Below the pieces are notes generated by a model, which was given only the letters and a program-made list of their open reading frames with translations, searched no databases and was not told the origin of the DNA. The position numbers were made by a program, and so were the translations under genes. 64,000 nucleotides of DNA from Fragilariopsis cylindrus CCMP1102 (lineage: Eukaryota; Bacillariophyta; Bacillariophyceae; Bacillariales; Bacillariaceae): positions 1 to 64,000 of the forward strand of contig FMBT01000333.1 of NCBI GenBank assembly GCA_900095095.1, in the 5' to 3' direction. Of this stretch, positions 1 through 64,000 are shown in pieces; the first letter of the stretch is position 1; each line of letters begins with the position of its first letter.

Positions 1-1
1 T

Positions 2-997
2 TATACTCTGTCTAAATTATACTCATTTTTTTTATCTGTTCTCTCATTATTTGCAATCAATCGTCAAGGACGGAGCAAGTCAGCTGGTGATGAACCAAAT
101 GTACCACCTGGTGAATTGTCTATTGACCAGTTACAGGCACTGATTGACAAGAAACAGCAACAGTCGTTCAAGCCTATTGCACAACCTACTGCACATCAAG
201 ATCGATCCTCTGCAGCTGCTCCACTGGTCTTGCGTCCTACGCCAGGCCAGTCTTTGCTACCTCAACAGCAACCACTACAGCAGCAAGCTGTTCCAATTGC
301 TGTTGCTGTTCCTGTTCCTCAAGAACAGACTATTCCTGCTGCTGTACAACCAACTCATCCTCCTCCACAGCAACCCCAGTATCATACTGCTCCTGCTCCA
401 GTACAACAACTTGTTCATCATCCGGCACCTACACCGGTTCAACAATCGTATCATCCAGCACCTGCACCTGTTCAACAATCGTATCATCCAGCACCTGTTC
501 AACAATCATATCATCCAGCACCTGTTCAACAATCGTATCATCCGACTCCTCAACATACATACCCTGTACAACAACAACAACATCAGCATTTTAATCCATC
601 TAATGCTCCCCAACCAGTTGTATATACACATGCTGCTCCAGCACCCGTATATTATACTACTCCAGCTCCACAACAGCAACAAGTCGTGTACCACCAACCC
701 CCTCAACAGCAACAAGTCGTGCATCAGCAACCACCTCAACAGCAACAGCAGCAAGTGATGTATCAACCACCCCCTCAACAGCAACCGGTCTATCAACAGA
801 GTACTCAACATGTAGCTCGTCTCTCTTATACTCCTAATGAAGGCCGAGTAATGGATTATTCTGTATCTCATCAGGTTACGGCACAACAAACGCAACAGTT
901 TGCTGCTCCACCACCATCGGGAGCGTATCCACAACAGCAATTACAGTATGGTCAGAATCCTCATTCTGGACCACCAACCTATCCGAGTAGTTCGTAA
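2..997 (+). CDS. 3' end of a Gln/Pro-rich low-complexity protein (partial)
   Basis: The reading frame is open from the window edge to the TAA at 995-997 and has no convincing ATG near its beginning, so the 5' part lies outside the window. A pyrimidine-rich stretch followed by AG at 67-68 could be a splice acceptor, which would make the last exon begin at 69. The encoded tail is dominated by Gln, Pro, Ala, Val and Tyr. It contains a degenerate array of a VQQSYHPAP-type nonapeptide (bases about 390-550) and then CAA/CAG-rich blocks of the type QQQQVVYHQPP. The segment before the repeats (GELSIDQLQALIDKK) is the only part of normal complexity and may be a short helix. Such tails are common in RNA-binding, scaffold or coat proteins, but no domain is visible and I assign no function. 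Confidence 0.6.
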   Translation, partial: YTLSKLYSFFLSVLSLFAINRQGRSKSAGDEPNVPPGELSIDQLQALIDKKQQQSFKPIAQPTAHQDRSSAAAPLVLRPTPGQSLLPQQQPLQQQAVPIAVAVPVPQEQTIPAAVQPTHPPPQQPQYHTAPAPVQQLVHHPAPTPVQQSYHPAPAPVQQSYHPAPVQQSYHPAPVQQSYHPTPQHTYPVQQQQHQHFNPSNAPQPVVYTHAAPAPVYYTTPAPQQQQVVYHQPPQQQQVVHQQPPQQQQQQVMYQPPPQQQPVYQQSTQHVARLSYTPNEGRVMDYSVSHQVTAQQTQQFAAPPPSGAYPQQQLQYGQNPHSGPPTYPSSS

Positions 998-2511
998 TTG
1001 TACTACGTTACTGTACTTCATTCATATATGTTGTACAAGCGAGCACATTCATCTCTTCAAGCCCATGAATGTGTGGAAATACTGTATTTTCATGCAAGTC
1101 GACGAAATTTCTCTTTTTTCGTCTTTACAGGTTATGAGCCCATTGCCATCACCCTTGTATTACTAGTACGTTTCCATGCTTTTTATAAGCACTGTACTGT
1201 ACACCTAGATTAATTCATTTTAATTAGAGCTTGTTTTTTTCAATATTTATACTGTATATTAACTAGTAGTTTTTTACTTAGGACATACGTCATTATTTTT
1301 CAGTTGAATCGTCAAAAGTACATTTGTACATTTGACTCTTCAACTATTTACTTAGGAAAATATTGCACGCGTCACCGAAATTACATAGGCGCGCGCGGTT
1401 TTTATCGCCAAATCTTGCGTCGGACTACAGTAGTATGTAGGAGCATTTCATCCAAAGCTACTGTACCAATAATCATCACTGATAATTGGAAGATAGACCC
1501 AAAGAGATATAAAGGAATCACTCCGGAATTGATTGATTGTTGAACTACTGTACTATACAAACGACGACAATAAAAGGAAACTTTTTGTTACACTGTAGTA
1601 CGGATTATATAATACAAATAGGAAGTGTAATATACTATCCGTTACTATTGACTTATCACCCTTCGTCGTCGTCGTCGTTGTCCAAAACAAGGATCATGAT
1701 GAGGATGAGGAAGATTTCGGATGTGGATGAGGAGGATGAGGATGTGACGAAAGTAGTACCATACGTACAGAGTACGTATTTTTGTCAACAACATATATAC
1801 AAATAGTACATACAGTACAGTAGAAGAAGCCCAAAAGGTTTGCGGGGTATTTTTTATAATATAAAACAAACAAAACATGCTTTATTCTCCGATTCTGCGA
1901 TATTCTCATTCGTTTAATAAGTTTAGATTTATTTAGGAGGGGCACTAATAATAATACTTGCATAGCTAGATCAACAAAGACAAAATGGGATTGGCGACTC
2001 TCGTTCGATGGCGACTCACTCATTCTTCATTCATTCAGTCATTCATTCGATCGATCGTCGCTTAAAATACAGTATTGGACTTTCTCGCTGTGCTGCCTTG
2101 ATTGGCGTTGTGCGTCGACACACAGGCACACACAACCTTTCTTTGATCTGGTAAGAGTTACGATGACGACGGTGAAGTTGTTCTTAATAGTAGTCCCAAA
2201 AATCCGCGAAACAAAGAACGACAAAAGAAGAACAAGAACAACACCAATTTTTCATCGACATCGACAGCGGAGTCACTCACATTCTTCGAATAACATGCAA
2301 CACGAAGAGGAAGACAGTAGTATGGTTGGTATAATAGAGGAAAACAATGTTGGTGATGATGATACAAACACTTTAGGAGACGAAGTAACCTCCGACGACG
2401 TTACAAACAAACAGAACCAACAAAAGCAAAAGCAATGGATAAAAAATAAAGAAATACATAAGATATAAAATCATCTACAATAGTATAAAAAGAACAATAC
2501 TTTATATCATA
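998..2511. other. Intergenic, no supported gene
   Basis: AT-rich spacer. Two short open frames exist. The one at 1304-1543 (79 codons) lacks an ATG. The one at 2163-2468 (101 codons, ATG start) is basic and then acidic with no recognisable domain. A GAGGATGAG-type simple repeat lies near 1695-1745. Nothing here is strong enough to call as a gene. Confidence 0.5.
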
Positions 2512-3256
2512 ATGATGTTGTTATTTCCACGACGACTACACGATCGCAGTAGTAAAGGTAATGGTATTAGTAGAATTATTGTCACTGCGATACCATTAAT
2601 TTTATTTACAATGATGCTTTATTGCTTAAATTGTATTACTACATGTGAATGTCGTTTGGGAGAAAATGGACAACAAATGAATAAGATGATTCGTGAACTT
2701 TCAACAAATGATGAAAAAGTCAGTACAATATATAACGCCACCGAATGGGTCGTCAAACTACAAGTTGAAAAAGAGGAAGAAGAACTGACCATGAAGGTAG
2801 AGGAGGCAGATGAGGAAGAGGAAGAAAAAGAAGAAGAAAATCTTAGACAGGAAGCATTACAACAAGCTAGGAATGATAAGGAACAGCATCATTCGGAAAT
2901 AAAAGCAGAGGCAAATAAAACTGAAAAAGAAGCAATTGAAATGGAGGAGGCAAAGGCACAGACACAACGTGAAAGTGAGGAGGATATCGTAAATAAAATT
3001 GCTGCAATTGAAAAACAAAATGAGCTAGAGGCCGAACTTGGAACATAATATCGACAAAGAGAAGATTAACACAGAGAAACTAGATCTAACATTAAGACTA
3101 CATTTAGAAGAATCTCTACAACAGGGAACAGTACTTGGGAAGAAAGATATTGATATCAAAATCAATAACGGCAAAATTGAAGATGAAATGTATAGTCATT
3201 ATCGTTTAAAAAATCTGTCTATACCGTCGTACTCTTACAACATAATTCTTATATAG
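2512..3256 (+). pseudogene. Broken copy of the signal-anchor/coiled-coil protein family seen intact at 21113
   Basis: The first open part (2512-3048, 178 codons) starts with an ATG. It has a hydrophobic segment at about residues 20-45 (VTAIPLILFTMMLYCL) and then a long Glu/Lys-rich coiled coil. After the TAA at 3046-3048 the similarity to the intact gene at 21113-22192 resumes in another frame: EKLDLTLRLHLEESLQQ here matches EKMDLITKLHLEKTLQQ there, and KINNGKIE matches RIGSGRIE. Codon-by-codon comparison implies a sense-to-TAA change at 3046-3048 plus one extra base near 3057. The copy ends at a stop at about 3254, just past the helix, so the whole C-terminal Cys-containing domain of the paralogue is missing. 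The upstream ORF could still be expressed as a short membrane-anchored coiled coil, but pseudogene is the simpler reading. Confidence 0.65.
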
Positions 3257-3659
3257 GCCGTACGTATATTGGCTAAGTGTAGTTTGTAGTAGTCTACAAT
3301 AGTCTAGTCTAGATTAATGGATGTAATTGATCAATTGTGTATCATTTATTTGTTTCATTTTACCATCAATATTATTTTTTATTCAATTATTATTTATAGC
3401 TACTACTGTATATCTTTTTTTTCAGTAGAAACTATATCTTGTTTCATATGTATTTATATAACACGTAGTCATTATTTTCTTCGATTCCTCTACATACGAT
3501 GCAACAATCGTTATAATAGAGGTCTTTTGTTTCCTTTTCTGCTTCTTTCTTCTTATTATCCACCTTGATTTGATTTTCTTCTTCTTGCTTATTACTGATG
3601 ACTAACTTAATTACTAATTCAAAGTTATAATATGTAATATCAATCATGTCGTGTACCAT
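3257..3659. other. Intergenic
   Basis: AT-rich spacer between the broken coiled-coil gene and the 3' end of the minus-strand secreted protein gene. I see no coding or structural signal in it. Confidence 0.5.
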
Positions 3660-4226
3660 TTAAAGGTACATAACGGTACCAGTAATAATAGCAGCAGTAG
3701 CTGCTGCGGTTGCCATCGAATAAGAAACGTAAGCAGAAGAAGTGGAAGGATCAGCAACATAAGAAGAGTCGCTTTCCCCCATTGCAGCTGCTGCTACTTG
3801 GCCTTCTTGACCTGGACCTATACTTGCATCACCTTCATTTCCTGATGCAGCTTCTTGACTGTCCTCTGTAGATGTAACGGTATTTACACTTGCATTTGCA
3901 TTAGAAGCATCGGAATCGGTTGATGAATCGTCTGCACTTGAACCATCTTCGCTATCTTTGCCGTTCATTCCTGATGCATTTTCTTGACCATCCTCTGTAG
4001 ATGTAGCGGTGTCTTCACTTGCATCTGGATTAGCAACATCGGAACCCATATTTGAATCACCCATTGCTTGATCCTCTGTAGATGTAACCTCGCTTGGATC
4101 AGTTGCAACTGGATCTTGTAAATGACGTCGGAGAAGCGATTGACCATCAACAGCGGTTGAGAAAGTAGTACAAGAGGCAGCGATAACGGCAAGAAGGACG
4201 AGGTTAGAATTACGGAACATCATCAT
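3660..4226 (-). CDS. Secreted acidic Ser/Thr/Asp-rich protein, possible GPI-anchored surface protein
   Basis: 188 codons. The open frame extends further upstream, but I choose the ATG cluster at 4218-4226 because a clean signal peptide follows it (hydrophobic LVLLAVIAASCTTFSTAV, cleavage probably near VDG). A short basic stretch RRHLQ comes next, as seen in many diatom secreted proteins. The mature chain is almost entirely Ser, Thr, Asp, Glu, Gly, Asn and Ala, with repeated STED-Q and ANxxAS-type segments. This suggests an extended, possibly O-glycosylated stalk. The last about 25 residues are small or hydrophobic and end in TAAIITGTVMYL, as in a GPI-attachment signal or C-terminal anchor. 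Family function is unknown. It is divergent from the serine-hydrolase remnant across a spacer carrying a 97-bp tandem repeat. Confidence 0.7.
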   Translation of the reverse strand: MMMFRNSNLVLLAVIAASCTTFSTAVDGQSLLRRHLQDPVATDPSEVTSTEDQAMGDSNMGSDVANPDASEDTATSTEDGQENASGMNGKDSEDGSSADDSSTDSDASNANASVNTVTSTEDSQEAASGNEGDASIGPGQEGQVAAAAMGESDSSYVADPSTSSAYVSYSMATAAATAAIITGTVMYL

Positions 4227-4477
4227 GGTTGTATCTGGTAGTTTTGAATTTGATTTAGTTTGTGTTTGTGCTTTTGAGATTTTAATTTTGTGAGAATGAT
4301 TTGTGTCGATTTTAAGAGATAGCGAAAAGAAATTTATTTGCTTGATGATGATATTTGCACGTACAATTTCGTAAGCAATACTCACTCTTTTGTTGCACAT
4401 CAGCAGCATTATTGCATAGCAGAGAGCAGCGAAACGCCAATCTGACAAGACCGTTGAGTGTCAAAAATATCCAGCAA

Positions 4478-4796
4478 GATCGGAATATTCTTTCACTCGA
4501 CAAAAAAGGAGTTATTTCGGTTTTACTATCATTAATTTAATTGTTGGACCCTTCCCGGAATATTCTTTCTCTACCGTACTCGACAAAAAATGATTCTTTC
4601 ACTCGACAAAAAAGAAGTTATCTTGGTTTTACTATCAATCATTGGATCCTTTCCGGAATATTCTACCGTACTCGACAAAAAATGATTCTTTCACTCGACA
4701 AAAAAAATATTTCGGTTATACTATCATTATTTCAATTATTGGATCCTTCCCGGAATATTCTTTCTCTACCATACTCGACAAAAAATGACATTGTAT
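4478..4796 (+). repeat. Tandem repeat, unit 97-98 bp, about 3.3 copies
   Basis: The marker GGA(C/T)CCTT(C/T)CCGGAATATTC occurs at about 4546, 4644 and 4741, with a partial unit before the first. Each unit also holds a shorter doublet: two copies of an ATTCTTTC-(TCTACCGT)-ACTCGACAAAAAA block. It lies in the spacer between two divergently oriented genes, 250 bp upstream of the minus-strand secreted protein start. Confidence 0.85.
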
Positions 4797-5129
4797 TAAA
4801 AAAAATACGATTTTATACGCTACCTAAAATATCACTTACACTTTCTTCATAGTTCTTCGCCGAATTGCACGTGTCCATCTTCAGATAAACGGAGAAAATA
4901 ATAACCCTAACTCTAAACCAATAACAGATACGCGAGCTTTTTTTTCAGTCATTAATTTAAAAACGTGTAATAATAAATTCAAATCAATCATAAAAAAAAA
5001 AAACAGAAAAACACAAATAATAACTACACGTAAACAAAACACAACAGGAATAAGAGTATATTGTTGTAGTACCGTAGTAAAATAGACGACAACACGTATA
5101 ACCAAGACTAGAAAATAGACTGATCGACC
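4797..5129. other. Intergenic, 5' region of the serine-hydrolase remnant
   Basis: AT-rich, with a poly-A tract near 4991. No specific element recognised. Confidence 0.4.
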
Positions 5130-6620
5130 ATGAAACTTTTTAATTCCATTTTCCTTGCTGTTGGAGTAGTCATCGCCGCCAACGTTGCCGATGCCGATGC
5201 CGATGCCGTTACCGCCCCCCACCGAAATTGTGGATATCACAACTTCCAATCCAGTCATTGTTGACCTCTCCAAAGACTTTGAGACATCTAACTCTTTCAA
5301 TGATAGTCCAAGAATGGACATGGTGAATACGTTGGCTGCATCGTATCCAAATACTAGAATTGTGACTGTTATTCAAAATGGAAAAATTGTTGGAGAATAT
5401 GTTCGTGACGATGATGTTGATCCTACTCAATTACGTCCTATTTACTCTGTGACAAAGGCCGTATCAGGTATGCTCTTTGGCATCTTGGTGGATCAGTATG
5501 GTACTTCTATCAATACCACACTCGGAGAATTCTTCCCAAATGAAACCGATTGGAATCTAGTTGACGATGAATCAACTGTTGACTACATGAAAAGTTTATC
5601 AGCATATGAGATCCTAACTATGACCACTGGTCTATACCCTGATTCATGTGTGATGAATGGACTCGGGAACTGTACTGGTGCCCTAGGTATGTTTATGAAT
5701 GAACAAATATTCTGCATGTCTTTGTGTCTTCTTTGAACTTTGCTAAAATATCCGCGATTATTATCCTTCTTATATACTATATCTCTTATCATACTTTTAG
5801 GTGGTGGCGATTTACAGTCAACACTAGCATGGCCTGTTATTGATAAGGAAGGCGAACGTGGCGTATGGGAGTATATGATCTAATGGAATATACTTTCCTA
5901 TATTATCAAGGAAGTAACAGTTCTTACTCCTAGAGAACTACTTGCTGCAGAAATTCTACCTGCAATTGGAATTGAAGATGCTGATGTTGAATGGCCATTG
6001 GATGCTGATGCTGCTTTGGGGGAATCATTTGAAATCGAACCAGCTCACGGTGGAATGAATCTTACCACCAAGCAGATGGCCAAGATTGGACAACTAGTCA
6101 TTCAGAAAGGATTGGCTGCGCCAAATGGTACCCACATACTTTCATCCGAATGGATCGAAACATCATTGTCTCTTGAAATTCCCATTCCTGTCGGTAACCC
6201 TGACCCTAACCCTTTGTATGGATACCAACAATGGTATCACGCAAAATCAGAGGAGTTTGGTGACTCATACGTATCTGCTGGATTTTGGGCTGGAGTGGTT
6301 CAGTTTATTAATCAGGAATTGTTCTAGCCATTCAGTCCGACAATATGTCTGATTCTACCCTCGATCCTGTATTTGATTGCACCAATTGTCCCTGGTTCCT
6401 TCCTCTATTGAAGGAGGGACCAGATTTCTTTGTTCCAACAAATTCATCCAACAATTCTTCTCCGTCCCCTCCTCCTACCGAGAAGGAAGACAACAAAGAA
6501 GAAGGTGGAAATGATAATAGTGATAGTAGTAATAGTGCTGGTATCATCCCAGCACCACAATTAATGGTGTGGGGGTTTATTGCTTGTATGTTTGCCATCA
6601 CTTCTTCGTTCAGCGGATAA
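5130..6620 (+). pseudogene. Serine hydrolase of the beta-lactamase/penicillin-binding fold (secreted), inactivated
   Basis: The ATG at 5130 opens a good signal peptide (KLFNSIFLAVGVVIAANVADA), but that frame stops about 130 bp later. The hydrolase body is in the next frame from about 5205, and the switch falls in a run of six C at about 5211. The body has the catalytic S-x-x-K motif (YSVTKAVSG), then LSAYEILTMTTGL. A GT-AG intron follows at 5687-5800. In frame after the intron comes a TAA at 5881-5883, and then recognisable sequence resumes (TPRELLAAEILPAIG, AHGGMNLTTKQMAKIGQLV). Near 6320 the frame shifts again into a Ser/Pro/Asn-rich linker ending in a hydrophobic tail (6345-6620), like an anchor. 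Three independent lesions make this a pseudogene. The intact relative would be an exported amidase or esterase-like enzyme (Pfam Beta-lactamase). Its substrate cannot be read from sequence. Confidence 0.75.
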
Positions 6621-7607
6621 AAAAATACCATAGTGACTTTGTCCATGCATGGTACCTTTATTTAAAGTTCCGTTCATAACAATACGTAAGCTACTATAGT
6701 ATGATAATTATTTGTCAATCAGATTATTTCACGAATGATAAATCAATGAGAACCACTGACCAGTGCTATAGTCCCAATCTACATATATGTAACGTATTCC
6801 TTTATTTGACTTTCTTCTACGAAAACATCATCATGACGTCGCTGTGGCAATTGTTCCCGTCGATTCGATTTGATTCGTTCCTTTTTGTATAGATTTTTGA
6901 CAGAACAATCAACACAAGGAAAAAGTTATATAGTATGTAGCTTGAATCAGAATTGGTACGAACAAATAGAAATGAACTATATTACGTAAAGTATCTCTCG
7001 ACCAAACGGTAAAGTATCGTGAGAGAAAAATTCCTTTCGAGGTTTGGTGGTCTATGTCGTTCTCGAATAGAATAAGATAAGATAAAATCGAATAAGCGAT
7101 TCGAATGAATCGATCAAGAGTAACAAGCAATCCGGGGGCATTCAATCATCTGAGATAAGTGAGACATACAGAGGACAGCATATGTTGTGGGGTCGAGCTT
7201 TTTAAATTCGTTTCCGTTAATACTTATACAATTCCAATTCAATTTGATTGCGTTATAATATATTCACATTCAATCCGTTCTACTAAAAAACATCATCATA
7301 TACTGCAATAACGAGAGTAGACTTGAAACGGCATTATTGTGTTTATGCTAGATGGGGACTGACTGACTATTGCTATATTATGACGAATGAAGTGGTACTG
7401 CTACGGCTACTATACTACTGTACTACATTACTACACATGAAAATGCACTAATAGCTGATAGCTTATAGTAGTGAAACATATGAACGAGTCTATTTATTTA
7501 TGTATTTATTTGTTAATTCATTTTTGAGTCAATGTCAATGTCAATGTCAATGTCAAATCCAAAATATTGGGCAGGTTCTCCCATCGGCAGATCCCCCCAT
7601 CTTATTA
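6621..7607. other. Intergenic with a short TGTCAA repeat
   Basis: No supported gene. A perfect (TGTCAA)n run of about four to five units lies near 7531-7556, just past the 3' end of the minus-strand gene at 7608. Confidence 0.5.
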
Positions 7608-8963
7608 TTATAACATTGAACTACGACGTGACACTCTGTCTCTTTTTGATCCATTTTTTTTTGGTGGACTTCGTTTACTTTTTAGTGGCTCGTCATGTTT
7701 CAATAAATTATTGTTATGACGACCTTCACTTCCTTCTTCTTCGTCAATACTGCTGGTACTGTTGTTGTTGTTGTCGGTGTTGTTGTTGTTCATGCTGTTG
7801 CTATAGGATGATGTTCTTCGAGATATATCTTTCGTCTTCTTCTTCTTATTCTTGGTGGTTTTTGTTGCTATTCCATTATAATCTTGATCTTGATTATCAT
7901 CCTCCTCCAAATCATCATCAGGTTTTCCAAGACGTATACTCGACCTTCTACTAGTGCAGTTACGGCGTGACTGTCTACTTCGACTGCTGCCCATACTAGT
8001 CTTACTATTGTCGAGACTATTGTGCCTGTTGTTGTAGCTGTAGCTGTTGCTGTTGTTGTTGTTGTTGTTGTTCATGTCTTCAGCAGTATCGCCATACTCA
8101 TAATCAATGATGGGGGAATCAAAAGAAGGATCCATAATGGTAATACTTTTATCGCTAATATCGCGCTGCTTACTGCTAGTACTTTTACTATTCTTTCTAC
8201 TGAAACTACTATTACTTTTTTTGCTAGTCCTACTGTCACGTTGTTTATGATTACTAGTAGTAGTAGTCCTACTGTCACGTTGTTTACTACCTCGACCTCG
8301 ACCACAATCATGACTATTACTTGAACTCATTCTCATTGATGATAATTCTAATACTAAATTATCATTTGTTTCTTCTAATGATTCCAATTTTCTGATATAG
8401 TCACCACGTTCAATACGTATATCTTTTAATTCTTTACTACGTAATAATAATTGATATCTCAACGTTATTACTTCCTCCTTTAATTCCATTAATTCACGTG
8501 CAGTATTATCACGATCATTATATAATTTTTTTAATTCCTCTTTGGATATTCTTTTTTTCAGTTCTAACGCTTTTAAATTTGTAGGACTACAATTGCCATT
8601 ACTATTACTATTACTATTACTATTACTATGTATTCGTCGTAACGTCGACTTATTATTATTCGTGTCGTCGTGTTTCCTTGTTAATGATGCTGGTGGTTCC
8701 ATGTGACTATTAACACGTCGCAATAACGGCTTAGTAGTAGTAGTAGTCCTTGCTTCTGGTGGTTCTATGCCTACATTACGTACGACTCTTCCATTATTGT
8801 TGCAGTCGTCGTCATTATCGTACTCATCATCATCATAATTATCATCATCACCATCATCGCCATCGTCAGAACTACAAGAAATATCTGATGTGACACTATC
8901 ATAATCAAAATCACCATTATCTTTACCTCGTTCTGCATCAATAGCCCAACCCAAACCTCCCAT
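7608..8963 (-). CDS. Low-complexity protein with central coiled coil, function unknown
   Basis: 451 codons, ATG at 8961-8963, uninterrupted. The N-terminus is short and ordinary (MGGLGWAIDAERGKDNGDF), followed by an Asp/Asn-rich acidic block (about residues 30-60). Around residues 125-210 is a convincing coiled coil with heptad leucines (ALELKKRISKEELKKLY, ELMELKEEVITLRYQLLLR, KLESLEETNDNLVLELSSM). The rest is Ser/Arg/Lys/Asn-rich, with a repeated KQRDSR motif and a basic Ser-rich C-terminus (KRSPPKKNGSKRDRVSRRSS) that looks like a multi-phosphorylated or nuclear segment. I do not recognise the family. The coiled coil suggests dimerisation. Intracellular location is inferred because there is no signal peptide. 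Confidence 0.65.
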   Translation of the reverse strand: MGGLGWAIDAERGKDNGDFDYDSVTSDISCSSDDGDDGDDDNYDDDEYDNDDDCNNNGRVVRNVGIEPPEARTTTTTKPLLRRVNSHMEPPASLTRKHDDTNNNKSTLRRIHSNSNSNSNSNGNCSPTNLKALELKKRISKEELKKLYNDRDNTARELMELKEEVITLRYQLLLRSKELKDIRIERGDYIRKLESLEETNDNLVLELSSMRMSSSNSHDCGRGRGSKQRDSRTTTTSNHKQRDSRTSKKSNSSFSRKNSKSTSSKQRDISDKSITIMDPSFDSPIIDYEYGDTAEDMNNNNNNNSNSYSYNNRHNSLDNSKTSMGSSRSRQSRRNCTSRRSSIRLGKPDDDLEEDDNQDQDYNGIATKTTKNKKKKTKDISRRTSSYSNSMNNNNTDNNNNSTSSIDEEEGSEGRHNNNLLKHDEPLKSKRSPPKKNGSKRDRVSRRSSML

Positions 8964-10183
8964 CGTATCAATCTATGATCTATGCTATGCTATATATCAA
9001 CAGTACTCCTTTTGTCTTGTCTGTTTTATGAAAAAAGCTTTGTCTGTGATAACTGTTCGCCCGTTTGAAACAATTATAATTAAATCTAGAATAGTTTTTA
9101 TAAATGATAGCTACTTTCTAGTTAGCTATACCTACTACGATAGCACTTATTAAAAGAGAGCAGAGGAGAGGATAAGTTTGCTTGCTTTCCACTTGCACGA
9201 TGGAAAATTCGTATGATTTACATTTATAATAGGTATCTGGACTGGACACGGTGAAAAGAAAAGAACAAAGAATAGGCTCGGTGTTATTTTGTAATCAAAA
9301 ACCTTAAATACTTTGTTACTTAGTAGTTGTCGTTGACCGCATTCACACATCGACTCACTTGAACAATAAACTCTCATTTATAAATAATAACTTAATTTCA
9401 CCGGTTATAAAAATAAAAATTAATTAATATTTTTCGTTAAGTGTTGCTAATTATAGAGATACAGTAGTACAGTATACAGTATTAGCAGCCATCACCGTTA
9501 CAGTTCCTCGCTGCCGCCTATCTTAAATACTAAGTATTAATCATAATACAGATTACTAACAATATTCTTCTTTTAAAATACCGTAAATGCTACGTACTGT
9601 ACTGTACTTCGAAGTACTGATAATTTCAAGTTTCGCCATTATTTAAAATAAAATTTCGTCAACCATTAACTACTACGGATACAATAAAGCAGCATTAACG
9701 TTACAGTTATATCGAATTATTTTCAGCAACACTTAGCAAGAGAGAGAGAGAGGGACAAATGATAAGAACGCATTCCTAGTTTATTGACTGACCACGGTTA
9801 CTCTACAACATAGCAGCCCCGGTGTACAGTACATGGCATATTAGTCAACCCTAAACACATCGTTGATATAGGAGTAGGTAGGACTAGACTAGACTTTTTT
9901 TACAAGTCTAACTATCACCCACACCACAACCCATTAAATTTACCCTGCTTGTTTGCTGTTCTCTCAAGCTTCAGCACATGGGTTATTAATGGCTATTGGA
10001 CAACCTGCTTGCTGCACCTCTACCAAAAAGTTTCCAAGAAGAAGTGTCGATTACATTCTAAAACAGCAGCAGTCTCTGTTGTTATTGTTTCGTATAATTG
10101 TCTAGTTTTCAGGAACTGATAGAACCACCAGCATGCACCAAGGAGGCAATACTATTATTGTGTAAAATATTTTTGAAAAAAAA
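8964..10183. other. Intergenic with a weak inverted repeat
   Basis: No supported gene. GTTAAGTGTTGCTA near 9434 and its imperfect reverse complement near 9725 (CAGCAACACTTAGC) bracket about 300 bp. This could be the ends of a small degraded element. A short (GA)n run follows at about 9740. Confidence 0.35.
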
Positions 10184-10609
10184 ATGGACTACTCTGAAGA
10201 TTTTAACTACGGTAATGACAACAACGAAGATGATGCTTATGATTATATGACAATGGCAATGTGAAATACAGTATTGATGTAACAATTATTCAATTACTAT
10301 GCCTGGCTTTATTATTGATTCCCTCTTTGGGAATTTATTTATCTGGTATATTCAAAACAAGATATCAAAGGGAAAAAGCTACAACCATCACCATCATTAT
10401 TTGTAGTACAAGTATCTACTAGATCTACTAGTCGTAGTCACGGAGTACTTATTAGTATTCCTGGTGACGAGGTGCGAACTGCTGCTGAAATAGATTGTAG
10501 TGAAGACAAAACAAATGACAATGATAATGATTTTGAGGAAGTAGATACTGATAATAATGATAATGGTGAATGTGACCATAATTACGTTAACGTTGACGCT
10601 GACGTTTGA
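10184..10609 (+). pseudogene. Possible decayed single-pass membrane protein
   Basis: Three consecutive open pieces in alternating frames look like one protein. The first is an acidic N-terminus from the ATG at 10184 (MDYSEDFNYGNDNNEDD), stopped at 10262. The second is a hydrophobic segment plus basic stop-transfer in another frame from about 10267 (QLLCLALLLIPSLGIYLSGIFKTRYQR). The third, back in the first frame from about 10388, is a Ser/Thr then Asp/Asn/Glu-rich segment ending at the TGA at 10607. Either two compensating indels broke the gene, or the middle piece is intronic and the match is chance. No family is recognised. Confidence 0.3.
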
Positions 10610-11002
10610 CGTTGAAGTTGGTAGTATTTACGTTCTCGAAGAATAATTCAGTAACTATATTGACAATATCACCAGCAACAACGTAAACCGAACAATCGGC
10701 AAGAATTGCCATACAGTAGGTCATCTTAGGTAATGATCAGACCGATTGATCGACGAGGGACGAGAAATGAATTGAGTGATAGCTGCATAATAGTCTATAT
10801 CGAAGCTAGCTCAAACATAGAAAGGTAGTACATGTGCTGCAGTACGTATTGTCGACGTAGTATTGAAAGAAATAAGTGAAGTAAATTTTGTGTGTTACAA
10901 TATGAAAGTCTATTTTATTATTTTCTATACAGATATGAAGATAACCGTCTTGTATGAATCGTAAATCCCCAAATCCCCACCCTTGGTCAATTTTTAATTT
11001 CA

Positions 11003-11851
11003 TCAACATTGAATGTAATTTTGCTGGTCTTGATTTTCCTGCTGCTGATGCTGCTGCTGCTGTTGGAAATTCCATTTCTTTCCGTGAACGTTATTGTTCT
11101 GAAATAGATTCATTCTTAATGGCGATGGCAATGGCGATTGAAATAGATTCATTACACTTTTAAATGGTGGTGGTTCTATTTGTAGTTGTTGTGGTTTCAT
11201 TCCTAATGGCGATGGCAGTGGCGATGGCGATGGCGACACAACTGATCGACGTTGCTCGGCGTATATGTTTAATGCTTCTTCTGAATCTTTTTTTCCCATG
11301 CTAATAGCATTGTTTGTGTTGATAAGTGTATTCGCATTTGCATATGCTTGTCGGATTGAAATATCATCATAATAGCAAGTCAATCCTTCCACTCTTTGCC
11401 ATTCTTGTTCTTGTAATACAGCATGTATTGCTTGTTTCCGTCGTGTAGTAACAGAATGCTTCAATAAACCTTTATCTTGTGTTGAATAATCTTCAAGTCC
11501 TCTTGAACAGAAGAATGGATTATAATCTGAAACATTATCCTTTTCACTTTCAGACATCATATTCATGGCATCGAGTGTCTTAAAGACGCCGTTCTGGATA
11601 CATCCAAAATCATCCTGTGTTAACCAAGTCGATGATGATGATGATTCTTGATGATTAGAACGTGTCGAGTAAATGATAACCTCATCATTAAATCGAACAC
11701 CGCGACAGGATTTCGTTGTGTTAACAGTACAACTATTCTTCTGTTCGGTCATCATTCTTCTCTTCTTGTTCATTTTTCTCGTTTTGTTGCTTCCATTGGC
11801 GTGGGGACGTCGTAGAATAGTATCGGTACGAGTAGGAGTCATATTGCACAT
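11003..11851 (-). CDS. Orphan protein of a diatom family, Gln-rich C-terminus
   Basis: 282 codons, ATG at 11849-11851, with a nearby alternative Met three codons on. After a basic N-terminus comes a conserved-looking core: VRFNDEVIIY (residues about 52-61), TWLTQDDFGCI, then CSRGLEDYSTQ, followed by an amphipathic helix (RRKQAIHAVLQEQEWQRVEG) and DISIRQAY. The order RGLE, KQAI-AVL-EQ, I-x-Y is one I associate, from memory, with a family of uncharacterised proteins present in many copies in diatoms. The remaining third is Pro/Ser and Gln-rich (PSPSPLPSPLG, QQQQQHQQQ) and probably disordered. There is no signal peptide and the function is unknown. Confidence 0.7.
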   Translation of the reverse strand: MCNMTPTRTDTILRRPHANGSNKTRKMNKKRRMMTEQKNSCTVNTTKSCRGVRFNDEVIIYSTRSNHQESSSSSTWLTQDDFGCIQNGVFKTLDAMNMMSESEKDNVSDYNPFFCSRGLEDYSTQDKGLLKHSVTTRRKQAIHAVLQEQEWQRVEGLTCYYDDISIRQAYANANTLINTNNAISMGKKDSEEALNIYAEQRRSVVSPSPSPLPSPLGMKPQQLQIEPPPFKSVMNLFQSPLPSPLRMNLFQNNNVHGKKWNFQQQQQHQQQENQDQQNYIQC

Positions 11852-13293
11852 TTTTTAGTTGAGTGATAATAACGGTAAGGACTAAAGTTGACAGTGCCTT
11901 TTTGTTCTACTGAAAATGAGTTTGAATAGTTTGAAGATAATTTAATGAATACTGTGAGTTAGTAGTAATGCCGCGAAAAAAAATAATGGAAAAAAGATCT
12001 AACGATCTGGCTCGCCAATTCAAAAATAAATTCTGTGTGAAAAACACTCGTCAAAAAAATGACATACTGGTATCTTGGTGATAAATTGGGCGATTATTAT
12101 ATGAGACAGCGACATCATTTTCATTCATCTTCCTTGCAACGTCACTACAATAGCATAAATGCGTAGTCGTTATTGTGCCAGCGAGCCGAAAGATATAAGC
12201 GAGCCTATCGTGTCATCACTTTTTATATGACATCATCTATTTAAACTCGTATGATTTTGTGCGTACGAGCTTTATAAGTCATCCCCCCAAAAAAGAGAAG
12301 CTGTCAATATGTCAACATTTAAACTGTTAACGATGTCCAAACTTCATACTGGTACTACTGTAACTCAGGAATAGTCTTTGTGTGTCATGTGGGTCATGCG
12401 CATGCATACCTATCAGGCAATAGGTTTTACTTCGAACAATTATAGATTATAAATTAAAGTTATGCCATGCCTTGTCGTAAAGAAAATTATTTGCTTTTCT
12501 CTCAAAGGCAATCATTTATAATTTTTGTGAGCAAATGCGATTAAATCAAAAATCAAACAATTATGTCGGGGGGTCATACTTATGCCTTAGGAACGTTATT
12601 TTAAAGTCACTACTCCTGTAATGATTCGAACAACCGCGATGGGCATACTGGTAATAAATATGACTTTGAACACGTCGATAGGTCATTTATCAATCGTTGT
12701 CCGTAATAATATCGCCCTGATTTTTTTGTATAATAATGATCGTACTACTGTACTTCGTAGTATGACTCGACCCGCATCGAGTCACGATCTCTCCTCCTGT
12801 TCAAATCGCAAGAATCAATGGAATCAAGAATGAATTGAATGAATCGAATGAATCAATCACATGAGGACATGATGTCAAGGATAAGCAATTCTTCCCGAGT
12901 TTTCGACTTTTTTCTTCAAACCCTAACCCCAATATAAAAAAAAATGAAAAGAAAAGAACGAAGGAATGAATCGAATGAATCAAATCATGCTGCCTGCAAA
13001 TCTTTCACGAGATTCAAATTCAACTTGTGATACAGTAGTATGCATGAATGATGTCACGACGTCCACAAGCCACAGCCACACGAGAGAATTTGCACGTTGT
13101 TGTGCTTTTTACGTGTATGAAATCTTAGCGACGTACAAGTAAAACAACTACCGGCACTGTACAGTGACAGTAACTCGCCATTTGCACCCTACATCCCATC
13201 GTTCACTACGCTTCACGATCTTCTTCTTCTTGTAGTTGTTCTGACACTTTCTTAATTTACTTACTTTAAAATAAAACAATCAAAATATATATA
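11852..13293. other. Intergenic, upstream region of the antenna gene; GAATGAATC-type repeat
   Basis: No gene supported. A degenerate GAATCAA/GAATGAATC repeat occurs at about 12814-12857, with a second patch at 12960-12985. The last 90 bp before 13294 (A-rich leader ending AAAATATATATA) is the 5' leader of the antenna gene. Confidence 0.45.
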
Positions 13294-13905
13294 ATGAAAT
13301 CTGTTATTATCGCCTCCCTTCTTGCCTCCGCAGCTGCATTCGCACCTGTTGCACAAAAGTCAACTTCCACCACTTCGTTGGCGGCATTCGAAGATGCTCT
13401 TGGTGCCCAACCTCCACTTGGTTTCTTTGATCCATTAGGATTAGTTTCCGATGGTGATCAAGAAAAATTTGATAACTTACGATACGTGGAAATCAAACAT
13501 GGACGTATTTGTATGTTAGCATTCTTAGGACAAATTGTCACCAGAAATGGACAACATTTGCCCGGTGCGATTGATAAGGCCGGACATTCCTTTAGTGATT
13601 TTCCTAATGGATGGGCTGCCATTCAAGGTCCTGATGCTATTCCTGGTGGTGGATTAGCACAATTGATTATCTTTATTGCAATCTTAGAATTAAGTATTAT
13701 GAAAGATGTGACCGGACAAGGTGAATTTGTTGGTGATTTCCGGAATGGATTTTTAGATTTTGGTTGGGATAAATTATCACCAGAAACACAATTAAAAAAA
13801 CGTGCAGTGGAATTAAATCAAGGTCGAGCCGCTATGCTTGGTATTCTTGGACTAATGGTCCATGAACAACTTGGTGGAGTTCTCCCTATTGTGGGACAAA
13901 TGTAA
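13294..13905 (+). CDS. Fucoxanthin chlorophyll a/c-binding light-harvesting protein (Lhcf type)
   Basis: 203 codons, intronless. The N-terminus is a bipartite plastid-targeting presequence: a signal peptide (MKSVIIASLLASAAA) followed by the diatom cleavage motif with essential Phe (AAFAPV) and a short Ser/Thr transit part. The mature protein, from about residue 30, has the three-helix LHC fold. Helix 1 is RYVEIKHGRICMLAFLGQIV, with the chlorophyll-ligand E-x-x-H-x-R signature. The middle helix is around AQLIIFIAILELSIM. Helix 3 is RAVELNQGRAAMLGILGLM, with the matching E-x-N-x-x-R. Length and layout match Lhcf/FCP proteins, which bind fucoxanthin and chlorophylls a and c in the thylakoid antenna. 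The exact subclass cannot be fixed by eye. Codon use is more regular than in its low-complexity neighbours, as expected for a highly expressed gene. Confidence 0.93.
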   Translation: MKSVIIASLLASAAAFAPVAQKSTSTTSLAAFEDALGAQPPLGFFDPLGLVSDGDQEKFDNLRYVEIKHGRICMLAFLGQIVTRNGQHLPGAIDKAGHSFSDFPNGWAAIQGPDAIPGGGLAQLIIFIAILELSIMKDVTGQGEFVGDFRNGFLDFGWDKLSPETQLKKRAVELNQGRAAMLGILGLMVHEQLGGVLPIVGQM

Positions 13906-15050
13906 ATTTATCATTCACAAACACAACACACACACATCATAAGACGTACTGTACACGTCTTTCGTTCGTTCGTCACCATGGACGGAAACGATTGACTTGA
14001 CACAGTTTACCCGGTCGAGTAGAATTTAAATTACAATACTTAGATTGATTACAATTTTATTCCCAAAAACAAACAACACGCACAGACCTACCTCTTCTAT
14101 TCTCCCTATTCAATAATACTATTGTACTATAATCTTTATAATTAATTCTAGCTAGATAAATAGACTTCTTCAACGAGTATTGTCATACTTATGCCTCTCT
14201 CTCTCTCTCTCTCTCTCTGTAGAGAAACTCAATATACTGTCGTGCGTACATGCATGCATAGTACACAGCTACAGTTACAGGTAGGCGCTCCACGACATGG
14301 TAGTCTGTTCAAGTTAGAATACAAGCATGACAGACTACTACTAAGCTAATCCACCCACTCACTCACTCACTATATACACATACAATGTACTATGCAGGAA
14401 GGAAGGAATTATATGATTGTATAAATAATAGGAATTTTGTTGTGGTATGTTGTCACACCATATTACGATATCATTACCACCCCTTCATCCATCCATCCAT
14501 CCATCCATCCATCCATCCACTTTGGTGTGAAATAATATACCTGTTGCTACTGTTGACATTACACTACACTGTTGATTGACCCCATATTGATATCATGATG
14601 TGCTGGTGTTATATATATTGAGTACAGTACAGTAGCAGGATAGGAGGTAGTAGAAAGGAGATGTGGTGGTGGTGGTGTGGTCAGTGCATGCATATGGCAT
14701 CATCATCATACTACTACTACAGTACTGCTTGTATCACTGCTAAACTATTACAGTACTATCAAGTACTACTAGTGCAGATTATACACCCTTATTTTACTAC
14801 TGTACAACAAGGTAAGCTTGTTGTGTGCATATTTTTTATCTTTATTATAGGATAGGAGGAGCAGAGTGTGATCAATCACAAGGTGCAAAACATCAAGCAA
14901 CAAGCTTGCTGCCCTGCTGATTGATGGTAATCCTTGCCTGCTTATAGATAATTTTCAATTTTTGGTGGTTATGGTCTAAGAAACTGGTCAACACATATGA
15001 GATGGGGGTTGGTCAGTTGGCAGTGGTGGTAGTGGTAGACTGTTCTACAG
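13906..15050. other. Intergenic with microsatellites
   Basis: Contains a (CT)n run near 14192-14218, a (CATC)n run near 14484-14518, a CACT repeat near 14355 and dispersed GTACAGTAC motifs. No coding signal. Confidence 0.6.
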
Positions 15051-15053
15051 GCA

Positions 15054-15123
<70 letters not shown>

Positions 15124-17940
15124 TATGTGTGGGTGTGTATGTGTATGTGTGGGTGGGTGTGGGTGTGGGTATTTCCCCAATTCAGGGTGCACAATAAGCA
15201 ATTCTTCTGTAAAAGCATACTACTAACTTATTGTTTATTCTGCACTTCGTTACTAGTTATGGCTGACATAAATGCATTTAATTTCATTAAGATGATGATA
15301 GATAACATAAGTCACAAACACTGCATGTGTTTTCTTGTGTTGCACAGACATAAGTGGAGGCGCACATGGAATGCACACTCTATCCTCTTTGCTGGTAGGC
15401 AAATAACAGAGCACACTGAACAAACACAAGAGGGGTAAGCAACACACAGAGAGAGAGAGAGAGAAGGAGCATCTGAAAAGTCATCATCAACAAGAATCAA
15501 CAAACATCATTGGTGAACAAGAAGCAGAAAAGTAGACAACAGAGCACAGTAGAATAGAAGGTAGGTAAGCAAAAGAGCACCCATAAATATCTGTGAATAG
15601 TATGCATGTTGGAACAACTATTAGCAAGTGGCAATGAAAGAGAAACAAGTAATTAAGCAACAGAAGCATGAAAAGAACCTAATGTACTCCAAAAACAATG
15701 ATGAAAGATAAACAAGAAGAAGGTGAGCAACAGAGCACAAAAACCACAGCAAGAAACAATAGAGCAAACACAAACACACACACACAGCACAGCACAGCAC
15801 AGCACAGCACAGATCATCACAAGGAAGGTATGTTTACAAGCATCAACAGCAGCCTGAACAAGACAGTAGACAAGAGATCACTGGTTGGCAGGCAGGCAGG
15901 CAGGCAGGCAGGTAGGTAGGTAAGCAATAAAGTAGTGTGTAAGCAGTGCTGCACTATTATCCAATCATTAGCTACTGACATATGGATTGTCTATGAGGAA
16001 CAATACTAAAATGGCGCAAACATTGGCTCAAAAAAGAAAGAAATAGCCAATAGTGTTGTTGTATCACTGGTGAATCTACTCTCCTGGTTCATGCTGTTTT
16101 TATCTGTTCCTGTAATACCTGTCATCCATAATAATTCTATGAAACAACAACAAACTGCAGCTGTCTGAGAATTTGTTGTGCATTGATTAAAGAGGTAAAT
16201 GACAACAAGTACATTCTCTCCTGGTGTGTGCTGGTTTTGGCTGCTATTGCAGACTAAAAAATGTGAAACAGCAAACAGAACTGCAGTGACTGCTGCATAA
16301 GGATTTGAAATGTGCATCTTGTGTAAATTTGTGCATTTATTAAAGGGATAATTTAATGATGGGAGGTAAAGGAAAACAAAACTACTGGGTGTATTGCTGG
16401 TACATCCTCTTCTGTTGTGTTCATGTTGTTGCATGCTGAAATTCTATTCCTACTGTTAGCCAAGCAACAATAATGTTGATGCATGGATCCCACTCAACAG
16501 GGTGGAAAAAAGAACTGACTGCTGTGTGTTCAGGAATAATACTGTTGGTATATCACTGGTTGCTCTATTCCTCGAAGCACAGGCACATACATGGTACAGG
16601 TTATATATTTCTGGTAGTTAACTGCTTGTTAACTTTTCCCTGTTAAAAGCTTGCTGACCAAACAACAATATGAAATAGCAGCAAGAACTACTGCCATATT
16701 TGACAACATTTGCCGCCTCACTAACTACTGTGTAAAGATTTGATGTATATTTGTACAGACTTCTACTTAGAAGGTTGGACTGATGGTAACCCACATCTGA
16801 TGCATGCGCATGAAGTAGGTTCTATTTCTCTTCAACCAAACAATATGGATGGAACAAAAATAACAATAAGTGCTCCTTTGTTAGAATTTACTACTACTAT
16901 GCATTATTTCTTGTAGGCTTCTTCATTTAAAATTTGGATTGAGGTAACAAAGGACAACACTGATAGTGTCATATCTCTGGATCCACTCCTTCTCCATGCA
17001 GACTTTCTTGTTTTATCTATTTCTATCAACCTGAAGATATGACTGCTGCTGCACATCCTGTAGCTTCCTTCATGTTGTAAAGATTTTATGTATAGATTCA
17101 TGACGGTGTACCACCAGTGGATCCACTGCTGCCTGATATGTACCCATGTAGGCTCTACTGCCTTTTCTTGGGTTGTATCCAGTAATAATATTATACTATA
17201 TCACTGGTGGATTCACTACAGTACATGCACACTAGCTAGCACAGATGCAGGTTCTATCTGGTCTTGTTAACCTTGCTATATAGAACAATAACAAGAACTG
17301 CTGTTGTGTTTGAATTGATTGTACAACACCTCCTGTAAACTTCTGCACATAAATACTGCATTGGGGGGGGGGGGGGGGGGTTCTTGAGATCCTCCCATCA
17401 CCATTAAGGAAGAACCCTACCAAATGCAATAGCCCCAGTTGAACTGTAGTGTGACAGCCAACCTTACATACTGCAATCTTTGCTCACTCCATCCTAGAAT
17501 GAATGGACAGAAATACTAACCAACTAGCTATGATAAGAGCAAAGCTCCACAGCCATAAGTTATCGTTTATCTTGAATAATAATCTTTAATAATAAAACAA
17601 CTCTAGTTAGTCTGGTGGATCCACTCCTGGTTCATGCTGGTTCTATCTATCTCTATTAGTAAAAAAACTGCTGCTACTGTGTGAGAATTTGCTCTACACT
17701 TCTTGTAAACTTTTGCATGTAAAGGCTGTACAACACTCTTGGCACATGAGCATGCAGTTTCTATTCCTGCCAACCAAACAGTATGAAACAAAACCAACAC
17801 CACCAACATTTACGATTGTGTGAGAATTTAAACTTCTGTATGTACAGGTTTCATAAAGGTAAAGGACAACAATATTGGTATATCACTGCTCTGGTGGATA
17901 CTTGTCTCCCTGCCTGTTATGGCACACACTATTGCATGAT
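15051..17940 (+). repeat. Complex repeat, copy A (homologous to 33.08-34.69 kb)
   Basis: It begins with (GT)n and (GA)n arrays (about 15058-15116). The left half carries a recurring motif close to GTAAGCAACAGAGCAC about every 100-170 bp (near 15437, 15537, 15725). The right half consists of diverged units of about 160-250 bp. Each unit carries variants of TGGTGGATCCACTCC, CATGCTGGTTCTATCT, AACAAGAACTGC and CTTGTAAACTTTTGCATGTAAA; clear starts are near 16060, 16980, 17110, 17200 and 17610. Reading frames on both strands are heavily interrupted, so I see no protein. A run of 18 G sits at 17363-17380. The same organisation recurs in the same orientation at 33.08-34.69 kb. Confidence 0.75.
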
Positions 17941-18104
17941 GGGCGTGTTCCGGATGGAGGTGTACTTTTTTGACCACGCGGGACTTATTTTTTTGATTCA
18001 AATAATATGTGCGATACCTCGCGACAAGGAAAATTCTTTTAAATTATTAAGAATTGAAACGGAAAATTATTCACATCATCATGCTAATGGGAATGTATTG
18101 AATC

Positions 18105-18497
18105 GAACCTCCATGGATATCGGTTTGTTCAATACAACCTTATAAGACGAAATATAGATAACTATACGGTTAATAGAGACAAAATGTTTGGGCTGAATTT
18201 GGTCATTTGGGGAAAATTCTATGGGGTCGTATATTGATGGAAGGCAAATTTCAAATCGCCAGGAAGAGGTGCATAAGACAGGGAAATTAAAAATCTAACA
18301 ATTGATTAATAGATAAAGTACTGGTACAGAAGTCTCTATTAGCGTTACATTAGTCAATGTGATAATTTTTACTGTTATTGTTATATAAAGAGATGACCCA
18401 TCATCAATGGGTATGCTGGACGTGTTTTTTAGAAGAAGGAAAATATTATTCTAATCCGCCTGCCATACCTATATGACCTCATAGAATTTTCCCAGAG
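18105..18497. mobile_element. Non-autonomous inverted-repeat element, copy A
   Basis: An imperfect inverted repeat joins 18210-18247 (GAAAATTCTATGGGGTCGTA...) with 18457-18493 (...TATGACCTCATAGAATTTTC). The left arm reads AGACGAAATATAG...TGAATTTGGTCAT and the interior holds AGAGGTGCATAAGA and CATCAATGGGTATG. All of these recur, in the same order, in the element at 31.7-32.2 kb. Sequence outside the left arm (GAATCGAACCTCCATGGATA, about 18099) also matches the right flank of copy B in reverse complement, so the full terminal repeat is longer than the part kept on the right here. There is no coding capacity, so this is MITE- or foldback-like. Confidence 0.65.
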
Positions 18498-18519
18498 ACG
18501 ACTGAGGAAACAATGATCA

Positions 18520-18666
18520 TGCATCATCGTATCATATCGTATGGTATCGTATCGCATGGCATGGCATGGCATGTCATCGTATCGTATCGTATCGTATCGT
18601 ATCGTATCGTATCATATCATACCGTACCGTACCGTACCGTACCGTACCGTACCGTATCGTATCGCA
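18520..18666. repeat. Pentanucleotide microsatellite (ATCGT/ATGGC/ACCGT)n
   Basis: Nearly continuous 5-bp repeats that change composition along the array: GTATC/CGTAT, then GCATG, then CGTAT, then ACCGT, then CGTAT again. A separate (ATGT)n run lies at about 18914-18943 and a (TCTATT)n stretch at about 19015-19035. Confidence 0.9.
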
Positions 18667-19078
18667 TTGACTACGACCATACGTATCTTTCTAAATACTA
18701 GCCATATAATTAGTTATATGTACATAGCAAATAAATGGATGTCTATTAATATGTATTATATAAATTAAGCCTCTGCTAGCTACACGTAATAGCTGGGTTG
18801 CATGAAACAATGCGTGGACTGCCGCCATACGGGTCTCTTCTTCACACAAATAACGTATTGATCTTCTGTTGAAAATCAAATGTGTATGGAACTTATTTAT
18901 ATGCTATATGTGTTCATGTATGTATGTATGTATGTATGTATGTAGAATGCAATTGGTAGATGTAATGTACGTTCCATGTATTCGTTCCCATCAATCCTAA
19001 TACATATTGATTCTATTTCTATTTCTATTTCTGTTTCTGTTTCTTCTTCTTTTTCATATTATTATGCGAGTGAATGAA

Positions 19079-19606
19079 TCACCATCCGATGACAGGATAC
19101 TCACGGCAATATAGTTCACCGTTAATAACGCCAAATCCTTCAACTGAATTAGATTCGACACTACCTTTTCTTGCTTCTCCTTCTACTACTCCCTTCGAAT
19201 CCTGTGTGGCAGTGGTATTATTAGGGAGACACCGGAGTGCAAGTGCAGCTGAAGCTGCCTCTTTGGAACGGTACGCACCACACAGTCCCCTACCCATAGG
19301 ATGATTTGGATCGAAATCATCACCCTTAATCCAATCATGATAAAATATTAGCCATATCGTATTATTGTTGGTGTCATTGTTCTTCGAGTTTTCTTTTTCC
19401 TTCGGACTTACACCCTTCAGGATCAAAGGAGCACTGATGTGACTTTCGCATCGTCCTGCTACTCCGCTCGTTTTACAATTACAATTGCCCTCCTTATCAT
19501 TGTAATTCAAATCCAAGACGCACGGTTTGTTATCCTCACAAGCAAAGATACCAGACATCATTTGCTGCTTATTATCATCTTTACTGGATTTGTTACATAT
19601 GACCAT
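19079..19606 (-). CDS. Orphan Cys-containing protein, function unknown
   Basis: 175 codons from the ATG at 19604-19606. The frame is open another 44 codons upstream but without an ATG. The core has spaced cysteines (FACEDNKPCVLDLN, NCNCKTSG, GRCESH, RGLCGAY, LRCLP, YCREY) and a Trp/His/Asp segment WLIFYHDWIKGDDFDPNHP. A small Ala-rich helix (SKEAASAALALRCL) follows, then an acidic linker and a C-terminal GVINGELYCREYPVIGW. No signal peptide or membrane segment is present in the chosen model. The balanced composition suggests a folded protein, unlike many ORFs here. I do not recognise the family; the Cys pattern could be structural or metal-binding. Confidence 0.6.
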   Translation of the reverse strand: MVICNKSSKDDNKQQMMSGIFACEDNKPCVLDLNYNDKEGNCNCKTSGVAGRCESHISAPLILKGVSPKEKENSKNNDTNNNTIWLIFYHDWIKGDDFDPNHPMGRGLCGAYRSKEAASAALALRCLPNNTTATQDSKGVVEGEARKGSVESNSVEGFGVINGELYCREYPVIGW

Positions 19607-20145
19607 TCTAAGATTGGTTAAAGTTGTGTTTCTTTTTGCACGAAGTACTTTTGAATATGCTAGATTACCGAACGATACGATACGATACAATATAATAGAA
19701 TATGACAGGGGAAAGGAAAATATTAGAACGATAATCAAGACGGTTGCATGGTCATGTCAACAAAAGTCGATGTATACAGTATAAGGATTGCCAGTTCAGA
19801 TGAATTTCTCACCCTGGATCGATTCGGCATTTGCTGAAAAATGATCAAAGAGGAACATAGTAATAATGATGAATGAGCAGTACAGTATGGAGAGTAATAC
19901 GTTAATAATGATAACAATAATGAGGTGATTTTATCACTATCCGCGAAGAAATCGCCGAAAAAGAAAGAGAATACAGAGAGCTTTTACGAAGCGGAGTTGC
20001 ACATGACATCATAAAAATCAATTTTGTTCAAGGTAAAAAAATAGAAAACAAAAAGGAAATTTTAATTGGCTACACTTCAATCGTGTTCTCAGGGAGTCGA
20101 GTCACGAGTTACATCGCCATTTTACATCATGTGTCATGACATGCT
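19607..20145. other. Intergenic
   Basis: No gene supported. Near the right end, CGAGTCACGAGTTACATCGC (20098 onward) is the first of two direct copies; the second begins at 20313. Confidence 0.45.
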
Positions 20146-20222
20146 GGACCATCTTCCGCTCGGCAAGTTAGAAAATTTGTTTTTATGAAAAAATAAAATT
20201 ATCGGACCCCCCTTTTCGCACG
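20146..20222 (+). mobile_element. Partial copy of the MITE found at 55987-56170
   Basis: Starts with the 19-bp terminal sequence GGACCATCTTCCGCTCGGC, identical to the left end at 55987. It remains alignable for about 75 bp (GCAAG-TA-AAA-TTGTTT, AAAAAATAAAATT, GACCCCCnTTTTCGC). I cannot find the opposite terminus downstream, so this copy is truncated or diverged. Confidence 0.7.
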
Positions 20223-20260
20223 GTAAAAATATTTTTGCTATTTGATTGCTTAACTCGATA

Positions 20261-20307
20261 ATTGTCGGAATCAATCTCGACAATTATCAAGATTGATTCC
20301 GACAAAT
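20261..20307. repeat. Short hairpin-forming inverted repeat
   Basis: TGTCGGAATCAATCT and its exact reverse complement AGATTGATTCCGACA flank a 12-base spacer. This gives a stable 15-bp stem. It lies between the two direct copies of CGAGTCACGAGTTACATCGC (20098 and 20313). Confidence 0.8.
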
Positions 20308-20339
20308 TGCTTCGAGTCACGAGTTACATCGCCATTTTG

Positions 20340-21112
20340 CTGTTACATATGTCATGGCTCCACTAATTAGCTTATGGATCCTTTTTTGAAAGGCGACTCA
20401 TTTATTTCTTCATAGATCTGTTCGGATCGCAAAAGTGTACAGTAATAGTAACAGTACGGTAGGACCCAAAAGCACCACAAAAGATGTCCACCTTGATATA
20501 TTGTATCAAGTCGAATGTCCACGAAGAACAAGCAAAGAACAAAGAAGGCTGAAGTGATAATTATAAAATAGAAATACGCTTTTCCGCAGATATTTTATTT
20601 AAGCGTGTTGACCATCAATTGTTTGGACATTCGATTTGCTGGGGCCTTCCTGCAGTATAGATATAATTATATAACCTGTTATTTAAAAGCTGCCGCTTCG
20701 CTCCTTACCGCCTTAGAAAGACTAGTAAGACAACGGTCGACCCGCCTAGATATAATTAGTATATCAGGTATTAGGTCAACAATCAATGTCAATGTCAAGA
20801 TGGCATGTATATTATGATGTCACCAGTTTCTTTTGGACTTTACTATATCTCGATCGATGCACTATATTGATGCTTCTAACGTATAACAGCAACACTCGTC
20901 ACTCCACATTTACTAGTTACCGCTACGATTCAAACATATAAAAAAGTACTTATTACTGTAGCGAAAAGGGGACTGAACGTACCGAAGTACAATATATCAA
21001 AAGGAAAATAGCAGACCAAGGACTTGTCAGCTTTTCCACAGTAAGAAGAAAGAAAGAAGGAAGGAAGGGAAATTAAAAAGGACATAAGAAGGAAGGAATA
21101 ACGATCACAACG
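20340..21112. other. Intergenic, 5' region of the 21113 gene
   Basis: AT-rich. A 70-codon open frame at 20605-20817 has no recognisable domain and I do not call it. Confidence 0.4.
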
Positions 21113-22192
21113 ATGTTTCCACAACAGCTAAGTCATTATGGGGTTCTTATTATTATCGCATCGATATATTTATCTACGACCATGATTCTTCAACAGAAGT
21201 CAAAAGATGCAATTGAAATAGAACGTGAGAAGCTAATGATTCGTAAAGAAATGGAGACAGAAATTGCTGATAGTCAAGCAGAACGTGTATTTGAGATAAA
21301 ACAAGAAGATTTATACTATAAACAAGAAAAGATGGATGCCGAAAAAATGGATCTAATAACAAAATTGCATTTAGAGAAAACATTACAACAAGAAACAGAT
21401 ATTATTTTACGTGAAATGAAAGATATTGATTTTAGAATTGGATCCGGTAGAATTGAAGTTTATATTACGATGGATCCTGTTGATCCTGTTGCTGGTGGCG
21501 GTCTTGAAGTGTATGGGAATATAAAAGTAGGTACTATTCTATTTATTGATAAAGAAACTGATAGAGTAACTGAATTTAGTGGTACTAAAGCACAAACGAT
21601 ACAACAGCAGCAGCAACAACAACAACAAGCACAGCATAGTACATTAGTTATTGATAATAGGACTGAAGTTGATGCTGATAGCTCTTTCCCTGTCGAGGCA
21701 TCTAGTAGCCATACATTGATACAAGAATGTAACCCATCAGATGCAATCATGATATCCAAGAAAGGAGTTACAATGTACGATGAAGATATTTCTCCAATTA
21801 TAATCACATCTCAAAATACTACATATGTAGAATTTAAAGTGGTGAACACATTTAGTGCTGCTTTCAAAAGTGTTTACACTGAATACGATACCGGAATGTC
21901 TGGGGACTTTGAATGCGTAGAGGAACAAAATGTCAAACCGTTGTCAGTTATTAGTAGTAACTTTAAAGCTGATTGTACAGGTAGTAGTACCGATACGCAT
22001 TCAATCGTAAATATATTCTTTTCGAATGATGCTAATAATAACGGTGATGATAGTAATATGTTTATTTTAAGTCCAAATGATAATGCTCGCATACCAAATT
22101 ATTGTCATCCGACGAATGGTGAGGAAGTTTTCACTGTTATGTACACCTTCAAACTTTCCTGTGTAAACCCATGTAAGAATACACGTTTTTAA
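21113..22192 (+). CDS. Signal-anchored coiled-coil protein with C-terminal Cys-containing domain
   Basis: 359 codons, ATG at 21113, intronless. The hydrophobic N-terminus (YGVLIIIASIYLSTTMILQ, residues about 9-27) is a signal peptide or signal anchor. A highly charged coiled coil follows to about residue 110 (EIEREKLMIRKEMETEIADSQ, EDLYYKQEKMDAEKMDLI). A Gln run lies at about 163-173. The C-terminal half (about 205-359) is beta-rich, with cysteines in ECNPSD, FECVEE, ADCTGS, NYCHP and LSCVNPC, and includes DISPIIITSQNTTYVEFKVVNTFSAA. It is the intact relative of the broken gene at 2512-3256 and shows what that copy has lost. The family looks diatom-restricted to me (memory, not a search). A surface or endomembrane location is inferred. 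Confidence 0.8.
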   Translation: MFPQQLSHYGVLIIIASIYLSTTMILQQKSKDAIEIEREKLMIRKEMETEIADSQAERVFEIKQEDLYYKQEKMDAEKMDLITKLHLEKTLQQETDIILREMKDIDFRIGSGRIEVYITMDPVDPVAGGGLEVYGNIKVGTILFIDKETDRVTEFSGTKAQTIQQQQQQQQQAQHSTLVIDNRTEVDADSSFPVEASSSHTLIQECNPSDAIMISKKGVTMYDEDISPIIITSQNTTYVEFKVVNTFSAAFKSVYTEYDTGMSGDFECVEEQNVKPLSVISSNFKADCTGSSTDTHSIVNIFFSNDANNNGDDSNMFILSPNDNARIPNYCHPTNGEEVFTVMYTFKLSCVNPCKNTRF

Positions 22193-23507
22193 AATAATTT
22201 ATCTACTTTCAAAACGACGCAGTAGGTACAGTAACAATATTCTCCCTCTGCATATTGAGATAAAGTATGATTGTACAGTACCCACACGCATACCCATAGG
22301 ACTAGGACCTAATACAAGTACACGTATACACAGAAAGGTGAATACATGGCACTTAATTCCTCAACTACACAAACACACTAAATCTCTATATAATCACGAC
22401 AGATGATACACATCATACAATTAATGCATATATAACGAAATTAAAGATAATCAATTATTTAAGATCTACTCTCTTTTTATCTATCTGGTACTGGTCTACT
22501 AGGTTGAGCTTTTACCCCTCTCACCAACGCCAAAAAAAAAAACTACCAGCATGGTATGGAACGCAATACACGTAGACGTTAGTGATTATGCATTAATTCT
22601 ACTGTTTTTGTTGTTATCCTTGCTGTACCTCACGTTTGATGACACAATCTGTATGTTTCTTTATTCTACCCCCATCATAGCTACTGCGTAGAAGAAGATG
22701 AAACGAGGAAGAGGAGTATTCATTTCTATGAAAATGGAATGCTACTACTGTAGTTGTAGTATTTGCAGCAGCAGCAGCAGTTCACTTATTCTTGATGGAC
22801 ATGAATGTCTCGTGGTTTATTGTGCACATGCTCATCTACTCATTTCTCGTCTCATGGATAGACAATTCAGTTCTTTACTACCGGTTATTCTGCCTCTTTC
22901 TCTACTTGTTCTAATTGGTAAGACATCGGACACATTGATAAGAGAGACTCCATTTTCTTTAGTAAGTTCTACTTACTTCTTATATCGTGCTTGTAATGCT
23001 TCGTTGTCCTTGTTTGACTGTTGATTGTTGTTGAATATTGCTGATTGTTGTTGATTGTTGTTGTGATTTTGTAGCGTCATATATTATCTTTCAGCCAGTC
23101 GTACAAAAAATCACGTCAGCACATTGTAACGTACTGTATCTACTCTATTCTGGCTATTCGTGGACCCGTCATTCTCATATAACATCAATAGCAATAGAAT
23201 GCTAAGTATCAAAATACCGCAGGATTAGAAATTCCTTTTCTCACACTTAAATGTGATCTTTCTTGTATTTTGTGAGGCAAATTTGTTCATGCGGTGCGGC
23301 GGACGGGCAGGATTTATTCTAGAATGCTATTAGTCGATTGTTGAGTGATATTTTTGTGGGAAAAGAGACAAGAACGCCACTACGAAGACGACGTGTTCCG
23401 TCCGTTTCATTCGTTCGTCCTTTTAAGTGATACACGCAACAACTGACTCGATGACTTAATAAAATTACACCCAAGCGCGATCCGTACGTTCGTTCGTTCC
23501 AATCGAA
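22193..23507. other. Intergenic
   Basis: No supported gene. A 108-codon frame at 22698-23024 is Ser/Cys/Leu-rich low complexity. A TTGTTGATTG repeat lies at about 23024-23063. Confidence 0.45.
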
Positions 23508-23832
23508 ATGAAACTCCTCGTTTTATATCTACTCCTACTAGCAATTATTGCTACTCAGCTAAACAATGCTGTAATGGCGGCAATGTTGACTGTACTAGCA
23601 TCTAGTGGCAATAATGCCCACACCATTAAGTGCGAGATGCAGTCGACGGACTACACATTCGTTTCTTATGCTGCAGGAGAGTCTTTTGTAGACGCGGAAA
23701 AAAAATGAAAAATGGAATTGTAATGGCGATGATGATATTCTTAATGATCTAGCTAGAATGTGCGAAATAAGCTTCTCCAAACACATTGTTATCTCAGGTG
23801 ACACCACCATTCTTTTTTCCCCACATTACTAG
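23508..23832 (+). pseudogene. Small secreted protein interrupted by a one-base shift in a poly-A run
   Basis: The ATG at 23508 opens a strong signal peptide (MKLLVLYLLLLAIIATQL). The mature part includes HTIKCEMQSTDYTFVSYAAGESFVDAE, then the frame reaches TGA at 23706 directly after eight A (23698-23705). In the neighbouring frame the protein-like sequence continues without interruption: NEKWNCNGDDDILNDLARMC, EISFSKHIVISG, to a TAG at 23830-23832. The whole would be about 107 residues with three cysteines. Because the lesion is a single indel in a homopolymer, a sequencing or assembly error is as likely as a true frameshift, so the gene may be intact in the organism. Confidence 0.6.
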
Positions 23833-24000
23833 CATACCAGTACGAGGGTTCTTGTCTCTATGGGTAGAACAGTAGATGTACGGTACTGATATATTCGATT
23901 TGATGGATTCGTTCTAATAATGCAATGAATGAGATCGAATGAATGAATGAGACGTAATCAATGTCAATATGTCGCGTGGATAGCAGCATACTACTGTACA

Positions 24001-24967
24001 TTATAAAAAAATTGTTCTGCTTTCTGGTGGGTAAGACAATGCGTCGCGAAGACTTCCGCGTCTGGATACACGTCTTTCATATTCGCGCAGCTTGATTTCA
24101 GACTTTCGTGTGCCACCGTCGTTGTTTGGATTTGCGGCGCCAACTAGCACGTCTTCCGCAGGATAGTGCATGAGGAGCATTGTCCTGGCCATGTCCACTG
24201 TTGGGTCTTCAGGCCCGGCCGAGGAGACATAGTGATAGAGCTCATTATCTGTGAAGAAACTGATGTCTCCCTCCTGCAAAACACGAGGCTGGCAGAGCGG
24301 ATGCTTGCCATCGAGATCTGCAAAATACTGGTTCTCGGCACCTGTGACGTTATTTCGTCGAACGCATGCCAGCATAGCTTTTTCGTGCCCATCTGTGTGT
24401 ATCCCCTGCCCAGTGATACTGAGCCGGCGGCGGACTTCGCCTTCTTCGGATTTGTCAACTTCAGAAGTCTGAATCTGAATCAGCATGATGGCCTTGTCGG
24501 GTATTTTGTTGTACTCTGCAAAGCGGAAGATCACTGCATGCAGATGGTTCTGCAAGAAGTCATCGCTGATTTTGGCGAAAGGCCGGCGGATGCCTCCCGA
24601 GAAGTCGTTGTAGCTTTCGTTCTGCACAAAGTAGTTCTGCTCCAAGGAATACACTCTCCCAAGCAAGACAAATACAAATGCGATTGCCTTTTTGCGGCGC
24701 ATGAAATGCACACTGCTCTCGTCTAAGCCCAGGTTGCCGTCAGCAAAGCTCTGGATGCCTCGGATCTCTTCCTCGGAAAGCGCACCTGGGACGAACTGGA
24801 AGCCCGGATTGTCGTTGATCTGCTCTGCGCAACTCTCCTCGCATTTGCCGCCCACGTCGTCCTGTTTGCAATCACCTGCGTCTGCAGTAGCCAGCTTCGT
24901 GCGCTTTCCATTTGCTATCTCCTTCCCTTGAGAGGAAAGATGTGATGCAGTTAAAAAATGCGTCTTG
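24001..24967 (-). CDS. 2-oxoglutarate/Fe(II)-dependent dioxygenase (Pfam 2OG-Fe_dioxy, BsmA-like); 5' exon not identified
   Basis: About 320 codons are open. There is no ATG at the start. The frame enters through TTTTCAG/C at 24968-24973 (minus strand), which looks like a splice acceptor, so a 5' exon is missing or lies upstream. The catalytic core is clear: GQGIHTDGHEKAMLACVRR supplies the H-x-D iron ligands, NQYFADLDGKHPL and VLQEGDISFFTDNELYHYVS supply the distal His, and the Arg in DMARTMLLMHY would bind 2-oxoglutarate. Relatives hydroxylate free amino acids; the substrate here is unknown. Upstream is a Cys-containing segment (GDCKQDDVGGKCEESCAEQ) and FVPGALSEEEIRGI. Hand counts of two 60-base lines give 53 and 58 percent G+C, against 28 percent in one line just outside, and codons end mainly in G/C. 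This points to recent transfer or a different compositional origin. Confidence 0.75.
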
Positions 24968-24981
24968 CTGAAAATTATCAA

Positions 24982-26470
24982 TATATATTATTAATAGAAG
25001 TATATATAAAAATTCATCGCGTCGCGGTTATATCACGAATAAGCTTCGATCAGAAGCCTTATTACCGATAATGTACGCTTTCGTAATCGTAATTCATCGC
25101 GTCGTACAGTATTCACGAATACCGTAATAAGCTAGCTTCAATCAAAGAATAGAATTGTTAAGTTTTTGTGTCCTCATATTATTATATTATTATTATCAAT
25201 CATTGCCTCGTGGATAGTCGCGTCGTAATATCAATCAAATAATTACTTAATTTCAACTTCAAACAGGTAGGAATGAAGAAATAACACACGCAAATAAATC
25301 GTCGTATTCTTCTTCATAACGTAATGTTAGTCGAAAACCCGTATTTTCATCCAAACAACGTATATATACTTTCAACTTCAACAACAGGCGTATATAACTA
25401 GGAATTGACGGAGTTACTAGTGAGTCATTCGCCTTCTTCATCATATATGCCTTGATGTCATATACACTATTATTGTTTCACAATTTAATAAGATATATGT
25501 GATGACATACTGTACATACATAGGACTGAAATAGCCTGGGATGTATTCACAATGCATGCTGCGTCAATCAATAAAATAAATACCGTCTCATGCAACCAAC
25601 AAATAAAATACCAACTTCAATACAGATTATTACCAGTACGGTAGCTGTTCCCCTCACATCGGTACCGTCTCGTGCAACCAGCAGATAAAATACAAACTTC
25701 TATAGAGATCATATATTACCAGTAAGTTAGCCCACACTCACATCGGTATCCTGAAAAATGTAAGTACCATGTAAAAAAAATTGTCGTTTTTCTTTCAACA
25801 TTAATATTTATGTATGCATATGCCTATGCATAAAAGCATATACTGTACGTCGACGTCGACTACTACGACGATTCTTCATGATAAACAATTCGACACAACA
25901 AAAATGATTAATAGTACAATCATAATATTAATACCATAATGATAATGATAATAAATGATGTGAGCATAATTATATGATGATCGACTGGCAGCAATTTGGA
26001 ATTAAGGCGCGACGAAAACGACAACACGTTTATGATATAACAAGAACAACAACAACAACCATGCATGCATGCATGCATGCATAACAAGATTAGCTAACCA
26101 AATCAATCAATATATAGTAAAGATTTATCAAATTGCAGCACGTAACGTTACGTTTATCATTTTTGCTATGGTTCACTTTTTAATACCAACGACACCTAAA
26201 CAACAACAAAAACATATATTCATCGCCCATATCGTATTATTGTTATGTTCATGTTCGAATATTTGAATCATTTATTTTATCTTTTCAATTTGACTACCGG
26301 TACTATGTGAAATATATTGAATTCCACTCACGTTATTTATCGTTCATTCACTTTTTTGTTTCCATTATTCTTATCTTCTTCTTACTACCTTATCTGTTCT
26401 AATACACACGTAATAAAATGAAGAAGAAAAAACCCATCTACCATCACTCTACAATAGTAGGTAGCATAGA
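24982..26470. other. Intergenic with two local tandem duplications
   Basis: AATTCATCGCGTCG...CACGAATA occurs twice, at about 25013 and 25091. An 82-bp dimer lies at 25581-25746 (see repeat). A (CATG)n run lies at 26060-26082. A 61-codon ATG frame on the minus strand (25259-25444) is the only coding candidate and is unsupported. Confidence 0.5.
25581..25746 (+). repeat. 82-bp tandem dimer
   Basis: Two adjacent copies, each starting TACCGTCTC(A/G)TGCAACCA and ending CTCACATCGG, separated by about ten substitutions and small indels. Confidence 0.85.
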
Positions 26471-26942
26471 ATGAAGTTATCTGTGGCTTGTATCAGTTCG
26501 TTGCTGACTACTCCTACAACCGTCGTTACAGTTACTGCTAGGTTATCGATAACGAATAATGATGATAACCACAGTAATAATAATGAGCAGCACAAACAAT
26601 ACCAATATAACCACCCAACAGTAGCCACCACTACTTACAAAACACTTGCGGATCGTCTTCAGGTCCTTTACCAACCAAACAAAATTCGTAATAACATCGA
26701 CGATGATGACACCTACAAGGATGCGGACAACCATAGTAGTAGGATGGAGAAAGACAAAGGAACAACTACTGAAGTTGCTGCTGCTAATTTTGGCAACAAC
26801 AACAACAACAAGGAAGAATGTGTTCCTCCTGTCACTATTAGTAAGACGACTAGCAGCAAACTACTTGATTCTGGTAATCTTCCATTATCATCCTGCTCCT
26901 CCTCTTCAAAGAAGAAGCAGATTTGCATCCACAACAAGAACG

Positions 26943-26985
<43 letters not shown>

Positions 26986-29900
26986 TAGCAATAGCAAAAA
27001 CAACAGGAATCACTCTTCTTCATCATCTATTGAGCAGAAGAAGACTGGATTTTGCACTGATATCAACGATATTCCAGTAGCCTATTGGGATGATCATGTC
27101 AGTACACCAAATGCTTTTTCTTACAAACGTGGCAGTTTGTATTGGGAAGATACTGGTTTGACTACTACTTCTACTACTACTACTACAAATACTGATACCA
27201 AAGAGGATTTGGATTATAATATTTCTCAATATCACAAAGCCATACATGATGAGCGTCATCTTCAGGTATCTGGTTGTGCAACAGAATGTTCCAGTCCGCG
27301 TCCAGATGTATCTGTATATATTGGAAGTTTCCAAGATTTGATTGAGTATTGCATCAATGTTACGACAATCAGTGATTGCCAAGATAACTATTCTGGCACG
27401 ATTAACTGCTGGAATACGTCAAACATTACGGACATGAGTTACGCTTTTTATGAACAAAATATATTCAATGATCCCATAGAGTGTTGGGAAACGTCACAAG
27501 TAACAACGATGGAGTACATGTTTTACAAGGCAAGTGTTTTTGATAAACCTATTGGTTCATGGGACACGACAGAAGTAAAAGCTATGAATAGTATGTTCTA
27601 TGATGCATTTACCTTCAATCAACCAATTGGTTCATGGAACACATCAAATGTAGAAAAAATGAACAGTATGTTTGATGATGCCCAGTCTTTTAATCAACCT
27701 GTTGGTAATTGGGACACGTCGCAAGTATATGCTATGAATGATATGTTCTATGACGCATACGTTTTCGATCAACCAATTGGTTCATGGAATACGTCCAAAG
27801 TAAGCTATATGTATTTTATGTTTGGTTATACAAATCTGTTCAACCAGCCGATTGGTGATTGGGATATAGCACAAGTTAGTAACGCTGACGATATGTTTCA
27901 AAGAGCATCTTCTTTCAACCAGCCAATTGGTGACTGGAACGTATTACAAATAACATCAATGTCAGCTATGTTTCGTAATGCAGCTTCTTTCAGCAGGCCT
28001 ATCGACACTTGGGATGTCTCTCAAGTTTATAACATGTACCAAATGTTCTATAATTCAACTAATTTTAATCAATGCCTTTCCACATGGGCTGGAAAGACGG
28101 CTGGTAACATCAATACAACTTCTATGCTTGGCAAAACTGCTTGCCCTAATGGAATAAGCAGTCCAAATTCATCTGTTGGACCATGGTGTCAGGGTGATAC
28201 AGAAGGATGTGCCGAACCAAGTTACATTCCAAGTTTTAATCCAAGCCATTTGCCGAGTGATTTGCCAAGTTCTGAGCGTAGTCTTGTTCCAAGCATTGTC
28301 CCAAGTACTGTTCCTAGTTCTCATCCGAGTGGACTTCCAAGTAATGTTCCCAGTTCCAAACCGAGTACAGTCCCTAGCTTTGTTCCAAGTTTTACTCTAA
28401 GTACCGATCCCAGTTTATTTCCAAGTGCTGCTCCTAGTTCAGAGCCAAGTAGATTACCAAGTGAGTCACCAAGTAGATTACCAAGTTTGAAACCAAGTTT
28501 ACTACCAAGTGTTGCACCCAGTTTTATCCCAAGTCGTGATCCGAGCGCTGTCCCTAGCCTTGCTCGCAGTGTAGTTCCTAGTTCGGATCCTAGTGCGGAT
28601 CCAAGCGCAGTACCGAGTGTTGATCCGAGTGCTTCTTCTTTATTTCCAAGTGCTGCTCCTAGTTCAGAGCCAAGTAAATTACCAAGTGAGTCACCAAGTA
28701 GATTACCAAGTTTGGAACCAAGTTTACTACCAAGTGTTGCACCCAGTTTTATCCCAAGTCGTGATCCGAGCGCTGTCCCTAGCCTTGCTCGCAGTGTAGT
28801 TCCTAGTTCGGATCCTAGTGCGGATCCAAGCGCAGTACCGAGTGTTGATCCGAGTGCTTCTTCTTTATTTCCAAGTGCTGCTCCTACTTCAGAGCCAAGT
28901 AAATTACCAAGTGAGTCACCAAGTAGATTACTAAGTTTGGAACCAAGTTTACTACCAAGTGTTGCACCCAGTTTTATCCCAAGTCGTGATCCGAGCGCTG
29001 TCCCTAGCCTTGCTCGCAGTGTAGTTCCTAGTTCGGATCCTAGTGCGGATCCAAGCGCAGTACCGAGTGTTGATCCGAGTGCTTCTTCTAGCTCTGCTCC
29101 TAGTCTGGATCTGAGCGGCGCACCGAGTTCTAACCCAAGTGCTGATCCAAGTACAGCTCCTAGTTCCAGACCGAGCTTCGGGTTCAGTCTTTCACCAAGT
29201 TCTCTTCCGAGTTCTGTTCCAAGTCTTGACCCAAGTGCAGGTCTCAGTCTTTCACCAAGTTCTATTCCTAGTCATTCACCTAGCTCTGGTCCGAGTGGTG
29301 CACCGAGTTCTGTCCCTAGTTTGGAACCTAGCTCCACTCCAAGTTACATTCCGAGGAGTGCTAATCCGAGCGGGGAGCCAAGTAATTTGCCCAGCTCTCT
29401 TCCAAGTGTAGTTCCAAGTGGTGGTCCTAGTTCTGATCCGAGCGGTCTTCCAAGTGGTGGTCCTAGTTCTGCTCCAAGTCTTGACCCAAGCGCAGGTTCC
29501 AGTCTTGACCCAAGTAGCTTGCCCAGTTTGGAACCAAGTCTATCGCCGAGTGCTGCACCCAGTTCCATCCCGAGTCGTGATCCGAGCGCTGTCCCTAGTC
29601 TTGCTCGCAGTGTGGTTCCTAGTGTGGATCCAAGCACATCACTAAGCGATGATCCGAGTGCTTCTCCTAGTTCAATTCCCAGTCTCATTCTGAGCAATGC
29701 GCCAAGCTCACTTCCAAGCATTGTCCCAAGTACTGTTCCTAGTTCTCATCTGAGTCTTGATCCGAGTGGCGTACCAAGGGTCTTTCCTACTCCTAAACCG
29801 AGTTCATCGCTAGAGGCTGCACCCATATCGATTCCAAGCTTCGAACCTAGTCTATTATCGAGTGAAGCACCTAGCTCTCTTCCAAGTTTTGAGTTGAGTT

Positions 29901-30688
29901 CTGCACCAAGTTTTATCCTGAGTGACATTCCTAGTTCAAGACCCATCTTACATTCCAGTTTTTCACCAACGAGTACTCGTGCAGTATTTCCTTCAACAGA
30001 CCTCGAGGGTCCCAGTTCATTGCCAAGCTTGCGATTGAGTCTTTCACCAAGTTATCTTGAGTCGACTGCTATCCCCAGCTCTGTGCCATCTCAAAGACCG
30101 GCAACTAGTGCTCGTAGCAAAAAGGCAAAGAAGGCAAAGAAGAAAAAGAAACAGAAGAGCGTGACTAAGAAAGAGAAAGGAAAAAAGAATAGCGAAAACG
30201 AATCAAAGAAAAATAAGAAAGACAAAGAACAGAATAAGAATAGCCAAATTAAATCGAAGAAAAGCAATAATAATAGCAAAAACGAAACAGAAAAAAGTGA
30301 GAAAGGCAAAGGTACGAACAACACGAATAGTGAGACTAACAAAGAACAGAATGAGAAGAGTGAAATTAAATCGAAGAAAAGCAAAAATATTAGCAAAAAC
30401 GAAACAGAAAAAAGTGAGAAAGGCAAAGATACAAAAAACACGAACAGTGAGACTAACAAAAAACAAAATAAGAAGCGTGAAAGTAAAACGAAGGAAAGCA
30501 AAAATAATAGCAAAGACGAGACAGAAAAAACAGAGAAAGGCAAAGATACAAAAAACACTAACAGTGCGACTAACAAAGAACAAAATAAGAAGCGTGAAAA
30601 AAAAACGAAGAAAAGCAAAAATAATAGCAAAAACGAAGACAAAGACACGAAGACTGCCGAGTCACAAAAGAAACCAAAACGGTTATAA
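26471..30688 (+). CDS. Giant secreted DUF285 (BspA-like) repeat protein with PSxxPS stalk and Lys-rich tail
   Basis: 1405 codons, intronless and uninterrupted. Order: signal peptide (MKLSVACISSLLTTPTTVVTVTA); a linker shared with the 37040 gene (KTLADRLQVLYQPNKIRNN, EECVPPVTISKT, CTDINDIP); then about eight BspA-like/DUF285 units (residues about 313-540), each close to SFNQPIGSWDTSQVxxMxxMF; a closing motif FNQCLSTWAGK...GPWCQGD; about 620 residues of P-S-x-x-P-S repeats (583-1205); and a 190-residue Lys/Asn/Glu tail with four diverged KSKKSKNNSKNETEKSEKGKD blocks. DUF285 folds are leucine-rich-repeat-like surface modules. The Ser/Pro stalk is probably O-glycosylated. The Lys-cluster tail (KAKKAKKKKKQK) recalls polycation regions of silica-associated proteins. 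A cell-wall or surface role is inferred. Within the stalk a 225-bp DNA segment is present three times at very high identity. Confidence 0.85.
28415..29089 (+). repeat. Three near-identical 225-bp tandem repeats inside the PSxxPS stalk
   Basis: The string TTATTTCCAAGTGCTGCTCC recurs at 28415, 28640 and 28865 (the third with one change), exactly 225 bp apart, and each unit encodes 75 residues. Only a few substitutions separate the units, whereas the surrounding PS repeats are diverged. A partial fourth match lies at about 29565-29625 (SRDPSAVPSLARSVVPS). Confidence 0.95.
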
Positions 30689-31704
30689 AATGAAATTTGA
30701 TCTTCTTCATAACCAAGTGTTTATCATTTATATACGTTCGTCAGTACCGGGCAGTCTACTAATATTAAGTTTAGTTAACAACTATTATTGCCTCAAATAA
30801 TTCCACGTATAGGTTCTTCTTCATCAAACTTGATTTTGTTCCAACTGAACGTATTTATTATAGACTCCTTCTCTCCAACCATTTTACCTTTACTATAACC
30901 ATTTTTTGAATACAGAACGTGGTATCTACACGTGTGTAATTGAATGTTTATGTTAGTATTAGTGAAAATTTGATTAAGTGTCATAAAGTAAATTATCATA
31001 GTGTATGTATGATTTCAAATGAAGATATTCATTCAAAGAAAAATAATACCGTCGTCGTCATCCCCATCTTCTTCCTCCTTCTACCTCTTCTGCTGGTGTA
31101 GCAGGCGTTATATATTGGCCTATAATTAGTTTGACGAATTGAATCAATATAAAATCCATCCAATGAAAATTCGTTTACTAATCATGATGACCGGTAATAC
31201 TTGAACTTGTTGTAGGACCTAGTACTGCAATACTACTATCGTACCACGTATAATATTAGTACGTTTGTTATACTGTCAACAATTATAATTATTGTTGTTG
31301 CTGTCGATTCATTGATGATCGCTTATTCCGCAGTTACTGCTGTACACCCTTCGGGAGCACTGATGCTGCTGTGGTAATAGTCGGCGATAAGGAGAGAACC
31401 AGGCGAATAATTGAAAAGGTCGTACAGTACTACTACTTAAGTACGTGTAGAGTAGAGTAGAAGATGACATCGACTTCGATTTTGTTGTCATCATCATCAT
31501 TACTTTCATCTTGATTTCGATGCTAATATCGCTGCTGCTGCTCAGCATGTGCTGCAAGGTTCCCAACAAAGGTGCATAGTAATATCATCATTACTCTATC
31601 GATACTGATGCCCTCTTTTTATTTTGCCGTGCAGGTACTGTACTTTACGATGTAACTCATCGAACCTCCACTGCCTGATATCCGTCTATTTAATATAAAG
31701 TTTC
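30689..31704. other. Intergenic
   Basis: AT-rich spacer downstream of the giant DUF285 gene. No coding or repeat signal that I can support. Confidence 0.45.
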
Positions 31705-32187
31705 CCAGACGAAATAATAGCTATTTATATTATGATTAATAAGAAGAAAGAGGTGTGGTCTAATTTGGTCCGGCGGCCGGGGGGGGGGGGGGGGGGGGGT
31801 TGCTGTGGATGTGCAAATGAATATGGAGTCAAATTTTGAAACGTCATAAGAGGTGCATAAGAGAGGAGGAATATGAATCGAATAAATAGAGTGAGAGCTA
31901 AACGAAGAATATATTTCAGTCAATTACTATTACATTAAAGAACCGACTAGTCAGTTTTACTACTAGAACCTTGAAAGAGGACCAATTACCAATGGGTGTG
32001 TTTGGCGTCACCTCTTGTGGCGATTCAAAAATTTGCCTGCCATCCCTATACAACCTCATAGATATATGACCAAAATACACCAAAACTTTTTGCCCCTATC
32101 ATTAATACCAAGATCTATATATCGTCTTATACGTTTGTATGAGGCAGGCCGATATCAATGGAGGTTCGGTCGCATGGATTCGATTCG
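31705..32187. mobile_element. Non-autonomous inverted-repeat element, copy B
   Basis: The left arm 31707-31770 (AGACGAAATAATAG...GTGTGGTCTAATTTGGTC) is an imperfect reverse complement of the right arm 32068-32127 (GACCAAAATACACC...TATATATCGTCT). Inside, AAGAGGTGCATAAGAGA, CCAATGGGTGTG and GCCTGCCATCCCTATACAAC match the interior of the 18.1-18.5 kb element in the same order. The right flank 32128-32187 (CGATATCAATGGAGGTTCGG) is the reverse complement of the left flank of copy A. A poly-G run of about 20 bases interrupts the left arm at about 31780-31799. There is no ORF of its own. Confidence 0.65.
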
Positions 32188-32840
32188 CATTGTCATGTAT
32201 CAATGGAAGATAAATTTATGCACATAAAATAATTTTCCTAAAAGTTGATACCTGGGGGATGCGAGTTTGTTCTATTCTTTTTCTTTTCGCCATATATTTT
32301 TATGACGTGTTTCATAAGGGGGCTGCGATGTTTTAGATTTTTCGTACAAATTTTTATCCACGTATGAATGGAAGATGGTCCTGTATATTATTATTATTAT
32401 TATTATTGTGTGATGTTGGTTTGGAGGAGGGATTGGATGTGTAAAGATACAGCAGCAACCGCTCTACAATGTTTCTGGTTAAGAGGTTCCAGAATAAAGT
32501 GAGAGGATGGATATCCTTGCTCCTATTGCTATCTACTAGTGTGTTTAGTATTGTCCTATTGAATGCGCTGTTAGTGTATTGATCAGCATGTTTGCTGTGG
32601 ATAGAATGACACATGCATGTTCTTTGGTTTGAATGGTATATACCGTTAGTCTATCTGTGCCTGTATGCGCACGTTCTTTGTGTAACTTAACAGGCTGTCC
32701 TGGTGGTACTCCTTGCATGCCTATAAATTATTGGGGCATAATGCGTCACATCATCAGCTATCCTCACAATTGGGTCAATTTTTGGGGAGAATAGTCTTAG
32801 AAAATAGGCAACACATCATGCATAGTGTTGCACCATACTA
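32188..32840. other. Intergenic
   Basis: No supported gene. A (TTA)n run lies at about 32388-32407. Confidence 0.4.
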
Positions 32841-32962
32841 TAATTGGGGGGGGGGGGGGGGGCAGTCAATTCATCTACTACAAGTTATGGTTGGCCTGTG
32901 CAAGTGAGTGTTTGTGTTTGTGTTTGTGTTTGTGTTTGTTTGTTTGTTTGTTTGTTTGTTTG

Positions 32963-32999
<37 letters not shown>

Positions 33000-33080
33000 A
33001 AGTGTGTGTGTGTAAGTGTGTGTGTGTGTGTAAGTGTAAGTGTAAGTGTGTGTAAGTGTGTGTGTGTGTGTATATATATA
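32841..33080 (+). repeat. Poly-G run and GTTT/TA/GTAAGT microsatellite tract
   Basis: A poly-G run lies at about 32847-32863. It is followed by (GTGTTT)n, (GTTT)n, (TA)n and mixed (GT)n/GTAAGT arrays to 33080. It occupies the position that the (GT)n/(GA)n tract has at the left end of complex repeat copy A. Confidence 0.9.
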
Positions 33081-34690
33081 TTTCCTCCACTCAGGGTGCA
33101 CATGAACCATTCTTTTGTAGAGGCATAATATTTATTGCACTCTCCTCTTTGCTAGTTCTGACTGGAGTGTGTGCTTCAATAAGCTGCGTTTGCTCTGTAG
33201 AATAGACCATAAACAAATAACAGAGCACACTGAACCAAGAAAAAAGAAGGTAAACAACAGAGGACCTGAAAAGGTAGGCAAATGATAATGAAACATCAAC
33301 AAGAATCAGCAACATGGGTAAACAAGAGAAGTAAACAACAGAGCACAGGTAGAAGGGTAGGCAAGCAAAAGAGCAGCCCCATATTTATAAATTAACCAAC
33401 AACAGAGCATGGACAGAGCATGTTGAAACAACAACTAATAACTAATAGCAAGTGACAGGCTGCATAATGAAAAACAAACAAGAATGTGTAAGAATGTGAT
33501 TATTGTAGGTATGAAAAGAACATATTCAACCAGAAAAAGAATGATGAAGAAAAATCAGGAAGAAGGTAAGCAACAGAGCACAAAAACTGCAACAAGAAAG
33601 AATATGAGCAATGACCCACCCATATCTGCTCCTGTCATCCAGAAATATAGAACAAAAACCCACCCATACACACACACACACACACACACACATACATAAA
33701 ACAATAGCACAGAGCATCACAAGGAAGGCATGTCTACAAGCATCAACAACCGCCTGAACAAGAAAGTAAACAAGAGAGCACTAGTAGGTAGGTAGGTAGG
33801 TAGGTAGGTAGGCAGAAAAAGTAATGGAAAGAGAGTTGTAAGCAGTGTTGGTGGTGTATTACTGATGGATCCACTCCCCTTGTTCATGTTGTTTCTATCT
33901 GCGCCTGTCATCCATACAAATTCTATGAAGCAACAACAAACCACGGCAGTTTGAGAATGTGTGTGCATTTTGTGTTAAGCTTTTGCATCTAAATGCTGTA
34001 TTGATTGAGAGATAAAGGACAACAAGTAGTACATCATCTCATGGTGTGTGCTGATTCTGGCTGTTACTACTGTTGACCAAGAAATATGAAACAAGAACCA
34101 GAACTGCGCTGACTGCTGCGTAAGGTTTTGAAAGGTGCATTTGGTGTAAACTTTTGCATCTAAAAAGAATATGTTGTTGATGAGGGGAGGTATAAAGGAC
34201 AACAATACTGCTGAGTGTATTGCTGGTACATCCTCTTTTCTGTTGTTGCATGCTATCTTGCTGGATCCACTCCTTTTCTATGCATACATGCTTGTTCTAT
34301 CTATTACTATGTACCAGAAAATATGACTGCTGTTGTTGCTGTGGTGATAGAATTTGGTGTGCACTTCCTGTAACTTCCTTCATGTAAAGTTTGGTATATA
34401 TTACTCACTTGTGGATCACACTTCTTGCTCATGCTGGTTCTATATCTCTTCCTGTCATGTCAACAACCAAACAATTATTTATGAATCAACAACAAGAACT
34501 GCAGCTGTTTTAGAACTGGCTGTGCAACTCTTATGGATGAACTTTTGCAGGTGAAGTTTGTAAAATACTATTGGTATATCATTGGGGCAGCTATTATACA
34601 AGAAACAACTCCTGTATAGAAGAAAAGAAACTACTGTATAGAGGTATAAATTGCTACTGATGTGGTTGGTCCAATTTGATGTACACACTT
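33081..34690 (+). repeat. Complex repeat, copy B (homologous to 15.05-17.94 kb)
   Basis: Colinear with copy A. The start CTCAGGGTGCACA...TTCTTTTGTA parallels TTCAGGGTGCACA...TTCTTCTGTA. The same GTAAGCAACAGAGCAC-like motifs occur at about 33249, 33319, 33566. CATCACAAGGAAGG(C/T)ATGT occurs at 33715 as at 15816. The right half has the same GGATCCACTCC / TTCTATCT / CTTTTGCATCTAAA units near 33870, 34030, 34260 and 34415. A (GGTA)n run at about 33784-33811 replaces the (GGCA)n run of copy A. No uninterrupted reading frame is shared. Confidence 0.75.
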
Positions 34691-34891
34691 TTCGGAAACT
34701 TTGGTCCTAGATGAAGGTTGTCACATATCCAATATTAACCATAATGTGCTGAAGGTGGAGAACAATTCTAAGTAATTTTGGTTCAAAGTATAGTAAGTAT
34801 ATTTAAGGTGGGTGATATCTATCTAGACCCCCCCCCCCCCAAAAAAAAAGTTTAGTTTGGTCTACAGTGTAATCCTACTAGTTTATTAATA

Positions 34892-34927
<36 letters not shown>

Positions 34928-37039
34928 CAGAGCTGCTTCACAAATCAGATTGGGAAAATAGATAATCTAATAATAAGTACACAATAATATCATTACCATT
35001 ATAGCAACACCATACCAATACCAATAGGTACGAATACCTATCCCCTGTCCTATCTATCTATCTACATACTAGAATAGAAGTAGCCAGGTGCAGGATATAA
35101 CATAACAGTCATGTGAGTGGTGGAGAAACAACAATGAACATATGTTGTATGAATACTCTATAGTAGAAACAAATTTGTAGCTAAACCATAGCACAGTACA
35201 GTACAGTAGACTTTGTACGTACGTCGACCGAAGATTCTTTTTTTTGGGCAGTAGCCGTGCGAGCTCTACAGTATCTCTAAGCACGTGCAATCATTTTCAG
35301 GAATAATCATTCTTACATGCGTTTGACGTAAGTACAGTACGTACGTTTCCAATAGAATGAATGAGTCACCGTCGTCCTATTCCCGTATTTAGTATTCTCG
35401 TGGTACAAAGTCAAGTACATGTACGTACTGTAATAAGGGTATTTAAAAATCGTATTTGAATTTGAAAAGGCGACAGAAGGGTTGAAGATGAAATATTAAG
35501 CATTGGCGTTGACTATGCTTAAGATGTACACTGCCATACTACTGTAGGTGTGGCGGGAAAAGCATGCATGAATCAATCGATCTCGTGCCTGACACAAATA
35601 TAATATAATATATGCCTATATATTAGGAATCATTGGCTACTACTTAGACTATAATAAGGAATGATTGGATAGTACTTAGACAAAAATGGCGTTAAAAAAT
35701 TGCTGACTTTGACTGGCTGGTGTAAGCGGGGTTCGCAATGCAATGACTGTTCCGATCTTGCTCTAACAAACTCAGGGGTAATAAATTTTTTATGACCCTA
35801 ACTTACCTGCTTCGACTCTAACTTTTCAAAAAATGTTTGATTTTGATGTCGATTATTCATTCCTTCATTTCATTCAAAAATAATGCCAACGCCTACAGTA
35901 CCTGTTGCCAACGACACAACAAAGTACTTAGGATTGTAAACAAAATTTACAACTCACATTCTTGTACACAAAGAAAGAAAGAAGAAAGATAAACAAGTTG
36001 TAGAACGCAACGCAACAAACCAATAACCTGGACATCGATCTCGTTTCAAGAAAAATGTAAGTAAACTAAACCAGATTATAATTGTATTTGTATTTGTATT
36101 TGTATTGAATGATGTGTGTGTGTGTGTTTGTATTCCTTGACTATTATTTGTCATATCTACTGTACTGTACTGTACGACGGCATAGCACGATGACGGTAAT
36201 GATGACGATGACGATGACGATGACGGTAATGATAATGATAATGGGTAATGATAATGGTGATAAAGGTAATGCCAATCAAAAAGAACAACAATGAATGATT
36301 GGATGAATGAATTTTGGACGACGATACGATATCCCATATCCCATCACATCCCTTTACGTGAATGCAACAACACAAGTCATTGCGTGCATTGCATTGCATG
36401 AATGACTCAAGTCCAAGTCAAGTCCAAGTCTATATTATGGATTGATTCAATTCAAGCGTACAGTACAGTACAGTACAGTACAGTACGTGAGTTGACATGA
36501 CATGACATGACATGCACCTTCAATCCATATGAATGAACATGACATGACGTCACGACATGACGACTGACGACTCGATTCGATTCGACTCGCAAACTGTACT
36601 TTCACAACAACACGGTACAATTCACAAAAACAATACCAACGAGACAATACAGCTACAATAATGGGAATGGTAATTTAGGACTGGATACGAATACGAATAC
36701 TACTGTTCCTACTACACACACACACACACGGCACAACTGATACTGATACTGATACTGATACAGCATCATCAACAACAATAACAAACATACAACAACAAGA
36801 ACATTATGTCACTACTTACACATCATCATTATTATTTATGACGTCTCTTCGTTGTCGTTGTCGTTGTCATCATTTCTTTATTTATTTATTCATTATGAGC
36901 ATTAAGGTTTCTTTTTTAAAACTCACATTTACGTTACGTTATATTGTTTTCGTTTACTTGTACCTGAAGACGGAAAGAAGAAGATAGAATCAACAACGCA
37001 ACAAAACAAAACAAAACAAACCGCCTCGCCTACTTCATT
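34691..37039. other. Intergenic with microsatellites
   Basis: Contains a poly-C/poly-A junction (about 34830-34848), (GT)n at about 34894-34924, GATGAC/GATGGT repeats at about 36183-36250, (CAGTA)n at about 36460-36486 and (ACATG)n at about 36494-36515. The final 120 bp (ACAAAACAAAACAAAAC leader) belongs to the 37040 gene. No other gene supported. Confidence 0.55.
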
Positions 37040-39724
37040 ATGCAGTTTTCTTTTGCGTGTGTTAGTTCATTGCTTGTAGTACCTATCGTTGGTGTTACCG
37101 CTACTACTACTAATAGATTACGGGTAATGAATCACGATGACAGTAATAATGAGCATCACGATAATGATAATGATAAACAAAATCAAGCAGCAACAACTAC
37201 TTTCAAGAAACTTGCTGATCGTCTTGATGCACTCTATCAACCAAACAAAATTCGTAACAACAATAGGAATATCTATGATGATACAGATACGGATGCTGAT
37301 TCGGATGCTAATGCTGTCACAGACGTCACGGACGACAACAACAACAAGATGAAGACTATTACTACTGCTACTCGTGCAGCAGTAGTATCATCATCTAATG
37401 AGGATGATCCTAAGGAAGAAGAATGTGTCCCTCCTATCACTATTAGTAAAACTAATAAACTTGATTTTGGTAATCTTCCATCATCCTCCTGCTCGTCGTC
37501 CTCGTCCTCCTCCTCCTCAAAGAAGAAGAAGAACCAGATTTGTATCAACATTAACAACAACAAGAACAACAACGTTAACAACAACGTTGACAGTAACAAC
37601 AACAATACCAAGGAATCTTTTTCTTTTTCTTCATCTATTGAGAAGAAAGAGAACAAGATTACTGGAGTTTGTACTGATATCAATGATATTCCACATACGT
37701 ATTGGGAATTCAATGATGATAGAAGTATTACTACTACTACTACTAGTAGTACTTCTTCTGACAATAGCATTCCAGATTCTTATTGGGAGGATACTGTTTT
37801 GACTACTGATACTACTACTATTTCTACTTCTACTGGCATTGAAGAAGAAGAAGAAGAAAGTTTTGAACACCATGAACTACAAAGTATTGCATACTTTGAT
37901 GATCATCATCGTAATCTTCAAGAACCCGAATCTTGTTATGACTACTGCTCTGAATTTTTGGAACGTCCTGATGTCTCTAATTATACAGAAAATGGGTACA
38001 ACAGCTTCGAAGAAGTTGTCCAATCATGTTTAGATTTAGAAGATAAAGGCAAAACATTGAATGCTTCATGTACATATGGTACAGATCCAATTAGTTGCTG
38101 GAATACTTCAGGGGTTACTAATATGACCTCAGCATTTGAGAAACAAAAAAAATTCAACCAACCCTTACAGTGTTGGGATACATCCTCCGTCACAACTATG
38201 GAGGGCATGTTCTACTATGCAGAGAAATTTAATCAAGGACTTAATTCTTGGGATACCAGCAATGTTGAAAGTATGGTTAATATGTTTAGTGGAGCAGATT
38301 CTTTTGCAAAATCTATTGGTAATTGGACTACATCAAAAGTAACATCGATGTTTTCCATGTTTGAATTTGCAACTTCTTTCAATACTGATATAAGTGATTG
38401 GGATACTGGCAATGTTGATTCTTTTTCCTACATGTTTGGTAATGCACGAAGCTTCAATGCTCCTATTGGTTCATGGGACACTGAAAAAGCAACGAACATG
38501 ACAGGCATGTTCTTTTACGCTGATAAGTTCAACCAAGAAATTTCTGAATGGAACACAGGAGCCGTAACTTCAATGTTTGCAACATTCTATGCTGCTACTA
38601 TTTTCAACCAAGATCTTTCTGAATGGAAAACAGGAAAAGCGACATCTATGTATAGTATGTTTGAGTATGCAGAAAATTTCAACTCACCTATTGATAGTTG
38701 GGACATTTCAAGTGTAACAAGTATTGAAAACATGTTCTCTGCAGCATATGCTTTCAACTCACCCGTTGGTTCCTGGAAAACAGCAGAAGTATATTCAATG
38801 TATGGTACATTCTATGAAGCTACTTCTTTCGATCAGCCTATTGAAGATTGGGACGTCAGTAAAGTTACATATATGGAGTCTATGTTCTATAAAGCAAAGG
38901 TTTTTAACCAGCCTTTAGATAAATGGGAGGTTGGAAATGTAAACACCATGGAATATATGTTTGATACGGCTTTAAAGTAAGTATTTCAAACAAAAAATAT
39001 ATACGTATTTGTCCTTGGCATGTATTCCATATTCTGTTCTTCTGGATTTGGTTTGTATTCTTACCCATTCATTTAATTTTTCTCCACCAGATTCAATCAA
39101 TGTCTCTCCTCATGGGCAGGAAAGACTCCTAGTAAAGTGAAAACAGAAGAAATGTTGCGGAAGACTTCTTGTCCAAATGAAGTTAAAGATGGTACTCCAT
39201 CACCTGATCAAGGGCCATGGTGTCAGGGTGGTCGCGTGGATGATCCCGACGCCAAGTTTGGAAGTAAGGAGAAGAATTGCAAACAACTCCTTGAGAAGAA
39301 GAGTGGAAACAAGTTGAGAAAACAATGCAAAAAAGAAGGTGTAGAAGATGCTTGCCCATCTTTTTGTAGTAGTTCTACATGTGTTGTGCTTGATCTTTGT
39401 GCTGATACAACTAAAAAATTAAAACTGGAAGGTAGAGGAAACACGAAATGCAAAAAAATTAAAGATCAAGAAGATCCAGAATGTGAAAAAATTGTTAAAA
39501 AAACGGATGGTTTACCAGTAAAAAATTTCTGTCCTACAGCATGCAAACTCAATGGTGCTGCTGATACAACTAAAAAATTAAAACTGGAAGGTGGAGGAAA
39601 CACGAAATGCAAAAATATTAAAGATCAAGATCCAAAATGTGAAAAAATTGTTAAAAAAACGGATGATTCATCAGTAAAAAATTTCTGTCCTACAGCATGC
39701 AAACTCAATGGTTGTACTTCTTAA
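37040..39724 (+). CDS. Secreted DUF285 (BspA-like) repeat protein with ShKT-like Cys-rich C-terminus
   Basis: Two exons, 37040-38976 and 39091-39724. The GTAAGT...CACCAG intron keeps the frame, and the join restores the FNQCLSSWAGK motif found uninterrupted in the 26471 paralogue. 856 residues. Signal peptide (MQFSFACVSSLLVVPIVGVTA), a linker shared with the paralogue (KKLADRLDALYQPNKIRNN, EEECVPPITISKT, CTDINDIP), and nine or ten DUF285 units (residues about 353-665, e.g. FNSPIDSWDISSVTSIENMF). The closing GPWCQGG follows. The C-terminus differs from the paralogue: it has three six-Cys-like segments (CKQLLEKK...KQCKKE...ACPSFC; twice KCK-IKDQ-DP-CEKIVKKTD...FCPTAC) resembling the ShKT-type modules common in diatom secreted proteins. 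A surface-protein role is inferred. Confidence 0.85.
39402..39714 (+). repeat. Near-identical tandem duplication of one Cys-rich module
   Basis: GCTGATACAACTAAAAAATT begins at 39402 and again at 39561. Both copies run through AAATTTCTGTCCTACAGCAT and CAAACTCAATGG with only a handful of substitutions and one codon indel. The duplicated unit is about 159 bp, so the last two Cys modules of the protein are a recent duplication. Confidence 0.9.
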
Positions 39725-42700
39725 TAAGACAAATATACTAATGATTGACATCAATAACAATAACAATAAAACTAATTAAGGTAGCAACTGCTGCCAACAA
39801 CAAGAGGTGATGAAACTGCATTATGACAACAACAGAAAATACGATGATCTATTATATATCCCCATAAACAACAAATACATATTACGTGTATATTTTCTAC
39901 AGACTGTATCTAATAAATTCAGGTAAACATACACAATTCATATTACATACTATAATAAACACAAATTTATTTTACTTTCGTCTATATATCTCTATCTACC
40001 TAAACAATGATTTTCATCGTGATTGATCAGTTCCATACGAAAAGATAATACAACGTACAGTTATCATATTTTCCTAATTTTGTCTTTGTCATTGGGTCGA
40101 ACCTCTCTCACTAACGTTGCCTAAATTGCTAAATTGGTTCAGTTACTCAAACCAATCGAGCCAATCGAAACAAACGAACCAATCGAACCAATCGAACCAA
40201 TTGAACCAATTGAATGAATCGAATGAATCGAATGAATCGAATGGATTGAATGAATCAAATGAAACGAATCAAAAGTATCAAAATTATCAAAATTATCAAA
40301 AGAATCAAAAGAATTTGTCGAAACAAATCAAAGCTACAGTAGCTCGATGGCACTGTACAAAGATATTACCAACTGGATGGGTCTGTCTCATCATGACGAA
40401 CCTAACATATGAATTATAGGAGGATACTGTAGACGAGAAAGGGAGAGAGCTCAATACATAACTACTAACGCGCAACGTAGTCTTCGCGCCGGAGGCTACT
40501 ACTGTACTCTCATCAATTACATGGGCGACCGCTCTTTTCGCATCGACTGATAAAGGAATCGCAAAGGTTCGAGATCCATTCGCTTCATCGAATCAAAGCT
40601 ACATGTACTAGCTGATACAGTAGAAATTATGGTATAGTGTGGCTAAATCATGTCCCACATTCTTTTATCAGATCGAAACGTCTTCGGATATCACACCTCA
40701 CTAGATGGTCTTAGTATCAAATTTTCTGATGAGCTCACTTTTCTGATTATTTACACGCCTACTACTTTACAACATACTTATAACCTGACACGACTATATT
40801 TACTTTTTACTAGCTAATTCTATAATGAATTCGTCTCCTATTCTGAATCAATCATCAATCGCATTAAACCAATTAACAAATGAATCGAATAATTGAAGCT
40901 AGTACCGAACTACGAGTATCAGAATGGATCACCTTCAATGTACAGTCATAGACTCTTCAGGTCTGGATGCCGAGGGAGTCGGCTAATCGGACACACAAAC
41001 AATAATAAATCATTAAGGAGGAGGGAGGGAGGTATATCAGTACCACAACCACTAGCACGTAGGTTAGTCTTCCCGGTGGAGGCTACCAATTGAAGTTTTG
41101 TGATGTGGTTGTTCTTAATGGGACTGTCTATGTTATTATATAAAGCAGAAAAATTCTATTCCAAAAGTAAAAAAAACTACCAGTTTGGCTGTAACTTAAA
41201 ATTCGTCAGCATGGTGAAATCCATTCATCATATTAAGATAATCTCCAGTTAAGACTTGCCGAAACCGCAGACTGAAAATGCAGCATAAACAATCTTAGCT
41301 GTCGCTATTCTTTAGTTTCTAATCAGTCATCATCGTAGTAGTAGTCATAATGAAGTTATTTCATTCAAGTGAGAGCGATTGCTGTTTAATTTTCATGATA
41401 CTTAGTAAAGTGAGTTTTGCGAGATACCAAAAGAAAGACAATATATAGATCTAAAAACTGAATACTGATTTAGTTTGACGAAATTGATACCCCCCCCCCC
41501 CCCCCCCCCCCCCCCGCCGCGCCGATTTGTTCGAACAGCAGACTATTACTAGGAGGCGAAGGGAATGAATCAATCTACCAGCTGTTTGTCAATTTCGATT
41601 TTATCTCACCGTAGTTCTACTAGAGCGTCAGTATTGCCATGCGTGCGTAGTCGTTCAATACGTACAGTACAGTATAGCCCATTGTACTGGTGAAAAGTGC
41701 TGTTTGGAACCAATTGGAAACATCGATCATCATCTACCAACAATTCTAAGATAACATCCGGAACTATCATATTTCCAGTTTTCAACAAGATAACGTCTAC
41801 CATACATATACAGGTACAAACAATAGAACTCATGCTACCTTCAACATTGTTCTTTAACTATTAAGAATACAAGTATATCCTTCTTCACTCACTTTGCCGA
41901 TGTATGTATCTTTATTTGTTATTTAACACTTCCAAGAACTTCAGCAAGTCGCGTCAATCGCCGCCGTCTCCAAGAATCTAAATTCTTGGTAGTCAATATC
42001 AAACTTTATCATCTTGAACTTGAACTTGAACTTTTGTGTGAAGTTTAGAATCTCCTATTCGTTTCTTCAGCTATAAACCATTGTGTGATGATGCGACGGA
42101 CGCATCTTCTTGGAAAGGTTGTGGTAGATGATACCCAGAAATAACACTTTGATTGTTATTCGTTTTCAATTATAGAATAAAATCAGGAAGAAGTACAAAA
42201 ACCAAAGATCCGAATTCTTCGACAATATCAGCTTAATTAAGCTTGGTTCGTACCGTATCAACTTGATGGATATCGTTAGTGAAGGCATTCAATTTGACAT
42301 CATTATAGTAGATACCAACAAGAGATATGATTTTACATTATCAAAAAAACTGTACAGGGCTACTCATCATCAGTATCGGCACCATCATTTGGCATATTGA
42401 TGGAACAGATCGTGCCATCATCAATCAAGTGTGTATATACTGTACTGTACTGTCATTTATCAAATACATTTACCATGATACTAACACTGACGGAAGACGA
42501 CCGATGACAGTGCTAATTTGATTCATGCAATTTTTAATACTGATATGCTACTATTTGAAGAGTTTGTCTACAATCTACGTCCATGATCGCGTCTAGGGGA
42601 ATAAAACTACTCCAATGTTTATAGTAAATATAGTAGTAGTAGTAATATAGCATAGGCTACATTAACAAAATAAGTCCTCGTTCCTCTATTTTTATTGGCT

Positions 42701-43450
42701 TCGTTCGTTCGTCCCAAAAATAAGATAAAGTACAGAAAACAGTAAAGATAGAAGAGGATCGAGACTGCTGAACGTACGTAGTACAGCTTAGTGTACGTAC
42801 ACATTATGCATATTGCATTCTTTTAGCTTAGTTTCGTTCGGCACATTATTTGAGCAATAACCAGAATACAGTAAGTATATAATAGAGAGAGATATTGAAA
42901 GATTTTGAGAACGAGAAGATTATTCCCCTGGACAATTGCCTGTGCTACCTACACATATTATATAGTAGTCGTACTCTGCCTAACTTACTGTACTACGACG
43001 CGCAGAGTACTGTACTGTACACGTTTGAAACAGGATATCATGTGTTGCTGACTAAGTGGAAGGAATAAAATGAATGAATGAAGGAAGATCAATCAATTCG
43101 AAAATTAATTCTCAACGCTTAATTTTTTCCAAGAAGATTTCATTTCCTTATGACACGTAGTGTCTCAGTCACATTTTCGTCGATCCGTTATGTGATAAGA
43201 TGTGTATTCTGAAGATTCAAAATTTCCGCTTAACGGTACTCCTCTTTCTTTTACACTGTATGTGATACGACTACTCTCTCTATCTCTGCCTCTCAATAAT
43301 CTACTACACTTTATTCGATTTTTGATCACGTAATAATTTTCGTACATAAAATCATATTCGACACAACCTTCAGAAATAAAAATCAATTGTTTTATCAAAT
43401 AAATAATACACCATCAAGACAAATCAAGACAAGACAATCAAAACAAAAAA
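39725..43450. other. Long intergenic region
   Basis: No supported gene in 3.7 kb. A degenerate 9-10 bp minisatellite is at 40150-40320 and a 26-base poly-C run at 41490-41515. A weak direct similarity exists between GTAGTCTTCGCGCCGGAGGC (40480) and a similar string at 41064. ORFs in 40893-41093 and 42327-42521 are short and featureless. Confidence 0.5.
40150..40320 (+). repeat. Minisatellite of AACCAATCG / GAATGAATC / AATTATCAA units
   Basis: About 18 consecutive 9-10 bp units. They change step by step from CGAACCAAT type to GAATGAATC type to AAAATTATC/AAAGAATC type. The middle type is the same word as in the patches at 12.8-13.0 kb and 23.9 kb. Confidence 0.85.
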
Positions 43451-46400
43451 ATGAAACCTACTATCATTGCTATTCGACATTTCTTGTGTGCTGCTGCTGC
43501 CGGAGCAGCAGCGACCATCGTTACGACTACTGCTACGACTACTGCTACTGCTACTGTTAGTAGCAGTGCTACTACATTCGCTTCAGTAGTAGCAGTAGAA
43601 GAACAACAACATCACAATAGTAGTAATAGTAGGGAAGAACAAGAACGTGAACAAGAACGTGAACGAGAACGTGAACGTGAACGTGAACATCGTACTAGTT
43701 CGGGTGGTTTGTGGATACCACTAGGTGGTGAGACAACAACAACAGGAGACAGTAACAGTAACGCATCTTTCCAGGATCATCAATATTATCGTGGAGGAGG
43801 AACAGAGGGTCTTCGTAATAGTAATAGTCATAGTCCGATTCGAAACGGACGACCACAGCCACATTCCGAACAACTATTACAACCACCACCACCACAGCAA
43901 CGTTGTCATCCTGATTTAGGTGCATTATCTTGTCCCAAACAGGAGGAATCATGTCAGCCAGCAAGTCCTACTACTACTAGAAGATGACACGACAATTAAT
44001 AATATTTGGTATTGTACGAAAAATAATGGTATTAGTAATGAAGTAACTGGTGCATAGTTGATGACGAAACGACGACGACGACGGCGACGACAATGACGAA
44101 AATATGACAGGAGACAAAGGAGGAACAGGAACAACAACGAGAGGTTGGCAACAGCAAGAATAACGATAACGATAACGATGACGGTGAAGAACAAGAGGAA
44201 TTAACGGGATTAGAATTTATCCGTGATCGTCGTAATAGTAGACGACGACTACTTCAACAACAACAGCAACAACAGCAAAAGGAAGAAGAAGAAGAAGAAG
44301 AAATTCGATTTTTACAACTCGTGATGACGGATATACTGAGGAGGATGAGAATCCTCCACCACAGGGTCCAAATTATAATGCTTGTTCGGACTCTATGATA
44401 TAATTATTATTCACAGTATATACTCCATCGGGATGGGATCGATGTGTTGTGACAAATATCAAAATACTTTACCACAGCAAACCTTCTCGTCTATATTAAT
44501 AATAATATTAATTATGATGGCAATGATGATAATGATGATATTAATCTCTTTTTAAATTATTGTTTCAATATTAATAAATATTATTGTTCCAATAATTATG
44601 AGAATAATAATAATGGTGATTCGGATTAATAAACCAGTGATTATGATGCCTGTTTATGTTCGACGTATCAGAACAACGTAGATAATTTTCCAGAGACAAT
44701 AACTAAAGAAGCGAATTTTTGTACCAATTTACCACAACGGTATTGTGAATTTTATTATCCGGATACTATTACTGACAATGACAATGACAATTTTTTAATG
44801 GAGCGAGCTGAATGTTTATGTGATAAATTTAATTATCAATCCTTTTGTGATATTATCAAACACACATTACCAACACGTAAACAACACGTAAACCAACGAG
44901 GAAACCACCAGAAACCAACAAAATCACCTACACGTAAACCAACAAAAGCACCTACATCAAAACCTACAAAGAATCCAACACGTAACCAACAATTGGTCCA
45001 TCCAATCAACCTACTGTAAGTATAAATTCTATTTTATATTGTTGCTATTTCTGTTTTTGATTTTTTTTGTGCTTGTATACTGTATACTTTATATATTCCT
45101 AACATCCATCCATCCATCCATCCTCTATCTATCAATCCATAATTTCATTCTTAATACAAATACCAATACAAATATAGCCTCGTCCAACTAAAAATCCAAC
45201 ATCGAAGCCAACACAATCACCTACTAATAAACCTTCACGGTATATCAACACCAAATCCAACATCGAATCCTACTGCTACTACTACCGTAAAAGAAGTAGA
45301 AGTAGAAGTAGAAACAGAAACAGAAGCGGTATTCCTACCACCGGTAAGAGACCATTAAGACCATTATTACCAGGACAAGAACAAGAGCAACAAGCTGTTT
45401 TCATTCCAAGTAATCCAGTAGTAGTAGATGGAACTGGTAGTAATGGTAGTAGTGACGGCGTAGTCGTTGTAGAATCATCAACAGTTGATTATAGTTATGC
45501 ATTACCAGGTCAAGAACAAGTAAATAGGATTCCAGTTCTTGGAGGACGTCCTGTTCTACTACCAGTGGTAGTGGTAGTTTTAATGTGGTGGTAGCAATGG
45601 TGGTGGCAGTCTAACAATAGCAAAGAATTTTGATACACAACCTCAATATCAACACAACAACCTCGTCCATATCGAACACAATATGTACCGGCTGGACCTG
45701 GTAATCAATTCCAACAATCGGATTATATTATGCCTCAAACACGACCTACATTATTGCAACAACAACAAGTCCAACAACAAGTACGACCTGCGGTAGTACC
45801 ACAATCACGACCAGTTGTTGGTGCTACTACTACTACTGTACTGCTACTGCTTCTAGTTATGCTACTATAATAGTACTGAACAAGGTGGATCTTGCGAAAT
45901 GATTTAAATCTATTATTACTGTATTACCGACCGGACTATGGTACTGGTACGACGATGCTACGATCATCATCATCATCGACATTACGTTCATCTCCACTAC
46001 TATAATGATACAAACTCATTTGCATCAACTCGTGAATCACAACGAGCTAATCATAATGGCGATAATAGTAATAATAGTAATGATGATGATAACGATGACG
46101 GGGGTCAACGAAGAGATTTACGATATATTGATCCAAATAATCTTATTATGACTCGACGTCCGATTGCAGCCAACACCGTACCTGCTAATCCTGCTAATGA
46201 TTCATCGGATGTAAAACAACGACCGATTGATATAGTAGATAAATTTATGATGACATCACCTTCGTTACCAACTACTACTACAACAGCGACAGCGACAGCG
46301 ACAAACGATGCATCACCACCTGATGCACTGACAGGTATTGATTTTGGTGATGGTGAAAAGTATGTTCCTATCCATAAAGTACAGGAGCAATACCAACAAC

Positions 46401-46849
46401 AACAGCAGCAGCAGCAGCAGCAACAACAAGAAGAAGAAGAAGCAGATAATGTATTTCAACGACCAATGGAAGGACAGCAACAACAACAACTTCCTATTAT
46501 GCCACGTGAAGCGCCTGTTATTACTGAGGCACTTCCAGGAATTGGTGAAAATGCAAAAGTTGTTCCTATCAGCGAAGTTACGCAATTAGGACAACAGCAA
46601 CAGCAGCAGCAGCAACAAGAACAGCAGCAACAAGAACAGCAGCAACAAGAACAATATAATGGTAATTATGATTTTAGAGAAAAAGTGGATGTTGAATCGA
46701 AACAAAATGAGGTAATTGGACAACAACAAGATGATGAAAAATTGATACAGCAACAACCACCATCTCTTCCTCTAGATTTTTCTATGAATAAAGTGGGTAG
46801 ACCAGGATTTGGTTCAGCATTTACTACTGGTACTGCTGGTGGACTATAA
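43451..46849 (+). pseudogene. Decayed secreted protein: Cys domain, PT-rich repeats, Gln-rich C-terminus
   Basis: Collinear protein-like segments run through alternating frames. 43451-43987 has an ATG, a signal-like Ala/Thr-rich N-terminus, an acidic/basic ER repeat (REREREREREH) and RCHPDLGALSCPKQEESCQ. Acidic and Gln-rich pieces follow around 44180-44400 (DDGYTEEDENPPPQGPNYN in another frame). Next is a Cys segment at about 44720-44870 (FCTNLPQRYCEFYYPD, ECLCDKFNYQSFCD) running into PTKSPTRKPTKAPTSKPTK (about 44920-44980). A probable GTAAGT donor lies at 45015 and more PT repeats at about 45180-45230. Finally there is a 303-codon open frame at 45938-46849 with poly-Gln and MPREAPVITEALPGIGENAK. 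At least five frame changes or stops separate the segments, far more than introns can explain. The ancestor resembled a wall-associated PT-repeat protein (inference). Confidence 0.55.
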
Positions 46850-47443
46850 GAAAATAAAGAATCGAAAATATTCGTATAGTTTCTGCATATTATTACACTG
46901 TACACTATTATATATAGATAATTGATGCATTTATTATAAACTCAAAAATTTAATATCTGATGAATTTTACCTTGCAAATACCTATTATACTTAGCTTCTC
47001 AATAAACGGTCGATCCGACACGACACTCCTTATTTAAAATGTCACTAGAATACAATCTATTAATACTAATCCTCCCGTTTTATAATCTTGCGTTATATTA
47101 TAGCGAATGCATTCGTTTCGTGTTGACAATTACAGTGTTTCTAGAACTACTACAACCGTCAGCTCGTTACTTTGTCTAAGCTCGATATCATTCCGCTTTT
47201 TCGCCGTTCAATGAGCGCACTTTACTATATACGCGGCTGCTGACCATCCTATCGGATAGACAGCAGGTATTGTTACGTCAATTATTTTTTTCCTTCGAAG
47301 CCTTACATTTGTTATGAAACATGCAGTAGCGAGAAGAATGAAATGAATCTTGACAAGAAGATATTGTGAGAGCGTAGACAACAAACTGACTCCGTTGGGC
47401 CATCAATTACTGGTTCATTGACAACACCATGGTTGTCAAACAA

Positions 47444-47483
<40 letters not shown>

Positions 47484-47751
47484 CATATAAAAATACTGTA
47501 AGCACACACCATCTCGCTTTTATACCGAATTCTAATTGATTCTGCAAAACACGATCGGTCAGTAAAATAGAACTCAATGTTTTGGATTTTTCAATATACA
47601 AGCACTAACATTATTTAATGTACTTTTATTATCATCTTGACGAGTACTTTAGTTGAATCTGTTATTACAGTACAATTGTAGAACATGTTCAGCACATTAA
47701 CTAAAATCGTATAGATTTAATAAGTGGTGTACTTAAATTTAATTATTTAAG
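46850..47751. other. Intergenic with (CA)n run
   Basis: No gene supported. A (CA)n microsatellite lies at about 47446-47478. A TTATTTAAG just before 47752 could be a splice acceptor for the HMG-box exon. Confidence 0.45.
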
Positions 47752-48401
47752 CTCGTAAATATCATCCCTCGTTTTGGAAGAAGCGGTATTATAAGGATCC
47801 ATTAGCACCGAAAATACCTCGATCAGCATTCCTTTCATTTTCAAATTCAAATCGATCAAAGGTTAAGTCAGAAAATGAAGATTCTACTTATGCTGAAATA
47901 ACAGGAATATTAGCAACTATGTGGAAAGAAACTTGCCCTCGTGAAGAAAGGAGAAAATACATTGACGAAGAATTAAGACTAAGACAGGATTATAGAATTG
48001 AAATGCATAAACAAGATGCATTCCTTACAGAAGAAGCATCCACACTCAAACGACCGCCATCAGCACTCATTTCGATTACAGAGTCAAATCGATCATGGAA
48101 AATGCATAAACTAAATGAATTTGATACATCAAGAGATCAACGTGAAAATGAAGCAATCGTATCAGCATCTGCAGGATCAGGCAATCATACGATATCGTTA
48201 TACCAGCGGATCGTAAGTAATAACTCTTTGTATACGGCTGCTACTACACTATGCACAACTACCAAGTATATCACCAATATTCCCAGTGCTAAAACCACAT
48301 CAAAGACGAATATCATTCGCCTCATCGCATGGGCAACTGTAACACGTGCAGCAGGTTTAGGTTTAGGTACATGCACATGTGCAGGTGCAGCAGGTACATG
48401 A
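47752..48401 (+). CDS. HMG-box protein, 3' part only (possible gene fragment)
   Basis: The frame read from just after a TTAAG possible acceptor encodes a typical HMG-box: DPLAPKIPRSAFLSFSNSN (helix 1 with the usual Pro and Phe), RSKVKSENEDSTYAEITGIL (helix 2), then MWKETCPREERRKYIDEE and LRLRQDYRIEM (helix 3). HMG boxes bend DNA in chromatin proteins and transcription factors. After the box, the remaining about 110 residues are low-complexity Ser/Thr/Ala and do not resemble a conserved tail. An in-frame TAA at 47748 precedes the box, and I find no 5' exon with an ATG. It may be the last exon of a spliced gene or a truncated copy. The only internal ATG (47919) lies inside helix 2/3 and would not give a functional box. 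Confidence 0.55.
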
Positions 48402-49160
48402 GGAGTAGAATTAGACCGAATATTGTCACTCACTCTGTAGATCATGCAGGTCCATTATCAAAAAATCCATCCTAATTATCATCGTCTTTATTGTCGTTTA
48501 TTGTACAAAACAATCAAACTTCCTGTTGATTCATTCGATTGATTCTTGCTTTTGATTCGATTCAGTCGTGTTTAAGTTCATTCCCACATGACATACTGTC
48601 ACTCAATCACGCAACGACATCCCGTTATGAATTTCTGGTCGCGCTTACGCATAGATCTAATATTTAAATTTAAAAAAGATATCAACATTTATTTATTTCC
48701 CTCCTCACATTTTATTTTATCGTACACTGTATGACAGCCATCGTATATTTCGAGAATAGATAAAACGGTCGGTTTTTTCTTCTTTAGTTTAGTGTTACAT
48801 TACAATATTAGTACTGTAGAGTAGGCTTATTGATGGATGCAACGGAGGGAATGAATGAATCGAGAATTTAGCTACTGTATAATACGAATAAACGTACCGC
48901 CATATTGAAAAGGAAGTGAAAGTGAAGTGATTTGAATCGACTACTACCGTAAAACCAATTCGCAAACAATAAAGTAAGTAAGTGATTTTGCTGGATTGAT
49001 GGATGCTCCAAACTATACCAAACCAAACAACAACGATCACTTACTAGATCGATCGATCGAATTCGATTCGATTCCACAGAATTCAGATTTGATTTTCATT
49101 CCTTTCTTTTTTCCTTACAACAATAATTGTACACACGATAAATTTCAAGTACAGTATACA
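48402..49160. other. Intergenic, 5' region of the sulfatase fusion gene
   Basis: AT-rich. The frame of the downstream gene is open back to 48996 with an ATG at 48999, which is an alternative start. Nothing else recognised. Confidence 0.4.
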
Positions 49161-52100
49161 ATGATGATGACGCACTACTACACGACTACGACTACAACCA
49201 CAACGACAATACGACGATCATTATGTCAGCAGCAGCAGCAACATCGTCGTCAGCAGCAGCAGCGTAGAAGGAAACGTTTTTTATTATTATCAACAGGAGT
49301 AGTAGTAATAGTTTCGGTATTGCCTTTTATTCTTCTCTTAATGATGTCAGTAACAGCTGCAGCTGCTTCTGCTACTGATTCTGCTAATACTACAGACAAC
49401 ACGTACGACAATGATAATGATAATGCCGACATTATCCTCTCCACACCGGTACCGGAAAATATCAGTCAATCATTATTCCAACCACCACCAAAGCAGCAGT
49501 TGCAAAAGCAACAGCAGCGTAATAATAGTCAGCAACAAAGACGAATAGTACAACAACCTAACAAGCAACAACACCAACAACAAGAATACAACAACAACAA
49601 CAATTATAAAGCATTTATCTCATTAGAAGAATTACAAAATGCTGTAGATATTGTATTAGAATATCGTTCGACAGGTCATCGTCCTAGTTTTACTTCAAGT
49701 AGTAATAATAATAACAAAAAGAAACAACAAGCTGATGATGTTATTATCAGTAGCAGTTCTTCTTCGTTGTTGTCGTCGTCGTCTTCTTCTACTTTATTAT
49801 CATCTACATCTACAACGATCAATGACATTAATGATTGGTATGGACCAATCGAACTATGGAATGTCTCATTACTCACCGATTTTCACAGATTATTTAATAT
49901 CAAACGCAATCCACACTATGTTGGTAACTATAATTCCACCTATGATTTAGATTTAAGTTTATGGTCCATCGGTGGTGATACTTCAACCAATAATATTATA
50001 TTCGCTGATATGTTTTATGGTTGTACTTACATGAATTTTAATGTTGGATTATGGAATACATCGAAAGTTAGTCAATTTCAAGGGATGTTTGAATTAACGA
50101 CTAAATTTCAAGGTATAGGGTTAGAACATTGGGATGTATCCTCTGGTAAAATGTTCATGTCCATGTTTTCAAGTGCTACAGGATTATTATTAAATAATAA
50201 TTTAGATTTATCGAATTGGAAACCAGGATTAGCAGTATATCAAAATCAAAAACAATCACAGTCACAGTCACAGTCCCGCCAACTAATATCATTCAAGAAT
50301 ATGTTTCGTGATTCATCTTATAGTGGTAATCTATGCAATTGGAAACAAACTCTAGATCCATCGAAAGTGGATGTGAATATTGAAGTTGAGGGTATGTTTT
50401 CTGGTAGTCATTGTACCAATCAAAATGATCCAACTTTTATTATGACAGAAACAGGAACCGGTGGTATGAATAAAGATTTTATAAAGAAATGGGATCCAAC
50501 AACGTCATTTTGTAGTGATTCTTGTGGAAATATTGATGAGAGTGAGAGTGTTGTTCACTGCAGTGACTACAATGGGGGTGGTAGTACTGCTGCGAAGAAT
50601 GGCACGCTGACAGGAACAGCTGCAGCTGCTTCTGGGATGGGCACAAAAACGGGAGCTGCTGCAGGGACTACTTCGAATAATGATGGCAGTTTTCCAGTTA
50701 CAGTTACAGGCTCCTATACAGGTACAACTACAACTACTACTCCCATCACCGAAGAATCATCTACTTCGAATAATGATGGCAGTTTTCCAACAGCAATTAA
50801 CGGACGACATGAGGGAACACACCCCACAGTTATAGGCTCCAATACAGGTACAACTACAACTCCCATGACTGAATCATCAACCTCGTCAACAACAGCGTTC
50901 GATGAAGATAATAATCACAATGATAGTAGCAATACTACCACTGGCAGTCACAGCAATAATAGTAATGCTAAAGATGATAATAATAGTAACAGTAATTATT
51001 CTCAAGAACAAGAACAAGATAATGGCTCCTCTGATTCTTCGAATTCAAATTCAAAATTTCAAAAACCAAATATATTATTGATAATGACCGATCAACAACG
51101 ATTTGATACCATACGATATATACAAGATACATTACGTCGATATGATCCCTATTACAAGATTCAGACACCAAATCTAGATCTTTTACTTCAAAGTGGTGTT
51201 TATTTTAAAAATGCTTATTGTCAATGTCCAGTCTGTGGTCCATCACGTACCTCATTACGAACAGGATGTACTATTGAACGAACTGGTATACAGCATAATG
51301 ATTTAATCACAGAATATAATTCAATGAATAATGGTCAACAAAAAACAAAACAACGTGTGGAACAACTACAATCCATTGATGAAATATTAGTGGATTCATT
51401 AGGATATAATAATAGTGGGAATCATTATTATGGTAAATTTCATATGCCGGATGTATTAGCGAAAAGTATTACTACAAATGATTATGATTATGTGACAAAA
51501 GAACATTATTTTAAACTTGATAGTAATGGGCAAAAATTACGTCGATATCTACAACATTCGGCATCCTTAGGTGAAATACAATCGTTACCAGTCACAACCG
51601 AATCAATGTTGGAGGGTGAACAACTCGAGACATATTCAGATCAACCCTATTATCCAATTGATTTAGATACAAGATCACGGTATTCATCAATCACAAATAC
51701 ACCATTGAAACGATCCGAAGGATTTGAATCCTATGAAATAAGTCAGTCCAATCAAATGGGTGTATATGCACATCCCTATAATTATACATCCACATTTTAT
51801 ACAGGTGATATTGCCAACAAGGCATTAAAAAAATTATTACTAAATCAAAAACAACAACAGCAACAAGATGGTGGTGGTGGTGGTGATAATTTTGCGTCGT
51901 CTGCAGTAGTACCACCATTATTATTTGATCCATGGTTCTTAACAGTATCATTCCATAGGTAAGTTATCCATCATACAAGCAAAGCATTAAGTGCTGATCC
52001 ATCCGAGTCGAGTGGTTCTCATACTAGCCAGTACAGTAGCTATTGTTCCTAGTCTCGCACACGTGGGTTCCGAACTACTTCCTCCGTGCAACGCTTAATT

Positions 52101-54218
52101 CACGCGCGCTATCGTTTGAAAATTTCCAATCAACATGAAATTAAAAAACTCTTCGTGCTTTAGCGCGTCTTAATAGCGTTGCCCGGAGGAAGTACAGACA
52201 GAATTGGATTCCTCTATAATAGCTGTTCGTATGATTGTCTTGATCTATACCCAAAATGCCTTCTGTTTGTTTCTCTCATCCTCTCTCTTTCTATCCTCCA
52301 CTATCTATCCCGATACTGTACTGTTGGTTCTTACTGTACCGTACGTTGCATCTTGTCTGATACGCAGTCCACATCCACCAATGATCCCAAGTTGGGAATA
52401 CTTGGAAAAATATTGGAGGAATCAACATAATTTATTTACACCTCAAAATAAGAATGAGAATACATATATGAATGAATTTGATAATAGGAATAGTAGAAAT
52501 CAAAATGAGAGTACTTTTGATCATATGAGTGATACATCCTACTCCACAATAACAAGAAAAATACCAGAATATGCAAGTGATGAATTGATAAAAGAATGGA
52601 CAGCAATATATTATGCATTGATTGAAGAAATTGATACACAAGTTGGTTTACTATTGAATACGTTAGATAGTAATGATTCTGCTTATGATGATGACGGTTA
52701 TATCAAAAACAATACATTAATTGTTTTTACATCCGATCATGGTAAGTACCGTAAGCCTCCTCTTTATTTTTATTCGTCGTTTATTTATTGTTATAATATA
52801 AACACTCACAACATAATAATACTGTATACACTATCCCTCATATTTTTTCATTTATATATCCTTTAGGTGAAATGTTAGGTAGTCATGGAAAACGTGATAA
52901 GAATAATTTTTTTGAAGAATCATCACGTGTACCATTATTTATGTCCTATCCATCTCACATACAAGCAGGTACAGAAATCAATGATATGGTGGGACATATT
53001 GATGTCTTTGCTACCATATTAGATTATGCAACATCCTCCGGGAATAGTAATAATAATGATATCAATAATAATAATAATAATAGTGATGGTAAATCATTAC
53101 GACCATTAATTGAAAATCGTGAGGTGAATGAACAGTATGATAATAATGTTGCTATTGTCGAATGGGATTTTAGAAAACCGATCGCAGCAGCAGAATTGAG
53201 TCAACATCAACGACCAGCAGAAGGCAGTAGTGATCCATTCTATTTAGCTGACAGGACAATCGATGAACGACCCGCATACCTTGTACGGAAAGGGTCCTAT
53301 AAATTAATGATCCAAAAATTAGCATCGTCCAAAGAATTAGATATGATGTATAATTTAGATTCGGATCCTTTTGAGGTACATAATTTAATTGGGAATAAGT
53401 ATGGACATACAATTGATCGTCCAACAGTATCAAAAGCAGAACATTTACGTTGTCTACTGTTAGACTGGATGATTCGTCATAATAATAACAGTAATAATAA
53501 TAACAATCAACATAAGGAAAATTATTATAGTGATCCGTTCTCTAATTTTGGACAAGGTACCGGTGATATAAACGAGATTCGGACAAGGCAATCATGGAAA
53601 CAAATTGGGTTTTGGGTTTCCGATACACACCTGAATTTTAATTCCATTGCATGGAACAATTATGCCAATGATAATGCTAATGCTAATGCTAATCTCCAAC
53701 CTTCGGAAGAAACATTGCTAGCTGTTGATGATGATTCTGTTATGATATCAAGAGGAGAAATAATGTCGTTAATAATGTCCAAACCTCCAGCAGCAGCAGT
53801 AGAATGGGAAAACCCCATAACTTCACCGACACCAACAATAGGTATCCGTCATGAATATTTATATTTAGGTTCCAGAGAAGAATACGCCGTGTATGATCTG
53901 ATATCTGTTAAAATTGTTGGAGAAGATTCTATCTTCTTTCGAACAACTAACGACGCACAAGTAGTCGTAGACGACGAAAGTGCTGTACCACTAACACTAC
54001 CGATACGAATACAATATATGGATTGTTTTTATCTTCGTATATCATTTTACGTTGATGAAACAAATATTAAAGAATATCTTGAAAGGAAGAAGAATAGGAA
54101 GACAACAGCAATTCTAATGAATACATTTTTAGTTTTATCAATAACGGGCGGACGAACACAAGAAGAAGAAGTTTCTGTTGATGATATATGGATTGAATTA
54201 CATGTCGATGATTCGTAA
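49161..54218 (+). CDS. Membrane-anchored DUF285-like / type I sulfatase fusion
   Basis: Exons 49161-51958, 52368-52741 and 52867-54218. Both introns are GT-AG (GTAAGT donors) and the joins restore conserved motifs (SFH/SPHPP and SDHG/EMLGSHG). 1507 residues. I start at the ATG triplet at 49161 because a basic patch and signal anchor follow directly (RRRKR, then FLLLSTGVVVIVSVLPFILLLMM, residues about 40-62). Residues about 226-395 are a degenerate DUF285-like domain (GLWNTSKVSQFQGMFELTTKF, HWDVSSGKMFMSMF), followed by a Thr/Ser/Gly/Asn linker. The sulfatase domain starts at about 635: PNILLIMTDQQRFD (metal-binding Asp), CGPSR (692-696, Cys converted to formylglycine), GKFH (758-761), and SDHGE (1055-1059, metal and active site). 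All key residues are present, so it is probably active on sulfate esters, perhaps cell-surface polysaccharide. Confidence 0.85.
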
Positions 54219-54491
54219 TTCATTCGGCGCACACACCTAGTTTCGAGACCCGGCTTCATGCCCCTTGTTGAGGTATGAAGGTGTGCTTGTTATTGAGTTT
54301 GTGATTGAATAAAATTATGTGATTTTTTTAAATTATTTTCGAATTGATTTCGGGGGAGACAAAGGAGGGAGACAAACATCTAATAATTTTAGTATTTATT
54401 TAAGAGGGGGAAAAGAATTAAAGCTAACATAGCACCTATTATTCTATTTTTTATTTTTTTTTCTGTGCGTGTAGGATTTTCATATTGACGA

Positions 54492-57400
54492 TTATAAAAA
54501 ATGTTGCTGCTGTTGTTGTTGTAATTGTGTTTGGCGTCTCATATTACGAAAATCATGTGTAATTTTATCATGAGCCTTTTCACGTGTTGCTATTAACCAT
54601 GGTCCTGCATCAAATAATAACGATAATTGTTGCTGTTCATATTGCTGTTGTTTGTCATTGTCGTCGTTCTGGTTGTTATCATTTCTATGATTGTTGTCCT
54701 CGGAATGATTCGTTCTGGCTTCTTGCGCTGTATCTTTAGAAGCATTATCACTACTAGTGGCAGTAATCTTCTTTTTCTTTTCTTTATATAGAAACCGAGC
54801 GCCATTACCACCACCACCAACAACGTTGTTAGCAGTTGCAGCAGCAGCAACAGATGATGATGATGATGATGGTGATAATGGTGTTGATGGTGTGGATGTT
54901 TTTCCTCCCAAATGTTTTTTAATACCTAATAATTCATTTAACATTCGATCCACAACCCTCATCCGTTCAAAGCGATTTGCTAATTCATACTGTTCACGTT
55001 CATTATTTAATGATAATTTAAATGCTATATTACCAGGATGAAATTTATTCCACTGTCTACGTACAATAAATAGCAGTAGTAGTTAGTAGATATCGATTTT
55101 TAAGAAAAAGAAAAAATGAGAATTGAGTTAAGGTGAGTTGAGTTGAGTACTGTAGGTGAGTAATTCCATTCGATACAGTACTGTATATATGCATGTGTGC
55201 GTGTATGTCTTGTAATTACTTTACTTTACTTACCCTTTCCCCATGATGATATCTTTTGATTTTGGTCTTAAAACTTCAATGATACCATCAGTATTAATTC
55301 TATCAGGACCATCAGTGTTATTGACGTCATAATCAGTAGGATATATCGATGACATCCTAGTGGCAGGTACAGCAGCAGCAGCTGTCGCCATTATCATTCC
55401 ATTATTCTCGTTATTCGTGATATTGATGTCAGTCAATGCACCTCCACCTCCATCACCGCCATCATCATCATCATTACCATCATTAAAGAACGACGTGGAC
55501 ATATCGTTGTTGTCATCATCTTCTTTTAATAATTCCGGAAATAATGAGAATGACATATTTGATATAGAACTATTAGTAGTAGTACTAATACTTGCTGTTA
55601 AACTCATCCATAATGATTCTTCGATGGCTGCTCCATTGTTTAATTGCTTCTGTTGATGTTGCTGTTGCTGTTGATCGCTGCTCATCACGATGCTATTATT
55701 GTTATTATCTAGATCTACATTATTATCAATATTGTAGTTCGAGTCAACATTATTATCAATGTTATTAATTACATCTTGTTTTTCGCGTTCATCAATTGCG
55801 TCTAATATAGCTTGATGGAATTCTACATTAATTTTACCTGTATTTTCATTTATCGGTATTGTTTGACGTGGTATTCTATATACAGTAGTCAATAAGATCG
55901 AGAAAAGAAATGAAAGGAAGATTGCAAAAAGTAAGGAAAATGTGAGTGAAAAGTACGACAGCAGAACAGCAGAGCAGTAGAACAGAGGACCATCTTCCGC
56001 TCGGCAAGATAAAAAAATTGTTTGGAAAAAATAAAATTGCCAGACCCCCATTTTCGCTTAATGATTTTTCATTAAGCAATCATTGAGCAAAACCGCGCGC
56101 GAGTAAGGGTGCCAGGGGAATAATTGTAATGTTTAATGAAATTTTTAACTCGCCGAGCGGAAGCTGGTCCAGTAGAAAAGCAGAACAGCGTAGCAGCATA
56201 ATAGACAAACGTACCCAAATGTCATTAATATATATAACAATTCCTTATGTGGATTAAAGGTAATATTGTTGCTGTTACTGCTATGCTCAGTAGGATTAGC
56301 ATAATGACATCGGAATCGTGCAGCACTAAATGATGACATATGACTTGCTAATTTTTCAAACTGTATATGTAACAATGGATGATCATAACAAAAATGACGT
56401 GCAACACCACGTAAATGTCCTGACATACCAACCTTAACTATTTGACCAAGTAATGGATCAGAATTTTTTATATATTCACCAAAAATACCATTGCTATCTA
56501 TATTCCGATCATTTTGTGGTGTAAATTCAGTTAATGCAGAATAACCAATAACAACCATTCCTGCCTTTTGAATGGATTCATCTCTGGACCAGACATTACA
56601 ACAATATAGGTAGGCTCTTGATACTAACGATGGATCAATTTTATAATCGGATAGTGCTTTCCCAAATATACATACTATGGCACGTTTGGCTCGATCTCTC
56701 ATCCCACATAATTGGAAAAAACCACTTTGTTTCCATAGTCTTAAATCTTGTACCGAAAAATCAGATAACCGTAAATCTCTACCTAAACAGTCATAATTAT
56801 TACTATCAACATTGTTGTTATTGTTGTTGTTACTGTTACTGTTACTGTTGCTACTATTGCTACTGTTGTTACGGTTGTTACGGTTGTTACGAATGTTATT
56901 ATTATTATAACCATTATCACAAAAGAATTCTTTTTTTAAATCAAAAAAACGTATCATTCGTTCAGCACCTAATTTAGTATCATATCGATCAGCTCTTAAA
57001 AATTTAATTCTTTGATTGTATACATAATTTGAATCTTGTTGTTTTGCCATATGCAATCCAATACCAATAGTTTTTTTCAAACCATCAACCTTTTTTTCCT
57101 TTTCATGTTCTATTAAAAGTTCATTTACGTAATGATCTAATTCGTCTAGAAGTAGTTCAAGTTTCGCAGGATCTTTTTCAATATTATTTTGTATATGTAT
57201 ATCATTTGTGGATGCATCAAAGTATTCATCATCAAGTGGTATACCATGAAGATCAAATGTAGCATTTTCACGATCACGGACACTCATTTTATTAAGACGT
57301 TGTGTCAATGATGAAATTTCATTTGCAGCAGTACTTGCCGCTGCTGTTGTTCCTGTTCCTTGACTATTATTGTTACTTGTTCTATTACTTTTATACTCAT

Positions 57401-57791
57401 CGTCGTCTTCCGTTAATGTACCATCTTCTTGATCATCACAACGGTCGTGTCTTCTTTTGAGGTTAGTAGTATTCTTATTAGTATTCTTATTAGTATTATT
57501 ATTAGTATCATTATTAGTATTATTGTAGTTCGAATCTGTATCAACACTACTACCTCCTCCTCCTCCTCCTCCTCCATCACCACCACCACAACTACCATTC
57601 TCATCGGAAACGATTGACGTAAACGATGAGGAACCTCTATAAGCAGCAGCAGGGATGGCAGCGGGAACAGCAGCAGCAGTATCGTCAATTATTGTTGTTG
57701 TTGTTGTTGTTGTTGTAGCAGTCGACATGAAGTACTTATTGCTACTGTTATTTCTGTCATCGTCATTGTCGTCATTCATATTCCTCATCAT
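54492..57791 (-). CDS. Diatom-type CRAL-TRIO-like / DUF6824 protein
   Basis: Minus strand, three exons: 57791-56215, 55875-55234, 55056-54492. Both introns are GT-AG and the joins keep phase (LLYILMTFG/IPRQTIPI and DIIMGKG/QWNKFHPGN). 927 residues. The N-terminal 160 are Asn/Asp/Thr/Ala-rich. Then comes a domain I recognise as CRAL-TRIO-like in diatoms: SVRDRENATFDLHGI, IKFLRADRYDTKLGAERMI, FFDLKKEFF, LWKQSGFFQL, RDRAKRAIV, then FNPHKELLYILMTFGIPRQT. A disordered linker leads to the DUF6824-type motif SKDIIMGKGQWNKFHPGN (about 732-749) and NNEREQYELANRFERMRVV. The family is highly expanded in diatoms (from memory). Lipid binding for the first part and DNA-related roles for the second are suggested, not proven. 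It is convergent with the sulfatase gene (273 bp apart). Intron 1 contains a 184-bp MITE. Confidence 0.85.
55987..56170. mobile_element. 184-bp MITE with 19-bp terminal inverted repeats, in intron 1 of the 54492-57791 gene
   Basis: The left end is GGACCATCTTCCGCTCGGC (55987-56005). The right end GCCGAGCGGAAGCTGGTCC (56152-56170) is its reverse complement with one mismatch. There is no ORF. Flanks AGTAGAACAGA (55976-55986) and AGTAGAAAAGC (56171-56181) match at 9 of 11 positions. This could be a long target-site duplication of the Mutator kind, although the flank is rich in AGCAGAACAG words. The same left end occurs at 20146. Confidence 0.85.
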
Positions 57792-58668
57792 TATTTAAAT
57801 TAATTTATTGGATGGATGGATGAATGAATGAATGGATGGACGTGGCTATTATGATGCGTTATTAGCGTGGCTTTTTTGTCTATAACAAAAAGTAGGAAAA
57901 GAGAAAGAAGAGACAAAAAAAACCGCTGGTGAGACATACAACACAAATATCGAAATAAAAAGGAATCAATCAACTAGAACTAAAACTCCAAACTCTAACC
58001 TCCGACTAACTATTCTTCGCAAGTATGGATTGTCTTTGTCTTTTTGTATGTTGAGGTTGAGGTTGAGAGTTGAGGTGGAATGGAATGGGAAAACGGATTT
58101 CAATTCAATTCAATTCATTTCAATTCTATTCAATTCAAATTCCATCTAAAGTATTGTTACTGGTGAGTGAGGAAACCGATGACGTGACGTCCTCTCTACG
58201 GACGTCGTTGCGACTAGCGATGTTGGGGATCAGCAAGCTCGTCGACTGACTTCATTCGGACAGAGCTCCTATCATGCGGAGGACCGAACACGAGAATAGT
58301 AGCTGTATGGTCGGCCTCCTTTGTTGATCACAACGACTTGACTTTTAGAGTTGAGGACGCCTAGCCTTGGCCAGATGATAGTTGATATATATCCTTATGT
58401 ATGGCCATTGATTGTTTTTTAAGTCCATATTCCTTCTTCTCGTTATTATTGTGTGGTGTGTTTTTTGTAGTAGTGTCGTGTTGCCGATCAACACATAGCC
58501 TTTTTCCTCCTGCCTCTATGTCTTTTCTCTCTCTCTATCTATCTATCTCTCTATCTATCTCTATTTCTCAATGCGTTATCTTGATATTATTTGATTTGAT
58601 TTGATTTGATTTGATTTGATTTGATCATGATCATGATCTTGACGCTCCGCTGCTTTAATTATTACCTG

Positions 58669-58700
<32 letters not shown>

Positions 58701-59790
58701 TTTCGTCTTCTCTTTACAATTGTACTCGCTCGATCGCACTTTTCTCTCTCTCTCTCTCTCTCTTTCTCCCTTTCTATTTACTGACTTTGACTATTGTGTG
58801 TTGTGTTGTGTTGTGTTGTCTAGTGATGATCGTATGTTATTCAGAATATACTAGTACGAAAGAACACAATAAACTAAGCAACGAAATAAGGTTCCTACTG
58901 TAAATAATAAACGCTTGTACAGTATCAGTGTATATTGACAATAATGCCCATACAGTTATGATCAGAATAGATGATGATGTTCACTAGAGATAGAGAGTTC
59001 TCTTGCTTGACTTTGATGTCAATAACAATTACACTTCAAGTATTATTGCGATAAGTAGGATAGCGGCGACTTTTAAGTGTTGTAAGAATCTTGTGTCAGG
59101 CAGATCTGTTCTCTTTGATAGCGCACCAAAATTAAAAAAAATAAGCAAAAAACAATAATGAATGACGACGCACACGCATCGCACGCATAACGATTTTTAT
59201 GATTTGGATTGATTCAACGCATAAGAACAACTTAATTAACTGCTTGCGTGTATTCATATGTTAAAAATAAATCATGCAAAAATTTGCTAATACAAAAACT
59301 AAATAATGCCCAAATTTTACTAGTATTTGTTAGTGTATTATATAATAATAACTTTAGCATCAAGTATATACACCTAAAAGGTCATTTTTTTGGAAAAATA
59401 AACGATGAAGTTTACAATTGACTTATTGGATGGAGAATTGTTGTATTCCTTAGTCTCTTAAGCCTACTGGTATCTCATAATGTAGGCTCACACACTACAC
59501 AGCACACATCAAATAACCCCCCAAAAATGGCCCATCTGCAGTGTTTTGTGGACATACAGTACACTCAAAAAGGTGAATCATCCCCAAATATATGGAGGGG
59601 ATACACCATATATACCAAAGAGAACTTACTTTTGGTGCTTTGTGTGTGATGATCCAGCTTAGGTATGCACAAAAATGGAAAATCCTGTTTTAGGGTCTAA
59701 ATGGCCCATTTTGTGGTTAATGCGGCCCAACAACCTCATAACCTCCATAGAAACCTAAGCATTATGAGGGCCTTGTAGGTATGAGTATAT
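57792..59790. other. Intergenic with simple repeats
   Basis: ATTCAATTCA (about 58097-58140), ATTTG (about 58589-58625), CTTT (about 58675-58700) and CT (about 58742-58766) runs. No gene supported. Confidence 0.55.
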
Positions 59791-59794
59791 TTGA

Positions 59795-60270
59795 TGCTAG
59801 TACACCTGACCCATCTGGTGTTGTCCTCTGCAACCCCTTTTATATGAGATATTTTGTGGTTCATTTCTGATCAAAAATCATGTTATTTTTGTGCATGCAA
59901 CAACAGCAAAATGAATTTCATTCCTCAACCACAGGAATAGAAAAGTGGTGGGAGGCAAACACAATGTTCTAGTACACTATGTGAATGCATGTGCACCCAA
60001 CCCATCTGGTATTGTCTTCTGCAACCCTTTCAAATGAGATATTTTGTATTCATAATATCTGATCAAAAATCATGCTGTTGTTTTTGTGCCTTCCACACCA
60101 GCAAAATGAATTTCATTCTGCAACCACAGGAACAGAAAAGTTGTAGGAGGCAAATACAATGTTCTCATACTCTATGTGGATGCTAGTGCACTCAACCCAT
60201 CTGGTGTTGTCTTCTGCAACCCTTTCAAATGAGATATTTTGTATTCATTTCTGATCAAAAATTGTATGGA
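59795..60270 (+). repeat. Tandem repeat, unit 191-195 bp, about 2.5 copies
   Basis: CCATCTGGT(G/A)(T)TGTC begins at 59811, 60002 and 60197. Each copy continues with CTGCAACCC, ATGAGATATTTTGT, CTGATCAAAAAT, CAGCAAAATGAATTTCATTC, CAACCACAGGAA and GGAGGCAAA(C/T)ACAATGTTCT. Frames are closed, so it looks satellite-like rather than coding. Confidence 0.9.
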
Positions 60271-60756
60271 CCAAAATACATACATTTCATTATTTAAACA
60301 TACCACCAGATAATTTAGAACACTGATACAGTAATACTACCTGGAGGAATGGCGTGCACCCAGAGATGGATCAATATCAGGATCATTCAGATTATCTAAA
60401 CTACACATAAGTAAAAAGATAAGACCACTACTACGCTAGGGAGGAGGCATGTAAAAGGAAGAGGCTACAGGAGACAGTCCAAAATGGAAATGCGAGAACC
60501 ATATGAGAATCTGTTTTGCTTTAATGGGATTTGCAATATTTGCCCAGCCTATTTGGTATGTATATTATTACTTCTTTCTTTCTTTTTGTCTGATCTGCTA
60601 ACTAATGGGAAATTTCAAAAACTGATGCAATGAATTAGATTAGTGGACAGAGGATCTAAAGACTACTTGCATATTGGGTTGTGTGGGCTACAGGTACACT
60701 GATGTATCTTTAGCTATAAGAAGTGTCCTTATTATTAGGTTTTGCACATATGTACT

Positions 60757-60794
<38 letters not shown>

Positions 60795-61938
60795 CAGGGA
60801 TTATCATCAAGGAGAAAGGATCCCTGCCAACTAACTGTTGTATGTGTGTGTGTTTATTCCAGGTATATTTCTTCATATACACCAAGTAGAAGTAGTTCCA
60901 GGTATATTTCTTTATATACACCAAGTAGAAGTAGCACCCCCACTGATCTAGCTCTTGGACCAGATCCAATCCACAAAGTTTTCAATTTGAGAGGGGGGAT
61001 TCCTACATACAGCACTTTTTCCTTTGTGTTGGCACACATGGACAGACTTGTTCCACTCCCTTTTGTATTGCGTCTCAACCTACACAGTAACTAGGTTGAT
61101 TTGGGTAGGACCGCACCAAAAGGAAGATCCTACTCTCTATCAATGTATAAGCGGACTAGTAGGAATGCAGAGTTAACAATAATTATAGAAATTTATTCAT
61201 CTGAAGCCAGCCTACCCCCAATGGAGCAAAGAAAATCAATAAGACAATGTTGGGTGTAGAATAATACCTATTAAGGTGGTATTGCATGTGCAGGAATGTG
61301 TAGGAGGTATGTGTGAATGAATAATTATCAGACCAAAAAGTTTGTGTACTGTTTCATTGACATACTTCAATTGCAGTACTATGTTATATTACTATATAGA
61401 AAAGTACTAGTAACAAATAACGATGTGGGAGGACGATTGGTGGGATATATAACAACAATTATTGTATTACGTATGTAGGAAGAAGGATATTATACTATGT
61501 AGGTATTAATTAATGGACATGATGTTTTTGTTTTCTTGGTATCATTTTTTGTTTTGTTTTTGTTTTGTTTGATCTTACTATTACATTCATTCTTTTTTCT
61601 GATGTATTGTATTGTTCTTGGTTTTGTTTGATTACTTGCACTGCATTGATTGGACTGGAAGGTGATATTATGGACGGACGGATGGATGTATGGATGTATG
61701 GATGTATGGATGTATGGATGTATGGATGTATGGTGTTACAAAATGTAATGAGAGGACCGGACCGGACCGGAACCGCGACTGTGTGGGGAATTGTTTGTTG
61801 ACGGGAAACATACGATTCCCCCCTCACGCGTACATTGCGTCCTCGTCCTTGTTGTGTCTTTGCTTGTTTGAACTGTACTGTACACCACGTTATGGTACGT
61901 TACGTTACACCCCCTCTCGGCTCTTTTAATTACTATTT
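60271..61938. other. Intergenic with short tandem repeats
   Basis: (CA)n at about 60763-60791, a 39-bp dimer at 60857-60934 and an 8-bp (GGATGTAT)n array at about 61680-61733. No gene supported. Confidence 0.55.
60857..60934 (+). repeat. 39-bp tandem dimer
   Basis: Two adjacent copies of a unit starting TTCCAGGTATATTTCTT and ending CACCAAGTAGAAGTAG, differing at one base. Confidence 0.95.
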
Positions 61939-63537
61939 TTATCTAAATTGTTCTTCTAATATTTCATCAGCAATATCTTTAACATCTTGATCAATAGATT
62001 CTGATGCAACAACATTGCCCAATGATGCAACAACACCTAAACGTTTACGTTCCAATTTTGATAAATGTTTACATACTTTTTGTAATACAAAACAACCATC
62101 ACGATTCATACCATGATGTTTTGGAAATGATCTCATAATATTATTTGTAACAGATACAATTTGTTTGCCATTTGCTGTTGAATTACTAGTAAATGTTTCC
62201 TTTGATGCAACAGCTGTTGTTGATACTAAACATTTAAGGACGGATGCAATTAATGATTCATATACTTTTTCTGCTTTTTTATTAAATGAAGTAGAACCAT
62301 CCTTAGTAGTGATAGTAGTAGATTTTCCTACAACTTTCATTTTATATTCTTCAATTAAAATAGGTATTGCATCACATAATGTTGTAAGGATTTTACCAGG
62401 TGCTGTCTTATCAACACCAATGACATGTGGAATCAACAACGCTAATACTTCCATTGAATGACGTGCTGTATCAAGTTTTTGATATGATATATCATCATCA
62501 ACTTCTGTAACAATGCCTTGATTATTCGGTGTCATACAAAGCATCATAGGATCACCAGCATTGAATGCTGCTGAACATGGATTCATTAATACATCCTCAG
62601 CAATTTCTTGATTCGTCTTGAGCATATGTTTAAATGCCTTCCACATACCAGATTCTGCATCATTCTTATCACCAGCAGTTTCACCACCGAATGCAGATGA
62701 AGAAAAAGAAGGTTCGATAGGTACTTTCTTCGTTTTTTTACCTTTTGGTACACTTTTTGGTAATGCATGATATTGGAATGTACGTAGCATTAAATTAACA
62801 CCACCAATATCAACGATACATTTACCAATTTTTGTTCTCATTTTAGATAATGCTTTACTCTCGTAAATTGTTGCTGATGCGCCTTGGAGTGGTTTACACA
62901 ATGTTTCCATTAACCAAAATGCAGGTAAGATACATTTTGGATCAGCTATATGATCTTCTACAAAGAATAATACCTGTTGCAAGCCACCAACATCAGCAAA
63001 ATGACTCCCAAATGCAACATTTTGTTTTAATGACCAGACGTGGAGTGTTTCTAATGCAATTTCTGAATCAGTTTCGGTATACGTTTCATCATCAACTATA
63101 CGACATAATACTTTGGATAGTTCACGTGCTGATGGTAACGGACGACGTTCAATTGGTATAATATCACTACCATTTTCTTCATCTGTAGTACGTGCACGTT
63201 TTGTTTGTGGGGATTGAGTAGTGCCTGTCTTTTTGTTGTTACTGGCAGCGTTAGCGTTACGGACAGTTAATGCCGAGGTAAAAATATTACTTGAATCATT
63301 ATTATTATTACGACTTGATAATTTCGTTGTATTCATTATACGAGGTGTGGCAGTTGATGATGCAACACTGATCGAGTCCGCTAAAGCAGGAGTCATGGTA
63401 GTACCAGTATCTTTCTTGTTATTGATTGTTGCCGTTGATGCCGTCGACGATGCTGCTGGTGATATGATTGATACGGTTGCTACCTTCTTTTTTAAATATG
63501 AGCTGTTAGTAGATGCTTTTTTCTTCTTGAATTGCAT
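61939..63537 (-). CDS. Conserved-looking helical (possibly ARM-like) protein, function unknown
   Basis: 532 codons, ATG at 63535-63537, intronless. Residues 1-115 are Lys/Ser/Thr/Ala/Asn-rich with basic clusters (MQFKKKKAS, TKRARTTDEE) that could be a nuclear localisation segment. From about 120 to the end it is a balanced, mostly helical sequence with repeated amphipathic helices: SARELSKVLCRIVDDE, ALETLHVWSLKQNVAFG, VGGLQQVLFFVEDHI, LPAFWLMETLCKPLQ, IGGVNLMLRTFQYH, then RHSMEVLALLIPHVIG, ILTTLCDAIPILIEEYK and VLQKVCKHLSKLERKRLG. Phrases such as VGGLQQVL and IGGVNLMLRTF resemble the G-x-x-x-L-L turns of armadillo/HEAT repeats, so an ARM-like scaffold is plausible. I do not recognise the family. 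Intracellular and probably nuclear (inference). Confidence 0.75.
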   Translation of the reverse strand: MQFKKKKASTNSSYLKKKVATVSIISPAASSTASTATINNKKDTGTTMTPALADSISVASSTATPRIMNTTKLSSRNNNNDSSNIFTSALTVRNANAASNNKKTGTTQSPQTKRARTTDEENGSDIIPIERRPLPSARELSKVLCRIVDDETYTETDSEIALETLHVWSLKQNVAFGSHFADVGGLQQVLFFVEDHIADPKCILPAFWLMETLCKPLQGASATIYESKALSKMRTKIGKCIVDIGGVNLMLRTFQYHALPKSVPKGKKTKKVPIEPSFSSSAFGGETAGDKNDAESGMWKAFKHMLKTNQEIAEDVLMNPCSAAFNAGDPMMLCMTPNNQGIVTEVDDDISYQKLDTARHSMEVLALLIPHVIGVDKTAPGKILTTLCDAIPILIEEYKMKVVGKSTTITTKDGSTSFNKKAEKVYESLIASVLKCLVSTTAVASKETFTSNSTANGKQIVSVTNNIMRSFPKHHGMNRDGCFVLQKVCKHLSKLERKRLGVVASLGNVVASESIDQDVKDIADEILEEQFR

Positions 63538-64000
63538 TTGGAGTACGGTTTTTTTTTATGACGATCTCTGAAAAGAAAAAGGGATCTCAGGCTAAGCTAA
63601 CGTTTAATTCTCGCCTAAAACTACTTGTCAAATGGTAATGAGATGGCTGAAGAGATGAATGAATAGCAGCGCATATATAAGATGAATGACGATATTGTGA
63701 GGATGACAATAGTATGCTGCGGCGGTTGAAACTGAATTCTTGTATCATATAAATCAGTAAATAAAAAGATATGAAAAACAAATACATACATATTTTTGTT
63801 CCGTTATGGTCGCGCAGTTTCACCTATGTAATCATACTAATGTTGTTGTACAGTATCACACTTTCATTTCAACCCAGAAAACCGTTAGGATATCTTGCAC
63901 GCGAGCTTGCGAAACTATGAGATCGTCGCGCACTCCGCCATTGACTGTGTGTGTATTCCAGATTTTCGATTTACTTCGGGGGAGGAAGTTGATGAAAGAG
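63538..64000. other. Upstream region of the 61939 gene to window end
   Basis: Poly-T/A tracts and AT-rich sequence. No further gene visible before the window edge. Confidence 0.4.

Follow-up and report, generated by a model that had tools for sequence, protein, structure and literature searches.

DUF285 repeats and sulfatases each form a well-known protein family, and domain shuffling is common. To our knowledge, how diatoms edit their own sulfated glycans has been little studied. The DUF285 family is described as abundant in diatoms in the excerpts available of two papers (PMC11992049, PMC2996958). One of these, a survey of Tara Oceans diatom transcripts, calls it enigmatic in the available part; of the 100 leading Pfam families there, DUF285 alone is a domain without a known function (PMC11992049). 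An extract of the other paper reports PARCEL repeats, for the most part equivalent to DUF285, from P. tricornutum and not from T. pseudonana (PMC2996958). On the enzyme side, some P. tricornutum sulfatases have an additional C-terminal part according to the accessible text of a survey of algal sulfatases from 2015, and the word DUF285 is absent from that text (PMC4659905). Sulfated glycans are exuded by diatoms, as stated in an excerpted study of the bacterial enzyme PbSulf1-GH195, in which a sulfatase is joined to another domain and which acts on sulfated diatom mannan (PMC13063451). The gene described here is similar in that its sulfatase also has a partner domain. The likeness is one of description only, and, unlike our gene, PbSulf1-GH195 is bacterial and its partner is a glycoside hydrolase (PMC13063451, in the same excerpt). 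Our literature search found no text containing both "sulfatase" and "DUF285"; as far as such a text search reaches, the earlier remark that this architecture had not been described held.

The window is the whole stretch of DNA that was analysed, 64,000 nucleotides long. A protein of 1507 residues was predicted from three exons at 49161-54218 (+), with the ATG at 49161 and the stop at 54218. Its chain begins with a hydrophobic signal anchor, which is followed by a divergent DUF285 module and, beyond a linker rich in Ser and Thr, by a complete S1-type sulfatase and a C-terminal domain. The features are as follows.

26465-30688: another DUF285 gene of the window
36968-39724: another DUF285 gene of the window
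49161..51958, +: exon 1, residues 1-932 plus two bases of codon 933, a stop-free frame (N-terminus, signal anchor, DUF285 module, linker, first half of the sulfatase)
49275..49376, +: hydrophobic signal anchor, residues about 39-72 (Kyte-Doolittle)
49611..50525, +: DUF285 (BspA-like) module, residues about 151-455 (PF03382)
50526..51056, +: Ser/Thr-rich linker, residues 456-632
51057..51958, +: N-terminal half of the sulfatase, with TDQQR, CGPSR (residue 692) and GKFH (PF00884 match at 51066-51446)
51959..52367, +: intron 1, 409 nt, GT-AG
52368..52741, +: exon 2, SPHPP to SDHG
52742..52866, +: intron 2, 125 nt, GT-AG
52867..54218, +: exon 3, EMLGSHGKRDK, SGSH_C part of the sulfatase, C-terminal domain and stop
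53493..54215, +: C-terminal domain, residues about 1267-1507, partly common to the paralog on contig C504

The location and exons given in the sequence-only reading were borne out by the predicted frame, the GT-AG introns and the intact motifs DQQR, CGPSR, GKFH, SPHPP and SDHGE. It had described two short introns. Both introns were found, and "short" fits the second (125 nt) and not the first, which at 409 nt carries a MITE-like repeat. This element lies at 52076-52194 and has 20-nt inverted arms. In the genome, arms in plus and minus orientation form pairs spanning 204-372 bp at no fewer than 23 places among the matches listed. A hidden gene in intron 1 was ruled out, as its content is this dispersed inverted-repeat element. 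Neither a tRNA scan nor Rfam at gathering thresholds returned a match in the window.

On the whole protein, PF00884 (Sulfatase) matched in two stretches with an E value of 1.9e-25 (90.3 bits against a cut-off of 25), and PF16347 (SGSH_C) matched from residue 1062 above its curated cut-off (E 5.4e-15). The formylglycine signature C-x-P/A-x-R is present as CGPSR at residues 692-696. Further motifs start at residues 643 (TDQQ), 644 (DQQR), 758 (GKFH), 933 (SPHPP) and 1055 (SDHGE). From general knowledge of their catalytic roles, we take TDQQ, GKxH, SPHPP, SDHG and CGPSR to be the S1 active-site motifs. The two-stretch catalytic domain, CxPxR, SDHG and the SGSH_C region are all as in S1 sulfatases, whereas the low-complexity insertions and the extra DUF285 and C-terminal domains are not. 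The nearest named NCBIfam models were PRK13759 (arylsulfatase) and TIGR03417 (choline-sulfatase). The scores were far below their cut-offs (142.7 bits against 481, and 141.1 against 433.45) and, therefore, the enzyme belongs to neither named family. Solved chains matching the sulfatase part numbered 79 distinct sequences at E values up to 1. The best 60 of the 79 are sulfatases or related ester hydrolases, led by one named Sulfatase_S1_30A (E 3.4e-24). No close relatives of the sulfatase were found in the prokaryote and viral collections; a two-sequence alignment of exon 3 used as query retrieved four distant bacterial sulfatases and no viral one. For the C-terminal domain, Pfam returned nothing, NCBIfam nothing significant, and none of the PDB matches extended into it.

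The N-terminal module is divergent. PF03382 matched with an E value of 3.2e-18 (66 bits against a curated cut-off of 25; best stretch, residues 281-354), and a local DUF285 repeat HMM also picked the module up. By eye, it consists of about six repeats and a cysteine-bearing end, within outer limits that were likewise drawn by eye. It resembles diatom DUF285/PARCEL/BspA-like proteins (PF03382) in its W-N/D-x-S and M-F repeats and in being preceded by an N-terminal hydrophobic signal. By the standards of this genome the score is low: the whole protein reaches 66 bits, and the best single match elsewhere 136. Unlike the 22 DUF285 frames of the genome that were scanned, which are mostly longer arrays and in many cases Pro/Ser-rich, this module is short and divergent and stands with a catalytic domain. 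Against PDB sequences, the best match reached an E value of 0.39. Outside the module's own two copies, the best match was on contig C674 (E 3.6e-7, 36% identity), ahead of the window neighbour at 38.5 kb (E 3.6e-4). Recent capture of a neighbouring DUF285 gene is thus unsupported.

In principle, the locus could hold two genes, one for DUF285 and another, starting within the linker, for the sulfatase, which only read-through connects here. In-frame ATG codons do occur in the linker at residues 493 and 569, no clear constraint was detected on the linker, and DUF285 and sulfatase are separate at the other loci examined. However, exon 1 (2798 nt) keeps 932 codons free of stops, which happened in none of 2000 first-order Markov sequences (58 stops expected); an open frame by chance was ruled out by this simulation. 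The linker alone was stop-free in 0 of 20,000 such sequences, against 10.2 stops expected. No match to the donor consensus GTRAGT was found in exon 1. Translation from Met493 or Met569 would yield a sulfatase without an ER signal because no other hydrophobic segment precedes the sulfatase, and eukaryotic S1 sulfatases are generally understood to need passage through the ER to meet the formylglycine-generating enzyme (FGE). We regard two genes as the least probable account of the locus.

Our preferred reading, to which we give a probability of about 0.6, is a single gene for a membrane-anchored (type II) or secreted S1 sulfatase, in which DUF285 positions the enzyme along the secretory path or in the wall and the enzyme desulfates the alga's own polysaccharides. 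Kyte-Doolittle windows of 19 residues exceed 1.6 at starts 38-54, the sole such peak in the protein, and the segment is predicted to be either a type II anchor or a long signal peptide. It would lead the chain into the ER, where FGE would convert Cys692 of CGPSR to formylglycine; candidate homologs are encoded in the genome, with PF03781 above its cut-off at three loci that count FGE and the other enzymes of this family together. A putative LRR-like DUF285 solenoid would then stand between membrane and enzyme, followed by the linker (37% Ser+Thr, seven N-glycosylation sequons), which would be flexible. The DUF285 module may place or dock the enzyme in the secretory path or cell wall, and the enzyme would strip sulfate esters from the alga's own sulfated polysaccharides.

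Another possible explanation is that the fusion is real and the DUF285 part is a passive spacer or leftover, carried by a sulfatase that resides in the Golgi or vacuole and whose glycan editing takes place within the cell. Other sulfatases of the genome, L002 and L005 among them, start, by eye, with a hydrophobic anchor and a low-complexity stem and have no DUF285. Type II anchors with stems are, as general knowledge has it, usual in Golgi enzymes. The comparison with a second copy of the gene speaks against a mere spacer, as the DUF285 module proved about as constrained as the enzyme, above what a spacer would be expected to show, whereas the linker does behave as a spacer. Overall, this reading seems rather unlikely.

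This second copy lies on the minus strand of contig C100 (25.8 kb), which is colinear with window positions 45651-64000 at 86-97% identity in the aligned pieces. Domain order is identical and the splice-site bases are kept, and the contig represents either an allele or a homeologous region. The copy of the MITE-like element in its intron 1 is longer by 66 bases. Between the two copies, dN/dS was 0.22 for DUF285 (Fisher p 7e-7), 0.19 for the sulfatase (p 1e-8) and 0.24 for the C-terminal part (p 8e-8). The linker (0.69) and N-terminus (0.81) were not distinguishable from 1. The five parts were compared after 49 gapped codons and one stop codon had been excluded. Since dN/dS was counted in the frame of the window gene, the indels of the C100 copy are treated as errors or as recent. 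The values of 0.22 and 0.19 place DUF285 and sulfatase under constraint in one frame, and both appear, from this comparison, to be under purifying selection. With the open frame and the second copy, this supports the sequence-only reading that one gene encodes both DUF285 and a complete type I sulfatase. The locus seems, on these data, to be a real and unusual combination of two known families in one protein.

As assembled, the C100 copy has frame-breaking indels in its 5′ half, which weakens the case for the fusion. In exon 1, 17 of 27 indels are not multiples of three; 16 of these lie before the sulfatase, and one, a 40-nt deletion, lies inside it. Some cancel out, yet parts of DUF285 and the linker are out of frame. 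None of the eight indels in exon 3 breaks the frame. This could mean that the locus is decaying, with one or both copies becoming pseudogenes and the fusion an evolutionary accident. Frame faults in the C504 paralog described below would point the same way. Against decay, the window copy is intact with all its motifs, and three parts have dN/dS values far below 1. Of 14 indels in four further C100 reading frames, none breaks the frame, while 7 of 13 do so in a fifth frame, the one closest to a contig end. Across the coding stretches compared, the frame-breaking indels are found towards one end of the contig. The pattern fits poor sequence or assembly error near the contig end. The C100 copy may be undergoing real decay; for the locus as a whole, we consider decay very unlikely.

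The nearest sulfatase paralog in the genome is on C504 (82521-85267; L064, 82459-85267). It is 40-56% identical over the sulfatase segments (47% to the exon 3 product) and has part of the C-terminal domain in common with the window gene. No DUF285 was found upstream of it in the 4.5 kb examined. The module was therefore either gained in the window gene or lost in C504, and such enzymes do not need a DUF285 module in general. Unlike the window gene, C504 has no intron at the two positions, and an intron-like gap lies some ten codons past the second of them. Just upstream of the sulfatase, and one base out of register, is a short reading frame that resembles a signal peptide. There is a further frame change as assembled, with one TAA and one TGA within the tabulated matches, and these faults reflect either a pseudogene or assembly errors.

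The rarity of the fusion was assessed in the genome (67.9 Mb in 818 contigs), in which 35 sulfatase match segments and at least 180 DUF285 segments were counted (150 of 195 DUF285 candidates were scored). At 12 other sulfatase loci, with flanks of 1.5 kb for most, no DUF285 was found. The local DUF285 repeat HMM was run on 15 sequences covering 14 sulfatase loci and matched only the window gene and its C100 copy. For about ten further sulfatase loci, coordinates were compared by eye with a list of DUF285 matches whose lowest score, 82 bits, is above that of this module. In the other direction, 22 DUF285 reading frames from the best-match loci and the window were scanned with Pfam; many are cut at locus ends, and two are pieces of the window gene at 37-40 kb. 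DUF285 was matched in 21 of the 22, the PT disordered repeat in eight and fasciclin in one, and no confident enzyme domain was found in these frames. Single matches to a phage family (E 4.8e-6), TGase_elicitor (5.9e-4) and SEFIR (1e-3), in one DUF285 frame each, were distrusted. From these searches, the DUF285-sulfatase fusion looks rare. Among bacteria, the phylum to which a Chitinophagaceae genome belongs was sampled: DUF285 was present in 70 of 395 genomes, and no sulfatase was found within 1.5 kb on each side of DUF285 at 30 loci from those 70. As a control, the sulfatase HMM matched eight of eight control sequences, one of which, the window gene, had also served to train it.

The genome is that of a diatom, as had been presumed. 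Silicon transporter match segments number 27 in it, and at 13297-13902 the window encodes a fucoxanthin-chlorophyll protein that, among solved structures, is closest to fucoxanthin chlorophyll a/c proteins. Two other DUF285 genes had been said to lie nearby, and they were found at 26465-30688 and 36968-39724. By eye, the DUF285 relatives of the genome have signal-peptide-like starts, with Pro/Ser-rich, Lys-rich or, once, fasciclin parts, and from these features they look secreted. Together with the signal anchor, such secreted-looking relatives make the earlier proposal of an enzyme held at the frustule, mucilage or endomembrane a reasonable one. Some DUF285 proteins may have a different role, as an antifreeze likeness suggests; by itself, this likeness would not explain the sulfatase fusion. 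We tentatively suggest, as a possible though not the expected outcome, that one member of the DUF285 family became an enzyme carrier, whose solenoid docks the sulfatase at the wall or a secretory membrane for trimming of the alga's own glycans at a fixed place. If true, this would be direct guidance as to the binding partners of DUF285 proteins. The partner in this natural fusion is an enzyme whose kind of chemistry is known, which offers a handle on DUF285, as the substrate and location of the sulfatase would show where DUF285 modules sit and perhaps what they bind.

Several of the DUF285 relatives have compositions of their own. The gene at 26465-30688 encodes a Pro/Ser-rich stretch of 623 residues (123 PS) together with a tail of 200 residues that is 32% Lys and 12% Ser, which we take to be reminiscent of silaffin-like wall proteins. 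On contig C500, L045 (94-3177) has DUF285 repeats between long Pro/Ser-rich stretches and fasciclin-like sequence, and the one fasciclin match in the Pfam scan was assigned to it by eye. A short basic tail, KKKSKKM, is common to the DUF285 proteins L010, L044, L059 and L063, where it follows a Pro/Thr- or Pro/Ser-rich stretch.
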